Positions 1-47,836 of a stretch of 47,836 nucleotides of DNA are shown here, in pieces. The stretch is taken from IMG/VR virus record IMGVR_UViG_3300032222_000321, positions 1-47,836 of that record; one strand, 5' to 3'. A model generated the notes under the pieces. It had not been told where the DNA came from. It saw nothing but the letters and a program-made list of their open reading frames with translations, and made no database searches. Both the position numbers and the translations under genes were made by a program. Position 1 is the stretch's first letter, and every line of letters begins with the position of its first letter. The DNA comes from a virus.

Positions 1-321
1 CACGACAACGGGGACGGTAAGAGCAGGACCGACTTCTACCGCCACATGTCGGCGAAAGAGCCAATGTTCCGCGAAGAGGTCTCAACCGAGATGATCGCCT
101 TTGAGTCGCTCTTCTACTCCGGCACAGCGAAAGGGCGTCAGGCGATAGAAGATCGGTCCCTATTTACGTGGGAGGACTTCGGGGGCAATGGAGCGCTCCC
201 GCCCAACCACATGCGTTGCCTGATCAAGGGCCTGAACGTCATCGCCAAGGCCCTCGGGGTGCCGGTCTTCACTGCCGATAGAGTGCGCCAGCACTTTCAA
301 TACATCCACAGCAAGGACTAG
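1..321 (+). CDS. Hypothetical protein, 5' end outside window
   Basis: The reading frame is open from the first base, so the first ATG in frame (46) is probably not the true start. The visible part is 106 residues with good codon bias and ends in TAG. It contains no motif I recognise. The C-terminal half (GLNVIAKALGVPVF) looks helical. It is followed after 4 bases by the next gene, so the two are likely co-transcribed. The function is unknown. Confidence 0.6.
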   Translation, partial: HDNGDGKSRTDFYRHMSAKEPMFREEVSTEMIAFESLFYSGTAKGRQAIEDRSLFTWEDFGGNGALPPNHMRCLIKGLNVIAKALGVPVFTADRVRQHFQYIHSKD

Positions 322-325
322 AGGG

Positions 326-523
326 ATGCCTCGCAAGAACCCGACCCCCCGGAACCGAGACACAGATCGCCGACGCGACCTGCGCTGCTGCATCTGCCGT
401 AAGCGCATCTCGGTGGACATCGTCCCCTGGACGGAGGTCACTCTAACGGGGGACATCCGGTCGTGGCACCCCGGCTGCGAGCACCTCCGCAAGCCAAGCC
501 ACCTCGTGGCTCAATCCAAGTAA
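326..523 (+). CDS. Small putative zinc-binding protein
   Basis: The product has 65 residues and a very basic N-terminus (MPRKNPTPRNRDTDRRR). It carries a CCIC pair near residue 21 and a WHPGC segment near residue 48. This C-x-x-C/H-x-x-C arrangement suggests a single small zinc site. The start follows GAGGG. The TAA stop is followed by a 59-base spacer holding the first copy of the GGTGTGCAATTA motif. No specific function can be given. Confidence 0.6.
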   Translation: MPRKNPTPRNRDTDRRRDLRCCICRKRISVDIVPWTEVTLTGDIRSWHPGCEHLRKPSHLVAQSK

Positions 524-582
524 ACACCCCATCAATCAACTACTAACGGTGTGCAATTAGACGCACCAGGAAAGAAACAACC

Positions 583-894
583 ATGCATGTCAGGGAAATG
601 TACATCAACGGAGTTATCACCGATCGCGCTGTGACCCTTGTTGCGCTCTGCAACACCGGGTTCACGATCGACGAGGCGGAAGTCATCGTCAAGTCGATCA
701 CTGTTCAGCCCCAGCAGCGCCAGCAGTGGACCCGTTGGACCGATGCCGAGAAGGATCTTCTCATCAAGTACCGGGCCGAGGGCAAGTCGCTCAAGGAGAT
801 CGCTGCGGCCCTGAACAAGACGGTCAAGCAGATTCAGTCGGCGGCTGCTCGGTTCCAACCCCAGATCAACTCCACGTACTACCCCAGTGCCTGA
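583..894 (+). CDS. Myb/SANT-like DNA-binding protein
   Basis: The product has 103 residues. Residues 48-91 run W-T-R-W-T-D-A-E-K-D-L-L-I-K-Y and then a KEIAAALNKTVKQIQSAAARF helix pair. This is the tryptophan-plus-HTH pattern of Myb/SANT-like domains found in phage regulators. AGGAAAG precedes the ATG at suitable spacing. A second ATG at 598 is a possible alternative start. The end overlaps the AAA ATPase gene by 8 bases, so translation is probably coupled. It may regulate the operon; the target is unknown. Confidence 0.7.
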   Translation: MHVREMYINGVITDRAVTLVALCNTGFTIDEAEVIVKSITVQPQQRQQWTRWTDAEKDLLIKYRAEGKSLKEIAAALNKTVKQIQSAAARFQPQINSTYYPSA

Positions 895-1600
895 TTGCTG
901 GGGCGACTTCGACGACGCTCTCCGGGCGGGTATCGACAGGATCATCCTGTACGGCCCGCCCGGTCTGGGCAAGACCAGGGCTGCCATGTCCGCCCACGTC
1001 AACGAAGGTGGAGTGTTTCGGCTCACCTGTGCCCCAGGGATGACAACAGCGGACGTGGTGGGGATGTGGATGCCGACAGAGACCGGGGCTTACCGTTGGC
1101 ACAAGGGGGCTGTTCTGGCTGCCAGGCACGGGAACGGCAGTACCGGTGGCCGGTGCGTTGCTGACGAGATTGAGAAAGCCTCCGGGGACGTGTCGTCGAC
1201 CCTGTTGACGATGTTCGACTCCGCTGGGTCTGGGGGGTGGATGAACCCCTACACCGAGCAGATGGAGTTCCCGAACCCTGGGTTCTCTGTAGTGATGACC
1301 ACGAACCTGGAGACCATGGATCTTCTCCCCGCAGCGCTCAGGGACCGTTTCCCTGTGCAGATCCCCTGTGACGTTGCTCACCCGAACGGCCTGAAAGCGC
1401 TTCCAGAGGACCTCCGCTCGGTTGCTGAAGTGATGACGAGAGCGAACAGGCCTCAGCGGCTGACGCTCCGCTCGTTTGAGGCTTATGCTGTCATGAGGCG
1501 TTCGCTCCCCCTAGACCAGGCAGCCAGGCTTGCGTTCGGCCCAGCGCTCGGGGTGGCGGAAGCGATCCGCATCGCCCAGTCGGCGCAGAATCATTCATAG
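887..1600 (+). CDS. MoxR-like AAA+ ATPase
   Basis: This is a 237-residue ATPase starting at GTG, overlapping the gene before it. Walker A is GPPGLGKT (residues 23-30), the Walker B-like strand is CVADEIEKA (90-97, D93/E94), sensor 1 is VVMTTN (N140), and arginine finger candidates lie in LRDRF (R152/R154). This order matches MoxR/AAA_5 chaperone ATPases, which remodel partner proteins in the cytoplasm using ATP. It is compact, lacking long extensions. The next gene encodes a VWA-domain protein, the classic partner of MoxR ATPases, so the two probably act as one complex. Family assignment is firm; the target is not known. Confidence 0.88.
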   Translation: MPDCWGDFDDALRAGIDRIILYGPPGLGKTRAAMSAHVNEGGVFRLTCAPGMTTADVVGMWMPTETGAYRWHKGAVLAARHGNGSTGGRCVADEIEKASGDVSSTLLTMFDSAGSGGWMNPYTEQMEFPNPGFSVVMTTNLETMDLLPAALRDRFPVQIPCDVAHPNGLKALPEDLRSVAEVMTRANRPQRLTLRSFEAYAVMRRSLPLDQAARLAFGPALGVAEAIRIAQSAQNHS

Positions 1601-1615
1601 ACGGTGTGCAATTAG

Positions 1616-2971
1616 ATGGAAACCCCTTTCATGACCCAACAGTTCCCTGCTCCAGAGTTCTTGGCCGAACGTGAAGACGTTCTCCCCGGGCCTTGGACAG
1701 TGATGAACGGGTACGGGTACCCCTTTAGCGATCTCCAACGTCGGGTCATCCACGTCCCTACCGGGCCGAGCCAGTGGAGCACCGTGGTTCGGGCGCGAGA
1801 GTTGATCAGGTCTCAGTTCTCCCCCCCAGACATCCGAGAGGCAGCCAAGGTGCTTTGGTACCCGGAAATGGTGGTCTGGGCGTGCGAGGAGATTCGACTG
1901 AACTTCCTGCTCGCTCACGCTGGGTATGACCTTAATGCCCTGGTGGACGGGTCTGAAGAGTTCCACGGGGCACGGATCGCCGAGGACGGGTCGTGGGAAG
2001 AGGCTGTGCTCTTTGCTTGTTGCTTCTCCAAGTCCGCCAGGGCCGAGAAGTTCGTTACCCGGATGGTGGACGACTGGAAACGGACCTTGACAGCGCTGAA
2101 CCAGACGATCCAATCTATTCCGGTCGCTGGACTCAACTCCATCGCCATGAAAGCCAAGCACGGGCGCAAGTTCCCCCGGGGCTTCCTCAAGGGGCTGGAA
2201 GTGTTCGGGCCTGCGGTAATGCGGTGCCTGCGGTACACAGACCTGGCTGATGTCGCTCGTGGTACGTCCATTGGCGGTGTGCAATTAGACGACACTCAGG
2301 TCTTGAAAGCCAACCCTTTCGCCGAACTGTGGCTGGTGCCGCTCCCCATGCGCCCGTTCCCGGGGGCAGCGCTTGGGCGAGCGACAACCGCTGCGAGTTC
2401 TGGGAGAACGATTGCGTACCCGGAGCGCCTGGTCACCGACGACCAGAGACAAATCTTCGCTACCCAGTCGCCCTCGGTGGGGGGTGTTGTTGTCATCGAC
2501 CTGTCGACATCGTTCCAGGTCACAACCGGTGACTTGGATGCGGTGCTGGGGGTTGCGCCGGGAGCAACCGTCATCGGGTACAGCCACGACCCGGAGTGGT
2601 GTTCGCCTGTGCCCTCGGTCCCCAACGCCTGGTTGCTGGCTGCTGGGGGCAACCGGTGCGACAGCGGCCCCCTGGAAACCGTCGGGCACGGCGGCAATGG
2701 GGTGGATGGGCCGGTCCTGCGTTACGCCCTGACGGTCCGCAAGCAAGGGGAACCAGTGATCTGGATCACCGACGGGGTGGTCAGCGACTACCTGGACGAG
2801 ATCAACCCGGTGTGCTCCCGGGAGTGCGTTGGACTGGTCACCCAGCACAACATCCACGTCGCAGAATCAATCACTGACGGTGTGCAATTACTTGCCTCGC
2901 TCACTGTAGGCGAGAACCCCCCGATCAAGATCCCCTCCGCATTGCTGCAAGCCGCCACGCTGGCAGCGTAG
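1616..2971 (+). CDS. VWA (MIDAS) domain protein, partner of MoxR-like ATPase
   Basis: The product has 451 residues. The C-terminal domain begins around residue 288 with GGVVVIDLSTSF, whose D295-x-S297-x-S299 forms a MIDAS metal site. GGNGVDGP (359-366) and WITDG (T385-D386-G387) are the other two MIDAS segments. The N-terminal half contains WACEEIRLNFLL, similar to the helical region of CobT/CoxE-type VWA proteins. Downstream of a MoxR ATPase it would act as the substrate adaptor of an ATP-driven chaperone. Two copies of the GGTGTGCAATTA motif lie inside the gene. The start could instead be ATG at 1631 (MTQQF). Confidence 0.82.
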   Translation: METPFMTQQFPAPEFLAEREDVLPGPWTVMNGYGYPFSDLQRRVIHVPTGPSQWSTVVRARELIRSQFSPPDIREAAKVLWYPEMVVWACEEIRLNFLLAHAGYDLNALVDGSEEFHGARIAEDGSWEEAVLFACCFSKSARAEKFVTRMVDDWKRTLTALNQTIQSIPVAGLNSIAMKAKHGRKFPRGFLKGLEVFGPAVMRCLRYTDLADVARGTSIGGVQLDDTQVLKANPFAELWLVPLPMRPFPGAALGRATTAASSGRTIAYPERLVTDDQRQIFATQSPSVGGVVVIDLSTSFQVTTGDLDAVLGVAPGATVIGYSHDPEWCSPVPSVPNAWLLAAGGNRCDSGPLETVGHGGNGVDGPVLRYALTVRKQGEPVIWITDGVVSDYLDEINPVCSRECVGLVTQHNIHVAESITDGVQLLASLTVGENPPIKIPSALLQAATLAA

Positions 2972-2993
2972 GGCCTGTAAACATTGGGGTTTC

Positions 2994-3014
2994 CCCTACA
3001 AGGCCTTTGTAGGG
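2994..3014. terminator. Hairpin between convergent genes
   Basis: CCCTACAA (2994-3001) and TTGTAGGG (3007-3014) pair perfectly around the loop GGCCT. It lies 23 bases after the VWA gene stop and before the convergent leftward genes. There is no clear U-tract, so it may be a weak or bidirectional terminator or an mRNA-end structure. Confidence 0.5.
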
Positions 3015-3106
3015 TGATCTGAGCGACTCAAGCACGTTTTGGCATCTGTGTGCGGATCACCTTCGATCGCCAGCCGTAGCCCCAAATTCGGCCGCTCTTG
3101 AGGCTC

Positions 3107-3310
3107 CTAGTGCTTCTTGCCCAACAAGAGGACGAGGCAGGCGATGGCACCGACAATGCTGAACGCTGCCAAGAAAATGCCAACCGAACCCAAAAGCCCG
3201 AGAGCGCCGATCCCGTACTCCCTATCCAGGTGGTACGAAATCCCATACACCCCCAACGACCCAAGGCTCAAGAAGGCCACCGCAACGCTGAAACGCGCTA
3301 CCCGGTCCAT
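3107..3310 (-). CDS. Small two-helix membrane protein
   Basis: The product has 67 residues with two strongly hydrophobic segments (about residues 7-25 and 33-61) and ends in GKKH. The ATG at 3310 is chosen because TGATG couples it by one base to the stop of the gene upstream; a GTG at 3328 would add six residues. It could be a membrane-modifying or superinfection protein, or a holin-like one, but the neighbouring HTH gene gives no direct clue. Confidence 0.6.
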   Translation of the reverse strand: MDRVARFSVAVAFLSLGSLGVYGISYHLDREYGIGALGLLGSVGIFLAAFSIVGAIACLVLLLGKKH

Positions 3311-3693
3311 CACTGCCAGTCCCCGCACCGCTTGAGGATCTGGTGGATCCGCTGAGTCGTCACCTTGTACTGCTCGGCGATCACCGGCACCGACACCCCA
3401 TGCTTATGCATCTCGCACACCTCTGCGTTACGGGCACCGTACGCAGGCCGACCACGGCCACGCGCTCCCCAAGACCAACCAGGAACGTTATCCAGTGTGG
3501 CCCGCAACGTCACCGGCACCTGGTCCACGTTCTTGCGGTACCGGTACCGGACAGCCGACACCCACTTGCCCACGGCCAGTTCGTTCTCGCTGTGCAGCAC
3601 CGGGATATCCGTGTGCCCGTGCTGCGCCGCAAACCGACGCACCGCATCGGTCATGTCTTTGGTCCGCTGTTGCTGTGCTGAAAGTAGTTCCAT
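3310..3693 (-). CDS. Helicase-associated-like domain plus HTH protein
   Basis: The product has 127 residues. Residues about 15-76 (FAAQHGHTDIPVLH ... KWVSAVRYRYRK ... LRATLDNVPGWSWG) match the pattern of helicase-associated (HA) domains, which bind DNA. Residues 88-120 (VCEMHKHGVSVPVIAEQYKVTTQRIHQIL) form a helix-turn-helix. The ATG at 3693 is preferred over one at 3798 because GGAGAT lies 11 bases upstream and the longer form would run into the divergent gene. It probably binds DNA, perhaps as a regulator of the divergent promoter region next to it. Confidence 0.75.
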   Translation of the reverse strand: MELLSAQQQRTKDMTDAVRRFAAQHGHTDIPVLHSENELAVGKWVSAVRYRYRKNVDQVPVTLRATLDNVPGWSWGARGRGRPAYGARNAEVCEMHKHGVSVPVIAEQYKVTTQRIHQILKRCGDWQ

Positions 3694-3723
3694 GGTCAAA
3701 ACTTTATCTCCGCTGTGCCGCAA

Positions 3724-3746
3724 TTGCACCACCGATCGGCTATGCT
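3724..3746 (+). promoter_or_regulatory. Putative promoter of a leaderless mRNA
   Basis: TATGCT (3741-3746) fits the actinobacterial TAnnnT -10 pattern and ends 8 bases before the ATG at 3755, which has no ribosome binding site. TTGCAC at 3724-3729 resembles a -35, but the 11-base spacing is short. The 61-base region separates divergent genes. Confidence 0.4.
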
Positions 3747-3754
3747 GCAACTGT

Positions 3755-4078
3755 ATGAACGACCTGTTCGCTGACATGATGAAGAACCTGAGCGACAAAG
3801 TCTCCGACGAGTACGCCCAAGAGGTCCAGCGCCGTTTGGAGGCTTCTGACCCTGTTGTGCTTGAGTTGATCAGGCTTTCTCAGTCGTACGCTGAACTCGC
3901 CATCGCTACGAACAACCAGCGGTTCATGGACATCGCTATGGGGTTCTTTGCTTCTACCGACATCCTCCCCGAGATGTTCCCCTCCACTCATTCGATCCTT
4001 GCGGGTTCGGACTCTTTGTGGTCTACTTCGATCGATGTGCTTCGTTCTGCCACTGACCCCTCGCAATTTCTTCCCTAG
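3755..4078 (+). CDS. Hypothetical acidic helical protein
   Basis: The product has 107 residues, starts MNDLFADMMKNLSDK, and is mostly helical by composition. Third-codon positions favour G/C on this strand, which supports it over the antisense frame. No family is recognised. It lacks a Shine-Dalgarno sequence and follows a -10-like box closely, so it is probably translated from a leaderless transcript. The operator-like tandem repeat begins 22 bases after its stop. Confidence 0.65.
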   Translation: MNDLFADMMKNLSDKVSDEYAQEVQRRLEASDPVVLELIRLSQSYAELAIATNNQRFMDIAMGFFASTDILPEMFPSTHSILAGSDSLWSTSIDVLRSATDPSQFLP

Positions 4079-4100
4079 TGTCGGGGTGTTGTATACTTCT

Positions 4101-4159
4101 ATGAATATTCATGCACCGTCTTGCATGAATATTCATGCACCGTCTTGCATGTGTATTCA
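4101..4159 (+). repeat. Tandem 24-bp repeat with palindromic core (operator-like)
   Basis: Two perfect 24-bp units (4101-4124 and 4125-4148) each contain the 12-bp palindrome ATGAATATTCAT followed by GCACCGTCTTGC. A third, degenerate start (ATGTGTATTCA) follows at 4149-4159. A -10-like TATACT lies at 4092-4097 just upstream. This arrangement suits cooperative binding of a dimeric repressor in the leader of the terminase-like gene. The ribbon-helix-helix products encoded just downstream are candidate binders (inference). Confidence 0.65.
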
Positions 4160-4209
4160 ACTCGTCTGGCCTTATCGGGGTCGCCTGGCTTTGCGGCTTG
4201 GGGTGAACG

Positions 4210-4854
4210 TTGGAAGATAAATCAACCGCACACACTCTTGGTAAAGAGTTTCTGGCTGAGCGTGACTCTCGGGTGTTTGCTATGCGCCGGGGCGGTACTT
4301 CTGTTTCCGAGATTGCGAAACGGTTCGGTATCTCTTCTCGGGCAGTGAATGCTTCTATCCAACGTCAACTACAGAGACTGAACAAAGAAGCGTTACTTGC
4401 TTATCCAGAACTTCTTCGCTTGGAGTTAGAGAGACTGGATACTTTGCAGCAGGCTTTGTGGCCTTTGACTCAGCACCGCAAGGTACGTGGCGAGGATGGC
4501 GCTGATCACCCCATTGAGCCAGACATCAAGGCTGTCCAGCAGGTTCTCGCTATCATGGAGAAGCGGACCAAACTACTGGGCATCAACGGCATGGTTCAGG
4601 CCGATACCCAGGATTCTACACCAATCCGTGCGGTCTTGGCGGACGCTGCGGACCGACCGGCTGCCGTGGATGAGTTCGATCCCGAGACCGAAGCCAAGCG
4701 CCTCATCGAATTGATGGGGCAGGCTGGGGTGCTCCCCGCTGAGTCAGTAATGGCTTTATTGGGTGGTCAGTTGGAACTTGAGGCCGCTCCCAGGGAACTG
4801 ACCTACGATCACGATGATTTCATCGACGAGGAGACAGAGCATGAAGAAACTTGA
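4210..4854 (+). CDS. Terminase small subunit-like protein
   Basis: The product has 214 residues and a TTG start preceded by GGGGT. Residues 18-55 (RDSRVFAMRRGGTSVSEIAKRFGISSRAVNASI) form a helix-turn-helix. They are followed by helices with the pattern LxRLDTLQQALWP ... DIKAVQQVLAIMEKRTKLLGI that is common in phage small terminases. These proteins recognise packaging sites and load the large subunit. The large subunit gene is not in this window, which leaves open a purely regulatory role. The acidic C-terminal tail overlaps the following gene by 14 bases. Confidence 0.65.
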   Translation: MEDKSTAHTLGKEFLAERDSRVFAMRRGGTSVSEIAKRFGISSRAVNASIQRQLQRLNKEALLAYPELLRLELERLDTLQQALWPLTQHRKVRGEDGADHPIEPDIKAVQQVLAIMEKRTKLLGINGMVQADTQDSTPIRAVLADAADRPAAVDEFDPETEAKRLIELMGQAGVLPAESVMALLGGQLELEAAPRELTYDHDDFIDEETEHEET

Positions 4855-5170
4855 ACCGGACCCGGACAAGGAAAACGCTACACAGCAGGTCTTGATCCGA
4901 GCAAACCCATCTTCCCATCAGCGTTGGAAGGAAGCAGCAGAACTGCAAGCGGTCAGCATGTCTGAGTTCATTCGTGCTGCTGCGGATGCGGCTGCTGCTG
5001 AGTTGCTGGACTGCAACCATGATGTTCAGTACAGGCGCTGGTACCCATGGGGAGAAGCCTGTCTAAAATGTGGGGTCTCCCTAAGGGAACGAGCGACGTG
5101 GTTGGTTGACCCGGCCACATTTTCCCATGTGCGACCCCTAGATGGCAATCCAGCCCTCTACAACCGTTAG
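4841..5170 (+). CDS. Ribbon-helix-helix protein with Cys-rich tail
   Basis: The product has 109 residues. Residues about 14-50 (TQQVLIRANPSSHQRWKEAAELQAVSMSEFIRAAADAA) give a strand and two helices typical of ribbon-helix-helix DNA-binding proteins. The C-terminal part has C-N-H and C-L-K-C residues that could bind zinc. ATG 4841 lies inside the end of the previous gene, indicating coupling. It is a likely transcriptional regulator and a candidate to bind the repeat at 4101-4159. Confidence 0.7.
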   Translation: MKKLEPDPDKENATQQVLIRANPSSHQRWKEAAELQAVSMSEFIRAAADAAAAELLDCNHDVQYRRWYPWGEACLKCGVSLRERATWLVDPATFSHVRPLDGNPALYNR

Positions 5171-5181
5171 GATAATCAGGA

Positions 5182-5370
5182 ATGGCTAAACCAGGACGCC
5201 CTGCTCGTCGGCCCTCCAACGGGAAACCATCGTCGTTGACGGTTCGGTTCCCCGCTGAGATCAAGATCCTGCTCATTGACCAGGCTGACGCAACAGACCT
5301 CAGTATCACTGATTACCTCACGTCGCTGATTCTTCGTGACGCTGGGGCGTCGGCCGATATCAGTTCATGA
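5182..5370 (+). CDS. Small ribbon-helix-helix protein
   Basis: The product has 62 residues. A basic N-terminus (MAKPGRPARRPSNGK) is followed by SSLTVRFPAEIKILLIDQA and DLSITDYLTSLILRDA, the strand-helix-helix layout of Arc/MetJ-type DNA-binding proteins. AGGA precedes the ATG. It lies 11 bases after another ribbon-helix-helix gene, so the pair may form hetero-oligomers or regulate one another. Confidence 0.7.
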   Translation: MAKPGRPARRPSNGKPSSLTVRFPAEIKILLIDQADATDLSITDYLTSLILRDAGASADISS

Positions 5371-5436
5371 TGCGCTAAAGGTTCGCTGAGCATTTGTCGC
5401 CCTGTGCGTGTGGCGGCACTAATAGCAGCACCCCGT

Positions 5437-5832
5437 CTACCAGGAAGAATGGTCGTGCGCCGCCTGGATAAGGTGGGGGCCGCAAAGGTCGTGCCCTTTT
5501 TGCGCCCCACCCCTACACCTGCTGCCTGACTTTGTCGATGCTGCGCACTGGCGATAAGAACCCACCTGAATTGGCAACTGCTGCTGGTTTGGGTTCTTCG
5601 GCTTCGTCGGTTTCTTGGGTTTGCGCTGCACTACTAGCGGCTTTGTTTGAGCATCTAGCCGACGTTGTGCTTCTTCCCGGGAAATCTCTCCACGGTTACA
5701 CCCATAAGTCTCTAGGTACCATTGGTCAAGGATCTCTTGCATCTTTGGGCTGTTTGGTTGTTTGTTAGGACGTGGGTCGTCTCGCAGCATTTTCGTTTGC
5801 TGCTGAACCTTGTTCCAGTTCATTTTCGCCAT
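5437..5832 (-). CDS. Putative zinc-binding protein with basic Pro/Lys linker
   Basis: The product has 131 residues. The C-terminus holds C-A-A-S-T-K-S-G-S-R-C-R ... G-H-D-L-C-G-P-H (residues 95-119), a pattern I know from small Cys/His proteins of phages and actinobacterial plasmids. A basic linker (QRKPKKPTKPKNPNQQQ) separates it from a helical N-terminus. GGAG precedes the ATG and a TATAAT box lies further upstream. It is monocistronic and faces the early operon across a large non-coding region. DNA or RNA binding is a reasonable guess. Confidence 0.65.
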   Translation of the reverse strand: MAKMNWNKVQQQTKMLRDDPRPNKQPNSPKMQEILDQWYLETYGCNRGEISREEAQRRLDAQTKPLVVQRKPKKPTKPKNPNQQQLPIQVGSYRQCAASTKSGSRCRGGAQKGHDLCGPHLIQAAHDHSSW

Positions 5833-5860
5833 GACGGTCTCCGCTTAGCAGTACGAAAGC

Positions 5861-5889
5861 ATTATACATCATGGCTGCGGATTTTGCAC
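5861..5889 (-). promoter_or_regulatory. Leftward sigma70-like promoter
   Basis: Read on the minus strand, TATAAT occupies 5866-5861, with GTGCAA 17 bases upstream (5889-5884). It would give a leader of about 25 bases before the start codon at 5832. The -10 is a perfect consensus match; the -35 is weak. Confidence 0.55.
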
Positions 5890-6009
5890 AAGTTCACAGC
5901 GCGTTTTTCACTCGCGCGTACTTGGTCTTAGTCATTAGAGTTTGTTTTAGGATTCATCAACCTCTAGGTCACTGGACTACTTATTCCTAAAGATCCGAGT
6001 CGGTGGTGA

Positions 6010-6113
6010 AAATGTCCCCCCCTGCAGAAAAACGAAAGCAAAGTTGTGCATTGACAACTCTTGCTCACAGTCGTAACGATGAATCATCGCTTCTACAGGG
6101 AGGGGGGACATTT
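6010..6113 (+). ncRNA. Three-way-junction element with 12-bp terminal inverted repeats
   Basis: AAATGTCCCCCC (6010-6021) pairs perfectly with GGGGGGACATTT (6102-6113). After a 3-base bulge the stem continues with CTGCAGAA (6022-6029) against TTCTACAG (6091-6098), one mismatch. Inside lie hairpin A (6037-6047 with 6054-6065, 11 pairs and one bulged C) and hairpin B (CGATG/CATCG, 6077-6089). The whole folds as a three-way junction. A TTGACA-N17-TAACGA promoter-like match (6051-6079) sits within it. It could be a structured RNA, a replication or recombination site forming a cruciform, or a small mobile element. Strand is uncertain. Confidence 0.6.
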
Positions 6114-6579
6114 GGTTCACTGCGCTCATTCCCATGAGTCGTCGCGTATGGAGCCTTATAGTCCTGGCAGGAAATTAATCTGCCAGCGGCCGGGGATCTT
6201 CCGGTTGCTTTACTGGTTATGCGTCTACGGGCACCCCTTGACAACGCCGTCAACCGGATCGTACAGGCAGTTCAAATGCGGGCTGCCACCCCCCGACCAT
6301 GTTTGACCGCCTGGCACGGTGAGCCGCTATATCGGGCGAATCCCGTCCACCGACCAGTGGAGTCGTTTTCACTTCTCGCCTCGGGATGGGCGGTGAGACT
6401 TCTTCAGCCTGGGCTTAGCCCCCACTACGTCATGTAGCGCTCCTGAACTGATTCCGACACGTTGTTTGGGCCTTCCAGCGGTGTCGGTGGCCCGTCGATT
6501 CAGCAACCCTGAGTTCGGCTCTCCTGCCTGGTGGTGTTCATGGCCGCAAAGATATCACGAAGATTTGCGCTTAGCGCGG
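6114..6579 (+). other. Non-coding region rich in stems
   Basis: No convincing protein gene lies between the divergent starts at 5832 and 6643. Beyond the junction element I see a 7-bp stem CTGGCAG/CTGCCAG (6164-6186). A long-range stem pairs GATC-TT-CCGGTTG (6195-6207) with CAACCGGATC (6251-6260), enclosing TTGAC/GTCAA (6238-6253) as a competing helix. Further stems are GGCAG/CTGCC (6266-6287) and CCGACAC/GTGTCGG (6454-6487), whose loop GGGCC (6468-6472) can pair with GGCCC (6489-6493). The density of stems suggests a structured transcript or origin-type region. No tRNA cloverleaf was found. Confidence 0.45.
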
Positions 6580-6608
6580 TTGTGCTGAGCAAAAACCTTG
6601 GCTAGAGT
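6580..6608 (+). promoter_or_regulatory. Early operon promoter
   Basis: TTGTGC (6580-6585), a 17-base spacer and TAGAGT (6603-6608) form a good sigma70/SigA-type promoter. It would transcribe the operon starting at 6643 with a leader of about 28 bases. It is the only strong promoter I see for the genes up to 13136. Confidence 0.6.
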
Positions 6609-6642
6609 ATACGTCAATCAAGTACTACTGGGAAGGTTGACC

Positions 6643-7140
6643 ATGACCAACAGGGCCGACAGAATGCCTCGGCAGCAGTTCTGGCAAGAGGACTTCATAG
6701 ACGAACTGCTTGCCTGGGCAGACAGGATTGACAGGTCTCAAGGCGAGGCGGATTTCGTAATGCAGAGCGGGGCAGTGTTTGTTGACGCCGCTGGCGAGAT
6801 CATCAACCTAAGTTCCATGAACGAGGTGCTGCAGGAGGAGTTGCAGCAGGCCAGGCTGAATCACATCACCACCATAGGCGAGTTACAGGATGCGGTGAGC
6901 GAGATCGAACGGCTGCGAGGCTTGCTTGCCGAATTGCTGACCGACAATGCGTATACGCTTGCCCCGTATCGTAAGGCACGGTATGTGAATCTTTACGAGG
7001 GGGGCTGGCATCACGATTCTTTGGAATCCGCCAACCATTTTGCCACCTCTCATCCTGATGGGCGGCTTGGTGTGTTGTTCTTGTTGCCTGACGGCACCAC
7101 AGGGTTTCTGCCAGAAAACGAGGCCCGTCGTGTTCAGTGA
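6643..7140 (+). CDS. Coiled-coil protein, first gene of early operon
   Basis: The product has 165 residues. The ATG at 6643 is chosen over an upstream one at 6598 because GGAAGG lies 7 bases before it and the promoter -10 falls after 6598. Residues about 58-98 form a coiled coil with an E-I-E-R-L-R heptad that recurs in the following genes. The C-terminal part (RYVNLYEGGWHHDSLESANHFA ... GVLFLLPDGTTGF) looks like a small beta domain. It ends ENEARRVQ at the recurrent gene junction. Function unknown. Confidence 0.7.
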   Translation: MTNRADRMPRQQFWQEDFIDELLAWADRIDRSQGEADFVMQSGAVFVDAAGEIINLSSMNEVLQEELQQARLNHITTIGELQDAVSEIERLRGLLAELLTDNAYTLAPYRKARYVNLYEGGWHHDSLESANHFATSHPDGRLGVLFLLPDGTTGFLPENEARRVQ

Positions 7141-7558
7141 CATCGTACGGGAGTTGCGCCACGCCGTTGATGCCGATACACACCCGTGGGACCAGACGCT
7201 CTACGTCCGTGCCGCCGACCTGTTGCGTGATGCCCAGGCCGAGATCGAACGGCTGACCAAAGAGCGGAATGGGTGGCAGGCCACCGCGGCTGGCCTGTCA
7301 CAAGACATCTCCAACGCCGAGGACGGGATCGAACGGCTGACGGCCGAACTTGCCGACGAGCGTTCTGAATGTATGGAACAGGTCAAACTTGTTGTGATGT
7401 TTGCGGATCGGTGGGAGCGAGAGAAGCGTCTGGCCGACCAGTTGGCCGAAGCGGTCAACGATCTGTTCGTATTGTTGCCTCCCGATCGGGTGCGGCTAAT
7501 TCGGCCTACCAGTCGCATCGCCCTCGCTGCCTACGAGGAGGCCCGTCGTGAGCGGTGA
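7130..7558 (+). CDS. Coiled-coil protein of the RRER cassette family
   Basis: The product has 142 residues from the junction GTG (MFSDIVRELRHAVD). Two AEIERL/DGIERL heptad stretches (about residues 33-75) form a long coiled coil, followed by REKRLADQLAEAVNDLF. It ends EEARRER. The start is 11 bases inside the previous gene. A longer frame from 7040 is only an out-of-frame read of that gene. Function unknown; coiled coils suggest oligomers or binding to a partner protein. Confidence 0.7.
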   Translation: MFSDIVRELRHAVDADTHPWDQTLYVRAADLLRDAQAEIERLTKERNGWQATAAGLSQDISNAEDGIERLTAELADERSECMEQVKLVVMFADRWEREKRLADQLAEAVNDLFVLLPPDRVRLIRPTSRIALAAYEEARRER

Positions 7559-7952
7559 GATTGTGCTGGGTGAGGATCGGTTCCGACGCCGCGCTGAGGG
7601 CGACTGGGAAATGCTGACCCGTGCCCCTGACGTGACGATCACATTCGGCAGCACCGAGGCGACAGAGCGCCGTTGGCGACAACTTTCACAGGCGCTGGAC
7701 AAGATAGCCGCCGAGCGGGCTGAGGTGGAGCGGCTGCGTCGCTACGCCGACTCCATCCACGAGGACAGGATGATGGTGCTCCAGGAGGTGCGCCAGAAGA
7801 CCGCCGACCTCACCGCCGCGCGGGCCGAGATTGAGCGGCTGCGGGCCGCTGGTGATGCGCTGGCCGAAGTCGTCTGCTCATGGCACGGGGAGCGCATCCC
7901 CCTGGAGATGCTGGACCCGCTGACCGAATGGGAGGAGGCCCGCCGTGACTGA
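7548..7952 (+). CDS. Coiled-coil protein of the RRER cassette family
   Basis: The product has 134 residues starting MSGEIVLGEDRFRRRAEGDW. A coiled coil with repeated AEVERLRR and AEIERLRA heptads covers roughly residues 50-105. A short C-terminal domain (VVCSWHGERIPLEMLDPLTEW) follows, and it ends EEARRD. It overlaps both neighbours by 8-11 bases. Function unknown. Confidence 0.7.
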   Translation: MSGEIVLGEDRFRRRAEGDWEMLTRAPDVTITFGSTEATERRWRQLSQALDKIAAERAEVERLRRYADSIHEDRMMVLQEVRQKTADLTAARAEIERLRAAGDALAEVVCSWHGERIPLEMLDPLTEWEEARRD

Positions 7953-8187
7953 GAATCCGTATCATTTCGCTGTGAAGGTGACAGAGCACAAGACCAAGCC
8001 GTCGGCCACTGGTCGCGCAGGTCGCCACTCGGGAATCACGGTTCGCTACGGCATCGTCATCGAAGGTGGCGATATGGGCGGCGGCAGGTTGACGGTTGCG
8101 AGCAACTACTTCCGTAGCGAGGCTGAAGCGAACGAACATGCCGATATGGTGGTTGCTGCTCTCAGGGAGGCTAGTCGTGAGCGGTGA
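7945..8187 (+). CDS. Small beta-rich protein of the early operon
   Basis: The product has 80 residues and lacks the coiled coil of its neighbours. It consists of strand-like segments (YHFAVKVTEHKTK, GITVRYGIVIEGG, RLTVASNYFRSEAEANEHADMVVAALREA) and ends ASRER at the junction. GTG start with GGAGG upstream. It resembles the small DUF-type host-takeover proteins of actinophages only in size and position. Function unknown. Confidence 0.65.
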   Translation: MTENPYHFAVKVTEHKTKPSATGRAGRHSGITVRYGIVIEGGDMGGGRLTVASNYFRSEAEANEHADMVVAALREASRER

Positions 8188-8548
8188 CATTGTGCGTCCG
8201 CCGCATGGGTCAGCCTCGTGCGCGTGCCTGTTCTGCTGGCGCGACATCACCACCCTCACCGCCAACGTCGACGCCGAGCGGGTTGAGGTCGGGTGGCTGC
8301 GGGCCGAGCGAAACTCCCTTCTCAGTGCGGGGCTGCAACTGCGAGCCGACTTCGCCGCCGAGCGGGCCGAGGTTGAGCGGCTGATGGACGGCATGGAACT
8401 GGCGTGGGGACTGATCGCCAACGGTCAGTACTGGGATAGAACCGATGGCCGAAAGTATGACGAGTGGAACGAAGCCCGAGCGAAGTGGCGCGATGAACAC
8501 TGGCACCCCGCCCTGGACCGCAACAAGGAGGCCCGTCGTGAGCGGTGA
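8177..8548 (+). CDS. Coiled-coil protein with CxxC, RRER cassette family
   Basis: The product has 123 residues from the junction GTG (MSGDIVRPPHGSASCACLFCW). C-x-C-x-x-x-C near residue 15 could bind a metal. Heptads ERVEVGWLRAE and AERAEVERLMDG span about residues 33-75. The C-terminal DGRKYDEWNEARAKWRDEHW is helical and charged. It ends KEARRER. Function unknown. Confidence 0.7.
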   Translation: MSGDIVRPPHGSASCACLFCWRDITTLTANVDAERVEVGWLRAERNSLLSAGLQLRADFAAERAEVERLMDGMELAWGLIANGQYWDRTDGRKYDEWNEARAKWRDEHWHPALDRNKEARRER

Positions 8549-8828
8549 CGCATTCCGTGACACCCTCGCCGCAGAACTGGACCCGTGGTTCGTGTTCACC
8601 GCTGGTGATGGGAAGCCAGCCATCGCCGTGCGGACGGGCCATGACCTAGCCGACGCCTTCCTCGCCATGCCCGAGATGAAGGCAATCCGTCAACTGTTGT
8701 GGGTGCTTGAATCCGACATAGAGGCCCAGAAAATCGACGGCTACCACTATACAGACGCTCACGACGAGTGGCTTCGTATTTGTTCAACGTCAACCGCCTT
8801 AGCCGAGTGGGTTAGGAGCAACCTATGA
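8538..8828 (+). CDS. Small protein, paralogue of 9505-9762
   Basis: The product has 96 residues from the junction GTG. MSGDAFRD at the start and DLADAFLAMPEMKAI (about residues 36-50) match MSGDAFRD and DIADAILTMSEMQAV in the product of 9505-9762, so the two are paralogues within one operon. The remaining C-terminus is helical. The ATG of the next gene overlaps its stop by 4 bases. Function unknown. Confidence 0.68.
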   Translation: MSGDAFRDTLAAELDPWFVFTAGDGKPAIAVRTGHDLADAFLAMPEMKAIRQLLWVLESDIEAQKIDGYHYTDAHDEWLRICSTSTALAEWVRSNL

Positions 8829-9052
8829 GCGACGACATTGTGGAACGGCTGCTGCCGTTCGTCGTGAACGAGATGCGTATGCCCGCCGGTCTCACCATCA
8901 CCGTCATCGACGAGATCGAACGGCTGCGTGCCGAGGTGGAGCGGTTGCAAGATGAGAAAGCAACGCTGCGTCGGAACGAGTGGCGGTTGATCTGGGGACT
9001 GTGCACCGAATGCGGAGCAAATCGGGACAAGGAGGCCAGCCGTGAGCGGTGA
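8825..9052 (+). CDS. Short coiled-coil protein of the RRER cassette family
   Basis: The product has 75 residues starting at ATG (MSDDIVERLLPFVV), the one cassette gene here without a GTG start. IDEIERLRAEVERLQDEKATLRR forms a coiled coil in the middle. C-T-E-C near the end could bind a metal. It ends KEASRER at the junction. Function unknown. Confidence 0.68.
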   Translation: MSDDIVERLLPFVVNEMRMPAGLTITVIDEIERLRAEVERLQDEKATLRRNEWRLIWGLCTECGANRDKEASRER

Positions 9053-9515
9053 CGACAACGGGTTCATGGCAGCGCTGAAGCGCGAATCCAAGGTGAACGA
9101 AATGTGCGAAGAGGCCCTACGCACCATCGAAGCCCAACAGGCCGAGAACGAGCGGCTGCGGGACGAGGTCATTTCCGTGCGGGCAGAACGCGACAGCGCG
9201 CAGACGCAGTGCCGCCATCTGTCGGATCGGATCGCACGCCACACCGCCGAGCGGGCCGAGATCGAACGGCTGCGGGGCGAAACGTCCCTACTCATGGAGG
9301 TGCTGACCGCCTGTGGCGATCTGCTCATTTCCGACTGGGACGAGGAATATGAAGGTTGGAAGGCGTTGCTCCATGACACATCAAAGTGCTGGTGCCATGC
9401 CGACGCCGATCTGCGCTGCGATACCTGCGGCGACCCAATCGCCGTCACCAAGGAGCAGCGTGACCTGCTCGTGCGCCTCGGTGTTCCGGTGGGGGAGGCC
9501 CGTCGTGAGCGGTGA
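9042..9515 (+). CDS. Coiled-coil and zinc-ribbon-like protein, RRER cassette family
   Basis: The product has 157 residues. Coiled-coil stretches AQQAENERLRDEVISVRAER and AERAEIERLRGETSLLMEVL cover about residues 28-95. The C-terminal part has CWCHADADLRCDTCGDPI (C-x-C ... C-x-x-C), probably a zinc site. It ends GEARRER. It is the longest member of the coiled-coil cassette genes. Function unknown. Confidence 0.7.
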   Translation: MSGDDNGFMAALKRESKVNEMCEEALRTIEAQQAENERLRDEVISVRAERDSAQTQCRHLSDRIARHTAERAEIERLRGETSLLMEVLTACGDLLISDWDEEYEGWKALLHDTSKCWCHADADLRCDTCGDPIAVTKEQRDLLVRLGVPVGEARRER

Positions 9516-9762
9516 CGCATTCCGTGATCACATCCAAGAGGTGGTCGACTCGTACACCTACTACATGGCGACCCAGCCAGCGATCACCCCGAGTTTGGCT
9601 GCGACTGATATTGCTGACGCCATCCTCACCATGTCCGAGATGCAGGCGGTCAAGGCGGCGCTGCTGTCGGCTAAAGTCAACGGCAACCTGGACTTCATGT
9701 GGTGGACGCTCGGCAAAAAGGCTCCGTCGTTCCTCTCCTGGGTGTTGGGAGATCCGTCGTGA
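9505..9762 (+). CDS. Small protein, paralogue of 8538-8828
   Basis: The product has 85 residues from the junction GTG. It shares MSGDAFRD and the DIADAILTMSEMQAVKAALL helix with the product of 8538-8828. It ends GDPS rather than RRER because the junction copy is diverged. The next gene overlaps by 4 bases (GTGA). Function unknown. Confidence 0.66.
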   Translation: MSGDAFRDHIQEVVDSYTYYMATQPAITPSLAATDIADAILTMSEMQAVKAALLSAKVNGNLDFMWWTLGKKAPSFLSWVLGDPS

Positions 9763-10043
9763 GCGGTGACGATTACCGCGTTGTGCGCCATTGGATGAAC
9801 GGCGGCGCTTTGACGGGTTTCCTTGGTGACGAGACGAAGGATGAGTTGTACCCCGTCATCGACGAGGTGCTGCACGAGCGTTCCCACGACTTCACCAACG
9901 CCGGTAGCGCATGGATTGACTACTACTGCGGCGACGACGCTCAGTTGCGCATCCACGAACTGGCCGAGGCGCTGTGCGACGCCATCGTCGCCGCCCGCAC
10001 CAACGGTAGCGCCAGCGCCACAGATGTGGGAGGCCCGTCGTGA
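9759..10043 (+). CDS. Hypothetical acidic protein of the early operon
   Basis: The product has 94 residues starting MSGDDYRVVRHWMNGGALTG. It is acidic and mostly helical (ELYPVIDEVLHERSHDF, LRIHELAEALCDAIVAAR). The GTG start lies in a partial junction copy and overlaps the previous stop by 4 bases. Function unknown. Confidence 0.66.
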   Translation: MSGDDYRVVRHWMNGGALTGFLGDETKDELYPVIDEVLHERSHDFTNAGSAWIDYYCGDDAQLRIHELAEALCDAIVAARTNGSASATDVGGPS

Positions 10044-10276
10044 TCGCTGACGACAAGCGCCGTGACGCCTCCCTGATCACTGATGAATTACTGTTAGAGA
10101 TGTATAAGATTGTCGTGTGCATGTATAGCAATCTTTTCTACCCAGACCGCGATCTGCTGCTCGCACGCAAAGCGTTTGATCGGATCTACCTTAATCACCC
10201 ACTCGCCATTGGCTACATGATGGATGTAGTGTCAGCGGCACACAAGGAGGCCTCTCATGACCATCTCGTGGACTGA
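10040..10276 (+). CDS. Hypothetical protein, last of the small cassette genes
   Basis: The product has 78 residues starting MIADDKRRDASLITDELLLEMYKIV. It is helical with two hydrophobic stretches (MYKIVVCMYSNLF and AIGYMMDVVSAA) but no clear transmembrane segment. It starts at the last junction copy and its end overlaps the replication gene by 20 bases. Function unknown. Confidence 0.62.
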   Translation: MIADDKRRDASLITDELLLEMYKIVVCMYSNLFYPDRDLLLARKAFDRIYLNHPLAIGYMMDVVSAAHKEASHDHLVD

Positions 10277-10628
10277 GGAGCGGCTTTTTGACTTGCCTGA
10301 ACAATTGCCGAGTAAGCCAGACGCTGCGGCTTTTGTGAAGCAGGTGTTCGACTACTGGGTGGCTCAGTGTCGACCAAATCATCGCGTCAGGCCGGTGCTT
10401 TCTTCGGAGCGTGAGCGCAAAATCCGTAAAGCCATAGACCAGTACGGTCTTGATGTGTGTATTGCTGCAATTGATGGAGTCCTTAGGTCGGACTGGCACA
10501 TGGGCAGGAACCCAAGAGCCAAGGAATACAACGATATTTCACTTATCCTCAGGGACGCCAAACACATCGAAATGTTCGCTGAGAAATCGCCCAACGCACG
10601 AAATGATTTTCTGGAGAGCGAAGGATGA
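10257..10628 (+). CDS. Phage replication-associated protein (conserved C-terminal-type domain)
   Basis: The product has 123 residues. The segment ERKIRKAIDQYGLDVCIAAIDGVLRSDWHMGRN and the following YNDISLILRDAKHIEMF match a conserved region I know from the C-termini of actinophage replication or HTH proteins. Here it stands alone without an HTH domain. AGGAGG precedes the ATG. It lies directly before the helicase loader-like and primase-helicase genes, supporting a replication role. The assignment is from memory of the family pattern. Confidence 0.6.
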   Translation: MTISWTEERLFDLPEQLPSKPDAAAFVKQVFDYWVAQCRPNHRVRPVLSSERERKIRKAIDQYGLDVCIAAIDGVLRSDWHMGRNPRAKEYNDISLILRDAKHIEMFAEKSPNARNDFLESEG

Positions 10629-11119
10629 ACAAGAAGGAACTTGTTTCGCTGGTCGATGCTGTCTATGCGATGTGGCCAGACGATCGCGTCGACATGAAGT
10701 CTGCCTATCTTGCTTGGTGGCGGTACTTGGGCGACTTGGACTTCGCTGCTACGCAGAAAGCGCTGGACGCTTACGTTGTCGGCGGCGCTGCGATCCGTGC
10801 AAAGGGCGGCAAGTCGTGGGGCACTGGAAAGCCTTCACCGGGAGACCTCCGACAGGTAGTGATTGACGGCGGCGTCTCGTCGTGGCCCGAACCCGAGGAG
10901 GCTCTCCACATCATCGAAGAGTGGTACCAGCGCTCTAGCGCCAGCCTGGAATGGAGAGGCACTGGCAATGACGAACTGGATGATGCGATCCGCAAGACAG
11001 CGGCCACGGCACACTCTAATAAGCCAGCCTTCTTGGCGAAGTGGCGGACACTCAGCGTTGAGCGGGCGCTTGAACGGTACGCTGTTCCGGACTCGGCCTC
11101 AGGGTTGTTGGCAGATTGA
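10625..11119 (+). CDS. Helicase loader-like replication protein (G39P-type pattern)
   Basis: The product has 164 residues. The N-terminal part (LVDAVYAMWPDDRVDMKS ... AWWRYLGDLDFAATQKALDAYV) and then PSPGDLRQVV follow the pattern of G39P-like helicase loader/inhibitor N-terminal domains, in which a helical bundle precedes a P-S-x-x-D-L/I-R motif. Such proteins deliver the replicative helicase to the origin complex. It overlaps the neighbours by 4 bases on each side (ATGA, TTGA) and directly precedes the primase-helicase. Remote similarity only. Confidence 0.6.
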   Translation: MNKKELVSLVDAVYAMWPDDRVDMKSAYLAWWRYLGDLDFAATQKALDAYVVGGAAIRAKGGKSWGTGKPSPGDLRQVVIDGGVSSWPEPEEALHIIEEWYQRSSASLEWRGTGNDELDDAIRKTAATAHSNKPAFLAKWRTLSVERALERYAVPDSASGLLAD

Positions 11120-12798
11120 ATCCAATCGATGTAGTTCTTGAGAAACTGGACGGCGTAAAAGCCACCAGCCAACGACAGTGGGCCGCTAGGTGCCCATGTA
11201 GGCCAGATGATCGTTCACCAACCCTTTCTGTTTCTGAGGGCGATGACGGGCGCGTCCTTTTCAATTGTCATCGTGGTGGCGACCCCTGCAACAGCCAACA
11301 GATCTGCGAATCGCTCGGCCTTAAGATGGTCGACCTATACCCAAAGAAGCCCATGAGCAACGGCACTCTAACCACCACGTACGACTACCACGATGCTGAA
11401 GGCACCCTTGTAATGCAAGTCCTTCGCTACCGCATGGAGGACGGACGTAAAGAGTTCAAGCAGCGGGTGCCTGACTCATCAGACCCCTCGGGGTGGTCAT
11501 ACAGTACAAAGGGGATGACGGAAAAACCGCTATATCGACTACCAGCGATACTTCAGGCCGTAGAGCAGAACAGAGTCATTTACATTGCTGAGGGCGAGAA
11601 AGACGTGGATGCTCTTGTTGCTGCCGGGCTTGCCGCTACATGTAACCCGCAAGGTGCCGACAACGGCCAGGGGTCAAAGTGGAAGCCCAACCACACCGAA
11701 TCGATTACTGACGCCCGGGTTGTAGTGATCGCTGATGCCGACGACGCTGGAATGATTCACGCACGGTACGTGGCGACAGAACTCTCTCGCAATGGGTGTT
11801 TCGTAAAGGTCAAGCGATGCCCACGACCACACAAGGACGCTGCAGAACTGCTGGGTGCTGGCCTGTCAATTGCAGACTTGGAAGAAATGTATGCTCTTGA
11901 GCCAGACATCTTTTGGCAGGTGTCAGAGCAGGTCCGTTCATTTGCTGAAGCCAGTATGTCGACCGAGCGAAAGATCGCTGAGACGAGGAACCTCCTTGCT
12001 CAGGTGACCGCAACAGAGGCCCCTAGGGTTGGTCGTGTTGTTGAATGGACGGACTTTATTGCCGAAACCTCCTCCGACGAGTACGACTGGCTGATTGAGG
12101 GGCTTTTGGAGCGACAGGAGCGCATCATGATTGTCGCTCCTGAAGGTGCCGGTAAGTCATACATAGCCCGCCAGGTAGCAATTCTCGCAGCCGCAGGCGT
12201 GCATCCGTTCACGTTTCAGGAGATTCCTCCGATTAGAACACTTGTAGTTGACCTAGAGAACCCCGAGCGAATCATTCGCCGTCAGTCGCGTCGGTTCTTT
12301 GATTCACTGAGAATCAACTACGGCAAGAAGGAGGTCAACTCTGCCCTGTTCACAAAACCGGACGGGATTGATATTTTGACTGACGCTGGCAAGGCAGCCC
12401 TAGAGGAAGTGTTGGCCAGGACGGAGCCTGAACTGGTTTGCTTTGGCCCGATCTATAAGTCATTTGTTGATCCCGGCAACAAGACCTCGTCGGCGCTTGT
12501 AACTGAAGTTGCTATGTATTTTGACTACATCCGCAACGTTTATGGATGCGCTCTATGGTTGGAGCACCATGCTCCTTTGGGTGATTCGCTCGGAAATCGG
12601 CAACTGCGGCCAGCAGACTCTGCAGTCTGGATGAGGTGGCCAGAGTTTGGGTTCGCCTTGTCTCCTGATCCAACGATGCCGAAGGAGTACGAGTTCAAGC
12701 AATGGCGCGGCCCGCGAGACGTTCGTGTCTGGCCGTCACGCCTGCGACGATCAACAGGAATTTTCCCATTTGAAGTCGTCTCATTCACCTCGGATTGA
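11116..12798 (+). CDS. Primase-helicase: zinc motif, TOPRIM and RepA-like ATPase
   Basis: The product has 560 residues with a TTG start in a TTGA overlap. Residues 26-58 hold C26-x-C28 ... C51-H-R ... C58, a CHC2-like zinc site. VIYIAEGEKDVDAL (E159) and VVVIADADDAG (D206-D208) form a TOPRIM catalytic core as in DnaG and toprim helicases. A RecA-fold ATPase follows, with APEGAGKS (341-348) and TLVVDLENPERIIRRQSRR (375-393), as in RepA/AAA_25 hexameric helicases. The protein would prime and unwind DNA at the phage fork. It is the core of phage replication and identifies the upstream small genes as part of the early operon. Confidence 0.88.
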   Translation: MNPIDVVLEKLDGVKATSQRQWAARCPCRPDDRSPTLSVSEGDDGRVLFNCHRGGDPCNSQQICESLGLKMVDLYPKKPMSNGTLTTTYDYHDAEGTLVMQVLRYRMEDGRKEFKQRVPDSSDPSGWSYSTKGMTEKPLYRLPAILQAVEQNRVIYIAEGEKDVDALVAAGLAATCNPQGADNGQGSKWKPNHTESITDARVVVIADADDAGMIHARYVATELSRNGCFVKVKRCPRPHKDAAELLGAGLSIADLEEMYALEPDIFWQVSEQVRSFAEASMSTERKIAETRNLLAQVTATEAPRVGRVVEWTDFIAETSSDEYDWLIEGLLERQERIMIVAPEGAGKSYIARQVAILAAAGVHPFTFQEIPPIRTLVVDLENPERIIRRQSRRFFDSLRINYGKKEVNSALFTKPDGIDILTDAGKAALEEVLARTEPELVCFGPIYKSFVDPGNKTSSALVTEVAMYFDYIRNVYGCALWLEHHAPLGDSLGNRQLRPADSAVWMRWPEFGFALSPDPTMPKEYEFKQWRGPRDVRVWPSRLRRSTGIFPFEVVSFTSD

Positions 12799-12800
12799 TC

Positions 12801-13136
12801 ATGCCTAAGATACTCAAGCAGCCAACAGGGAAGACCCAGCAACTCCACATCATCATCCCGTCCGACCTCAAACTCAAGATACTCCACAGGCTTGAGTCGA
12901 CAGGCGAGTCCCTCAACTCGTGGGTCCTCCATGCGTTACATCAGCAACTACACCACGGCGATACTCGCCCAGAGCATAAAACTGCTCCTGACGTAGCGGA
13001 GGTTCTAGGGGCTTACGCTCGCGGTGAGCGCGCCCTTGGCCCGTGCGGCAAGTCATGGCCCTGCGAGGGGGATGAACAGAGGGAGCAGATTGGCGGCTAC
13101 TTCTACTGCCAGCACTGCAACCTTCGACTTAGTTGA
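12801..13136 (+). CDS. Ribbon-helix-helix-like protein with C-terminal zinc motif
   Basis: The product has 111 residues. GKTQQLHIIIPSDLKLKILHRLESTGESLNSWVLHALHQ gives a strand and two helices typical of ribbon-helix-helix proteins. The tail has C-G-K-S-W-P-C ... F-Y-C-Q-H-C, likely a zinc site. The ATG at 12801 is listed; a TTG at 12795 overlapping the previous stop would add two residues. It ends the early operon and overlaps the convergent WhiB gene by 8 bases. Probably a DNA-binding regulator. Confidence 0.65.
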   Translation: MPKILKQPTGKTQQLHIIIPSDLKLKILHRLESTGESLNSWVLHALHQQLHHGDTRPEHKTAPDVAEVLGAYARGERALGPCGKSWPCEGDEQREQIGGYFYCQHCNLRLS

Positions 13137-13440
13137 GAAGGTCTGTCCACATTTGGGCAAGCGTTGGAACCGTGGGCTTGATTCCTCTTCGCTTCTGTTC
13201 TGCTTTCAGTTGGCGAGACGTAAGGCCCGCCCAGACCCCATGCATATCCCCGGAGTGAAATTGCAGTGCATACTGAAGACACGGCTCCTTGACTGGGCAG
13301 CCAGCACAAGTAGCACGCGCTTCGGAGATGTATGTAACGTCCTTGTGGCTTTTAGGAAACATCAGATGTGATGCACCAGCACATGCAGCCTTGTCAGACC
13401 ATTCGCTCCGTGATTGAATACCAAAAACGTCTTCAGCCAT
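13129..13440 (-). CDS. WhiB-family iron-sulfur transcription factor
   Basis: The product has 103 residues. Four cysteines, C20, C45, C48 and C54 (ARATCAGCPVKEPC), plus GVWAG (68-72) and a basic tail (KAEQKRRGIK), match the WhiB family. WhiB proteins hold a 4Fe-4S cluster, bind the primary sigma factor and occur in actinobacteria and their phages. The ATG at 13440 is chosen because the longer frame would run into the upstream gene, which stops at 13442. It may redirect host transcription or block superinfection, as phage WhiB proteins can. It also supports an actinobacterial host. Confidence 0.88.
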   Translation of the reverse strand: MAEDVFGIQSRSEWSDKAACAGASHLMFPKSHKDVTYISEARATCAGCPVKEPCLQYALQFHSGDMHGVWAGLTSRQLKAEQKRRGIKPTVPTLAQMWTDLLN

Positions 13441-13441
13441 G

Positions 13442-13741
13442 TTACCCCAGGGTCGCAAAGTGGATAATGCAGCCCTTGGGGACAGTAATGCCATGAGCGT
13501 AATGATTACTATTTGAGATGCCAACCAATGTGTAGACCTTGTCGTTTTCTTCAACGAGGTAGCCAATAGCGACTGATGCAGCGGCGCAACCCGAAAGATC
13601 GGATAGTGATACCCATTCGGTCACGCCGACAGCCAAGGGATCCATGAAGTGAATTTCAACAACTTTGGCTTTGCCGTCTTTTGCTAGGCGAGATTGCAGA
13701 ACTTCATCCGGGGACAGTCTTAGGCTCGCTTTCTTTTTCAC
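13442..13741 (-). CDS. Hypothetical conserved phage protein
   Basis: The product has 99 residues from a GTG that overlaps the previous stop as GTGA; AGGAG lies just upstream. A GTG at 13771 would add ten residues. It begins VKKKASLRLSPDEVLQSRL. The C-terminal half (VEIHFMDPLAVGVTEWVSL ... VAIGYLVEENDKVYTLVGIS ... ITVPKGCIIHFATL) has the beta-rich layout of small actinophage proteins that I recall but cannot name. It ends 2 bases from the WhiB start. Confidence 0.62.
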   Translation of the reverse strand: MKKKASLRLSPDEVLQSRLAKDGKAKVVEIHFMDPLAVGVTEWVSLSDLSGCAAASVAIGYLVEENDKVYTLVGISNSNHYAHGITVPKGCIIHFATLG

Positions 13742-13908
13742 GGCTCCTCGCTGTCGTTGAACAAGTGCCACTCTGCCTCTTCATCGATCACGTCAGAGAA
13801 TAGGGCGTCGATTCGCTCCCCGATCTCCAACAGCGCAGAGAACACTGCTACACAGGCGGTAAGCAGCATGAACAGCAACACAGCGCAAATGACGAGCAAA
13901 ATGATCAT
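13738..13908 (-). CDS. Small single-pass membrane protein
   Basis: The product has 56 residues: MIILLVICAVLLFMLLTACV and a further hydrophobic stretch form one transmembrane helix (about residues 2-26), followed by an acidic tail (EIGERIDALFSDVIDEEAEW). The ATG overlaps the previous stop as ATGA and the stop overlaps the next start as GTGA. These couplings and the clean frame support a real gene despite the small size. A cysteine at position 19 is not in a clear lipobox. Function unknown. Confidence 0.68.
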   Translation of the reverse strand: MIILLVICAVLLFMLLTACVAVFSALLEIGERIDALFSDVIDEEAEWHLFNDSEEP

Positions 13909-16136
13909 CGAAGAATCCGCAGATTGTCCCAGCCATTTGCGTCAACAGTAAAGGTCAGGGTTCCAGGCACTGTCTGCACTCCCGCCGAATTGCTGTACCA
14001 ATCACCGACCGCCGTGAGGCTCGGGCAGATCATCACCGTGCGCTGGTCCTGCTGCTTCACGTTCAGGTGGTGGAAGTGGCCCGCTACAAGGATATTTGCG
14101 TCAGCAAGACCCTGGTAGAACCTGCCCATTGTGTGATTCGACCACCAGCCCCAGAGCGCCTCAGCAGCGTTCTTCTGGGGCTTGGCGAGGTGCCCGTGAG
14201 TGAAGGCGATGTACTGGCCATGAGCCTCCACTGAGACCGCCATCTCGTCCTGGGGGATTCGCCACTGGATGTTGTCCAGTGGGGTTTCTCTCAGGATCTC
14301 GTACACCTGCTCAAACGCTGCCACGTCGTCGTTGTCGTTGAACCCGGTCTGGCGCTTACCGTTCTCTCGGTTCTCACCGTGGTTGCCGCCAGCACAGGTG
14401 ACAGTGACTCGCTGGGCAGACTTGGCGGCAACTACGACAACATCCTTGATCCCTCTCCGCACGACTCGGGATTGCTCCCGACGATCAAGTTCGGTAAGGA
14501 ACGGCTGTGAAGGATAAAATCCACAATTACCGGTCAGAAGGTCATTGGCCAGAGTAAAGGTATGAGTTTCGGGCACAATGGCGCAATACACCTCTTCGAC
14601 GCGATCTGTTTCTTCAATTGATTCGACTCGCCAGCATCGCGCTCGGTTTTTCTGGAAAGTGAATGACCCTTCGTCTGACTTTTTGGCTTGGAATTCTTCA
14701 AAAGTGGCTTTTTTGACTGGATGGACAAGAAAGTCCGACTCAACAGTGGAGAGGACAAGTGTGATCGTCCAGAACTCATCACTTTGGGAGTTCTTTCGGA
14801 TTGGGTTAGTTCCAATCCCCAAGCGGGCGCAGACCGCAGCAAAATGCTCAAGGTTTTCCCTGTGGATCGACGTTAGCCGGAGCATTCCCCCACTTGCTGA
14901 GCCGTCAGCAGCAAAGTATCCAGCGGCCCACCCATAAAGATATGGTAGCGACTCATTGAGTGGTGGAAGGTCCTTCATAAAGGATGGAAGGCATGAAACC
15001 TCTACGTAGTCTGAGTTCTCAGTGATCGTCCAGCCCTTTGAATTTGACAATGGTGATTTTGATCTAACTTCCGAGAACGGGTGCCCCTCAAAATAGGGCA
15101 GCAAGCCAAAGTCTTGTCGGTGTACGTGAACAGCAGACCCTTTTTCGGGACGCTGGGCATTCTTGCGATGCCCGTCCCCAAATACATATCCCGCCATTAC
15201 CCCAATTGGAGAAATGTTATGAGGGTGTTTACCGAAGTTGGAAACCAAAAGGTCGCCGGGCTTAAGGTCGCGTGTTAAAGCATCTTCACGCCCACTGTTC
15301 GTGCTTGGATTGGTGAACCGAAGCCAACGATGGTCGCTTGTGACAAAAACTTCTTTACGGCTTGTCCCTCCGCGACTAAGGGTTAGTTTCACTAAAGGCT
15401 GCGCGCCAAAGGACTTGAATTCAGCAGGCACCCATGACCCATACTCCGACTTGACAACTGCCATTCCCTTCTTGGCTAGATCCCCAATTTGGTAAATACC
15501 GTGTTCGGTGATAACTTCCGTCTCGTAGGCGAAACATGTCCCCTCACCGAGGTCTCCTTGGCCTGCCACAATGATGTGCTGAACAGGCTGGCCCGAGTTT
15601 TTCAGTGCTCGCACCTGGTCGCTCAATAGGTCAGGGAGCGCAGCGATGGCCTCAATGGTCGCCTTGTGGCCTCCAGCGTCGCCGGACCCGACTTGCCAAT
15701 CAGACAGGGCGATGACGAGGGTTCGCTCCACCTCCCCGCCGCCCACATCGCGCTTGCGAATCTTTCGTGCCTCTTTGTACAGTTCCTCTAGCCCAAGAGG
15801 GTCACCCTGCGCCCGCTTGAGCCGGATCTCCGCCCGGAACACGTAGCACATCGCTGAGTAGGCGTCCTCGCCTTGATTGTCGCGCTTCCACCCATCGAAC
15901 GAGGTCCACTTGATGGAGTCGCCAACAACCTCGTACACGTCGGGGTCTAAGCCACGGTCCCTGAGGATATGACTCCAGTCCTGCGGAGCAGCCGCCAACG
16001 TGCCTGTCGTGACTTGGCCCTTCTTGCCGTCCCACACAGCCCCAGGCTCCCAGCCCTTTGGTGGGGGGGGCGTGCGGATTGCCTCAACCTCTTGATTAAG
16101 GCCGAGCAGGTTCTCGTACGCTTCTTCAGGATTCAA
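13905..16136 (-). CDS. Calcineurin-like metallophosphoesterase interrupted by an intein
   Basis: The precursor has 743 residues with a TTG start preceded by GAGGGA. The exteins carry metallophosphoesterase motifs: LSDWQVG (143-149), GQGDLGEG (192-199), GGNHGE (583-588), FTHGH (645-649) and AGHFHH (685-690). The first motif is D-W-Q where most families have D-x-H, so metal binding may be atypical. Residues 201-537 are an intein; the spliced enzyme would have 406 residues. The fold suggests a phosphodiesterase or nuclease acting on nucleic acid. It is followed by two small genes in coupled order. Confidence 0.85.
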   Translation of the reverse strand: MNPEEAYENLLGLNQEVEAIRTPPPPKGWEPGAVWDGKKGQVTTGTLAAAPQDWSHILRDRGLDPDVYEVVGDSIKWTSFDGWKRDNQGEDAYSAMCYVFRAEIRLKRAQGDPLGLEELYKEARKIRKRDVGGGEVERTLVIALSDWQVGSGDAGGHKATIEAIAALPDLLSDQVRALKNSGQPVQHIIVAGQGDLGEGTCFAYETEVITEHGIYQIGDLAKKGMAVVKSEYGSWVPAEFKSFGAQPLVKLTLSRGGTSRKEVFVTSDHRWLRFTNPSTNSGREDALTRDLKPGDLLVSNFGKHPHNISPIGVMAGYVFGDGHRKNAQRPEKGSAVHVHRQDFGLLPYFEGHPFSEVRSKSPLSNSKGWTITENSDYVEVSCLPSFMKDLPPLNESLPYLYGWAAGYFAADGSASGGMLRLTSIHRENLEHFAAVCARLGIGTNPIRKNSQSDEFWTITLVLSTVESDFLVHPVKKATFEEFQAKKSDEGSFTFQKNRARCWRVESIEETDRVEEVYCAIVPETHTFTLANDLLTGNCGFYPSQPFLTELDRREQSRVVRRGIKDVVVVAAKSAQRVTVTCAGGNHGENRENGKRQTGFNDNDDVAAFEQVYEILRETPLDNIQWRIPQDEMAVSVEAHGQYIAFTHGHLAKPQKNAAEALWGWWSNHTMGRFYQGLADANILVAGHFHHLNVKQQDQRTVMICPSLTAVGDWYSNSAGVQTVPGTLTFTVDANGWDNLRILR
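14526..15536 (-). other. Intein with LAGLIDADG homing endonuclease
   Basis: The intein has 337 residues, from C201 (CFAYETEVITEHG, block A) to N537 (TLANDLLTGN, block G), followed by C538 as the +1 nucleophile. TSDHRW (266-271) is the block B TxxH segment. VMAGYVFGDG (313-322) and GWAAGYFAADG (402-412) are the two LAGLIDADG helices, so endonuclease activity is likely retained. It sits directly after the GD motif of the host phosphoesterase, so the enzyme should be inactive until splicing. This part is visibly more A+T-rich than the flanking exteins, which fits recent transfer. Confidence 0.9.
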
Positions 16137-16425
16137 GATCGTCCCTCAATCTAGGATTGCTGCAGACGCAGACTCTGTTTCGATGGTCGGAAATTGTGTC
16201 TCGGCCGATCTGAGCGCCCGCCTTTCGTAGGGCTGCATGGATAGCCCTACTTGAAACTTTCTTGTTTGCCATAAGGCTCACAATCAAGGTTTGCGCTTCG
16301 GGGCCGAGCCTCTCAATGAGTTTTGCAAAAGAACACTTCGACTGCAAAAGGTCTGAAGCGAGACGGCCAAGCAGGGCATCGTTTAGCGCTTCAATATCCG
16401 AATCAGCGTCACGACGATTTGACAT
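16126..16425 (-). CDS. Hypothetical HTH-like protein
   Basis: The product has 99 residues. Residues about 58-85 (VSSRAIHAALRKAGAQIGRDTISDHR) resemble a helix-turn-helix recognition region. The rest is helical. It overlaps the phosphoesterase start by 11 bases. Upstream, TAGTAT sits seven bases before the ATG on this strand, suggesting a leaderless transcript. It may be a small DNA-binding protein, but the identity is not known. Confidence 0.6.
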   Translation of the reverse strand: MSNRRDADSDIEALNDALLGRLASDLLQSKCSFAKLIERLGPEAQTLIVSLMANKKVSSRAIHAALRKAGAQIGRDTISDHRNRVCVCSNPRLRDDLES

Positions 16426-16431
16426 GAGGCC

Positions 16432-16463
16432 TATACTAACATTGATGTGGCCGTGACCACATC
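16432..16463. promoter_or_regulatory. Divergent promoter with operator-like inverted repeat
   Basis: GATGTGG (16444-16450) and CCACATC (16457-16463) form a perfect 7-bp inverted repeat around CCGTGA. A TATACT box (16432-16437) lies beside it and reads AGTATA on the other strand. The site lies between a divergent gene pair, just before the ribosome binding site of the winged-helix gene, which suggests autoregulation. Confidence 0.5.
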
Positions 16464-16475
16464 CAGGAGGTGCAA

Positions 16476-16844
16476 ATGCAAGAGGAACTCAAAGAGCGGT
16501 TTGCTTCCGTTTTGAGTGAAGTCATCTCTCAATGTGCGTATAGCGGCGACGAGCCGGTGAGTCTTTTGGTGCAAAGAGCACGGCTTGTATTCAAGATTGC
16601 TTCGTCGCCTGGTTTGTCCGTTTTGGACCTGCAAGTCTCACTTGGGGTGCAGCAGCAAACAATCTTTGACTATATGTCATATCTTATGGAATCAGGCTTG
16701 GTGGAAAGGCGGCGTTTGAACCGCCGAAATGGCTACTATGCGAACCTTGATACGGTGCTTTCGCAGCCAGATATACTCCTCCTGTTGCATGGCCTGCTCG
16801 CCCTCTGCTCAACGCCAGAGTATGACGACGACGATGTGGCGTGA
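16476..16844 (+). CDS. Winged-helix (MarR-like) transcriptional regulator
   Basis: The product has 122 residues. ATG 16476 is chosen because a perfect AGGAGG ends 5 bases before it. Residues about 47-85 (SVLDLQVSLGVQQQTIFDYMSYLMESGLVERRR) form the HTH and the wing follows (RLNRRNGYYANLDTVL), the layout of MarR/ArsR-like winged helices. The tail is acidic (EYDDDDVA). The inverted repeat in its leader is a natural operator. It stands alone on this strand and ends 9 bases from a convergent gene. Confidence 0.75.
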   Translation: MQEELKERFASVLSEVISQCAYSGDEPVSLLVQRARLVFKIASSPGLSVLDLQVSLGVQQQTIFDYMSYLMESGLVERRRLNRRNGYYANLDTVLSQPDILLLLHGLLALCSTPEYDDDDVA

Positions 16845-16853
16845 TATCAGGGG

Positions 16854-17195
16854 TTATCCCCGACGCATCGTCTCTGCCCACGAAGAAAAAATGTCGTCAG
16901 CGGTTGGGACGATCCAGATCTGACATTCATCAAGATCAGAGTAGGACGGGTCTCCACCGATCAAAGTCCATGCAATTTGGATCTGTTCTGCCGCTGGGCA
17001 AATCCCAACGTTGCATTCAAGTCCGTAGGCATTGACGAAGTACTGAACAACACACCCAATCCGTGGATGTCTACAGGCAGCGCCTTCGCCACCTGGACAC
17101 ATGACCGTAGTGACAACAACTTCCGACCGATTCAATTCCAGCCAGATGACGTGACCGTCGTCGTACCAAAGCGCCGTATCGCTCGCTGTTTGCAT
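16854..17195 (-). CDS. Conserved Cys-containing hypothetical protein
   Basis: The product has 113 residues. It begins with a beta-rich part (ALWYDDGHVIWLELNRSEVVVTTVMCP), then HPRIGCVVQYFVNAYGLECNVGICPA, and ends IWIVPTADDIFSSW. Five cysteines are spaced through the middle. I recall similar small proteins in actinophages but no function. It lies 31 bases downstream of the endolysin gene and is probably co-transcribed with it. Confidence 0.6.
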   Translation of the reverse strand: MQTASDTALWYDDGHVIWLELNRSEVVVTTVMCPGGEGAACRHPRIGCVVQYFVNAYGLECNVGICPAAEQIQIAWTLIGGDPSYSDLDECQIWIVPTADDIFSSWAETMRRG

Positions 17196-17226
17196 GCCGC
17201 AACCCTAGCGGTTGACTTGCCCGAGG

Positions 17227-17925
17227 TCAAACCTTGCTGCAGGAGCCGCCAGCGTTTTCATAATAGGCGGCGAGGCGATGAGCAGTCATGCGGCGAAGTT
17301 CGTCCATCTGTCGGATTCGTGCTGCGCCGGGGCAAGTCTTACCCCTGTAGATGCTCCACTCCTTGAACTGTGAGTGGTAGCCGATGCCGGTGTCATCCCA
17401 CTTAGTGGGAGCAGTACAGGCGATTTTGTACGCTGCACACTGAACCGTGAGAAGATTAGCCAGTCCAGTGATTTGCTCCACGGGCCAGATGGTTGTATTT
17501 AGCGTCGAAGATCCATTGTCCTGGGTCTCGCAGGAAAGAGCGCCATAAAGGCTGCCATTTCGCCACCAACCATTTGCCTTGGCGTTGCAGTCAGCGCGAC
17601 GGTTAAAAGGGAGCACCTGAACAAGGGTCCCGTCAAGGTTGGAAATAATGTGCGGTTCATGGCTTACGTCAGAGCGAAACATGAACCTCCAGAGAGCATC
17701 CCATGAGGTTTTCTTCGGCCCGGCTTGTGAGTGCATAATGGCGGAGCGAGGTGAAATGAACGGCTGTGTAGCCGCCTCGGGCAGCGGCTTGTACGTGACA
17801 CCAGGGCCATGAAGAACATGCCTTTCGTCTAACCAATACCCGCCCGTTACAAAGCGCAGAATGTCAATTTTGGGAGTCTTTGCGTCTAGGCCGACTCCAG
17901 CAAAACTTGGATGGGGAGCGCTCAT
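17227..17925 (-). CDS. N-acetylmuramoyl-L-alanine amidase endolysin
   Basis: The product has 232 residues. It carries the amidase_2/PGRP pattern: IMHSQAG with H65, HIISNLDGTLVQVLPFNRRADCNAKAN (92-118), SCETQ with E132, GYHSQF with H184 and KTCPG with C198. H65, H184 and C198 would hold the catalytic zinc. The enzyme cuts the bond between muramic acid and the stem peptide at the end of infection. No signal peptide or separate wall-binding domain is evident, so it would need a holin; a holin-like gene lies at 33067-33273. The start overlaps the previous stop as ATGA. Confidence 0.85.
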   Translation of the reverse strand: MSAPHPSFAGVGLDAKTPKIDILRFVTGGYWLDERHVLHGPGVTYKPLPEAATQPFISPRSAIMHSQAGPKKTSWDALWRFMFRSDVSHEPHIISNLDGTLVQVLPFNRRADCNAKANGWWRNGSLYGALSCETQDNGSSTLNTTIWPVEQITGLANLLTVQCAAYKIACTAPTKWDDTGIGYHSQFKEWSIYRGKTCPGAARIRQMDELRRMTAHRLAAYYENAGGSCSKV

Positions 17926-18182
17926 TGGGAGGCACCTTTCGTTGCAACTTCGTTCAGTCTAGCAATTTCGTTCTCTAGCGAAGTGATTAGTTCGTCAATC
18001 GAAGGCCACACGACCTCCATGACCGAGCGAACCACACAAGTGCCGCAGTGGTATCGATCCTCCCAGACGGTATCGTAATCATCGGAGTCTTCATTTACGT
18101 CGGCTAAATCCATAAACTTAGCCGCTTCGATGATCGCGTCATCAAGATTCTTTAAAAGAAGCAAATGATCGTCTGTAAGCAT
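17922..18182 (-). CDS. Hypothetical acidic protein upstream of endolysin
   Basis: The product has 86 residues, acidic and helical. It includes YHCGTCVV near the middle (a CxxC that might bind metal) and a C-terminal coiled-coil-like part (IDELITSLENEIARLNEVA). The ATG has no clear Shine-Dalgarno sequence; GATAGT eight bases upstream on this strand suggests a leaderless transcript. It is coupled to the endolysin. Function unknown. Confidence 0.6.
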   Translation of the reverse strand: MLTDDHLLLLKNLDDAIIEAAKFMDLADVNEDSDDYDTVWEDRYHCGTCVVRSVMEVVWPSIDELITSLENEIARLNEVATKGASQ

Positions 18183-18240
18183 AAGACAAGACTATCAATG
18201 TTCAGCCCGACATTCAACGAACGCAAGCGAGATATGGCAT
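18183..18240. promoter_or_regulatory. Short divergent intergenic region
   Basis: These 58 bases separate the leftward lysis genes from the rightward sulfation genes, so both promoters should lie here. On the minus strand TTGAAT and GATAGT are spaced by about 15 bases, ending close to the start at 18182. For the rightward gene I see no clear -10/-35 pair. Function is inferred from gene orientation. Confidence 0.35.
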
Positions 18241-18993
18241 ATGATCATTCAAATTATCGGCCTTCCCGGCAGCGGAAAGACCGCACTAGCAAAATCGCTG
18301 ACTGAACGACTGAACGCTATTCTCCTTAATGGGGATGATGTGCGGAGAACTCTTTCCTCAGACCTGTCATTCTCCCCCGAAGATAGGATTGAGCAGGCAA
18401 GGCGCATGGGGGCAGTAGCCGACATCCTCTCGCGACAGGGTCAAATTGTTGTAGCGGACTTTGTATGTCCAACAAGGGCCACCAGAAAAACCTTTGGCTC
18501 TCCCGACATTTTGATTTGGGTTGACCGAATTGATGAGTCAATTTATGAAGACACAAACATGATTTGGGAGCCACCCGATGACGCCCTCAGAATCGCCCCT
18601 GGTCTCACCGTCGAAGAAGAGGCCGACATTGTTATTTCGTTGTGTGGGCTGCACGACTGGAAAGAACCGGTCACGTTGATGCTTGGCCGTTATCAGCCGT
18701 GGCACGAAGGGCATGACTTCATTCAACGGGAAGCGCTCGCTGACGGGGACAAGGTTTTGATCGGCGTGAGAGCAACGTCGGGGACTTCAGAAAAGGATCC
18801 ATTCACGCAGGAAGAAGTGCTCGGCTTTATTCGTGGCAAGGTGAAGAACCCGTTTGTGGTTCGCTTTCCAAACATCACGAGAATTGTCTATGGTCGCGAC
18901 GTTGGCTACAGGATTGACCAAATCGACGCTCCAGCCCATATTGCTGCCATTACGGCAACGGACATTCGCAATAGAATGAAGACTGGTGAGTGA
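18241..18993 (+). CDS. Adenylylsulfate kinase-like / nucleotidyltransferase fusion
   Basis: The product has 250 residues. The N-terminal domain has GLPGSGKT (7-14), NGDDVRR (30-36), FSPEDR (44-49) and VVADFVCPTRATR (70-82), the order of motifs in APS kinase (CysC), which makes PAPS from APS and ATP. The C-terminal domain begins MLGRYQPWHEGH (147-158), an HxGH nucleotidyltransferase signature, and ends ITATDIRNRM (237-246), the ISATxIR-type motif of adenylyl/cytidylyltransferases. A fused nucleotidyltransferase could make APS from ATP and sulfate, but this is inference. The following gene is a sulfotransferase overlapping by 8 bases, so the pair likely makes and uses PAPS. Confidence 0.8.
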   Translation: MIIQIIGLPGSGKTALAKSLTERLNAILLNGDDVRRTLSSDLSFSPEDRIEQARRMGAVADILSRQGQIVVADFVCPTRATRKTFGSPDILIWVDRIDESIYEDTNMIWEPPDDALRIAPGLTVEEEADIVISLCGLHDWKEPVTLMLGRYQPWHEGHDFIQREALADGDKVLIGVRATSGTSEKDPFTQEEVLGFIRGKVKNPFVVRFPNITRIVYGRDVGYRIDQIDAPAHIAAITATDIRNRMKTGE

Positions 18994-19696
18994 GAGCACA
19001 AACGTCTTCAAGCCCATAAAGGGATACTACGTCATTCTGACTTATCCACGATCAGGGGGAACCCTGCTTCAGCGAATCATAGATGCCGACCCGAACGTGA
19101 CGATGCGCGGGGACAATATCTCCGCCGTTAAGTCCATTGTGGAGGCATATCGATCTCTCAAGCAGGCAAAAGAGGTGCTGCCCCCAATCTTTGACTCCGA
19201 CCCAACATGGAGTGGGTCTCCGTTCTACGGCTCACACCTGTATCGAATGGAGTATCTTAGGATTTCCCTAGCGCGATCGATCGTGGATGGGATCCTCGTC
19301 CCGGAAGCAGGTTCTTCGCATGTTGGATTTCGGGACAACTGGTTCGACCCAACAGTCGCAAAGCCTCATGTAGTCGAAGACTTACTGACGAACTTGGAAG
19401 AGTTGCTCCCTGGCGTAACCTTCCTGATCAACGTCCGCGACCCAGAAGAGACCAGCCGTAGTGCGATCTGGAATAATGATCCAGGGTCTAAAGCCAAGAT
19501 CCAGCAGTGGCGTGAATGGCTTTTACATCTACACAACGATAAGATTGTGCAGCGGTCTCACTTGCTTGACTACGACAAGTACAAAGATGACCCCGCTTAC
19601 TTGACTTCAGTTCTGGCTAGCGCTGGGATTCACGTCAAGCCTCTCGTTGTAGCCTCTCTAATGACCGAGCGGCTGACTCATTTACAGAACTTTTGA
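18986..19696 (+). CDS. PAPS-dependent sulfotransferase
   Basis: The product has 236 residues with a GTG start coupled to the kinase gene. VILTYPRSGGTLLQRI (16-31) is the 5'-phosphosulfate-binding loop of sulfotransferases. FLINVRDPEETSRSA (146-160) supplies the R151 and S157 expected for the 3'-phosphate-binding motif. HVGFRDNWF (112-120) and a helical C-terminus (SVLASAGI) complete the family layout. It would transfer sulfate from PAPS to a hydroxyl or amine of an acceptor. The acceptor is unknown; tail proteins, host surface sugars or small molecules are options. No signal peptide, so it acts in the cytoplasm. Confidence 0.82.
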   Translation: MSESTNVFKPIKGYYVILTYPRSGGTLLQRIIDADPNVTMRGDNISAVKSIVEAYRSLKQAKEVLPPIFDSDPTWSGSPFYGSHLYRMEYLRISLARSIVDGILVPEAGSSHVGFRDNWFDPTVAKPHVVEDLLTNLEELLPGVTFLINVRDPEETSRSAIWNNDPGSKAKIQQWREWLLHLHNDKIVQRSHLLDYDKYKDDPAYLTSVLASAGIHVKPLVVASLMTERLTHLQNF

Positions 19697-19709
19697 CCAA
19701 GGAGCACCA

Positions 19710-20042
19710 ATGGACATCAAGGACGTGCCAGTACTGGAGAGCGATCAGGTATCAAGCCTCGGGTTGCCCATCCCGGCACTGAGTGAACCCGTCGCTGAAC
19801 ACGCTCAAGAGTGCAGGATCTCTTACTACGGTGAACCTTTTGCTGTGCGGTGGGACGGATCTGATATGCGCCTAATGAAGCCATTGGTGAGTTCAAATCC
19901 TGCGGTATTTGGGCATATCGTTGTTGGCCACGTTCACTTCGGATCGACATTGCCCAAGTTTCTGGACCCAATCACTATGGAGCGTCAGGCCAATATCGTT
20001 CTCGCCGCTTACCAGGAGGGCCTGAAGGATGCCGAGAAGTAA
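19710..20042 (+). CDS. Hypothetical protein next to sulfotransferase
   Basis: The product has 110 residues. AAGGAG precedes the ATG. The middle is beta-rich (CRISYYGEPFAVRWDGSDMRL) and the C-terminus has GHIVVGHVHFG followed by a helix (MERQANIVLAAYQEGL). The two GH segments do not form a motif I know. Same strand as the sulfotransferase with a 13-base gap, so probably in one transcript. Function unknown. Confidence 0.62.
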   Translation: MDIKDVPVLESDQVSSLGLPIPALSEPVAEHAQECRISYYGEPFAVRWDGSDMRLMKPLVSSNPAVFGHIVVGHVHFGSTLPKFLDPITMERQANIVLAAYQEGLKDAEK

Positions 20043-20085
20043 TTTCCAACCCTGCTAGCATTGGGTTGACCTGAATGGAGGTGCC

Positions 20086-20580
20086 ATGGTTGTCTTGAGA
20101 TACATTACAGACGAGCAAAAATTGGGGCACCTTTACGGAAATCTGCGCGAAATCGAAAAGCGACTACTTCGTACAGCAGTTGCCAATGGAGTAGATGTCA
20201 AATCCTTAAGTCGTGAAACTTTGACGCAGTACGCTTCATTTGATCAGTCCAATGATTACTCGGTTCCTGATTTAGCGGGCGCTGCGGCGGTCTATCTGCG
20301 AATTCGCCGAGACATTGACGCCATCAATGCAGAACACTGGGAATCAATTAATTGGACCATCGAAAAGGAAGATCAGATCCAGGCAGCAACTCAAGGGTTG
20401 TCTCAGATTGAGCAACGGCTAATAACTGCTGCTGCGGCGAGGGGAATCGGACTGGTTGAACTTGAGGGACTTGACGGCTACGAGGGAGAAGAATGGGACG
20501 AACTAAAAGATCTGGCTCGCAAACTTGCAACGGGAACCGATTATGTAGAGACCCTGGAGCAGTCGGTGGAGGGAGTTTGA
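20086..20580 (+). CDS. Hypothetical helical protein with internal duplication
   Basis: The product has 164 residues, largely helical. The segment REIEKRLLRTAVANGVDV (about 21-38) is echoed by SQIEQRLITAAAARGIGL (about 106-123), suggesting two copies of one helical unit. The C-terminus is acidic. GGAGG precedes the ATG. No family is recognised. It begins a run of four short coupled genes of unknown function. Confidence 0.62.
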   Translation: MVVLRYITDEQKLGHLYGNLREIEKRLLRTAVANGVDVKSLSRETLTQYASFDQSNDYSVPDLAGAAAVYLRIRRDIDAINAEHWESINWTIEKEDQIQAATQGLSQIEQRLITAAAARGIGLVELEGLDGYEGEEWDELKDLARKLATGTDYVETLEQSVEGV

Positions 20581-20581
20581 A

Positions 20582-20806
20582 ATGGCGCTCACGAATGATC
20601 AGATTTTCAAAGCAAGGACAGAGGCAATGGAGTTCTTGGAGTACTCCGTTTACGTGCTGGCCCTTCACCTCAATGTAGAGATGCAGGACTTAAGCAGTGA
20701 GTACGTCATCCCCGTACAAGTCGACGACCCCCAGTATTCGCTTTACCTTTCACTGACGAGGCAGGTAACTGCCCTGGAGGTGGCGCAAAATGAAGTTCCT
20801 GACTGA
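20582..20806 (+). CDS. Small hypothetical protein
   Basis: The product has 74 residues: a helical N-terminus (NDQIFKARTEAMEFLEYSVYVLALHL) and a polar C-terminus. GGAGGGAG lies just before the ATG, within the end of the previous gene. It overlaps the next gene by 17 bases. No motif is recognised. Confidence 0.6.
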   Translation: MALTNDQIFKARTEAMEFLEYSVYVLALHLNVEMQDLSSEYVIPVQVDDPQYSLYLSLTRQVTALEVAQNEVPD

Positions 20807-21047
20807 TCGTCTCAACGAAGCGCAGCGGGTCGACCCATCTGTCCCTAAGGACCGCGCAGCAAAGGAGCGCAAACTGCTGCTGCAGTATGACGCTCCCCCG
20901 CAAAAGGACGACTACGGAGATCGGTACGACAAAGTTGTCGTCCTACACAAAAGTACTGGCGGATTTGAGTTCCCAGAAGAAGCAGCAATCTTTTTCTGTG
21001 GACTTGGGAAGCAGATCAATGCTGGACTCACGGAGCGCCACCAGTGA
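20790..21047 (+). CDS. Small hypothetical protein
   Basis: The product has 85 residues, with a charged N-terminus (RVDPSVPKDRAAKERKLLLQYDA) and a beta-like end (DKVVVLHKSTGGFEFPEEAAIFFCGLG). GGAGG precedes the ATG. Its stop overlaps the next GTG as GTGA. No motif is recognised. Confidence 0.6.
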   Translation: MKFLTDRLNEAQRVDPSVPKDRAAKERKLLLQYDAPPQKDDYGDRYDKVVVLHKSTGGFEFPEEAAIFFCGLGKQINAGLTERHQ

Positions 21048-21385
21048 CAATTACGGCACGCCACGAACAGAACTCCCCCATCTATAGCCCAGCAAAAGAG
21101 TTGGAATGGGCCGAGTTCAATCTCGTCAAGATCATGATCATTCTTGGCGTAGATCCAAGCCTGCTGAACTCGGTATCTATTGAGGAGATGACTGAAGCAC
21201 TTGATCTAGCCTTCAAGCCGGTCGACAAGCCAGACACGGTTCAGTCGGAAGAGTCCCCTCGTAGGTCTAACGCTGCTCAGTCATTCCTTAACAAGCAGCG
21301 TACGCACCTCAAGATCATCATGCTGCGGTCGTGGAGACGCCGAAATATAGCACGATGGGAGGTATTCGATGGCGATCCACAGTAG
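21044..21385 (+). CDS. Small hypothetical protein with basic C-terminus
   Basis: The product has 113 residues from a GTG with CGGAG upstream. The middle is helical and hydrophobic (FNLVKIMIILGVDPSLL). The C-terminus is basic (KQRTHLKIIMLRSWRRRNIARW), which could bind nucleic acid. It overlaps the next gene by 17 bases. Function unknown. Confidence 0.58.
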   Translation: MTITARHEQNSPIYSPAKELEWAEFNLVKIMIILGVDPSLLNSVSIEEMTEALDLAFKPVDKPDTVQSEESPRRSNAAQSFLNKQRTHLKIIMLRSWRRRNIARWEVFDGDPQ

Positions 21386-22136
21386 TTACAACAGTGGAAT
21401 CGTAGCGCGCTTCCTGTCCACTGGCCAGACCGGTGCAGAGTACGACCGGAAGATGCAGATTCTTAGGGCCTGGTGCTCCACCGGGCATCAATTAGTGGAG
21501 CGATCAAGCCCAGACAGGCGTCTCATCGCTACCGGAATCGATACATTTATGTGGCAGTACGAGCCACTCAGTGAAGATGTTGCGGCAACATCATGGCTGG
21601 AGATGATGTGGTCGTACGCTTCGGAGGCTAGGGCACTTTTCTCTTCCTTGCGTAGCGGGCTTCATCATCAGAAGATCTTGGCAACCCCACAAGCGCTTGA
21701 CTTTGACGATAAGCCGTTTCTAAACCCAAAAATTGATTTCTATCTCATCAATACATTCTCACTTGAAGTATTTGAGAAGACTTTAGAAACCGTTTGCTCT
21801 CCGGAGGAACAAGAACTCGCAAGATACTGGGCAATTGATTACTCGGATCTACTCAATGGCGAAACAGACCAAATGTTCGACTGCGTTAGGGTTAGCACGT
21901 GGGATGTGCTGGACTTGGACGGCTCCCTCATCCAAGGAGTATTGAACTCCGTAAAGGTGGGCGGCACGGCTTTCATCTACGAGGTTTCGGCCAATGGAGA
22001 TCTTTATAGAGACGCCATGTCTGTGCATGAGATCTACATGTACCAGATCAATAAAGCCGTAGCGGAGCGTAGTGATTTTGAAGTAATCCACCTGCCCACC
22101 GACAGGGGTTACATCATTGCTCGCAGGATTTCATAA
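21369..22136 (+). CDS. Possible methyltransferase-fold protein
   Basis: The product has 255 residues. The C-terminal part (MFDCVRVSTWDVLDLDGSLI ... LNSVKVGGTAFIYEVSANG ... RGYIIARRI) resembles the later strands of class I methyltransferases, where a V-K-x-G-G turn precedes a strand. The usual SAM-binding glycine motif is not obvious in the N-terminal half, so it may be a degenerate or unrelated fold. It lies 9 bases before a 2-oxoglutarate oxygenase gene on the same strand, so it may belong to the same modification pathway. Confidence 0.5.
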   Translation: MAIHSSYNSGIVARFLSTGQTGAEYDRKMQILRAWCSTGHQLVERSSPDRRLIATGIDTFMWQYEPLSEDVAATSWLEMMWSYASEARALFSSLRSGLHHQKILATPQALDFDDKPFLNPKIDFYLINTFSLEVFEKTLETVCSPEEQELARYWAIDYSDLLNGETDQMFDCVRVSTWDVLDLDGSLIQGVLNSVKVGGTAFIYEVSANGDLYRDAMSVHEIYMYQINKAVAERSDFEVIHLPTDRGYIIARRIS

Positions 22137-22145
22137 GGGGCAACA

Positions 22146-23138
22146 ATGACACGTTTGCATGGTACAGTCGCCGCAAATCTTCACGCTTATCACAAACTAG
22201 ATACGGAAGATATTGCTGCAATTTCAACTTTGAGATACACCAACCACATTGGTGGGGTTGTTCACTTTCACAACGTGTTTGAGGTTGATCAATCTTCTAT
22301 TTTGCCTTACATAGACGCCATGGCTTACGTTCCATCTTGCGGACTTGAAATTGTGAAGGACGAAAATGGAAACATGCTGCATGGCCAGACGCTTGACGGC
22401 CAAATCATTAGTATTGACAAGTTGCTTTCGCTTCCGATGCGTGTTGGTGGAGGGGGGATGCCTGAACCCGTAAATCCAACAACGCCGAGCGAGATTTGGC
22501 AGTTCTTTGAATCCATTGAGGAGTGGCTTTATCGTTCACTCATTCGGTATTGCGACTTGTATCCACTGATCGTAAATACAATTTGGTGGAGGATGCGGGG
22601 TCATTGCTTAAAGTATCTCCCAGATGCAAGTCTCGGACTACATAATGACAATGACACAAATACATTTACGATCGATGGACAAAGATATTACTCTCAGCGA
22701 GAGATTGGGATATATCAAGTAGTTAACGCTCTTGCTTACTTCAACGACGAGTACGAAGGGGGAGAAATGCATTTCCCCTATCTCAATCTTACAATCAAGC
22801 CGAAAACTGGCGACATCATCTTTTTCCCCGCCAACTATGTCGGAACACACGGGGTTAGCAAAGTACTTAAAGGAAGTAGGTATTCGTATCTGACCCAGTT
22901 TGGCCACGGGGGGGAGCATCGATACGAAGTTGCTGAGGCGCACCTAAGTGAATCCTGGCTTGCTCCAGTTTTCATTCCCTTCCTGTATCAAGATCACGTA
23001 GCCTTTTCTCATTCAGGCTTCTCGGACTTCAACAACGAGAGGGACGTAGAACTTGGATTTCACGGCTCAACCATTGAGGGTCAGCAGCGGTCATTTGAGG
23101 GGCCAGCGACGGGAACGAAACTCCCCTACAACGACTAG
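22146..23138 (+). CDS. Fe(II)/2-oxoglutarate oxygenase (prolyl hydroxylase-like) A
   Basis: The product has 330 residues with AAGGGG before the ATG. LGLHNDND gives the H166-x-D168 iron ligands, THGVSKV gives the distal H235, and GSRYSY gives R245 for 2-oxoglutarate. YFNDEYEGGEMHFP (198-211) is the typical strand before the distal site. IWWRMRGH (146-153) precedes the HxD and is shared with the oxygenases at 23135 and 24332, so the three are paralogues. Extra N-terminal and C-terminal segments make it the longest. It would hydroxylate a side chain, such as proline. It converges on the leftward oxygenase cluster with a 4-base overlap. Confidence 0.82.
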   Translation: MTRLHGTVAANLHAYHKLDTEDIAAISTLRYTNHIGGVVHFHNVFEVDQSSILPYIDAMAYVPSCGLEIVKDENGNMLHGQTLDGQIISIDKLLSLPMRVGGGGMPEPVNPTTPSEIWQFFESIEEWLYRSLIRYCDLYPLIVNTIWWRMRGHCLKYLPDASLGLHNDNDTNTFTIDGQRYYSQREIGIYQVVNALAYFNDEYEGGEMHFPYLNLTIKPKTGDIIFFPANYVGTHGVSKVLKGSRYSYLTQFGHGGEHRYEVAEAHLSESWLAPVFIPFLYQDHVAFSHSGFSDFNNERDVELGFHGSTIEGQQRSFEGPATGTKLPYND

Positions 23139-23815
23139 CGCTCTTTGTGAGTGAAGGGTTTGGGGCCTTCGATTGTGCCATGCCCGAAGTACTCAAGGTA
23201 AACGGTTCTACGCCCCCCTTGGACCTCCGACACGCGATGGGTGCCAAGGTATCCGGTTGGGTATAGCCAGCATGTTCCCGGCTCTGAGTCAAAGTCCTTG
23301 TCGATGTACTTGAACCCAATCCTGCCGCCACTGCAGTTCTGCTCTACAATCAACACTGCGGTGACGACGTGGAAGATCCCCCGTTCCCACTGGAGTCCCT
23401 TACCTCTAGCAAGTTTCCCCACTCGCTGGTCATGGTGGTAGCCCAGGAAAGCCCCCTGGTGGTAGACGGCGATGTGCCCACGAGACTTCCACCAAATGCT
23501 CCAACGTGATTCAGGGTAGTGATCCACGTAAGAGTGCATGCATTCGTCTGCGGCCTTAGACAAGAAAGCGTTGAATTGCAACTCGTCTTCGGTCGCCCCT
23601 GATTCAAGGTCAATGAATCTCTCTGGCGAAGTGTCGGCGCTCGCCTTGGAGTAAACGTCACCACCCCAACTCTTGAACGAGCCGTCAGCCTGTCTTTCCG
23701 CTTCACTCATTGCAGTCTGTCTGCGACGGTCGACCCACTTTGACGCAAACTCGCTATTGAGTGACAGAGCGTCGCGGAATTGCATGATTCCGTAGCCATG
23801 ATCAATGGCTTCCAT
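23135..23815 (-). CDS. Fe(II)/2-oxoglutarate oxygenase B
   Basis: The product has 226 residues. The ATG at 23815 is chosen because TAATG couples it by one base to the previous gene; an upstream ATG at 23872 would overlap it by 58 bases. IWWKSRGH is followed by LGYHHDQR (H127-x-D129), GTHRV (H193) and GGRRTVY (R202/R203), the complete iron and 2-oxoglutarate site. CSGGRIGFKYID is the conserved strand before it. It is the last gene of the leftward oxygenase cluster. Confidence 0.8.
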   Translation of the reverse strand: MEAIDHGYGIMQFRDALSLNSEFASKWVDRRRQTAMSEAERQADGSFKSWGGDVYSKASADTSPERFIDLESGATEDELQFNAFLSKAADECMHSYVDHYPESRWSIWWKSRGHIAVYHQGAFLGYHHDQRVGKLARGKGLQWERGIFHVVTAVLIVEQNCSGGRIGFKYIDKDFDSEPGTCWLYPTGYLGTHRVSEVQGGRRTVYLEYFGHGTIEGPKPFTHKER

Positions 23816-24309
23816 TATTCGGCTTCCGAAAGCGTTCTCAGTCGCTTTCGCTCCTTCGCTGAACCTTTGCAAATCTCGGGGGTCCAGTAGCCGTTGGTAA
23901 ACAGTGCAGCGACATGGCTAGCACTTACCCCGGAGAGGTACATCGTTCGCTCGTCCGTGTATCCAGGTTTGCCGGGGTGAGGCCAGGCATACAGGGCAGC
24001 CTCCACATAATCGATGGAAGCGTCCTCAAGCATGTACCGAAGATCGATCTCTGATTGAGCACCCCACAGGGAGTTGGCGTCACAGTAGATCCCTTGGTAG
24101 TTCATGTAGCAGGCCTCCTGAGCCAAGAGCGTTGATGTCCCGCCAGACCCGATGCAGAACACGACATCACACTCCACGAAGAGCCGACTCGTCTGGCCAA
24201 GATCAATCATCTTGGCCAGAGCCGCACGCTCTCGGGTTTGCCCTGAGCGTCCATCTAGAGCGCAATAGAGTGAGTTGGTCAGGCCTAGGGAGATTGTGTA
24301 CCCCATCGC
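23815..24309 (-). CDS. Hypothetical protein within oxygenase cluster
   Basis: The product has 164 residues from ATG 24309, preceded by TGGAG. The first half contains RLFVECDVVFCIGSGGTSTLLAQEACY, a strand followed by a glycine-serine turn and helix, as in nucleotide- or sugar-binding Rossmann-like folds. The rest (GIYCDANSLWGAQSEIDLRYML) has no motif I know. Both ends are tightly packed with oxygenase genes, so it probably works in the same pathway. Function unknown. Confidence 0.58.
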   Translation of the reverse strand, partial: AMGYTISLGLTNSLYCALDGRSGQTRERAALAKMIDLGQTSRLFVECDVVFCIGSGGTSTLLAQEACYMNYQGIYCDANSLWGAQSEIDLRYMLEDASIDYVEAALYAWPHPGKPGYTDERTMYLSGVSASHVAALFTNGYWTPEICKGSAKERKRLRTLSEAE

Positions 24310-24331
24310 TCCAGGTTGGGCAATGCCGACC

Positions 24332-25138
24332 TTACTTGCACGATTCAATCGAATAGCCCTTGTCCATGTAGACGTTCGTGGAGATGGAGGCAATATGTGG
24401 ATTGACGAGCGGGTCAACGACATCCTCTCCAACGGCGGGGTTCGGCGTTCCCTGACAGTACCAGCCAAGGTACGAGTATCGCCATCCCCCAGTTACTGGT
24501 CGGACCTCGTGGGCGGCGACATAGTTTGATGGAAAGAAAAGCATGTCGCCCTTGCGTGGGTGGTACGTGATGTCAAGGTATTCAAAGTGGTGGGAGCCGC
24601 CAGTGAAGTTGGTTCCATCCAAGTCCTCTGCCGATTCTGCCTGATCATTGAGGTAGGCGACGACCGAAACGGAATTGCGTGTTGCAATCTGGTCACGTGG
24701 GTGAGGCATGCCGTACGCATAGTCGGTACTTACATCTGAGTGCATGCCCAGATAGGAGCCTTTAGGGTAGGCAACGATGTGGCCCTTGATCTTCCACCAA
24801 ATACACTTTCCTGCAAGAGGAAAATAATGTAGGTAGGACGCGAGGCATTGGTCGCGACGCTCCTCAATGTATGAAAGGGTGGAGATGGCGCGGTCACAGG
24901 AATCGCGATGAACAAAACTGCCTCTCCATGGCATAGCCTCAATGGAGTCAGCGGAGAAAAAGTACTTACTTCTGTTGATGTACCCCTGCTCGCCAGTGAG
25001 TGGGTCTACTCCAGGCTCGTACATCCCGTCACGCTCGCGCTGCAGCACGTCCATGCAGTACTGTCGCATCCAGCCCCAGTTCAACTCAAAAGCATCGCTG
25101 AACAAGACCACACCGCCCCCGAGGTGCTTACCGGTCAT
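24332..25138 (-). CDS. Fe(II)/2-oxoglutarate oxygenase C
   Basis: The product has 268 residues. IWWKIKGH (113-120) leads to LGMHSDVS with H133-x-D135. The distal ligand is H210 (VAAHEVRP) and R220 (GGWRYSY) would bind 2-oxoglutarate. The strand KGDMLFFPSNYV is typical of prolyl hydroxylase-like enzymes. An insertion of about 25 residues (DQAESAEDLDGTNFTGG) sits before the second half. It overlaps the TauD-like gene by 11 bases. Confidence 0.82.
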   Translation of the reverse strand: MTGKHLGGGVVLFSDAFELNWGWMRQYCMDVLQRERDGMYEPGVDPLTGEQGYINRSKYFFSADSIEAMPWRGSFVHRDSCDRAISTLSYIEERRDQCLASYLHYFPLAGKCIWWKIKGHIVAYPKGSYLGMHSDVSTDYAYGMPHPRDQIATRNSVSVVAYLNDQAESAEDLDGTNFTGGSHHFEYLDITYHPRKGDMLFFPSNYVAAHEVRPVTGGWRYSYLGWYCQGTPNPAVGEDVVDPLVNPHIASISTNVYMDKGYSIESCK

Positions 25139-26684
25139 GCTCGTGCTCCCTTAGGTCAACCATGAAGTCGATATAGTCCCTGATGCGCGTGATCACTCTG
25201 AGTCTGTCTTCACTTTCCTCAAGATGATTAAAACAGGCGTACACGGTGTCAATGGCGAACTGAACGAGCCAGTCTTCAGGCGGTTTCTGGCCACCAAACT
25301 GTTCGTAGACGTGAAACGACAGGTTGTGGTAGTCCCACGGCCTGAACTTCAGTTGCTGGTGAGGGAACCAGTCTGGATAGTGCCAGGCGTGCCCGGCATG
25401 CCGCAGGTCAGGACGCCACCGCAAAAGCGTCTTAACCCTTTCGATGGGGGGCGGCTTTCCGTCCTCGCCTCGTCGATCATTGAAAAGATCGTAGGACGCC
25501 CCAAATGCTCCATGAAGATCGCCGTTTCGCCCAAACAAAAACACGCAATCTTCAATGTTATCCTTGGGCAGAAGAGACTCTTTATAGAGGGTCATGTAGC
25601 GCCAAAGCGCCCGAGTGTTGGTTGGGTCAGAGCGAACCAGAACGAGATCGTCAGCGTAGTCATCATCCTTAAACGACTCCATGAAGGTGTTGACTCGCTC
25701 TGCCGATGCTCCTGATTCAGCAAAAGAAACAACAACAACCTTCTGGTAAAGGTGATCCAGCCCTTCAAGTGCTGAGATTCCCTTAGTGAAAACCAGGGGA
25801 ATATGGTCTGGATTCGGCCCGATCGATTTATCCTCGGTCCGACCGGGATGACCAAGGGCTTGTCGATTTGCTTCCGTTAGATCCTGCTGAGTGGGGTCGT
25901 AGTACGGCTGTTCTGCTCCAACTTCGACCCTCTGAAATACTCGGTCTTCGTTTTCCCAGCCGTTATAGAATCCGTGGAGTACGGCTCTGTTGTCCCAAAT
26001 CAACAGATCCCCCTCTTTCCATTCCCACCGAAACCGATGAGCGGGATCAGCGAGGTACCCCCCGACCCATGAGGAAAGTTTTTTCATCCAGGCAGGGTCT
26101 CCTTCCACCAAGGTTGTGCCAGCCCCCAGCCAGTGCAACATTGTTTCCCCTGTTTCAGGGTGAGTCCGTAGCGCAGGATGAGAAACTGAATCCTCTTTTA
26201 TCATTGAGGTAAACCTGGCGGTTGCCAAGTTTGGTTTCAACTCTTCTGGGCAGTCTTGATACATGTTGCTCAGGCTCACAAAAAATGTATGCCCAAAGCG
26301 TGGGTCAACTCTATACCGCGTCATGTGGATTGATACAGCGCACGGGGGGGAGGGCAGGAAAGGATTGTCGATGTGCCAATTTGCCCGCAGAAACTCTTCT
26401 GGATCAGAAGTGTCTAACGTGTTCCGAAGTGTTTTATGCGACTGATCGACGAGCAATCCTGAACGAAAATGCCGATCAGTTTTCCCAGATAGGATGCCTT
26501 GAGTAATTTCCATTTGCTCAACATCTGTTGGGTGCATTCGGATAAATCCAACAACCTTATTGCGCTTGAAAATCTGGTGAAAGTATGCAGCATCATCTAA
26601 AACTTGCTGCGCCGAAACCCCCTTGATTTTGAATCCAAGGTTGCCTAGTTGTAGGCCAACTGCAAGTCCACCGAACTCATCCAT
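25128..26684 (-). CDS. TauD/TfdA-like dioxygenase fused to an unknown domain
   Basis: The product has 518 residues. Residues 1 to about 262 match the TauD/TfdA fold: NWHIDNPF gives H104-x-D106, RAVLHGFYNG gives H237, and EDRVFQRV gives R248/R252. TauD-like enzymes are Fe(II)/2-oxoglutarate oxygenases that act on taurine, alkyl sulfates, carnitine precursors and amino acids. The C-terminal 250 residues (KVVVVSFAESGASAERVNTFM ... VFLFGRNGDLHGAFGASYDLF ...) have no motif I can name. The alkyl-sulfatase activity of some relatives is notable beside a sulfotransferase gene, but the substrate cannot be read from the sequence. Confidence 0.78.
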   Translation of the reverse strand: MDEFGGLAVGLQLGNLGFKIKGVSAQQVLDDAAYFHQIFKRNKVVGFIRMHPTDVEQMEITQGILSGKTDRHFRSGLLVDQSHKTLRNTLDTSDPEEFLRANWHIDNPFLPSPPCAVSIHMTRYRVDPRFGHTFFVSLSNMYQDCPEELKPNLATARFTSMIKEDSVSHPALRTHPETGETMLHWLGAGTTLVEGDPAWMKKLSSWVGGYLADPAHRFRWEWKEGDLLIWDNRAVLHGFYNGWENEDRVFQRVEVGAEQPYYDPTQQDLTEANRQALGHPGRTEDKSIGPNPDHIPLVFTKGISALEGLDHLYQKVVVVSFAESGASAERVNTFMESFKDDDYADDLVLVRSDPTNTRALWRYMTLYKESLLPKDNIEDCVFLFGRNGDLHGAFGASYDLFNDRRGEDGKPPPIERVKTLLRWRPDLRHAGHAWHYPDWFPHQQLKFRPWDYHNLSFHVYEQFGGQKPPEDWLVQFAIDTVYACFNHLEESEDRLRVITRIRDYIDFMVDLREHEHDR

Positions 26685-27408
26685 TACGCGGCTCCTTTAG
26701 CGTGGGGTGATTTACAAACATTGGGCCGATGCGCTCACCATTCTCATTGAGTCCAGTTCTAATACCGCCCATCCAAGTCCAGGGCTGCTCAGTCATCTTG
26801 CGCGCCTTAGCCTCTCCATACCTGGACCGCTCTTGCATAAGGTCTGGCTTGTCCCAGTAGTTCTCCACCGTGAAGTCAACTGCAGGCATAAGCCTGGTGT
26901 CGTAGAACTGAAAGAACATGAATGGCATTCCTGCGGGGAAGCGTACGGGCTGGCCAACCGTAGTGATCTTCCAATTCATGTTGAACTCATCAGGCCACCA
27001 AGAAGACGGGATGTGGGCGGTAAGTGGAACCGCTCCATCAATGAAGTAGTTAGGAGATCCGGACACCCAAGTGGCGATGTTTTCAGGCGTAGAGAACGTC
27101 CATCCAACGTTGAACGACATGATCCCGATAATGCTTGGCTGCACAATGGAGCGCTCGTATGTAGACCCACCGACAGAGAAGGTCATGGTCTCCCCAGAGA
27201 GAACACGTGGGACCGAATAGCCGCCGTCCCACTGGACTACCACGTCCTGCTGTAGCAAGACTTCCCAGCCACTGGTGTTTGCTTCAGTCAGAGGCAGACA
27301 CTTGTAAGCATGCTTCTGATACGTCTCGTCCATCCACGAGCGACGGACAGACCCTTTCTTGATCTCTGGTGGATTTTGGTGAGTCCGGGTCAGGGTGACG
27401 TTGATCAT
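26677..27408 (-). CDS. DUF6065-like protein
   Basis: The product has 243 residues. CLPLTEANTSGWEVLLQQDVVVQWDGG (37-63), then GIMSFNVGWTFSTPE, and FPAGMPFMFFQFYD follow the pattern of DUF6065 proteins, which often lie near oxygenases in biosynthetic clusters. The molecular role of this family is not known to me. The ATG overlaps the previous stop as ATGA and the end overlaps the TauD-like gene by 8 bases, so it is firmly part of the cluster. Confidence 0.62.
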   Translation of the reverse strand: MINVTLTRTHQNPPEIKKGSVRRSWMDETYQKHAYKCLPLTEANTSGWEVLLQQDVVVQWDGGYSVPRVLSGETMTFSVGGSTYERSIVQPSIIGIMSFNVGWTFSTPENIATWVSGSPNYFIDGAVPLTAHIPSSWWPDEFNMNWKITTVGQPVRFPAGMPFMFFQFYDTRLMPAVDFTVENYWDKPDLMQERSRYGEAKARKMTEQPWTWMGGIRTGLNENGERIGPMFVNHPTLKEPRNG

Positions 27409-28025
27409 CTTTGGTGATTTCGGTCGTTGTAGTCGTACATGGTTACGGCCGCGTACTTGGCTCCCGACAGGACGGGACGAGAAGCGTGAGCGTAGATGAA
27501 GTCGCTCGGATGGATAAGCACATCGCCACGCTGTGGCCGAAACTCAAGTTGCTTATAGGGCATGACGTACTCGCCCCCTGCATAGTCGTCGTTCAGGTAA
27601 CCAATCGCAGATACACAGCATGTGTAACTAAAGCCAGAGTCGGGGTGGGTCGCAAAATGCTGCCCCTCTCGGTACCTGACAAAATTGGTTGCTTCCTCAT
27701 AATTGAGTTGAAGGTTGTAGATGTCTGAGTACGCCTTAATACACTCACGGACCCCGCCAACAACCTCTTCGTAGAGAAGTTGAAGATCCAAAAATTCAGG
27801 AGGAACTGGGAGATCCGACTGTCTCATCTTGAAGTCACTGCAGTCGCGGTAGTCCTTCATTACCTGCTGATCCCCGACCAGCGCCTGCCGCCACCTGAAT
27901 GTTTCGTGGGTGCTGTCGGAAAGCCCTGCCTCTAAGCGAGCAACAAACGTCTCGCTGCGCTGCCAAACATCTTTGAAAAGCAGAATGCCATCTTTTTGAC
28001 TTCCAAGAAAGCCAGCCATTTTCAT
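27405..28025 (-). CDS. Fe(II)/2-oxoglutarate oxygenase D (prolyl hydroxylase-like)
   Basis: The product has 206 residues from ATG 28025, which overlaps the previous stop as ATGA; a start at 28067 would overlap further. VRYREGQHFATHPDSGFSYT is a classic prolyl 4-hydroxylase entry strand with H127-x-D129. YLNDDYAGGEYVMP, then FRPQRGDVLIHPSDFIYAH gives H180. The 2-oxoglutarate-binding position reads GAKYAA, so lysine replaces the usual arginine, as in some collagen-type prolyl hydroxylases. It is the most canonical prolyl hydroxylase-like member. Confidence 0.85.
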   Translation of the reverse strand: MKMAGFLGSQKDGILLFKDVWQRSETFVARLEAGLSDSTHETFRWRQALVGDQQVMKDYRDCSDFKMRQSDLPVPPEFLDLQLLYEEVVGGVRECIKAYSDIYNLQLNYEEATNFVRYREGQHFATHPDSGFSYTCCVSAIGYLNDDYAGGEYVMPYKQLEFRPQRGDVLIHPSDFIYAHASRPVLSGAKYAAVTMYDYNDRNHQR

Positions 28026-28660
28026 TTCGTAACCTCTGTAACCGTGTAGAACGATGGGGTCGTCCATCGCTCCCCCCGCAAGACTGGACGCACGCCATGT
28101 AGGTAGTTGATGTCTCCAGGGTGAGCAACGGCCATTCCTGGCTTTACCTCCAATTCAAGGTCAAAGTCTGGGTAATACAATTGACCTCCCTCAAACTCGG
28201 GCGGGCCGTTCCAGTAAATAATCGAATTGATGTCGTAAAGTGGGAATGGGTTTGGAGAGCCATCGTTGAGTTGTTTATCGGCATGCGGCTGCTGCTCATT
28301 GCCAGGCAGCCATCGAATCAAAACTGGTGGGCGGGGGCGAAGTGTAACTTTAAACTTTTCCTCCAGGACTAGTCGCATCTTGTAAATGTAACTGTCTACG
28401 AGGTCGTAAATCTCTGGAGCAAGTCGCTGAATCGTTGATCCACTGCACATCCTGTCCCACCAGTATGAGGCGTCATAAATACACGTGCCGTCATCGCTGA
28501 ACTCGCTAGGTTTAGGGTTATCCCACTCGGTAATCGATTTTGTAAACCGCTGAATGGTCCTAATGTCTTCTTTGCTTACGAAGTCAGTCAAGACAACAAC
28601 ATTGTTTTCACTGCGCCCAAAAAACCCCGGAGCCGTAAGAGATACTTCATCCTCGGTCAT
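28022..28660 (-). CDS. Fe(II)/2-oxoglutarate oxygenase E
   Basis: The product has 212 residues. IRWLPGNEQQPHADKQ gives H126-x-D128, DINYLHGVRPV gives H188, and GERWTT gives R198. IYWNGPPEFEGGQLYYPD (148-165) is the conserved strand pair. It is the first gene of the leftward oxygenase run and lies 71 bases downstream of the PPxF-repeat gene. TTGACG in the spacer could be a -35 element, so the cluster may have its own promoter as well as read-through. Confidence 0.82.
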   Translation of the reverse strand: MTEDEVSLTAPGFFGRSENNVVVLTDFVSKEDIRTIQRFTKSITEWDNPKPSEFSDDGTCIYDASYWWDRMCSGSTIQRLAPEIYDLVDSYIYKMRLVLEEKFKVTLRPRPPVLIRWLPGNEQQPHADKQLNDGSPNPFPLYDINSIIYWNGPPEFEGGQLYYPDFDLELEVKPGMAVAHPGDINYLHGVRPVLRGERWTTPSFYTVTEVTK

Positions 28661-28731
28661 GACCGACTAATGCCTCTCCTAGTAAATGCTTGCGTCAACC
28701 CCTTCAGCCTAGCAGCCCTAAATAACTGTTG

Positions 28732-29145
28732 CTACTTGAATGACGGCGGAAAGTGCGGCGGAAAGTGCGGCGGAAAGTGCGGCGGAAAGTGCGGCGGGAA
28801 GAATGGCGGGAAGTATGGCGGGAAGAATGGCGGGAAGAATGGCGGGAAGTGGGGTGGAAAGAACGGGGGGAAGTGGGGTGGAAAGAACGGACCAATTGCC
28901 CGAACCGTGATCGTCAGCCCGAGGGGGATCTCAAACGATGTGGTGTCAGGAAACGTTACGCCATTGACAATAATCTCAAACGCTTTACCAACATCGGCGT
29001 TGACGGTCGTGTTTTGAGCATTGGACGCCAAAGTGGCAGCAACAAACCCCATACCGACAAGGCTGGTCACGAGCGCAGAAGCGTCGCCAAGGTCGGTGTA
29101 GGTGAACTCCCCTTTATGTACCTCGTCACTGCCCCGGGTGTCCAT
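28732..29145 (-). CDS. Virion-type protein with C-terminal Pro-Pro-X-Phe repeats
   Basis: The product has 137 residues. Residues 1-87 include a helical and beta-rich part (YTDLGDASALVTSLVGMGFVAATLASNAQ, then AFEIIVNGVTFPDTTSFEIPLGLTITVRA). Residues 89-136 are twelve tandem PPxF units, with x being mainly His or Phe, plus one Tyr and one final Ser. The gene lies one base after the OB-fold/fibre gene stop, at the end of the tail operon. Proline-rich repeats next to prolyl-hydroxylase-like genes make this the best candidate substrate (inference). The repeat may form an extended rod or bind the enzymes. Confidence 0.72.
   Translation of the reverse strand: MDTRGSDEVHKGEFTYTDLGDASALVTSLVGMGFVAATLASNAQNTTVNADVGKAFEIIVNGVTFPDTTSFEIPLGLTITVRAIGPFFPPHFPPFFPPHFPPFFPPFFPPYFPPFFPPHFPPHFPPHFPPHFPPSFK
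28738..28881 (-). repeat. Twelve 12-bp tandem repeats coding PPxF
   Basis: On the plus strand the unit reads close to GGCGGAAAGTGC, with a run of identical copies at the 28740 end and variants ending AAT, TAT or TGG further on. The variation is concentrated in the third residue of each unit (His, Phe, Tyr or Ser), while the Pro-Pro and Phe codons are kept. Such tracts can gain or lose units by slippage, which would change the length of the protein tail. Confidence 0.85.
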
Positions 29146-29146
29146 C

Positions 29147-31129
29147 TTAGACCTTAATGTCGCCAGACAGATGCCACGTATCTGTCCCGATCTTGCGCAG
29201 TGTAGCAGTGGAGTACCGGTCTCGCAATCGCCCGCCTACAGCGTTGAGCAGCGTCACGCCACTCAGCGCAGCAACAGTAACCTCTGCAGTGTTCATGCGG
29301 ATAATGGTGAATGTTGTCCCAATGGAGAACGCTACCGACGCATTCGTTGGGATTTGCAGCGAAATGGCTGACGTGTTGTTGCACATCTGGACAAATGTTC
29401 TGTCGGCCAACGCAAACGTTTTTGTGGCGGTAATGTCAGCAGAATACCGCTCTGGAAGGATTGTGTCGGCCGGGAGCGTGACGGTGCCCGTGAATGTGGG
29501 GCTGGCAATGTTGGCCTTCAGGGCAAGCGAGTTCGTTACCGTCGTAGCAAAGTTCGCGTCGTTACCAAGTGCTGCGGCCAACTCGTTCAGTGTGTCAAGG
29601 GCTGCGGGAGCCGCCCCAACAATCTGGGAAACGATGTTCACGTTCACCCACTGCTGAAGGGTATTGTTCCATTGGATTGTTTCGCCGTTTGCAAGACTCG
29701 TCAAGACGACATCGACAACATCGTCCAGTTTTGCAACTGCTGGCGCTGCGCTGTTAACCCAATTGGTGCCGTTGTAGCGAACCACTTGGTTATTAGATGG
29801 GGCTGAGATAACTACGTCAGTTAGGTCGTCCAGCGTTGCGGTCGGAAGAGTGACCCACTTCAGGCCGGTTGCCTCGGCTGAATCCGTGAAGAGGTAGCGA
29901 CCATTGGCCCCAGCAGGAAGTGTTGCTCTCGTTCCGGTTCCCGTTCCGGCGACGATGGCCCCCTTGGAGGAATACTCCGGCTGGAGTACTGCATCTGCAG
30001 CAATTTCAGTGTTTACAAACGCCGTTGTGGCGATCTGAGTTGTATTGGTCCCTTGCGTTGCCGTCGGAGCGGTGGGCACACCGGTTAAAGCGACGCTGCC
30101 GAAGTTGAACGGCGAGGTCACTACGGAAGTTGTTCGCCCGTAGTTGTCAACAGTTACTGAAGAAACGAATGTGGTTGTTGCCGCCCCAGCCGTTGCTGAG
30201 GGTGAAACAGTGGCAAGATCGATAGCGTCAGCCGACATTGCAATTCGTCCCGCCGTACCGACAGCGTTGATAACGTTGCCGGTCATTGTTAAGCCATCAC
30301 CAGCAGTGAAAGCCTGAGCGCCAGTAAACTGAGTGAACTGAATTGGATCGACGCCGATCTGATGCGGCCGATACGTGGAGTTCACGACGAAGCCCTGCCA
30401 GACGTTGGTCGCCCCCGCCGTTACGAAGACGGCTTCTCCTGTATTGACCGCCGCTGGGCCGGAGCCATTGAAGTCCGTTGAGCGCACGAGGGCGTAGCCA
30501 GTTGAGCCACTCCCAGCAACAACAACTACGTAGATTCCGTTTTGGGCTTGCGTAGATTGGTTTTTGATCAGCAGCCGGTCACCAACTGAAACTGCGCCAC
30601 CATCAACCATAAGAGCACCGTTGGTCGTTGCTGTAAGTGTTGCCCCAACCCCAAGAAGACCATTGTCGTATGTTGGCGAGTTTGGGAGCGCTGTGGCTGT
30701 AGCAAACCTGACAGCCTCGTGCCAGTCAAGACCAGCCACCAGGCTGTCCACGTAGGCTTTTGTTGTTGCGTGGTTTGCTGATGAAGGTGGATTGCTGATT
30801 GTCACATTTGCAAACGTCACGCTTGCGGTTGTTGCGATTTCTTCGTTGGTGACAATCACGCTGTGCTGCGCCATGGACGATTTCACTCGCCCCAGTACAA
30901 CCATCTCGTCGTTGACGCCCTCAACAAATGCCACCATGACAACTTCGCCGGGCTTGTAGTCAGCGCCCAAAGCGTCCGAAAGACATTCAATTTCTGCGTG
31001 AATAAAGTCCCCCGTAAGGCGAGGGACCGTAATGCTTAGTCTGTTTTCGTTTGAGTCAACGACAACTCCGTGCATTACCCCCGTTGCCGAAAACGGGACG
31101 GAAGCGGCCTTGAATGGCGAGGTTCTCAT
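29147..31129 (-). CDS. Baseplate/fibre protein with N-terminal OB-like domain
   Basis: The product has 660 residues with GGGAGG before the ATG. Residues about 17-85 (GVMHGVVVDSNENRLSITVPRL ... YKPGEVVMVAFVEG ... MVVLGRVK) match the OB-fold seen in gp5/VgrG-like baseplate proteins. NHATTKAYVDSL (about 120) and IATTAFVNTEI are repeated fibre-type segments (the TTKAYVD motif). TLDDLTDVVISAPSNNQVVRYNGTNWVN occurs as two copies. The C-terminus is a beta-rich tip. It would form part of the baseplate rim or a short fibre. Confidence 0.75.
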   Translation of the reverse strand: MRTSPFKAASVPFSATGVMHGVVVDSNENRLSITVPRLTGDFIHAEIECLSDALGADYKPGEVVMVAFVEGVNDEMVVLGRVKSSMAQHSVIVTNEEIATTASVTFANVTISNPPSSANHATTKAYVDSLVAGLDWHEAVRFATATALPNSPTYDNGLLGVGATLTATTNGALMVDGGAVSVGDRLLIKNQSTQAQNGIYVVVVAGSGSTGYALVRSTDFNGSGPAAVNTGEAVFVTAGATNVWQGFVVNSTYRPHQIGVDPIQFTQFTGAQAFTAGDGLTMTGNVINAVGTAGRIAMSADAIDLATVSPSATAGAATTTFVSSVTVDNYGRTTSVVTSPFNFGSVALTGVPTAPTATQGTNTTQIATTAFVNTEIAADAVLQPEYSSKGAIVAGTGTGTRATLPAGANGRYLFTDSAEATGLKWVTLPTATLDDLTDVVISAPSNNQVVRYNGTNWVNSAAPAVAKLDDVVDVVLTSLANGETIQWNNTLQQWVNVNIVSQIVGAAPAALDTLNELAAALGNDANFATTVTNSLALKANIASPTFTGTVTLPADTILPERYSADITATKTFALADRTFVQMCNNTSAISLQIPTNASVAFSIGTTFTIIRMNTAEVTVAALSGVTLLNAVGGRLRDRYSTATLRKIGTDTWHLSGDIKV

Positions 31130-31161
31130 GTTGGCCTCCCTTCAGTAAGCGGGGATCAACG

Positions 31162-31179
31162 CGTCTATCTAATTAGACG
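31162..31179 (-). terminator. Hairpin at the end of a tail gene
   Basis: CGTCTA (31162-31167) pairs with TAGACG (31174-31179) and overlaps the stop codon of the gene ending at 31169. No U-tract follows on the minus strand. It may attenuate transcription or protect the 3' end. Weak evidence. Confidence 0.3.
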
Positions 31180-32647
31180 GTTGAATCCCAAAGAATCTTA
31201 TGTCCGTAACTTCGCGGATTGCCGACTTTGGAGTGTTTGCGAATCCATTGGAGGTAAGGTACGTTACCTCCCAAAGAGGGCGGATCTCAAAAATTGGCAA
31301 CCCGGTAAGGTTAAGGGAGTTCCAATTGTCAAGCGCTACCTTATTGAGGTTGTCGTATTCAGCCTGCCCCATAATTCCAATGACCGGGTAGTTCAAATTA
31401 TTTGTAGCGGCCACCCATGTAACGCCATACTTGTTGGTTCCAAGATCAACAGTTGACCACGTTCCGCTAGTATTCAAATTGTACTGAGCCAACGTCCCCT
31501 GCTTGAGCGGGAACTTGGTCGGTGAGGTAGCCTTCCAGGCGCTTCCAGATCGATAGAAGATGGGAATCTCGCAGCCACCCTGCAGAACCTGCTGCCACGT
31601 ATTCGCTGTGGGCATAGCAGAGTGAGTGATGTCAATTTGGATGTCTTCATCGAAGAAAGTTCCATTTGTAATATCCATCTGGATATGAGCATTACTTGAC
31701 CCTGAACCACTGGTGGAGTAGTTGGTTAGTCCAAACCCACTGGCGTAAGCAGCACCACGGGTTCGGTGAAGATATTCATGCGTCTGCCAGTCAACCACGA
31801 TGCCGTGTCGTTCGTCAGCGAAGAAGTAGGCCTCACCGTCAATAGCGTTCCAGTAGATGTAGGCGGTTGGGGCATCCTGATCCCAGGTGAAGTACGTGGA
31901 CTTCTGGGACAGGACGCCAACCGAATTAAAGTAGATGTAGTACAGGCCAGTTGAGTTTGGAATCTGAATGGATTGCGCTGATGTAAATACGTAGCGTCGA
32001 CCAGTACACCAAACCTCAAACGAGCCAGAGACTGGCGAGATTGTAAAGGTTCGATTGGACTTATTGAAGGAGATGGTGCTTTGTTCTTTGTCTTTGTGTC
32101 CGGTTGGCTCGCCGGTCGGGGAAACGGTGTTCACCCAGTTTGTTCCGTTAAACCCTAGATACTGTCCATCGCTTGGAACGGCAATTGTCACGTCGTCAAG
32201 GGCGTCTAAAGTTGCTACTGGGGATGAGCCTCCAATAATGGGTATTCCACTTGACAGGATCCACTCATCTGACGCTCGCTTGCGGAGTGTGACTTGCTCG
32301 TATTGACTTAAGAGGTAGTTCTGCCCCCGAAGGCTCACCCCTGCGGCGACGGACACGAGCACATCGCTTGTTGAGAGGTTGCAGATCGTCAGAACGCAGC
32401 CAATGGGAAACGGCACGCTGGACGAATGAGGAATAACGGCGACATGGGTTCCGAGACCCTCAAACGGAACAACCATGCCAATGTCTGACAGTTGGAGAGT
32501 GTAGGTACCGGACCTTGAGGTCGTCTCCAGCAGGTACTTCTGTGCCCATGGAATGGACTGGGCCATTTCAACAGTCGTGGACGACTCGGTGATGGTGACA
32601 GTATTTCGCTCGTCTTCGACGGTCACGTAAATTGGGTTGAGGCTCAC
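31169..32647 (-). CDS. Tail fibre-like protein
   Basis: The product has 492 residues from a GTG that overlaps the previous stop as GTGA. It shares with the 660-residue neighbour the segments TLDDVTI ... YLGFNGTNWVNT and an N-terminal beta-rich unit, so the two proteins are related in parts. The centre (STISFNKSNRTFTISPVSGSFEVWCTGRRYVF) and the C-terminus (GIMGQAEYDNLNKVALDNWNSLNLTGLPIFEIRPLWEVTY) are beta-rich and typical of phage fibres. It is probably an exposed host-contact protein. Confidence 0.68.
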   Translation of the reverse strand: MSLNPIYVTVEDERNTVTITESSTTVEMAQSIPWAQKYLLETTSRSGTYTLQLSDIGMVVPFEGLGTHVAVIPHSSSVPFPIGCVLTICNLSTSDVLVSVAAGVSLRGQNYLLSQYEQVTLRKRASDEWILSSGIPIIGGSSPVATLDALDDVTIAVPSDGQYLGFNGTNWVNTVSPTGEPTGHKDKEQSTISFNKSNRTFTISPVSGSFEVWCTGRRYVFTSAQSIQIPNSTGLYYIYFNSVGVLSQKSTYFTWDQDAPTAYIYWNAIDGEAYFFADERHGIVVDWQTHEYLHRTRGAAYASGFGLTNYSTSGSGSSNAHIQMDITNGTFFDEDIQIDITHSAMPTANTWQQVLQGGCEIPIFYRSGSAWKATSPTKFPLKQGTLAQYNLNTSGTWSTVDLGTNKYGVTWVAATNNLNYPVIGIMGQAEYDNLNKVALDNWNSLNLTGLPIFEIRPLWEVTYLTSNGFANTPKSAIREVTDIRFFGIQPSN

Positions 32648-32988
32648 CGTGTTACCCCTGGATGAAGCCTGAACTCTCCTTCAATAACTCGCGACTCCAC
32701 GTTGGATGGGGAAACAATTTCAAGATCGTAGATTCCCGATCTTGCGATTCCAAACGTTTCAGTTGCGGTGAGCGTCAAGGTGACGGTCCCTAGCGATCCG
32801 CCAAGCAAAATTCGGCCATTTGCAGTCGACAACTCAATGATGGTCGTTGATGAGTTGAAGTCTTTACGAACTTGCATTTTGGCTGAGTAGCCAGTTAGGT
32901 TGAGTGGCACACCCTCCTGCTTGAGGGTTAGCACGCGCTGAAACGTTTGCCCTTGTTCGCAGTCGAAGTTGTAGCGCCCTGCTGGCAT
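32644..32988 (-). CDS. Small baseplate/fibre attachment protein (BppU N-like)
   Basis: The product has 114 residues. YNFDCEQGQTFQRVLTLKQEGVPLNLTGYSAKMQVRKDFNS followed by GTVTLTLTATETFGI ... GIYDLEI matches the BppU N-terminal-like domain that links fibres to baseplates. GGAGG precedes the ATG. The gene is coupled to the fibre gene after it, which suits a joint role in assembly. Confidence 0.7.
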   Translation of the reverse strand: MPAGRYNFDCEQGQTFQRVLTLKQEGVPLNLTGYSAKMQVRKDFNSSTTIIELSTANGRILLGGSLGTVTLTLTATETFGIARSGIYDLEIVSPSNVESRVIEGEFRLHPGVTR

Positions 32989-33066
32989 CTCAATTGCCTC
33001 CGGTGACTTCCTACCTTTACTTCAATAGGAAGGGTGACTCCATTAGTTTAAATGAAAAAAAGCGGG

Positions 33067-33273
33067 TCAACCTTGATGAGGGTGACTGTCCAAAAAGGCT
33101 TGCGACCATCGAACAATAAGGTTCCATGTGGCAAAGATACCGGCAATACCGGCAACCTTTAGTGTTTCAACATTCATAATTGCTGCTGCCGGAATTGCGG
33201 CTGATGCGCCAATTACAAATGTTGCCAAAGCCCTGTAAAAGGCATCCTTATAGGTCATCTTCGGTCGTGTCAT
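33067..33273 (-). CDS. Holin-like two-helix membrane protein
   Basis: The product has 68 residues with two hydrophobic helices (about 14-35 and 38-60: ATFVIGASAAIPAAAIM and VAGIAGIFATWNLIVRW), a charged N-terminus and a short polar C-terminus (LDSHPHQG). This is the size and layout of small class II holins. It is distant from the endolysin gene at 17227-17925. Methionine at 33258 is an alternative start. A run of seven T residues follows the stop on the minus strand. Confidence 0.65.
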   Translation of the reverse strand: MTRPKMTYKDAFYRALATFVIGASAAIPAAAIMNVETLKVAGIAGIFATWNLIVRWSQAFLDSHPHQG

Positions 33274-33469
33274 CTTCCATCACCACTTTCTTTGCGAACT
33301 CCAAAGCACCAAGCGCCCACCATGGCGTGATGTTACCAGATGCGGCGATCCTGAGATCGACACCATCCTCGGTCATAACCTCAGCAATGAGTAGGTAGTT
33401 GAAAATGAGTCCGCCATCTGAAATGGCATCCAGCATTGAAGAGATTGACTGTTCTGGCCCGTCATCCAT
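33248..33469 (-). CDS. Small hypothetical protein next to holin-like gene
   Basis: The product has 73 residues from ATG 33469 (MDDGPEQSISSML); the longer frame to 33586 is an out-of-frame read of the previous gene. GLIFNYLLIAEVMTEDGVDLRIAASGNITPWWALGALEFA suggests a small fold with a hydrophobic middle. The C-terminus is acidic (EDDTTEDDL). It lies between the PAS-like and holin-like genes and may help control lysis. Function unknown. Confidence 0.6.
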   Translation of the reverse strand: MDDGPEQSISSMLDAISDGGLIFNYLLIAEVMTEDGVDLRIAASGNITPWWALGALEFAKKVVMEDDTTEDDL

Positions 33470-33473
33470 GCTT

Positions 33474-33992
33474 CTAGTCGATCTCACCTTCTGCTTCGCA
33501 GAATCCAACAATTTGGATGACTCGTCCGTCCTGCGACCTAATGACTGATGCCGTGCAAAAAACGACAATCCCAGTTGCCATTTCAAAAGTCACCCGGAGC
33601 GGTCGCCCGTTGGCAACGAGGTCTTTCCACTCCTTCAGTACTTCGTCTCGGTCTTTTGAGGCAATGCCATTCAGCCAGCCATGACCGATCGCGTCTTCAG
33701 CGTAGAGACCAGACATTCGTTGCCATTCACGCGAGACGTGAGTGTACTTACCTTCTGCGTCTGCTTCAAAATGTCCGATCCCAAGGACTGTTGCGAGGGT
33801 TAGGGAGGTTTGTTGTGTGGTGGACATCCCAACCTCAAGGCGATTGAGGGCATCCTTGATGCTTGCGCCGCCGTTGGGTTTGAACTGCAATGCCGTCTGG
33901 CGAGTATTCCACCAAGCGAGCCACGTGGGAGCAACTATGGCGGCGATGATCACGCCAGTAATAGAAGCAACGCCAGGGTCAATTCCAAACAT
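33474..33992 (-). CDS. Membrane-anchored PAS-like domain protein
   Basis: The product has 172 residues. Residues about 9-29 (ASITGVIIAAIVAPTWLAWW) form one transmembrane segment. A linker of about 40 residues follows, then IGHFEADAEGKYTHVSREWQRMSGLYAEDAIGHGWLNGIASKDRDEVLKEWKDLVAN and TFEMAT ... VIRSQDGRVIQIVGFC, the strand-helix order of a PAS sensor domain. AAAGGGAG precedes the ATG. It has no kinase or output domain. Its place next to a holin-like gene suggests a sensor or regulator of lysis (inference). Confidence 0.75.
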   Translation of the reverse strand: MFGIDPGVASITGVIIAAIVAPTWLAWWNTRQTALQFKPNGGASIKDALNRLEVGMSTTQQTSLTLATVLGIGHFEADAEGKYTHVSREWQRMSGLYAEDAIGHGWLNGIASKDRDEVLKEWKDLVANGRPLRVTFEMATGIVVFCTASVIRSQDGRVIQIVGFCEAEGEID

Positions 33993-34133
33993 TTTGCTCC
34001 CTTTCGACTTTGCGTCAATCTAGCCGATCGGATTTACGGCTACGAAATGGGCGGTCCGCAAGAATGCTGCCCAAGACGCTCCTTGATGAAGTATTCAGTA
34101 AGTGGCCAGCAGCGTAACCACAAAGGCCCACCG

Positions 34134-34322
34134 TCAGGCAGGTGGTTTGATTTCGGCGACATTCCAAAAGGTGAACACCACTCCTGCCGACTCACTTGAG
34201 TAGGCGGAGTGCTCAATTTGTAGTTTTGGAGGCGGAAGTCTTTGTACGCTCTCTTTTGAGGCTTTAAGGCCTTTAGTCATCCCGGCAACGTTTGGCAAAA
34301 TTGGACAACACATGATGATCAC
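34134..34322 (-). CDS. Small hypothetical protein
   Basis: The product has 62 residues from a GTG overlapping the previous stop as GTGA (ATG at 34313 is an alternative). It begins MIIMCCPILPNVAGMTKGLKA and has no transmembrane segment long enough to be certain. The gap of about 140 bases after it holds no gene. Function unknown; moderate doubt that it is real. Confidence 0.5.
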   Translation of the reverse strand: MIIMCCPILPNVAGMTKGLKASKESVQRLPPPKLQIEHSAYSSESAGVVFTFWNVAEIKPPA

Positions 34323-35245
34323 CCCACGAATACGATGCTATCCCAGAAAAAAGAGCCTTGATAAGTGGAACCGGACCAAGCGTCGCGACCCATTCCATGC
34401 CGAGTAGCGCTTTGATTAAATGAGTCAGTTACCGCTGCTTCCAAATTATTTGCATTTCCCGACGCTGAAGAAAAAAGTGTAATAGTAGAACCAGATGTTT
34501 GAACCCTCAACCACGTGTTGTAAGGCCAAGTTTGAAAGCCTATATTTCGCCGATATACCGCAGTTGGAGAGCCGTTTTGAATTTTGTATAACGTCACATA
34601 GTCTCTGCGGGCATAATATGGAACAGTGGAATCATAGTAACTCCAAAATCGTGACCGTGATTCCTGTTGTCCAGTATCAAATCTATATTGACGCTCGCCG
34701 TGAATATAACCGCAGCAGTAATAGTTGTAAGCAGAGCATGGTTCCCTGTATAAAACGGTCCAACTTCCGGTTGTAAAGGCCCAAGGCCCCCAATCTCCGG
34801 GAACTCCAATGCAGGAGAAGGCAGTATAACCGGCAAGTTCATATTGACTCTCCTGAGAGAACAACCAGTAATTATCCGAGTCTGATTGTCGAAACACAAT
34901 TCCACGCCCAAAACCAAGTTGGTTAGCGTTTGCGGTAATTGTCACGTCAGATTTGTTAAAGTCAATCCAAGTAAATGTTTGCCGAGTTGTCGCCGTGTTG
35001 TAACTGTTTCCACCTTGGTTTGACCAGCCATTGCCAGACCCAACGTTCTGCCAGGTGAGCGTGCCGTCAGTGAAAAGACCCAATGATGCGCCACTTGAGG
35101 TAAAGTTGTCTTGATATGTGCGAATCCTGGAGGCGCTCCCCCCACCTCTTGGAAATGCAAATGCTCCAAATCCAGGGTTTGTGGAAGTGCCTGATACTGC
35201 CTTAACCTCCCCTTTAGGGAAACCCAGCAAACCCTGACTACTCAC
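34319..35245 (-). CDS. Fibre-tip protein with lectin-like (ConA/LamG-type) domain
   Basis: The product has 308 residues from a GTG start coupled as GTGA. From residue about 45 the sequence (DNFTSSGASLG ... WLFSQESQYELAGYTAF ... YVTLYKIQNGSPTAVYRRNIGFQTWPYNTWLRVQTSGSTITLFSS ... RHGMGRDA) has the alternating beta-strand pattern of ConA-like/LamG-type domains, with W-L-R-V-Q-T-S-G-S-T-I as a typical strand turn. It is aromatic-rich. These folds bind sugars, so it is a candidate receptor-binding protein. Confidence 0.6.
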   Translation of the reverse strand: MSSQGLLGFPKGEVKAVSGTSTNPGFGAFAFPRGGGSASRIRTYQDNFTSSGASLGLFTDGTLTWQNVGSGNGWSNQGGNSYNTATTRQTFTWIDFNKSDVTITANANQLGFGRGIVFRQSDSDNYWLFSQESQYELAGYTAFSCIGVPGDWGPWAFTTGSWTVLYREPCSAYNYYCCGYIHGERQYRFDTGQQESRSRFWSYYDSTVPYYARRDYVTLYKIQNGSPTAVYRRNIGFQTWPYNTWLRVQTSGSTITLFSSASGNANNLEAAVTDSFNQSATRHGMGRDAWSGSTYQGSFFWDSIVFVG

Positions 35246-35646
35246 AAGAAAGTGCCTCCTTCGACAATGATGTTGAAGGTTTCAGTGTTGTGAGTGGCAG
35301 CGCGAATCGACCACGTGGCGGGGAGAAGAAGTAGGGGCAAGTCGGGGCGTACGTCATTCCTCACTGCCGCCCTGAAAGCGGAAACGCCAGCACCCGGAGA
35401 CGCAATAGCATTAACTGTTGTCTCATTCCAAAGGCGAGCGTTCGTACCGTCGTGGACAAACAAGCGAACGGTTCCTGTAGATGTTGCCGCTACCGCCTGA
35501 ATAATGATCTCATCAATGCGCGCCCCTCCGGCTGGGGCGGTATAGATTGTCGCAATTGTGCCGGTCCCATCTCGGTTGGCGTTCGCTACCGAAACCTGGC
35601 CCATGGCCACGAGTGGATTTGCCGCAAAGTTTGGTTGTCCAGCCAT
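35242..35646 (-). CDS. Small virion structural protein
   Basis: The product has 134 residues. The beta-rich sequence (GTIATIYTAPAGGARIDEIIIQAVAATSTGTVRLFVHDG ... WSIRAATHNTETFNIIVEGG) matches a small jelly-roll-type structural protein common in phages between fibre genes. It lies 9 bases after the fibre gene and overlaps the next start by 4 bases. It may be a fibre tip or decoration protein. Confidence 0.65.
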   Translation of the reverse strand: MAGQPNFAANPLVAMGQVSVANANRDGTGTIATIYTAPAGGARIDEIIIQAVAATSTGTVRLFVHDGTNARLWNETTVNAIASPGAGVSAFRAAVRNDVRPDLPLLLLPATWSIRAATHNTETFNIIVEGGTFL

Positions 35647-35655
35647 GTGCTGCCC

Positions 35656-37035
35656 CTATCTGAAGAAGTCCTGTAGAAAAAGATTGTCGAATGAATCCAT
35701 GAAAAGCGTATCCCAGGATCCAAACACTTGAAATGTGTTGGGTTCACCAGTCTTGATAACTTGAAAGTTTATCACATTCGATGTATCGCTTGTTCGGAGT
35801 GGCGGCAACAATCCGTTTTGCCACTGAACTGAAGTTAAAACATTATTTACAAGAACGGAATTGAATGGCCTAACCATTCCTCCTCTTATCTGTAAGTTAA
35901 ATCCTTGACCAACTCCAATAACTGCTGTTTGCGTGTAGATATCAAGATCCCACCCCGAGATCGACTCGGGAGCATTGGTCCAGTTAATCAAAGTAATGAA
36001 GTTAAATCCCCCCCATGCAAACAAATTTGTTTCTGGGATACTGACTACAGGGATTCTCCAGCGTCCACCAACGACCGTAGACAAAAAACTCACAAAGTTG
36101 ATCGGCCCATATTGTCTGCGCTTGGTTTTTACAATTGGAGTGGTAAGTTGCACCGGACTTGCCTGGATATTGGCCGTTGAACCGGGGGTAATTGTTGGAT
36201 TTGAAAGAGTTAGTTGATTGAGGGTGACTCCAACGAGGATGTCTGAAGACGTGACCGAACCGGCAGCCAACTTTGCCTCAGTAACTGAATTGCTGGCTAA
36301 ATCTGCACCAACCACCTGCAAAGCGCCAATTTTATCTGAGGTTACTGCAAGATTATCAATCTTTTCTGAGGTGACATTCCCGTCTGCAATCTTTTCAGTA
36401 GTTACGTTAAGGTTTGCTAACTTTGATTCCACAATTAAAAGATCAGACATTGCTTCAGTTGTTAACAGATCGTCTGTTAACTTGTCGGTCGTTACGGCTA
36501 GGTCCGATAGTGAGTTACTTGAAACAACAGAGTTGTTAAACAAAGTTGCTGAATCAATTGATCCATTTCCTAACCTATGAATGTGGTCATCGGCAGCAAA
36601 GATTGCACCATATACTGTTCCGGGCGCATTAACGGTACCAATTGATGAAGGCGTTGAAGGCGTGCCCATGGGGTGAACGTGGTTCGCTAAGGCAAATTTT
36701 GCGGACACAACCCCGCCAGATGTCGTGACAGATCCAGCCGAAGCCTCAAATCCGGTCCGAAGCGATTGAATGTCGGCCGCAAGACCCTGGAGATAGAGGG
36801 TTACCCAGTTTGCGCCATTCGACCAATACAGGATCCCAGTGTCTGTAGCCTGGTACAAAGACCTAGCATTTGAGGCGGAGGAAGCAGAACCCTTTGCTGA
36901 GTCATCGCCCGCTCGCCATGTAACGCCAAGAAATTCTAGTTGTCGGTTATCTAATTCCTTGTTTGTTCGGCTCGGAGCGTCGCTTGGTGAGTCGGAGCGC
37001 GTAAGGCCAAATCGCAACGATTTTGTTATGGACAT
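35656..37035 (-). CDS. Tail fibre protein, paralogue 2, with HxH motifs
   Basis: The product has 459 residues. ANHVHPMG (H119/H121) and DDHIHRLG (H151/H153) are paired HxH motifs like those binding iron in trimeric phage fibres. The following region has degenerate decapeptide repeats (VTTDKLTDD, VTTEKIADG, VTSDKIGAL). The first 160 residues align without gaps to the product of 37035-38357, including both HxH positions, so the genes arose by tandem duplication. The C-terminus differs and ends in an aromatic beta tip. TAATG couples it to the upstream gene. Confidence 0.78.
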   Translation of the reverse strand: MSITKSLRFGLTRSDSPSDAPSRTNKELDNRQLEFLGVTWRAGDDSAKGSASSASNARSLYQATDTGILYWSNGANWVTLYLQGLAADIQSLRTGFEASAGSVTTSGGVVSAKFALANHVHPMGTPSTPSSIGTVNAPGTVYGAIFAADDHIHRLGNGSIDSATLFNNSVVSSNSLSDLAVTTDKLTDDLLTTEAMSDLLIVESKLANLNVTTEKIADGNVTSEKIDNLAVTSDKIGALQVVGADLASNSVTEAKLAAGSVTSSDILVGVTLNQLTLSNPTITPGSTANIQASPVQLTTPIVKTKRRQYGPINFVSFLSTVVGGRWRIPVVSIPETNLFAWGGFNFITLINWTNAPESISGWDLDIYTQTAVIGVGQGFNLQIRGGMVRPFNSVLVNNVLTSVQWQNGLLPPLRTSDTSNVINFQVIKTGEPNTFQVFGSWDTLFMDSFDNLFLQDFFR

Positions 37036-38357
37036 TATCGGTACCTTTGAAAAAGGTAAAGATCAGAAGCCACCGTGGAAGGTCTTATGCTTTGATTTGC
37101 AAATACCGCAAATGCGTTTGTCCCTGTTTTCAAAATGTTGAATGTGTACGTTGTTGTTGTACTTGCTGCTGCCGTGATTGGCGCAATTCCGCCAGTCCAG
37201 AGCGGTGAACCAGTAGCACCATCCAGTTGAATGCCGGAAGGGATGTAGGGAGTGGAGCCAGCCATGACCATAATTGTGACCTGAATTGCTTGATTGTTGC
37301 TGGTCAGGAAAGTGTTTAGTGTGGTCGTGCTATTTCCGCGAAAGTTAAATGTCCAGTTTCCAGTCGCTGCAGCCGTAAAGTACAAAAATCGTGAGGTCAT
37401 CAAGTCGATATTAACGACGCCATTTAAGGGCGTTGCAATGGATTGCCATGCATCTCTTTGAGCAACGACATAGGCATTGTCTACTGTCAGATCTTGAGCA
37501 GTGCCACCGCTAATTGTGCAAGATGACAGCGTTGGGGAAGAGATTGTGATGTTTGTTGCAATCTTTGTTGTAGTGACCGCTCCGTCGGCAATCTTTGTTG
37601 CAGTGACCGCTCCGTCGGCAATCTTCGCTGCAATGACTGCTCCGTCGGCAATCTTTGCTGTAGTGACCGCTCCGTCAGTAATCTTTGTTGCAGTGACCGC
37701 TCCGTCGGCAATCTTCGCGGTTGTTACGGCTCCGTCGGCAATCTTTGCGGTTGTTACGGCTCCGTGGGCAATCTTTGCGGCGGTGACTGCGTGTGCGGCT
37801 AGTTTCTGCGTGGTGACAGCCCCATCGATAATGGCTGACGTTGGGATGACCGACGCAGCAAATAGGTTCGATGAATCGATACTCCCAGCGCCAAGTCGAT
37901 GTACGTGGTTGTCTGCAGCAAATACCCCACCGCTTACTGTTCCGGGGTCGTTTGCGGTGCCAACAGAGGAGGGCGTTCCGGGAGTTCCCATGGGGTGAAT
38001 ATGGTTTGCTAAGGCAAACTCAATCTGCGAGACATCACCTACGGTGGACGTTGACCCGGCAGAGGCTGCCGATCCGGTTCTAAGCGGCTGGATGTCGCCG
38101 CTTTCACCTGCGTCGCCGACGGGGGTCCACGTTGCCCCATTTGACCAGTAGAGGGTGAGCGTGTCGTTGGCGTAATAGAAAGATTTTGAGTTTGCTTGAC
38201 TTGAGGCTGGCCCCTTCAGCGAGTCTGCCCCCTCGCGCCAGATCGCCCCAAGAAGTTCAAGTTGGGCATTGTCGGTATCGGCCTGGCCGCGATTGAATGG
38301 GTCACTGCCGGAGTCCCACCTCGTAAGGTTGAAGCGGCTTGATTTGCTGATAGCCAT
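37035..38357 (-). CDS. Tail fibre protein, paralogue 1, with decapeptide repeats
   Basis: The product has 440 residues with AAAGGTG before the ATG. It has the same HxH pairs (H119/H121 and H151/H153) as its neighbour. Residues 178-267 are nine repeats close to [10 protein letters not shown], probably a trimeric shaft. The C-terminal 170 residues ([42 protein letters not shown]) are a beta-rich tip. Fibres of this kind attach the virion to host surface polymers. Confidence 0.8.
37557..37826 (-). repeat. Nine 30-bp repeats coding [10 protein letters not shown]
   Basis: Nine tandem units of 30 bases encode decapeptides with a fixed pattern D/H-G-A-V-x-x-x-K-I-A. Unit-to-unit identity at DNA level is high, so the number of units can vary by recombination. 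Degenerate units of the same type are in the neighbouring paralogue. Confidence 0.85.
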
Positions 38358-38422
38358 ACCGACACCTTTGTTTTGCTCGGACCCAATCTTAGACCATATT
38401 GACGTTCTGGAGTGTGAGACCT

Positions 38423-40573
38423 TTAAGGGAGATAGGCGTGGGAGATGACTGCACCAGCGGGCTTTGCTGCTGAAGCGAATGTAATGACCTGATCGTCACT
38501 GTTTGTCTGACCTGATTTTGTGCTCACAAGTAGGCAAAAAGAAGAGCCTGACACTTGAAGTCTTGCCGAGGTGGAGACGGGGTCTATTGTCACCGCCCCA
38601 ATGCCGGTAGAGAAAGAAATTGTTTTTCGATCTTGAGAGACAGTTATGGACCCTGGCGAGTGGGTCACATCGATCGATCCGTTGCCGGTCCCTGTAATGA
38701 CAACAGTGCCCGAAAGGGATGAGGAGGGAACGAGACGCGTTAAAGTAATTGTCATTGTCCCGCTCGCAACGACAATTCTGGAAATGCTGGATCTCCAAAT
38801 TTTTGGAGTTACGGTAACCTTTTTATTTGTTGCCCAAGCGGTTGTCTCCAACTTTCTATTCAAAACGCTCACGGTGAAAGTTGTTGCCGACGGGACAGAC
38901 TGAACAACGTAGGTGTGGTTGATCCAAGACGTAGATGACCGATAAATTTCGACAAAGTCTCCAACCGATAAGCCGTGAGGTACCGTACAGGCGACTGTTG
39001 CGGTGCCGCCGCTGGCAGAAATCTGCACGCTCATATCAACTCCCGATAGAGAAATCCGGGCGGCGCGCCGAATTCCCTCTAAAGTCCCAGACCAAATACC
39101 GCTAGCCCCCGACTGAATTAGCGAGGCGTTGACTTCATTTGGGCTAAGGTTTTGAGGGCTTACCTGCTCAACGTGACGCCATGTCAGGTCAGATGCTTTG
39201 GTGACCGTTCCAGTCGACGCCGTGGATGAGATATTCGCTGGCCGAACATTGCCGGTGAATGCAGCAAATGCTGTTGAGGACGTAGTCGTAATGGTGAAAG
39301 CGTTATTTCCTCCATCGTCACCAACTTGCAAAACGGAGGCAATTGTTCTTGTTCCTGAGATGTCCGCATTAGGCACCCCAGTAATGACTACAGACTCACC
39401 GACGCTAAAGCCATGGGGTCGGGAACAGAGAATTGTCGCTGTAGTGCTTGAGGCTGCGCGCGTCGCTGCCAAAATCCCGTAGTTCTGACTATAGGTCAGC
39501 GTGTTGCCAGCGATACCAACAACTTCGTAGTAGCCATTAAAGTTTGTTGACGGAGACGTTGCCACCGTAACTACGTCTCCAGCAACCACCCCGTGGGCTG
39601 ATGCGGTTGTGAGTGTTGTCAGCCCATCTGTTCTTTCCCGCAACGAAAGGTTTACTGCGGGGGACTGAGCGGCGCTATTAATTTGCGTTTCCCAGTCTGT
39701 CCACGTTGGGAAGTTCTGCTCCAGGTAGTACCAGGGGGTTAGTCCGCCCTCAAGATTTAGTCGCGTGGCTCCCGTGAGTTGCGAAATCCAAGGAAGCCAT
39801 TCTGCTTTTGTGCCCGAGTTGGGGTACCCGGAAGCGTCAACAAGTGTTGAGGAATCAGAGGGGTCTCCCCCGTCAGCAACTGATACGTAGTCAAAGTCAT
39901 CAATCAGTTCATTGACTTCATTAAGATGGTCGCCTACTAAATCAAGGAACCGAGCCATTGGCTCGGTTGGATTTACTTGATCCGCATCCTCCTCCACCAT
40001 GTATTCAGGCAGCCAAAGTTTCATTTTTTCGACAGTGGGGGACGCCACATAGTCGTACGGAGTGAGAACTACTCCGTCAATCCATAACGTGGAGTCAAAG
40101 GGTGTAGCAACAAGATTCCGCAACTCAATACGGACAACCGCAAAGTACGCGTTGACGGGGGAGGTCACTGAATGGGTCGCAAGCGTCCAGCCTTGCGCTG
40201 TTGTAACGTCTGACGATCTATCTCCAACCTTTACTGACGAATAGGTGACCCCTAGAGACGTTCCGGTCACATCAAAGAACTCCACTCCGAGGTGGGCTTC
40301 TCGTAAACTCAGTTCATGATAGAGCCACGCAGAACAGCGATACTGGGTAGAAGGGTCAGCAATGGGCCTCCCTGTTGAAGGCGCTGACGAAATAGAGGCG
40401 GTTGTCCCCGTCAACCCAGTGTGGGTTAGCAACAAAGACTGATTTCCAAAAAACGATCTACCCGCAGTTGAAGACAGCGAGGCATTGGAGACCGCCGTCC
40501 ATCCCCCTAGAGCCATAGAGGAAGATGGTGAAAATCCCGCAGTGACGTTATCGATGAGGTTGTACTTGCTCAC
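38423..40573 (-). CDS. Tail protein I-like baseplate protein
   Basis: The product has 716 residues with a GTG start. Residues about 187-280 ([47 protein letters not shown] ... [19 protein letters not shown]) match the helical core of P2 gpI-type tail proteins, which join baseplate J. A jelly-roll-like domain precedes it (about 20-170). Three copies of a module around HG-x-x-x-G-D/E-x-V follow at about residues 330, 385 and 540. It forms the baseplate wedge with the following J-like protein. Confidence 0.72.
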
Positions 40574-40579
40574 AACAGG

Positions 40580-42301
40580 TCAACTCACGGTAATCGAATG
40601 CGTTGCGGACTGAACCAATGGCGCTGGATCAAGAATCTGAATGTCACCATTGGACAATTTTTTAATGGCAGCAATAACGTATCCACCTGAAGAAGATGTG
40701 TTTGTGCCAGACTGAGTAAACGTAAATTGCGAACCAGATGCCGAAAGTGCCGTCACTAGGCCGGTTGTATTGAATGTCGCGTTCGTTACTCCGGCCACCT
40801 TGAGATACAGAGTTTCACCTGGGTTGATTACAACCCCATGGGCCGAAGATGTTGTGATAGTTGCCGTACTAGACGACCTAGCAATTGTTGAAATAGTGAA
40901 TCGATTAACCGTTGACACGGAGGGCACATCTATGTCCGTTGGAGTCAGCGTGGTAGAGGAGATGTAGTCGACCGCCTGTTGGGTTTCTGTTCCGACCGCA
41001 ATTTGGATAGATCGCAGAACGTTGGCTACCTCATTCACGCGAACAATCTGACTCCAGTTCCATTGGTTCGTTGACAGATATGCATTCAAAGCGGATGTGC
41101 AGGCCTGCTCTACGGCGAGGCTAGAAAAGGTTTGAACTCTTGCAACGCTGGCCTGAACCTGGATAGTGACGAAGGTTGGGTGACTTACATTGACGGCGAG
41201 TGCTGCGTGTGACCGTTCGGTAACTGCGTCATGAACCCCATCCAGCAAGCCATACCCAACACTGGTCGGGACGAGCGATCCGTCCCCGACCCCGTCAAAG
41301 AACACGGTGGGGCTGGAGTCGATGGGCGCTATAACTACAAGAGAGTTGCCTGCAAGCCCACTCCCCCTTGTCTTGTCGGAGTTGTCGACAGCCTTACACC
41401 GGTACACCGACGGGAAGCGCCCATCTAAGACAAAATCTTGCATTTGTTGTGCCGTAGCCAACACGGTGGAAAGTCGACCTAGCACTGCCTTGGAGCGAGT
41501 GAAGTATTCGGCATCCGTTTCAGCGAATGTGCCCCCAGTCATCGGCTCCGCAAGGCTTGCAGTGGCTACGCCGGAAAGCACAGACAGCAGCGACAGAGTT
41601 GTGCCGGTGGCCAAACCGTTGAAGTCGGACCCGATGTCCACACTCTCCACGTCAACTACCACTCGGGCTGGGACCGTTCCACTAGGAGTCACTGTTCCAG
41701 TTGTTGCTGATGCCGACCCGGAGGTTGTTGAGGTGTATGTAAAAGTCGTCAGTGAAGTGACGCCTGTTACGGGACGATTCGATTCATTGAGGGTTGGGGT
41801 TCCACTAATTGAAACAAGGTCACCTACTGCGAGGCCGTGGCGCTCAGTCGTTACAACCGTTACAGCGGTCCCCGTCCGAGTGATTGACGAAATGATCCTA
41901 GTGTGAAGCCCTACCACCTCAGCAAGAGTCAGAACTACTAGTGGGGTGCTGCTGGAGGAGTCCTGGTAGAACAATCGCGTTCCAGACGGGACAACAAAAG
42001 AGGCAGTTGTTAGTCCACTGAACTTCACTGATGCCGTTGCTTTGTCGCCTGTCTGCCGTTCAACATCAAGTAGTTTGAGCAGCACCTCGGTGATGGCCCC
42101 TGGCAGCCTGTTGATTGCGTAGACCGCCTCCTGCACCTCCAAGGCCATGGCTTGCAGGAGAACTGCCTCAATCGAACCTTCGCGTACAAGCAACTCTGGG
42201 AGCGACACCTGGGCGTAGTCAATTGCTCGCAGGTAAATGTTCTGACTTGAGTCGTCGTAAATCTTCAGGTCTACGTACGGGGATACATCAGGCGACGGCA
42301 T
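40580..42301 (-). CDS. Baseplate J-like protein
   Basis: The product has 573 residues from ATG 42301, with GGAG upstream; a TTG at 42316 would add five residues. SIEAVLLQAMALEVQEAVYAINRLPGAITEVLLKLLDVERQTGDKATASVKFSG and the GTRLFYQDS ... TPLVVLTLAEV strand pattern match the Mu gp47/P2 gpJ baseplate family. AEPMTGGTFAETDAEYFTRSKAVL is the conserved core. This protein is specific to contractile-type tails. The gene overlaps the gp25-like gene by 14 bases. Confidence 0.88.
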   Translation of the reverse strand: MPSPDVSPYVDLKIYDDSSQNIYLRAIDYAQVSLPELLVREGSIEAVLLQAMALEVQEAVYAINRLPGAITEVLLKLLDVERQTGDKATASVKFSGLTTASFVVPSGTRLFYQDSSSSTPLVVLTLAEVVGLHTRIISSITRTGTAVTVVTTERHGLAVGDLVSISGTPTLNESNRPVTGVTSLTTFTYTSTTSGSASATTGTVTPSGTVPARVVVDVESVDIGSDFNGLATGTTLSLLSVLSGVATASLAEPMTGGTFAETDAEYFTRSKAVLGRLSTVLATAQQMQDFVLDGRFPSVYRCKAVDNSDKTRGSGLAGNSLVVIAPIDSSPTVFFDGVGDGSLVPTSVGYGLLDGVHDAVTERSHAALAVNVSHPTFVTIQVQASVARVQTFSSLAVEQACTSALNAYLSTNQWNWSQIVRVNEVANVLRSIQIAVGTETQQAVDYISSTTLTPTDIDVPSVSTVNRFTISTIARSSSTATITTSSAHGVVINPGETLYLKVAGVTNATFNTTGLVTALSASGSQFTFTQSGTNTSSSGGYVIAAIKKLSNGDIQILDPAPLVQSATHSITVS

Positions 42302-42599
42302 TGTCGGTCTCCACAAAGTCGATATCGATTACGGATTTCCCGTCAGACGTTAAATAAGCCTCAATTGAAGAAACCTCTACCTCTGGATTGAATAGAGTTA
42401 GCGCTGCAGCAATCTCTGTGTCTGAAACTTCCGTAAATGTCGGGTCGGGGATCCCGTACGTTAGGGCGAGAGGGAGTTCTCCTCTAAGTGTCTGCACGAG
42501 GGCAGCGATTTGCTGCGCCTTATGAGCGTCAGAGCCTTGAGTAACGGTTTGCAGGCGTCCAGAGCGCAAGATGCGAAATGGTGAGGCAAGTACTTGCAT
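42288..42599 (-). CDS. gp25/W-like baseplate wedge protein
   Basis: The product has 103 residues. FRILRSGRLQTVTQGSDAHKAQQIAALVQTLRGELPLALTYGIPDPTF and EIAAALTLFNPEVEV match the gp25/lysozyme-like family of contractile tails (P2 gpW, T4 gp25), which nucleates sheath assembly. Its position just before baseplate J is the usual order. The catalytic residues of lysozymes are absent, as in the family. Confidence 0.78.
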   Translation of the reverse strand: MQVLASPFRILRSGRLQTVTQGSDAHKAQQIAALVQTLRGELPLALTYGIPDPTFTEVSDTEIAAALTLFNPEVEVSSIEAYLTSDGKSVIDIDFVETDNAVA

Positions 42600-42620
42600 G
42601 GGCCTATTCTCTCATGATTG

Positions 42621-43565
42621 TCAAAGAGTTGACGGTACCTGTAGGACTGAGAACCCGCCGCCCGTAATGTCAACGACTCGCTCGGCCTTGTCGACTGTTG
42701 ACGGCGCTGGAGCAATTCCGCTAAGTGAGACCGACGACGTTTCCCCCTCGTTCCAGCGTACTTCAGAGATCACGTAGACATCGTTGAACGTGGGGACGCC
42801 TTCAACGAAGACAGTCATGCCAGGCCGAAAGAGTAGTCCGTTGCTTCGCTCCAACTGAAAGTCAACGCCTGAGGCGTCGGGGTCGTCGTCAGACCTTCTC
42901 ATCGTTGGGCACGTAAGGCACCGGCACCCAAGAGCGCCCGCCCCAGATGCGGGGGTGGGCGGATCTTGATTCCAGTAAATGGAGGTTGCTAAAAATCCTG
43001 ACGTAGTCGAAGATCGAACGGCAAACTTGCCAGCCAAATACTGGAGACTGGTAAAAAATAATCTTTGATCGGTTTCAAATAGATAAAACTGGTTGTCCGA
43101 GGCGAGTCGCTTGAGCACATCCCATGTTGACTCATCTGTTTTATCGTTAGACACGCGTACGATGGTGTTCTTGGGGGGCGTGGACTCTCCAAAGAATGCC
43201 ATCCCAAACTCTTTTGCTTTGATGCTTGCAAAAGTTGTTGAACTCATGCCAGGAAACGACGCTTGGCCTTTGTCTCTTTTCAGGGATTGAATTCCAAGTG
43301 ATCGAAACTCAATTGTTAGTTCTTCAGACGCTGAACCCTGTCGAACTTCTGCGGCTGCCACTTCGTACCAAACATTTTTGTAAGCAAGAAGTCGACGCAA
43401 AGAGAAGACATTTTTGCTCAGCATAACTAGACCTGGATCGCTTACCGTTGCGGTTAACTGAGCGGTAGCGGTGATGGAAAGGCTTACCGACAGTTTGGTT
43501 GTGTACTGAGAAATATCAAATGACGAGTTTGACAAAGGATCAACAATGACCAATCCAGTGATCAT
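42621..43565 (-). CDS. Tail hub (gpD/late control D-like) protein
   Basis: The product has 314 residues. FDISQYTTKLSVSLSITATAQLTATVSDPG, then WDVLKRLASDNQFYLFETDQRLFFTSLQYLAG, and GLLFRPGMTVFVEGVPTFNDVYVISEVRWNEGETSSVSLSGI match the layout of gpD/gp27-type hub proteins. A Cys-rich insert (GCRCLTCPTM) is unusual and may bind metal. The hub forms the centre of the baseplate and guides the spike. ATGA couples it to the previous gene. Confidence 0.75.
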   Translation of the reverse strand: MITGLVIVDPLSNSSFDISQYTTKLSVSLSITATAQLTATVSDPGLVMLSKNVFSLRRLLAYKNVWYEVAAAEVRQGSASEELTIEFRSLGIQSLKRDKGQASFPGMSSTTFASIKAKEFGMAFFGESTPPKNTIVRVSNDKTDESTWDVLKRLASDNQFYLFETDQRLFFTSLQYLAGKFAVRSSTTSGFLATSIYWNQDPPTPASGAGALGCRCLTCPTMRRSDDDPDASGVDFQLERSNGLLFRPGMTVFVEGVPTFNDVYVISEVRWNEGETSSVSLSGIAPAPSTVDKAERVVDITGGGFSVLQVPSTL

Positions 43566-44293
43566 GGGCGGTCTACCCCACGTCCCTTTTGCGTGGTGCG
43601 CTTCTCAAAGCCGCCATAGATTGACTTGGATGCAACCGACTGCCATAATTCCAGGGTGCTCTTTTCTACCGACCCACTTTTTCCAGAATTGGATCGTGAT
43701 TTTCCTCTTGGAACAGGCTGACGCGCCACCGGGACATCAGCAACGGCGATCATGCCGGGGATGGTTTGACTGCTGGTCCCGACCTCGGTGAACTGCATTG
43801 TGACGTTTGCAATCGTCATTTGCTGAAGATTGTTAAATCTTGTTGCGTCCACTCGCAGGTCAGTTAAACGAAATACTACTTTCCAGTGCAGCCTTCCAAG
43901 AAGCCCAGAGATGATGATGTCCTTATCCCCTTGCGCAATTGCCTTCAGTAAAAGCAAGTTGTCTTCAACGGGGAACGTTCCTGCTCCGAGGGTGCGGTCG
44001 GCGGTCACGATTGATGAAATGGATATTTGAAGCGGAGACAGGGAAGATCTCTGAAGAAGGGGCTTCCTACCTGGGCGAGATAGTTGGTCGTACTGGTCAG
44101 CCAATCCATCGATAGAGACATCATTTGGTGCGTATGGGAAGGTGAACACCGGAGAGATTGTGGTTCCATCCGGGAGAGCGACTGGCTCTGTAGTAGAGAC
44201 AGTGACCTTCCCCACGTAGGAGTCGCTTGTAGAGGTCGTAGAGGCTGCCCGAACCCTAAGACCCCTGTTAGTGACAACTCTAACAACCGGCAT
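43562..44293 (-). CDS. Tail tube/baseplate adaptor protein
   Basis: The product has 243 residues. FTFPYAPNDVSIDGLADQYDQLSRPGRKPLLQRSSLSPLQISIS (about 50-92) follows the pattern of LysM/gp53-like tail adaptor proteins, in which R-P-G-R-x-P is conserved. A basic tail (VPRGKSRSNSGKSGSVEK) follows. TAATG couples it to the tape measure gene. It would join the tube end to the hub. Good confidence in a structural role, moderate in the exact name. Confidence 0.65.
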   Translation of the reverse strand: MPVVRVVTNRGLRVRAASTTSTSDSYVGKVTVSTTEPVALPDGTTISPVFTFPYAPNDVSIDGLADQYDQLSRPGRKPLLQRSSLSPLQISISSIVTADRTLGAGTFPVEDNLLLLKAIAQGDKDIIISGLLGRLHWKVVFRLTDLRVDATRFNNLQQMTIANVTMQFTEVGTSSQTIPGMIAVADVPVARQPVPRGKSRSNSGKSGSVEKSTLELWQSVASKSIYGGFEKRTTQKGRGVDRP

Positions 44294-47200
44294 TACTGAC
44301 GCTCCCTGCTTGTTCGCTCTGCGCGCCTGATGCGTGCCATGACGGCGTCGGCAACAGCCTCTGCATCGCTACTCGCGCTACTCACGTGAATCACGTAGTT
44401 GTTGGTGTTCCCGCCCATGCCGCTGACATTGGCGGGCGAACTGGCGTCACCCTGAGGGGGAACAACGTGGAGATGACGGCTGCCAGCGGACCCGTGGAAC
44501 TCAGCAACCCCGCCAGCGCCCTTTACGGCCATTGCGTACTGACCGAGGTTGTCGCCAGTAAGGTCATATGCGCGTCCGAAGCGATGGTCCGACATCATGG
44601 AGCCAAGGTTGTTATTCCGGACCCCGGAAGTGATGGTGCGAGAGCCGGAGACCGTTGAGTCAAGGCTGGAGTGTTTGCTGAGCGTCCGACGCCAACGATC
44701 GCTAGTGGTGTCTCCAGTCGGGTCATCAACTCCTCGGGGAGTAATGATTGACACCCTCAGCACTGATTCCAAGATTGCCGACTTTACGGCTGCCTTGATT
44801 TCGCTACCCATGGCCTTTGCACCGGTCTGAAGTTCTCCAAGAACCAGGCCCTCCAAAGTTGCTGTATCAAACGAAACCCCTTCGGCCTTAAGGTAAGTTT
44901 CCAGTTTGGATACGGCTTCTGCGGCCTGCTCCCCAACTGGCTTTGTCGGATCAAGGCTGCCAGTTGTTTGCATCAGTTGTGTTTGGAACCTGTTGGCAAA
45001 CCCTGGATCCATTTGCAGCCTGCCACTCAGGGTCCCCGCCGACGCCCGTAGAGCATCCGTGGCTTCTGTAATCAGTGCCCGATACATGTCAAGATTTTCA
45101 AGGCCCATCCCAGACTGATTGACATATTCTTGTCCAGCAAGAATTTGAGTAAAGGCCGCTCCGGACAACCCTTTCATCATTGCATCAAAGGAGCCGTACT
45201 TTCCGGTCTGGAAGTCGGTTAGGGCTTTTTGAATCTCTTGCGAAACGAACTCGCCCATGAGTTTTTCAAGTTCTGCAGAGTCAGACCCCGTGTAGTTGAA
45301 GGCTGCTTCGCCTGCTGCCTTATATGCTGCCGACGATTCAAACTCTTGTCGTCGTTGCTCCATCGGTCCCAAAGCAATGTCAAGCATTTTTCCAGCAGCC
45401 TGCGCCCTGTTTGCCATATTGTCGACAACGAGGCCAAGTTCGTCAACCTCATACCCCGTGCCAGCCATGATCTCGCTAAGCGTAAGTAGATTTTGCATTA
45501 GATTAACGTCCATCTTGTTGGCAAGATTTTCGGTCTCGTCAGCGTTCATGCCCATTAGCCCGTTTAGTAATTCAAAGTTGCGCGACTGCATTTGAGCGCC
45601 TTCGGTGAGTTCTTTGAATGCGGCGTTTCCCTCTGTCACAAAGGCATCTTTGTAGTCAATAAAAGAAAACTCCCCCTCTAGTCGAATGCGCTGATTTTCC
45701 ATCCGGCCATAAGCGTCAGCCATTTTCTTAATGTTTTCTGGAATATTTGGATCATTGTAGAATGCCTGACCACTGCCAGAAAACAGTTTGTTTGTTAAGA
45801 TATCTTTAATTCCGCCAGGATTACCGGCAGCCCCAGAATAGTCGGTATAAATATTCTTTGATGCATCGGGAGAGATGTCACCTTCAGTCATCATTCTGTT
45901 AAGTTCTTCGGAGATTGTTGATAACTGAATCTCTGTAATTTTTCTGGCCTGCTGCAGCGTGCGGACACCGGCAAGTGTTCCGCCGAAGTCTTGCCTTTTG
46001 CGATTAAGTGATAGCCGACTATTTGGATCAAGGCCTTCAAAGGCCATATTCCTGGCAAGACTGGCCGACTCTTCTTTACGCCTTTGGCGCTCTTCTTCGG
46101 CGGCTTTGGTTCCACTGAAATAGCCAACGGCACCCCCAAGCACGCCACCGATTAACGCTCCTGGAACGCCGCCAACCATTCCTCCGATTGCTGCCCCTGT
46201 GCCAGCGCCAGATAGAGCGCTCCCCAACCCTTGTCGACCTGTATCTGTAGGGCTTCCACCGCCAGAGATCAAGCCGCCTACATAAGTCATTGCCATTGCT
46301 GGAAGTAGAGGCCCAACCCCCTTCATGAACGGCTTTACGCCAGCCTGGAAGAAGTCTCTTCCAGCACGACGCATGGCAACCGATCGGGATTGGGCAGGGC
46401 CACCTTGTCCCATTGCCTGTCCCGGCAGTCCCATGAACGGGAACGCTGCCATGCCGAGCGCCCCACTCATCATGCCGCGCAGTCCGCCGCCCCTGGGGGC
46501 ATTGCGCCCATTTGGGTTTGCCTTCCTTCGCCCACTTCTGTTCATCAGCATGCCCATGCCTGCGGTCGCTCCAAGGAGACCCATGCCAGGTATTTCCAGG
46601 ACGGTAGACAGCATCTGAATCATCTTCATGAAAGATGCAATCAGTGGAGCCATGATCTGCTTGAGTTGCGTCAGTCCATCAATCAGGTTTCTAATTGCTT
46701 CGCCGATACTGCGAATCGTCTGAGCAAACAGTTCCATGCCGCCTTGATTGTCGCCAACCAATCCATTGAATGCTCTGATTGCGTGCTCTACCGTATCAAC
46801 AAACTCTGAGCCGATTGGCTTCAAGACATTGTTCCAAATTGAGTCCCAAGAACTGGACATGTCTTTAAGATAGGATTCGGCCCTTGTGAAGAAGTCCATC
46901 CACCCAGAAGAAAACTCACGCCACCTAGAGGTGACCCGATCGACGAATCCGATTAGTTTGGGGAGATGTTCATTGATCGCCATGGCCATTGAGTCGAAGA
47001 ATCGACCCATCAGCGAGCCACCATCGGCGGGAAGTAGTTCAGCAAACACGCTCTGAATGGTGGGAGCCACGCGCATCAGGAAGACTTGCATCTTCCGTTC
47101 TAGGGCATCCAAGGGGCCAACAAGTGACTCCAGGAGGGGCATGCCTAGTTGAGTCAACTGCTCCTTGATTCCCCTGAGTGCTCCCTTGAACTTGCCAACG

Positions 47201-47836
47201 AGCGTATTGTTGACGTTGTCTAGGGCGTCAGCAAAGGGGAGGAGGGAGTTGACCCTGCCTTCATTGAATGCTGTGAGTACTTCATCAAACGAGACCTTGC
47301 CTGAAGCAAGAGCCTTGTCTAGGCCCTTTGCGCCGCCATAAACCTCCTCAAACCCCTTCTTGAGGTCGGGCGACGCTTCAGCAATCTCCTTGAAGATGTC
47401 GGAGGTTACCTTGCCCTCTTTCTTGGCAAGCATGAACTGCGAAACAAGATCAACGAGCGCCTTGTTCGGGTCATTTGCCACGATGGCGAAGTTGCCCAAG
47501 GTCTTGGTCAGTTCCATGAACTGAGCGTTCACGCCCTGACCTGATCGGGCGGCTTCAGTGGACAGGCTAGACAGGGCCCCTGCAGAGAACATCCCTAGAT
47601 CTTTGGAACCCTGCAGCGCAGAGACCTGAGATGCAATACTGTTGGCTCCGGTTGCAGCCTGACCACCGGCCTGCATAATCGGAGTGATCTTGGCGACATT
47701 CAATTGTCGAATCGCCGCAAGGGCGGTGCTCACTGCGGCAACGACTGTGCCTGCCGCCCACCCGGCCCCCACGCCTAGTGCCCTCATGCTTGCGTTGAAG
47801 CCCTTTGCGGCGTACTGCCCAGCCACCAGGGCTAAC
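44293..47836 (-). CDS. Tape measure protein with C-terminal M15-like peptidase, 5' end outside window
   Basis: At least 1,180 residues are visible and the frame stays open to the window edge, so the GTG at 47826 is probably internal. The N-terminal part (STALAAIRQLNVAKITPIMQAGGQAATGANSIASQV ... GKVTSDIFKEIAEASPDLKKGFEEVYGGAKGLDKALASGKVSFDEVL) matches phage tape measures. Glycine-rich transmembrane-like segments (AIGGMVGGVPGALIGGVLGGAVGYF) lie mid-protein. Near the end, SDHRFGRAYD and SRHLHVVPP (H1081, D1088, H1120 counted from 47826) give the zinc site of an M15-like peptidase. It sets tail length and may cut wall peptide during DNA entry. Confidence 0.85.
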   Translation of the reverse strand, partial: LALVAGQYAAKGFNASMRALGVGAGWAAGTVVAAVSTALAAIRQLNVAKITPIMQAGGQAATGANSIASQVSALQGSKDLGMFSAGALSSLSTEAARSGQGVNAQFMELTKTLGNFAIVANDPNKALVDLVSQFMLAKKEGKVTSDIFKEIAEASPDLKKGFEEVYGGAKGLDKALASGKVSFDEVLTAFNEGRVNSLLPFADALDNVNNTLVGKFKGALRGIKEQLTQLGMPLLESLVGPLDALERKMQVFLMRVAPTIQSVFAELLPADGGSLMGRFFDSMAMAINEHLPKLIGFVDRVTSRWREFSSGWMDFFTRAESYLKDMSSSWDSIWNNVLKPIGSEFVDTVEHAIRAFNGLVGDNQGGMELFAQTIRSIGEAIRNLIDGLTQLKQIMAPLIASFMKMIQMLSTVLEIPGMGLLGATAGMGMLMNRSGRRKANPNGRNAPRGGGLRGMMSGALGMAAFPFMGLPGQAMGQGGPAQSRSVAMRRAGRDFFQAGVKPFMKGVGPLLPAMAMTYVGGLISGGGSPTDTGRQGLGSALSGAGTGAAIGGMVGGVPGALIGGVLGGAVGYFSGTKAAEEERQRRKEESASLARNMAFEGLDPNSRLSLNRKRQDFGGTLAGVRTLQQARKITEIQLSTISEELNRMMTEGDISPDASKNIYTDYSGAAGNPGGIKDILTNKLFSGSGQAFYNDPNIPENIKKMADAYGRMENQRIRLEGEFSFIDYKDAFVTEGNAAFKELTEGAQMQSRNFELLNGLMGMNADETENLANKMDVNLMQNLLTLSEIMAGTGYEVDELGLVVDNMANRAQAAGKMLDIALGPMEQRRQEFESSAAYKAAGEAAFNYTGSDSAELEKLMGEFVSQEIQKALTDFQTGKYGSFDAMMKGLSGAAFTQILAGQEYVNQSGMGLENLDMYRALITEATDALRASAGTLSGRLQMDPGFANRFQTQLMQTTGSLDPTKPVGEQAAEAVSKLETYLKAEGVSFDTATLEGLVLGELQTGAKAMGSEIKAAVKSAILESVLRVSIITPRGVDDPTGDTTSDRWRRTLSKHSSLDSTVSGSRTITSGVRNNNLGSMMSDHRFGRAYDLTGDNLGQYAMAVKGAGGVAEFHGSAGSRHLHVVPPQGDASSPANVSGMGGNTNNYVIHVSSASSDAEAVADAVMARIRRAERTSRERQ

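Follow-up and report, generated by a model that had tools for sequence, protein, structure and literature searches.

A putative prolyl-hydroxylation cassette linked to a Phe-Pro-Pro-X repeat protein in uncultured phages

In the window, a 47,836-nucleotide stretch of viral DNA, a gene for a small protein ending in a Phe-Pro-Pro-X repeat (the PPxF protein) lies between a tail fibre gene and a series of 2OG-Fe(II) oxygenase genes. Comparison with related viral contigs indicates that the PPxF protein, the oxygenases OX5 and OX4, and a DUF6065 protein form a conserved cassette, carried by many uncultured, probably aquatic phages, in which repeat gene and enzymes are near-obligately linked. In the simplest reading, which we consider reasonably likely, the cassette serves to hydroxylate prolyl residues of a tail-region protein of the PASTA-FPPX type. 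The open-access literature searched held no description of the cassette, no report of the FPPX repeat, and no paper on DUF6065, on PASTA domains together with phage tails and proline-rich proteins, or on a sulfotransferase with an adenylylsulfate kinase in phages.

Gene content of the window

The initial annotation had grouped the kinase fusion, the sulfotransferase, six oxygenases, the DUF6065-like protein and the repeat protein into a single protein-modification island, and all of these genes were recovered as open reading frames at the coordinates it gave. The features are as follows (identities are to homologues in relatives).

18241..18993, + strand: APS-kinase-like and nucleotidyltransferase fusion (phrog_10255); APS_kinase 4e-19 (residues 2-84), CTP_transf_like 4e-4; lineage-specific neighbour
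18986..19696, + strand: sulfotransferase-like protein; Sulfotransfer_3 24.2 bits, cut-off 27; lineage-specific neighbour, outside the conserved cassette
21369..22136, + strand: 255-aa protein of no assigned function, beside OX1 in close relatives; 22-33% in relatives
22146..23138, + strand: OX1, PF13640 oxygenase, convergent with OX2; above Pfam cut-off; HND, H, R; 53-68% in close relatives
23135..23872 (start codon uncertain), - strand: OX2, PF13640 oxygenase; 23.4 bits, cut-off 27; HHD, H, R; 28-42% in relatives
23815..24306 (start inferred; longer frame from 24468), - strand: h163, cassette protein of no assigned function; same place in relatives, 25-51%
24332..25138, - strand: OX3, PF13640 oxygenase; 3e-12, above cut-off; HSD, H, R; 48-77% in relatives
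25128..26684, - strand: TauD-like oxygenase; TauD 2e-22; HID and distal H/R
26677..27408, - strand: DUF6065 protein, core cassette member; DUF6065 Pfam 7e-42
27405..28067, - strand: OX4, core 2OG-Fe(II) oxygenase, prolyl-4-hydroxylase-like; PF13640 above cut-off; HPD...H...K
28022..28660, - strand: OX5, core 2OG-Fe(II) oxygenase, prolyl-3/4-hydroxylase-like; PF13640 just below cut-off; HAD...H...R
28732..29145, - strand: PPxF protein, proposed substrate; diverged PASTA-like N-terminal domain and C-terminal (FPPX)12
29147..31129, - strand: tail fibre protein, encoded just upstream of PPxF; phrog_8745 tail fibre 3e-33

All five PF13640 oxygenases and the TauD-like enzyme carry the HxD...H...R/K pattern. 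Membership of PF13640 was assigned on a profile match together with the facial triad and the 2OG-binding basic residue; OX1, OX3 and OX4 score above the Pfam cut-off, and the other two of the five ORFs, OX2 and OX5, fall just below it with the motif kept. The TauD-like oxygenase has an extra C-terminal region of ~250 aa and shares 44-56% identity over ~525 aa with its counterparts in close relatives, being missing or diverged in others. No Pfam match was found for the 255-aa protein, and neither a Pfam nor an NCBIfam profile matched h163. A + strand ORF at 28670-29017, encoding GGK repeats, was discarded as the antisense of the FPPX tract.

Two features of the island call for correction. Its genes form a + block (18241-23138) and a - block (23135-29145) that converge and are not a single transcription unit. 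The PPxF gene, which had been taken as the end of the tail operon, need not be its last gene: the enzymes follow on the same strand after a gap of 71 bp in which no terminator-like site was found. The grouping itself, judged by synteny in relatives and by controls, exceeds chance.

Linkage of the repeat gene and the enzymes

The PPxF protein consists of a PASTA-like N-terminal domain (approximately residues 10-85) followed by (FPPX)12. It has 12 PP pairs, and none of the other window proteins in a count of 32 is PP-rich, each having four or fewer. The PASTA profile did not match the window's own PPxF protein in the Pfam search, while one relative matched PF03793 at 26.9 bits (Pfam cut-off 23.2) and others lay near the cut-off; the window-type and PASTA-type N-domains align with an hhalign probability of 90%, a value partly driven by their shared FPP end. 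In relatives the repeat appears as a long C-terminal tract of the form (Phe-Pro-Pro-[Phe/His/Tyr])n, and its third-position divergence of 0.60, versus 0.25 and 0.19 at the other positions, indicates that it is selected as protein.

The association of this repeat with the enzymes holds in both directions. Where viral contigs were drawn by DUF6065, an FPPX ORF was present in 26 of 26 dereplicated contigs with at least 5 kb upstream and in 31 of 31 loci with at least 8 kb upstream. Where loci were instead drawn by the FPPX DNA pattern alone, independently of enzyme homology, OX homologues were found in 39 of the 44 dereplicated loci with at least 6 kb downstream, and DUF6065 in 33, the median distance from repeat gene to first homologue being 461 bp. 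Oxygenases occurred in 6/117 collagen-repeat control contigs, FPPX ORFs in neither 120 collagen-repeat nor 80 kinase contigs, and the density of OX genes per 10 kb was 3.20 in cassette contigs versus 0.05 in collagen-repeat phage and 0.45 in kinase contigs. Twelve FPPX loci had no local OX gene: five of these records have 5-11 PF13640 genes elsewhere, and the other seven, with no PF13640 gene, are all records of 9-38 kb that may be fragments. The initial annotation had named, as grounds for refuting a joint island, relatives with oxygenases and sulfotransferase but lacking the PPxF or fibre genes; for the oxygenases and the PPxF gene, the outcome across these diverse viral contigs speaks strongly for the association.

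Matches outside these contigs were scarce. A megablast of positions 18-32 kb against 50,697 phage records gave none, nor did tblastn of those records with the DUF6065 protein, the sulfotransferase or a PASTA-PPxF protein, the last search covering the non-repeat part because the BLAST filter masks the repeat, so that FPPX repeats may yet occur in cultured phages. Among GTDB genomes DUF6065 was found in two MAG contigs only, both with FPPX ORFs, and therefore no host is fixed.

The other half of the proposed island, sulfation, fared differently. In its fullest form this explanation holds that the kinase supplies PAPS, from which the sulfotransferase transfers sulfate to residues already hydroxylated in the PPxF or fibre protein, and the two genes do overlap, lie ~2.5 kb from OX1 in the window, and recur as a pair in 11 of 80 kinase loci of other phages (a profile count, replacing the 5/80 of a motif regex that undercounted). 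The sulfotransferase has PAPS-site-like stretches by eye (YPRSGGTLL and RDPEETSRS) and aligns with the phage sulfotransferases that adjoin the kinase elsewhere, in a profile that includes the window protein itself. Against it, those paired loci have no PPxF gene in the stretch examined, and no kinase fusion occurs among 80 loci drawn by DUF6065 or 15 large records with the cassette, in which the sulfotransferase is present 4 and 3 times, respectively. The description of the fusion as PAPS-forming is likewise not supported: its kinase half scores 71 bits versus the 138.7 needed for the apsK equivalog, with the APS_kinase match confined to residues 2-84, and its second domain resembles NMN adenylyltransferase (MJ0541) and cytidylyltransferase-like profiles, no ATP-sulfurylase domain being found. 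The window's kinase and sulfotransferase are, by these comparisons, a separate addition outside the conserved cassette, and joint hydroxylation and sulfation of one target, as a general system, is not supported and seems very improbable.

Putative chemistry and its target

The nearest relatives of OX4 and OX5 by profile, and of the OX4 model by fold, are protein prolyl hydroxylases, a resemblance biased by these being the best-studied members of the family. In OX4 the residues H141, D143, H194 and K204 are invariant among 31 sequences, and the best PDB profile match is Bacillus anthracis P4H (3e-7), followed by the collagen lysyl hydroxylase LH3. Its AF2 model (pLDDT 93.5) has as top Foldseek match an algal P4H with (Ser-Pro)5, and compares with PHD2-type prolyl hydroxylases at VIA Z up to 20. 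OX5, in which H126, D128, H188 and R198 are invariant among 22 sequences, best matches human prolyl 3-hydroxylase 1 (4e-8) and then B. anthracis P4H. Prolyl hydroxylation is accordingly the predicted activity of both enzymes.

A different chemistry, the modification of nucleotides, DNA or small molecules by TET/JBP- or TauD-like oxygenases with DUF6065 as a dUTPase-like partner, all carried at a late-gene cargo site beside the tail genes, draws on the presence of a TauD-like enzyme, on a weak Tet_JBP match of OX1 (0.029), on the DNA repair or nitrogen signalling roles proposed for cyanophage oxygenases (PMC3037559), and on DUF6065. The AF2 model of the latter (pLDDT 80.6) has a predicted dUTPase-like fold: its best 50 Foldseek matches are all dUTPases (best E 2e-5), with VIA Z 10 over 116-128 residues, and no PDB entry matched by sequence. 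Typical dUTPase motifs were not seen by eye in the DUF6065 consensus, however, OX4 and OX5 are akin to protein prolyl hydroxylases by profile (OX4 by fold as well), and tight linkage to a single tail-region protein would not be expected of cargo; we regard this explanation as improbable.

Linkage alone does not name the substrate, and the oxygenases might act on other tail proteins, such as the adjacent fibre, or on host surface proteins, with the PPxF protein a co-inherited neighbour or an enzyme-docking scaffold. Homologues of the fibre usually lie upstream of the PPxF gene in relatives too, adjoining the cassette, and several oxygenases of different subfamilies exceed the need of one repeat. 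The fibre has a single PP pair, though, versus the 12 of the PPxF protein, and a search with nothing but the repeat pattern retrieves the enzymes although fibres diverge, so that this alternative seems rather unlikely.

In the prolyl-hydroxylation system that we favour, the tail fibre gene is followed by that of the small PASTA-type and FPPX protein, which OX4, OX5, DUF6065 and variable further oxygenases adjoin. Late in infection the oxygenases would hydroxylate the Pro-Pro pairs of the repeat, and possibly aromatic or His residues also, with O2, Fe(II) and 2-oxoglutarate from the host, and the tract would thereby change in stiffness, solubility or binding, either ahead of tail assembly or in the course of it. 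In an extension to which we give even chances, this would be a widespread phage counterpart of collagen or extensin maturation: several dedicated oxygenases would hydroxylate a tract of polyproline and aromatic residues at high density, giving Hyp and possibly hydroxy-aromatic residues, on a protein of the tail tip or one associated with the fibre, with DUF6065 as an accessory.

Large cassette records hold 5 to 9 oxygenases, more than one repeat seems to need. Related PF13640 genes also occur in cyanophages and in kinase contigs where no FPPX gene was seen, and the family therefore has other uses.

Comparison with known systems

Several 2OG oxygenases per genome have been known from aquatic phages since at least 2010, with no established substrate (PMC3037559), and the use of a viral prolyl 4-hydroxylase has been called cryptic (PMC9301287). 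The cyanophage enzymes (phrog_61, of Synechococcus and Prochlorococcus phages) belong to the same superfamily and likewise occur in several copies (PMC3037559), and a structural comparison paired one of them with human prolyl hydroxylase EGLN3 (PMC12774648), but those listed share 24-36% identity with OX4, and the P-SSM4 copies lie amid head, tail-completion and replication genes. The prolyl 4-hydroxylase vCPH of Paramecium bursaria Chlorella virus 1 (PBCV-1), whose structure is among the OX4 Foldseek matches, is likewise a free-standing enzyme of P4H type encoded by a virus, with Pro-containing peptides as substrates (PMC7019647); it is, however, the single enzyme of a eukaryotic algal virus, and is not known as part of a cassette with a repeat substrate. 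Hydroxyproline was not found in PBCV-1 virions (PMC7019647), which by analogy cautions against expecting this residue in particles wherever a virus encodes a prolyl hydroxylase. The best PDB profile matches of OX4 and OX5, B. anthracis P4H and human prolyl 3-hydroxylase 1 and LH3, are cellular enzymes with collagen-type or EF-Tu rather than FPPX substrates.

The E. coli EPcl prophage collagen-like protein is, like the PPxF protein, a repeat-tract protein of phage origin, but its repeats are Gly-X-Y and it is described as unhydroxylated, E. coli being without the enzymes (PMC3368898); collagen-repeat viral contigs, unlike FPPX loci, have almost no oxygenase linkage. The linkage described here names a specific candidate substrate for phage 2OG oxygenases and makes the question directly testable, and, if the reading is true, phages subject their own particles to post-translational hydroxylation of the collagen kind, and DUF6065 gains a context.

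Gene content of the stretch

ORF and Pfam analyses of the window, a 47,836-base virus record as IMG/VR classes it and probably a fragment, recovered all of the genes that the initial annotation had named:

18241-18993, plus strand: APS-kinase-like domain fused to a nucleotidyltransferase-like domain (the kinase fusion), one ORF
18986-19696, plus strand: sulfotransferase-like ORF, one
Five PF13640 oxygenases (OX1-OX5), three above the Pfam cut-off and two slightly under it, including OX4 (27405-28067) and OX5 (28022-28660), both minus strand
TauD oxygenase with an additional C-terminal region
26677-27408, minus strand: DUF6065 protein, one
28732-29145, minus strand: PPxF protein, carrying (FPPX)12

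The HxD...H...R/K set was intact in every oxygenase of the window. The genes form two convergent groups, 18241-23138 on the plus strand versus 23135-29145 on the minus strand, the latter lying downstream of, and co-directional with, the tail fibre genes, and no terminator-like site was found in the 71-bp gap behind PPxF. An open GGK-repeat frame (28670-29017, plus strand) is the antisense of the FPPX tract and was judged a repeat artefact. Elsewhere in the window, a 743-aa ORF (13905-16136, minus strand) has an intein (TIGR01443, PF14890, LAGLIDADG_3) that interrupts an apparent metallophosphoesterase, as judged by eye from its GGNHGENRE and THGH motifs, and an Amidase_2 protein (17227-17925, minus strand) is a probable endolysin.

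Linkage of the FPPX gene and the oxygenases

The initial annotation had called for a search of related phages for oxygenases co-occurring with PPxF, and the two proved to be linked in both search directions. In viral contigs with DUF6065 relatives the usual order was fibre, FPPX protein, OX5, OX4, DUF6065, (TauD), OX3 and more, and this order held in almost all of them, even at identities as low as about 60%; in some variants OX5 was inverted. An FPPX ORF was present in 31/31 loci found by DUF6065 search with at least 8 kb upstream, and in 43/44 with at least 5 kb (26/26 once near-duplicates were removed). The reverse search relied on no enzyme homology, its sole query being a degenerate DNA pattern matching four FPPX units. 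After dereplication, 44 loci extended 6 kb or more downstream; of these, 39 had PF13640-type homologues and 33 had DUF6065, the median distance from the repeat gene to the first homologue being 461 bp. Divergent loci of this set had the order FPPX, OX4, OX4', DUF6065, OX5, at 25-40% identity. Oxygenases numbered 3.20 per 10 kb in FPPX loci, versus 0.45 in contigs found with the kinase fusion and 0.05 in contigs matching a collagen (GPP)n pattern, and none of 200 control loci of these two kinds had an FPPX ORF. For 12 FPPX loci that lacked a local oxygenase, the whole records were checked: five carried 5-11 PF13640 genes and the other seven, records of 9-38 kb that are possibly fragments, had none. 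As the two sets were samples limited in size (80 DUF6065-drawn and 120 FPPX-pattern loci), they estimate linkage, not abundance. DUF6065 had no match among 50,697 phage records; in the GTDB set, two MAG contigs had it, both with FPPX ORFs. Four viral contigs (L207, L221, L226, L271) had two FPPX-repeat ORFs each, and in two others (L199, L277) the FPPX gene was followed by a long series (at least seven) of PF13640-type homologues. PPxF, OX4, OX5 and DUF6065 very probably constitute one functional unit.

The kinase fusion and sulfotransferase

Sulfation, which had been proposed as part of a joint island, was not supported as a general component of the system. The kinase fusion is frequent in viral contigs, with 584 or more matches, and was absent from all DUF6065-drawn loci; nor was it found in 15 large cassette records of up to 202 kb, a search alongside which no positive control was run. 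The sulfotransferase was in 4/80 DUF6065-drawn loci, a single lineage, and in 3/15 of the large records. The two genes occurred together in 11/80 kinase loci, mostly adjacent. From these distributions and their pairing elsewhere, kinase and sulfotransferase are a real recurrent unit, plausibly for the making and use of PAPS, whose position beside the cassette in this phage is happenstance. By profile matching, the fusion's second domain is no ATP sulfurylase. A tryptophan halogenase was present in 29/80 loci of the fusion's family (phrog_10255; L086-L165), which with sulfotransferases and halogenases is a second, separate set of phage modification genes. Distant DUF6065 relatives (22-27%) lay near the fusion in L133, L146 and L148, without FPPX ORFs.

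The repeat protein and its candidate enzymes

Across 153 distinct ORFs there was a mean of 14 FPPX units per ORF (maximum 34), and about 92% of units had F, H or Y at X. The relatives' N-terminal domain is PASTA-type, scoring above the Pfam cut-off in one relative and near it in others; that of the window gave no PASTA match and is probably a diverged form (hhalign to the PASTA-type group, 90%, shared FPP end included). PPxF has 12 PP pairs, and the other window proteins counted have at most four. Between PPxF and its L010 counterpart, third codon positions diverge 2.4-3x as much as first and second positions, the enzymes behaving alike, and the gene is therefore kept as a protein. Some X positions are His in the window's clade and hardly any in the clade with inverted OX5, which has F or Y there (L036 and L041 compared with L006-L010), a difference that could reflect enzyme specificity or descent.

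In OX4, H141, D143, H194 and K204 were invariant across 31 sequences; collagen P4H likewise has lysine, not arginine, at its 2OG site. In PDB profile searches, in which nearest matches are affected by the over-representation of prolyl hydroxylases among solved structures of the superfamily, OX4 was closest to Bacillus anthracis P4H and then collagen lysyl hydroxylase LH3, and OX5 to human prolyl 3-hydroxylase 1 and then P4H. The predicted OX4 model (pLDDT 93.5) matched a (Ser-Pro)5-bound algal P4H, PHD2, vCPH and C-P4H, with Z up to 20. The likeness of both enzymes to prolyl hydroxylases is at the level of profile, and for OX4 also of fold, and their substrate is not thereby proven. DUF6065, a member of the cassette core, had no match in a PDB sequence search; the best 50 structure matches of its predicted model (pLDDT 80.6) were all dUTPases, and typical dUTPase motifs were not seen by eye in its consensus. 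One guess is a trimeric beta-clip protein that serves in binding or assembly.

Because its gene is placed after the fibre genes, the PPxF product is likely a part of the virion, and we lean towards the prediction that the oxygenases would hydroxylate its FPPX tract. The chief caution for hydroxylation is PBCV-1, which has a characterised P4H, yet its virions gave no hydroxyproline (PMC7019647). Prolyl hydroxylases of viruses are already known, as are multiple 2OG oxygenases in phages; the open-access papers searched contained no conserved cassette joining several of them to a single FPPX-repeat protein of the tail region.
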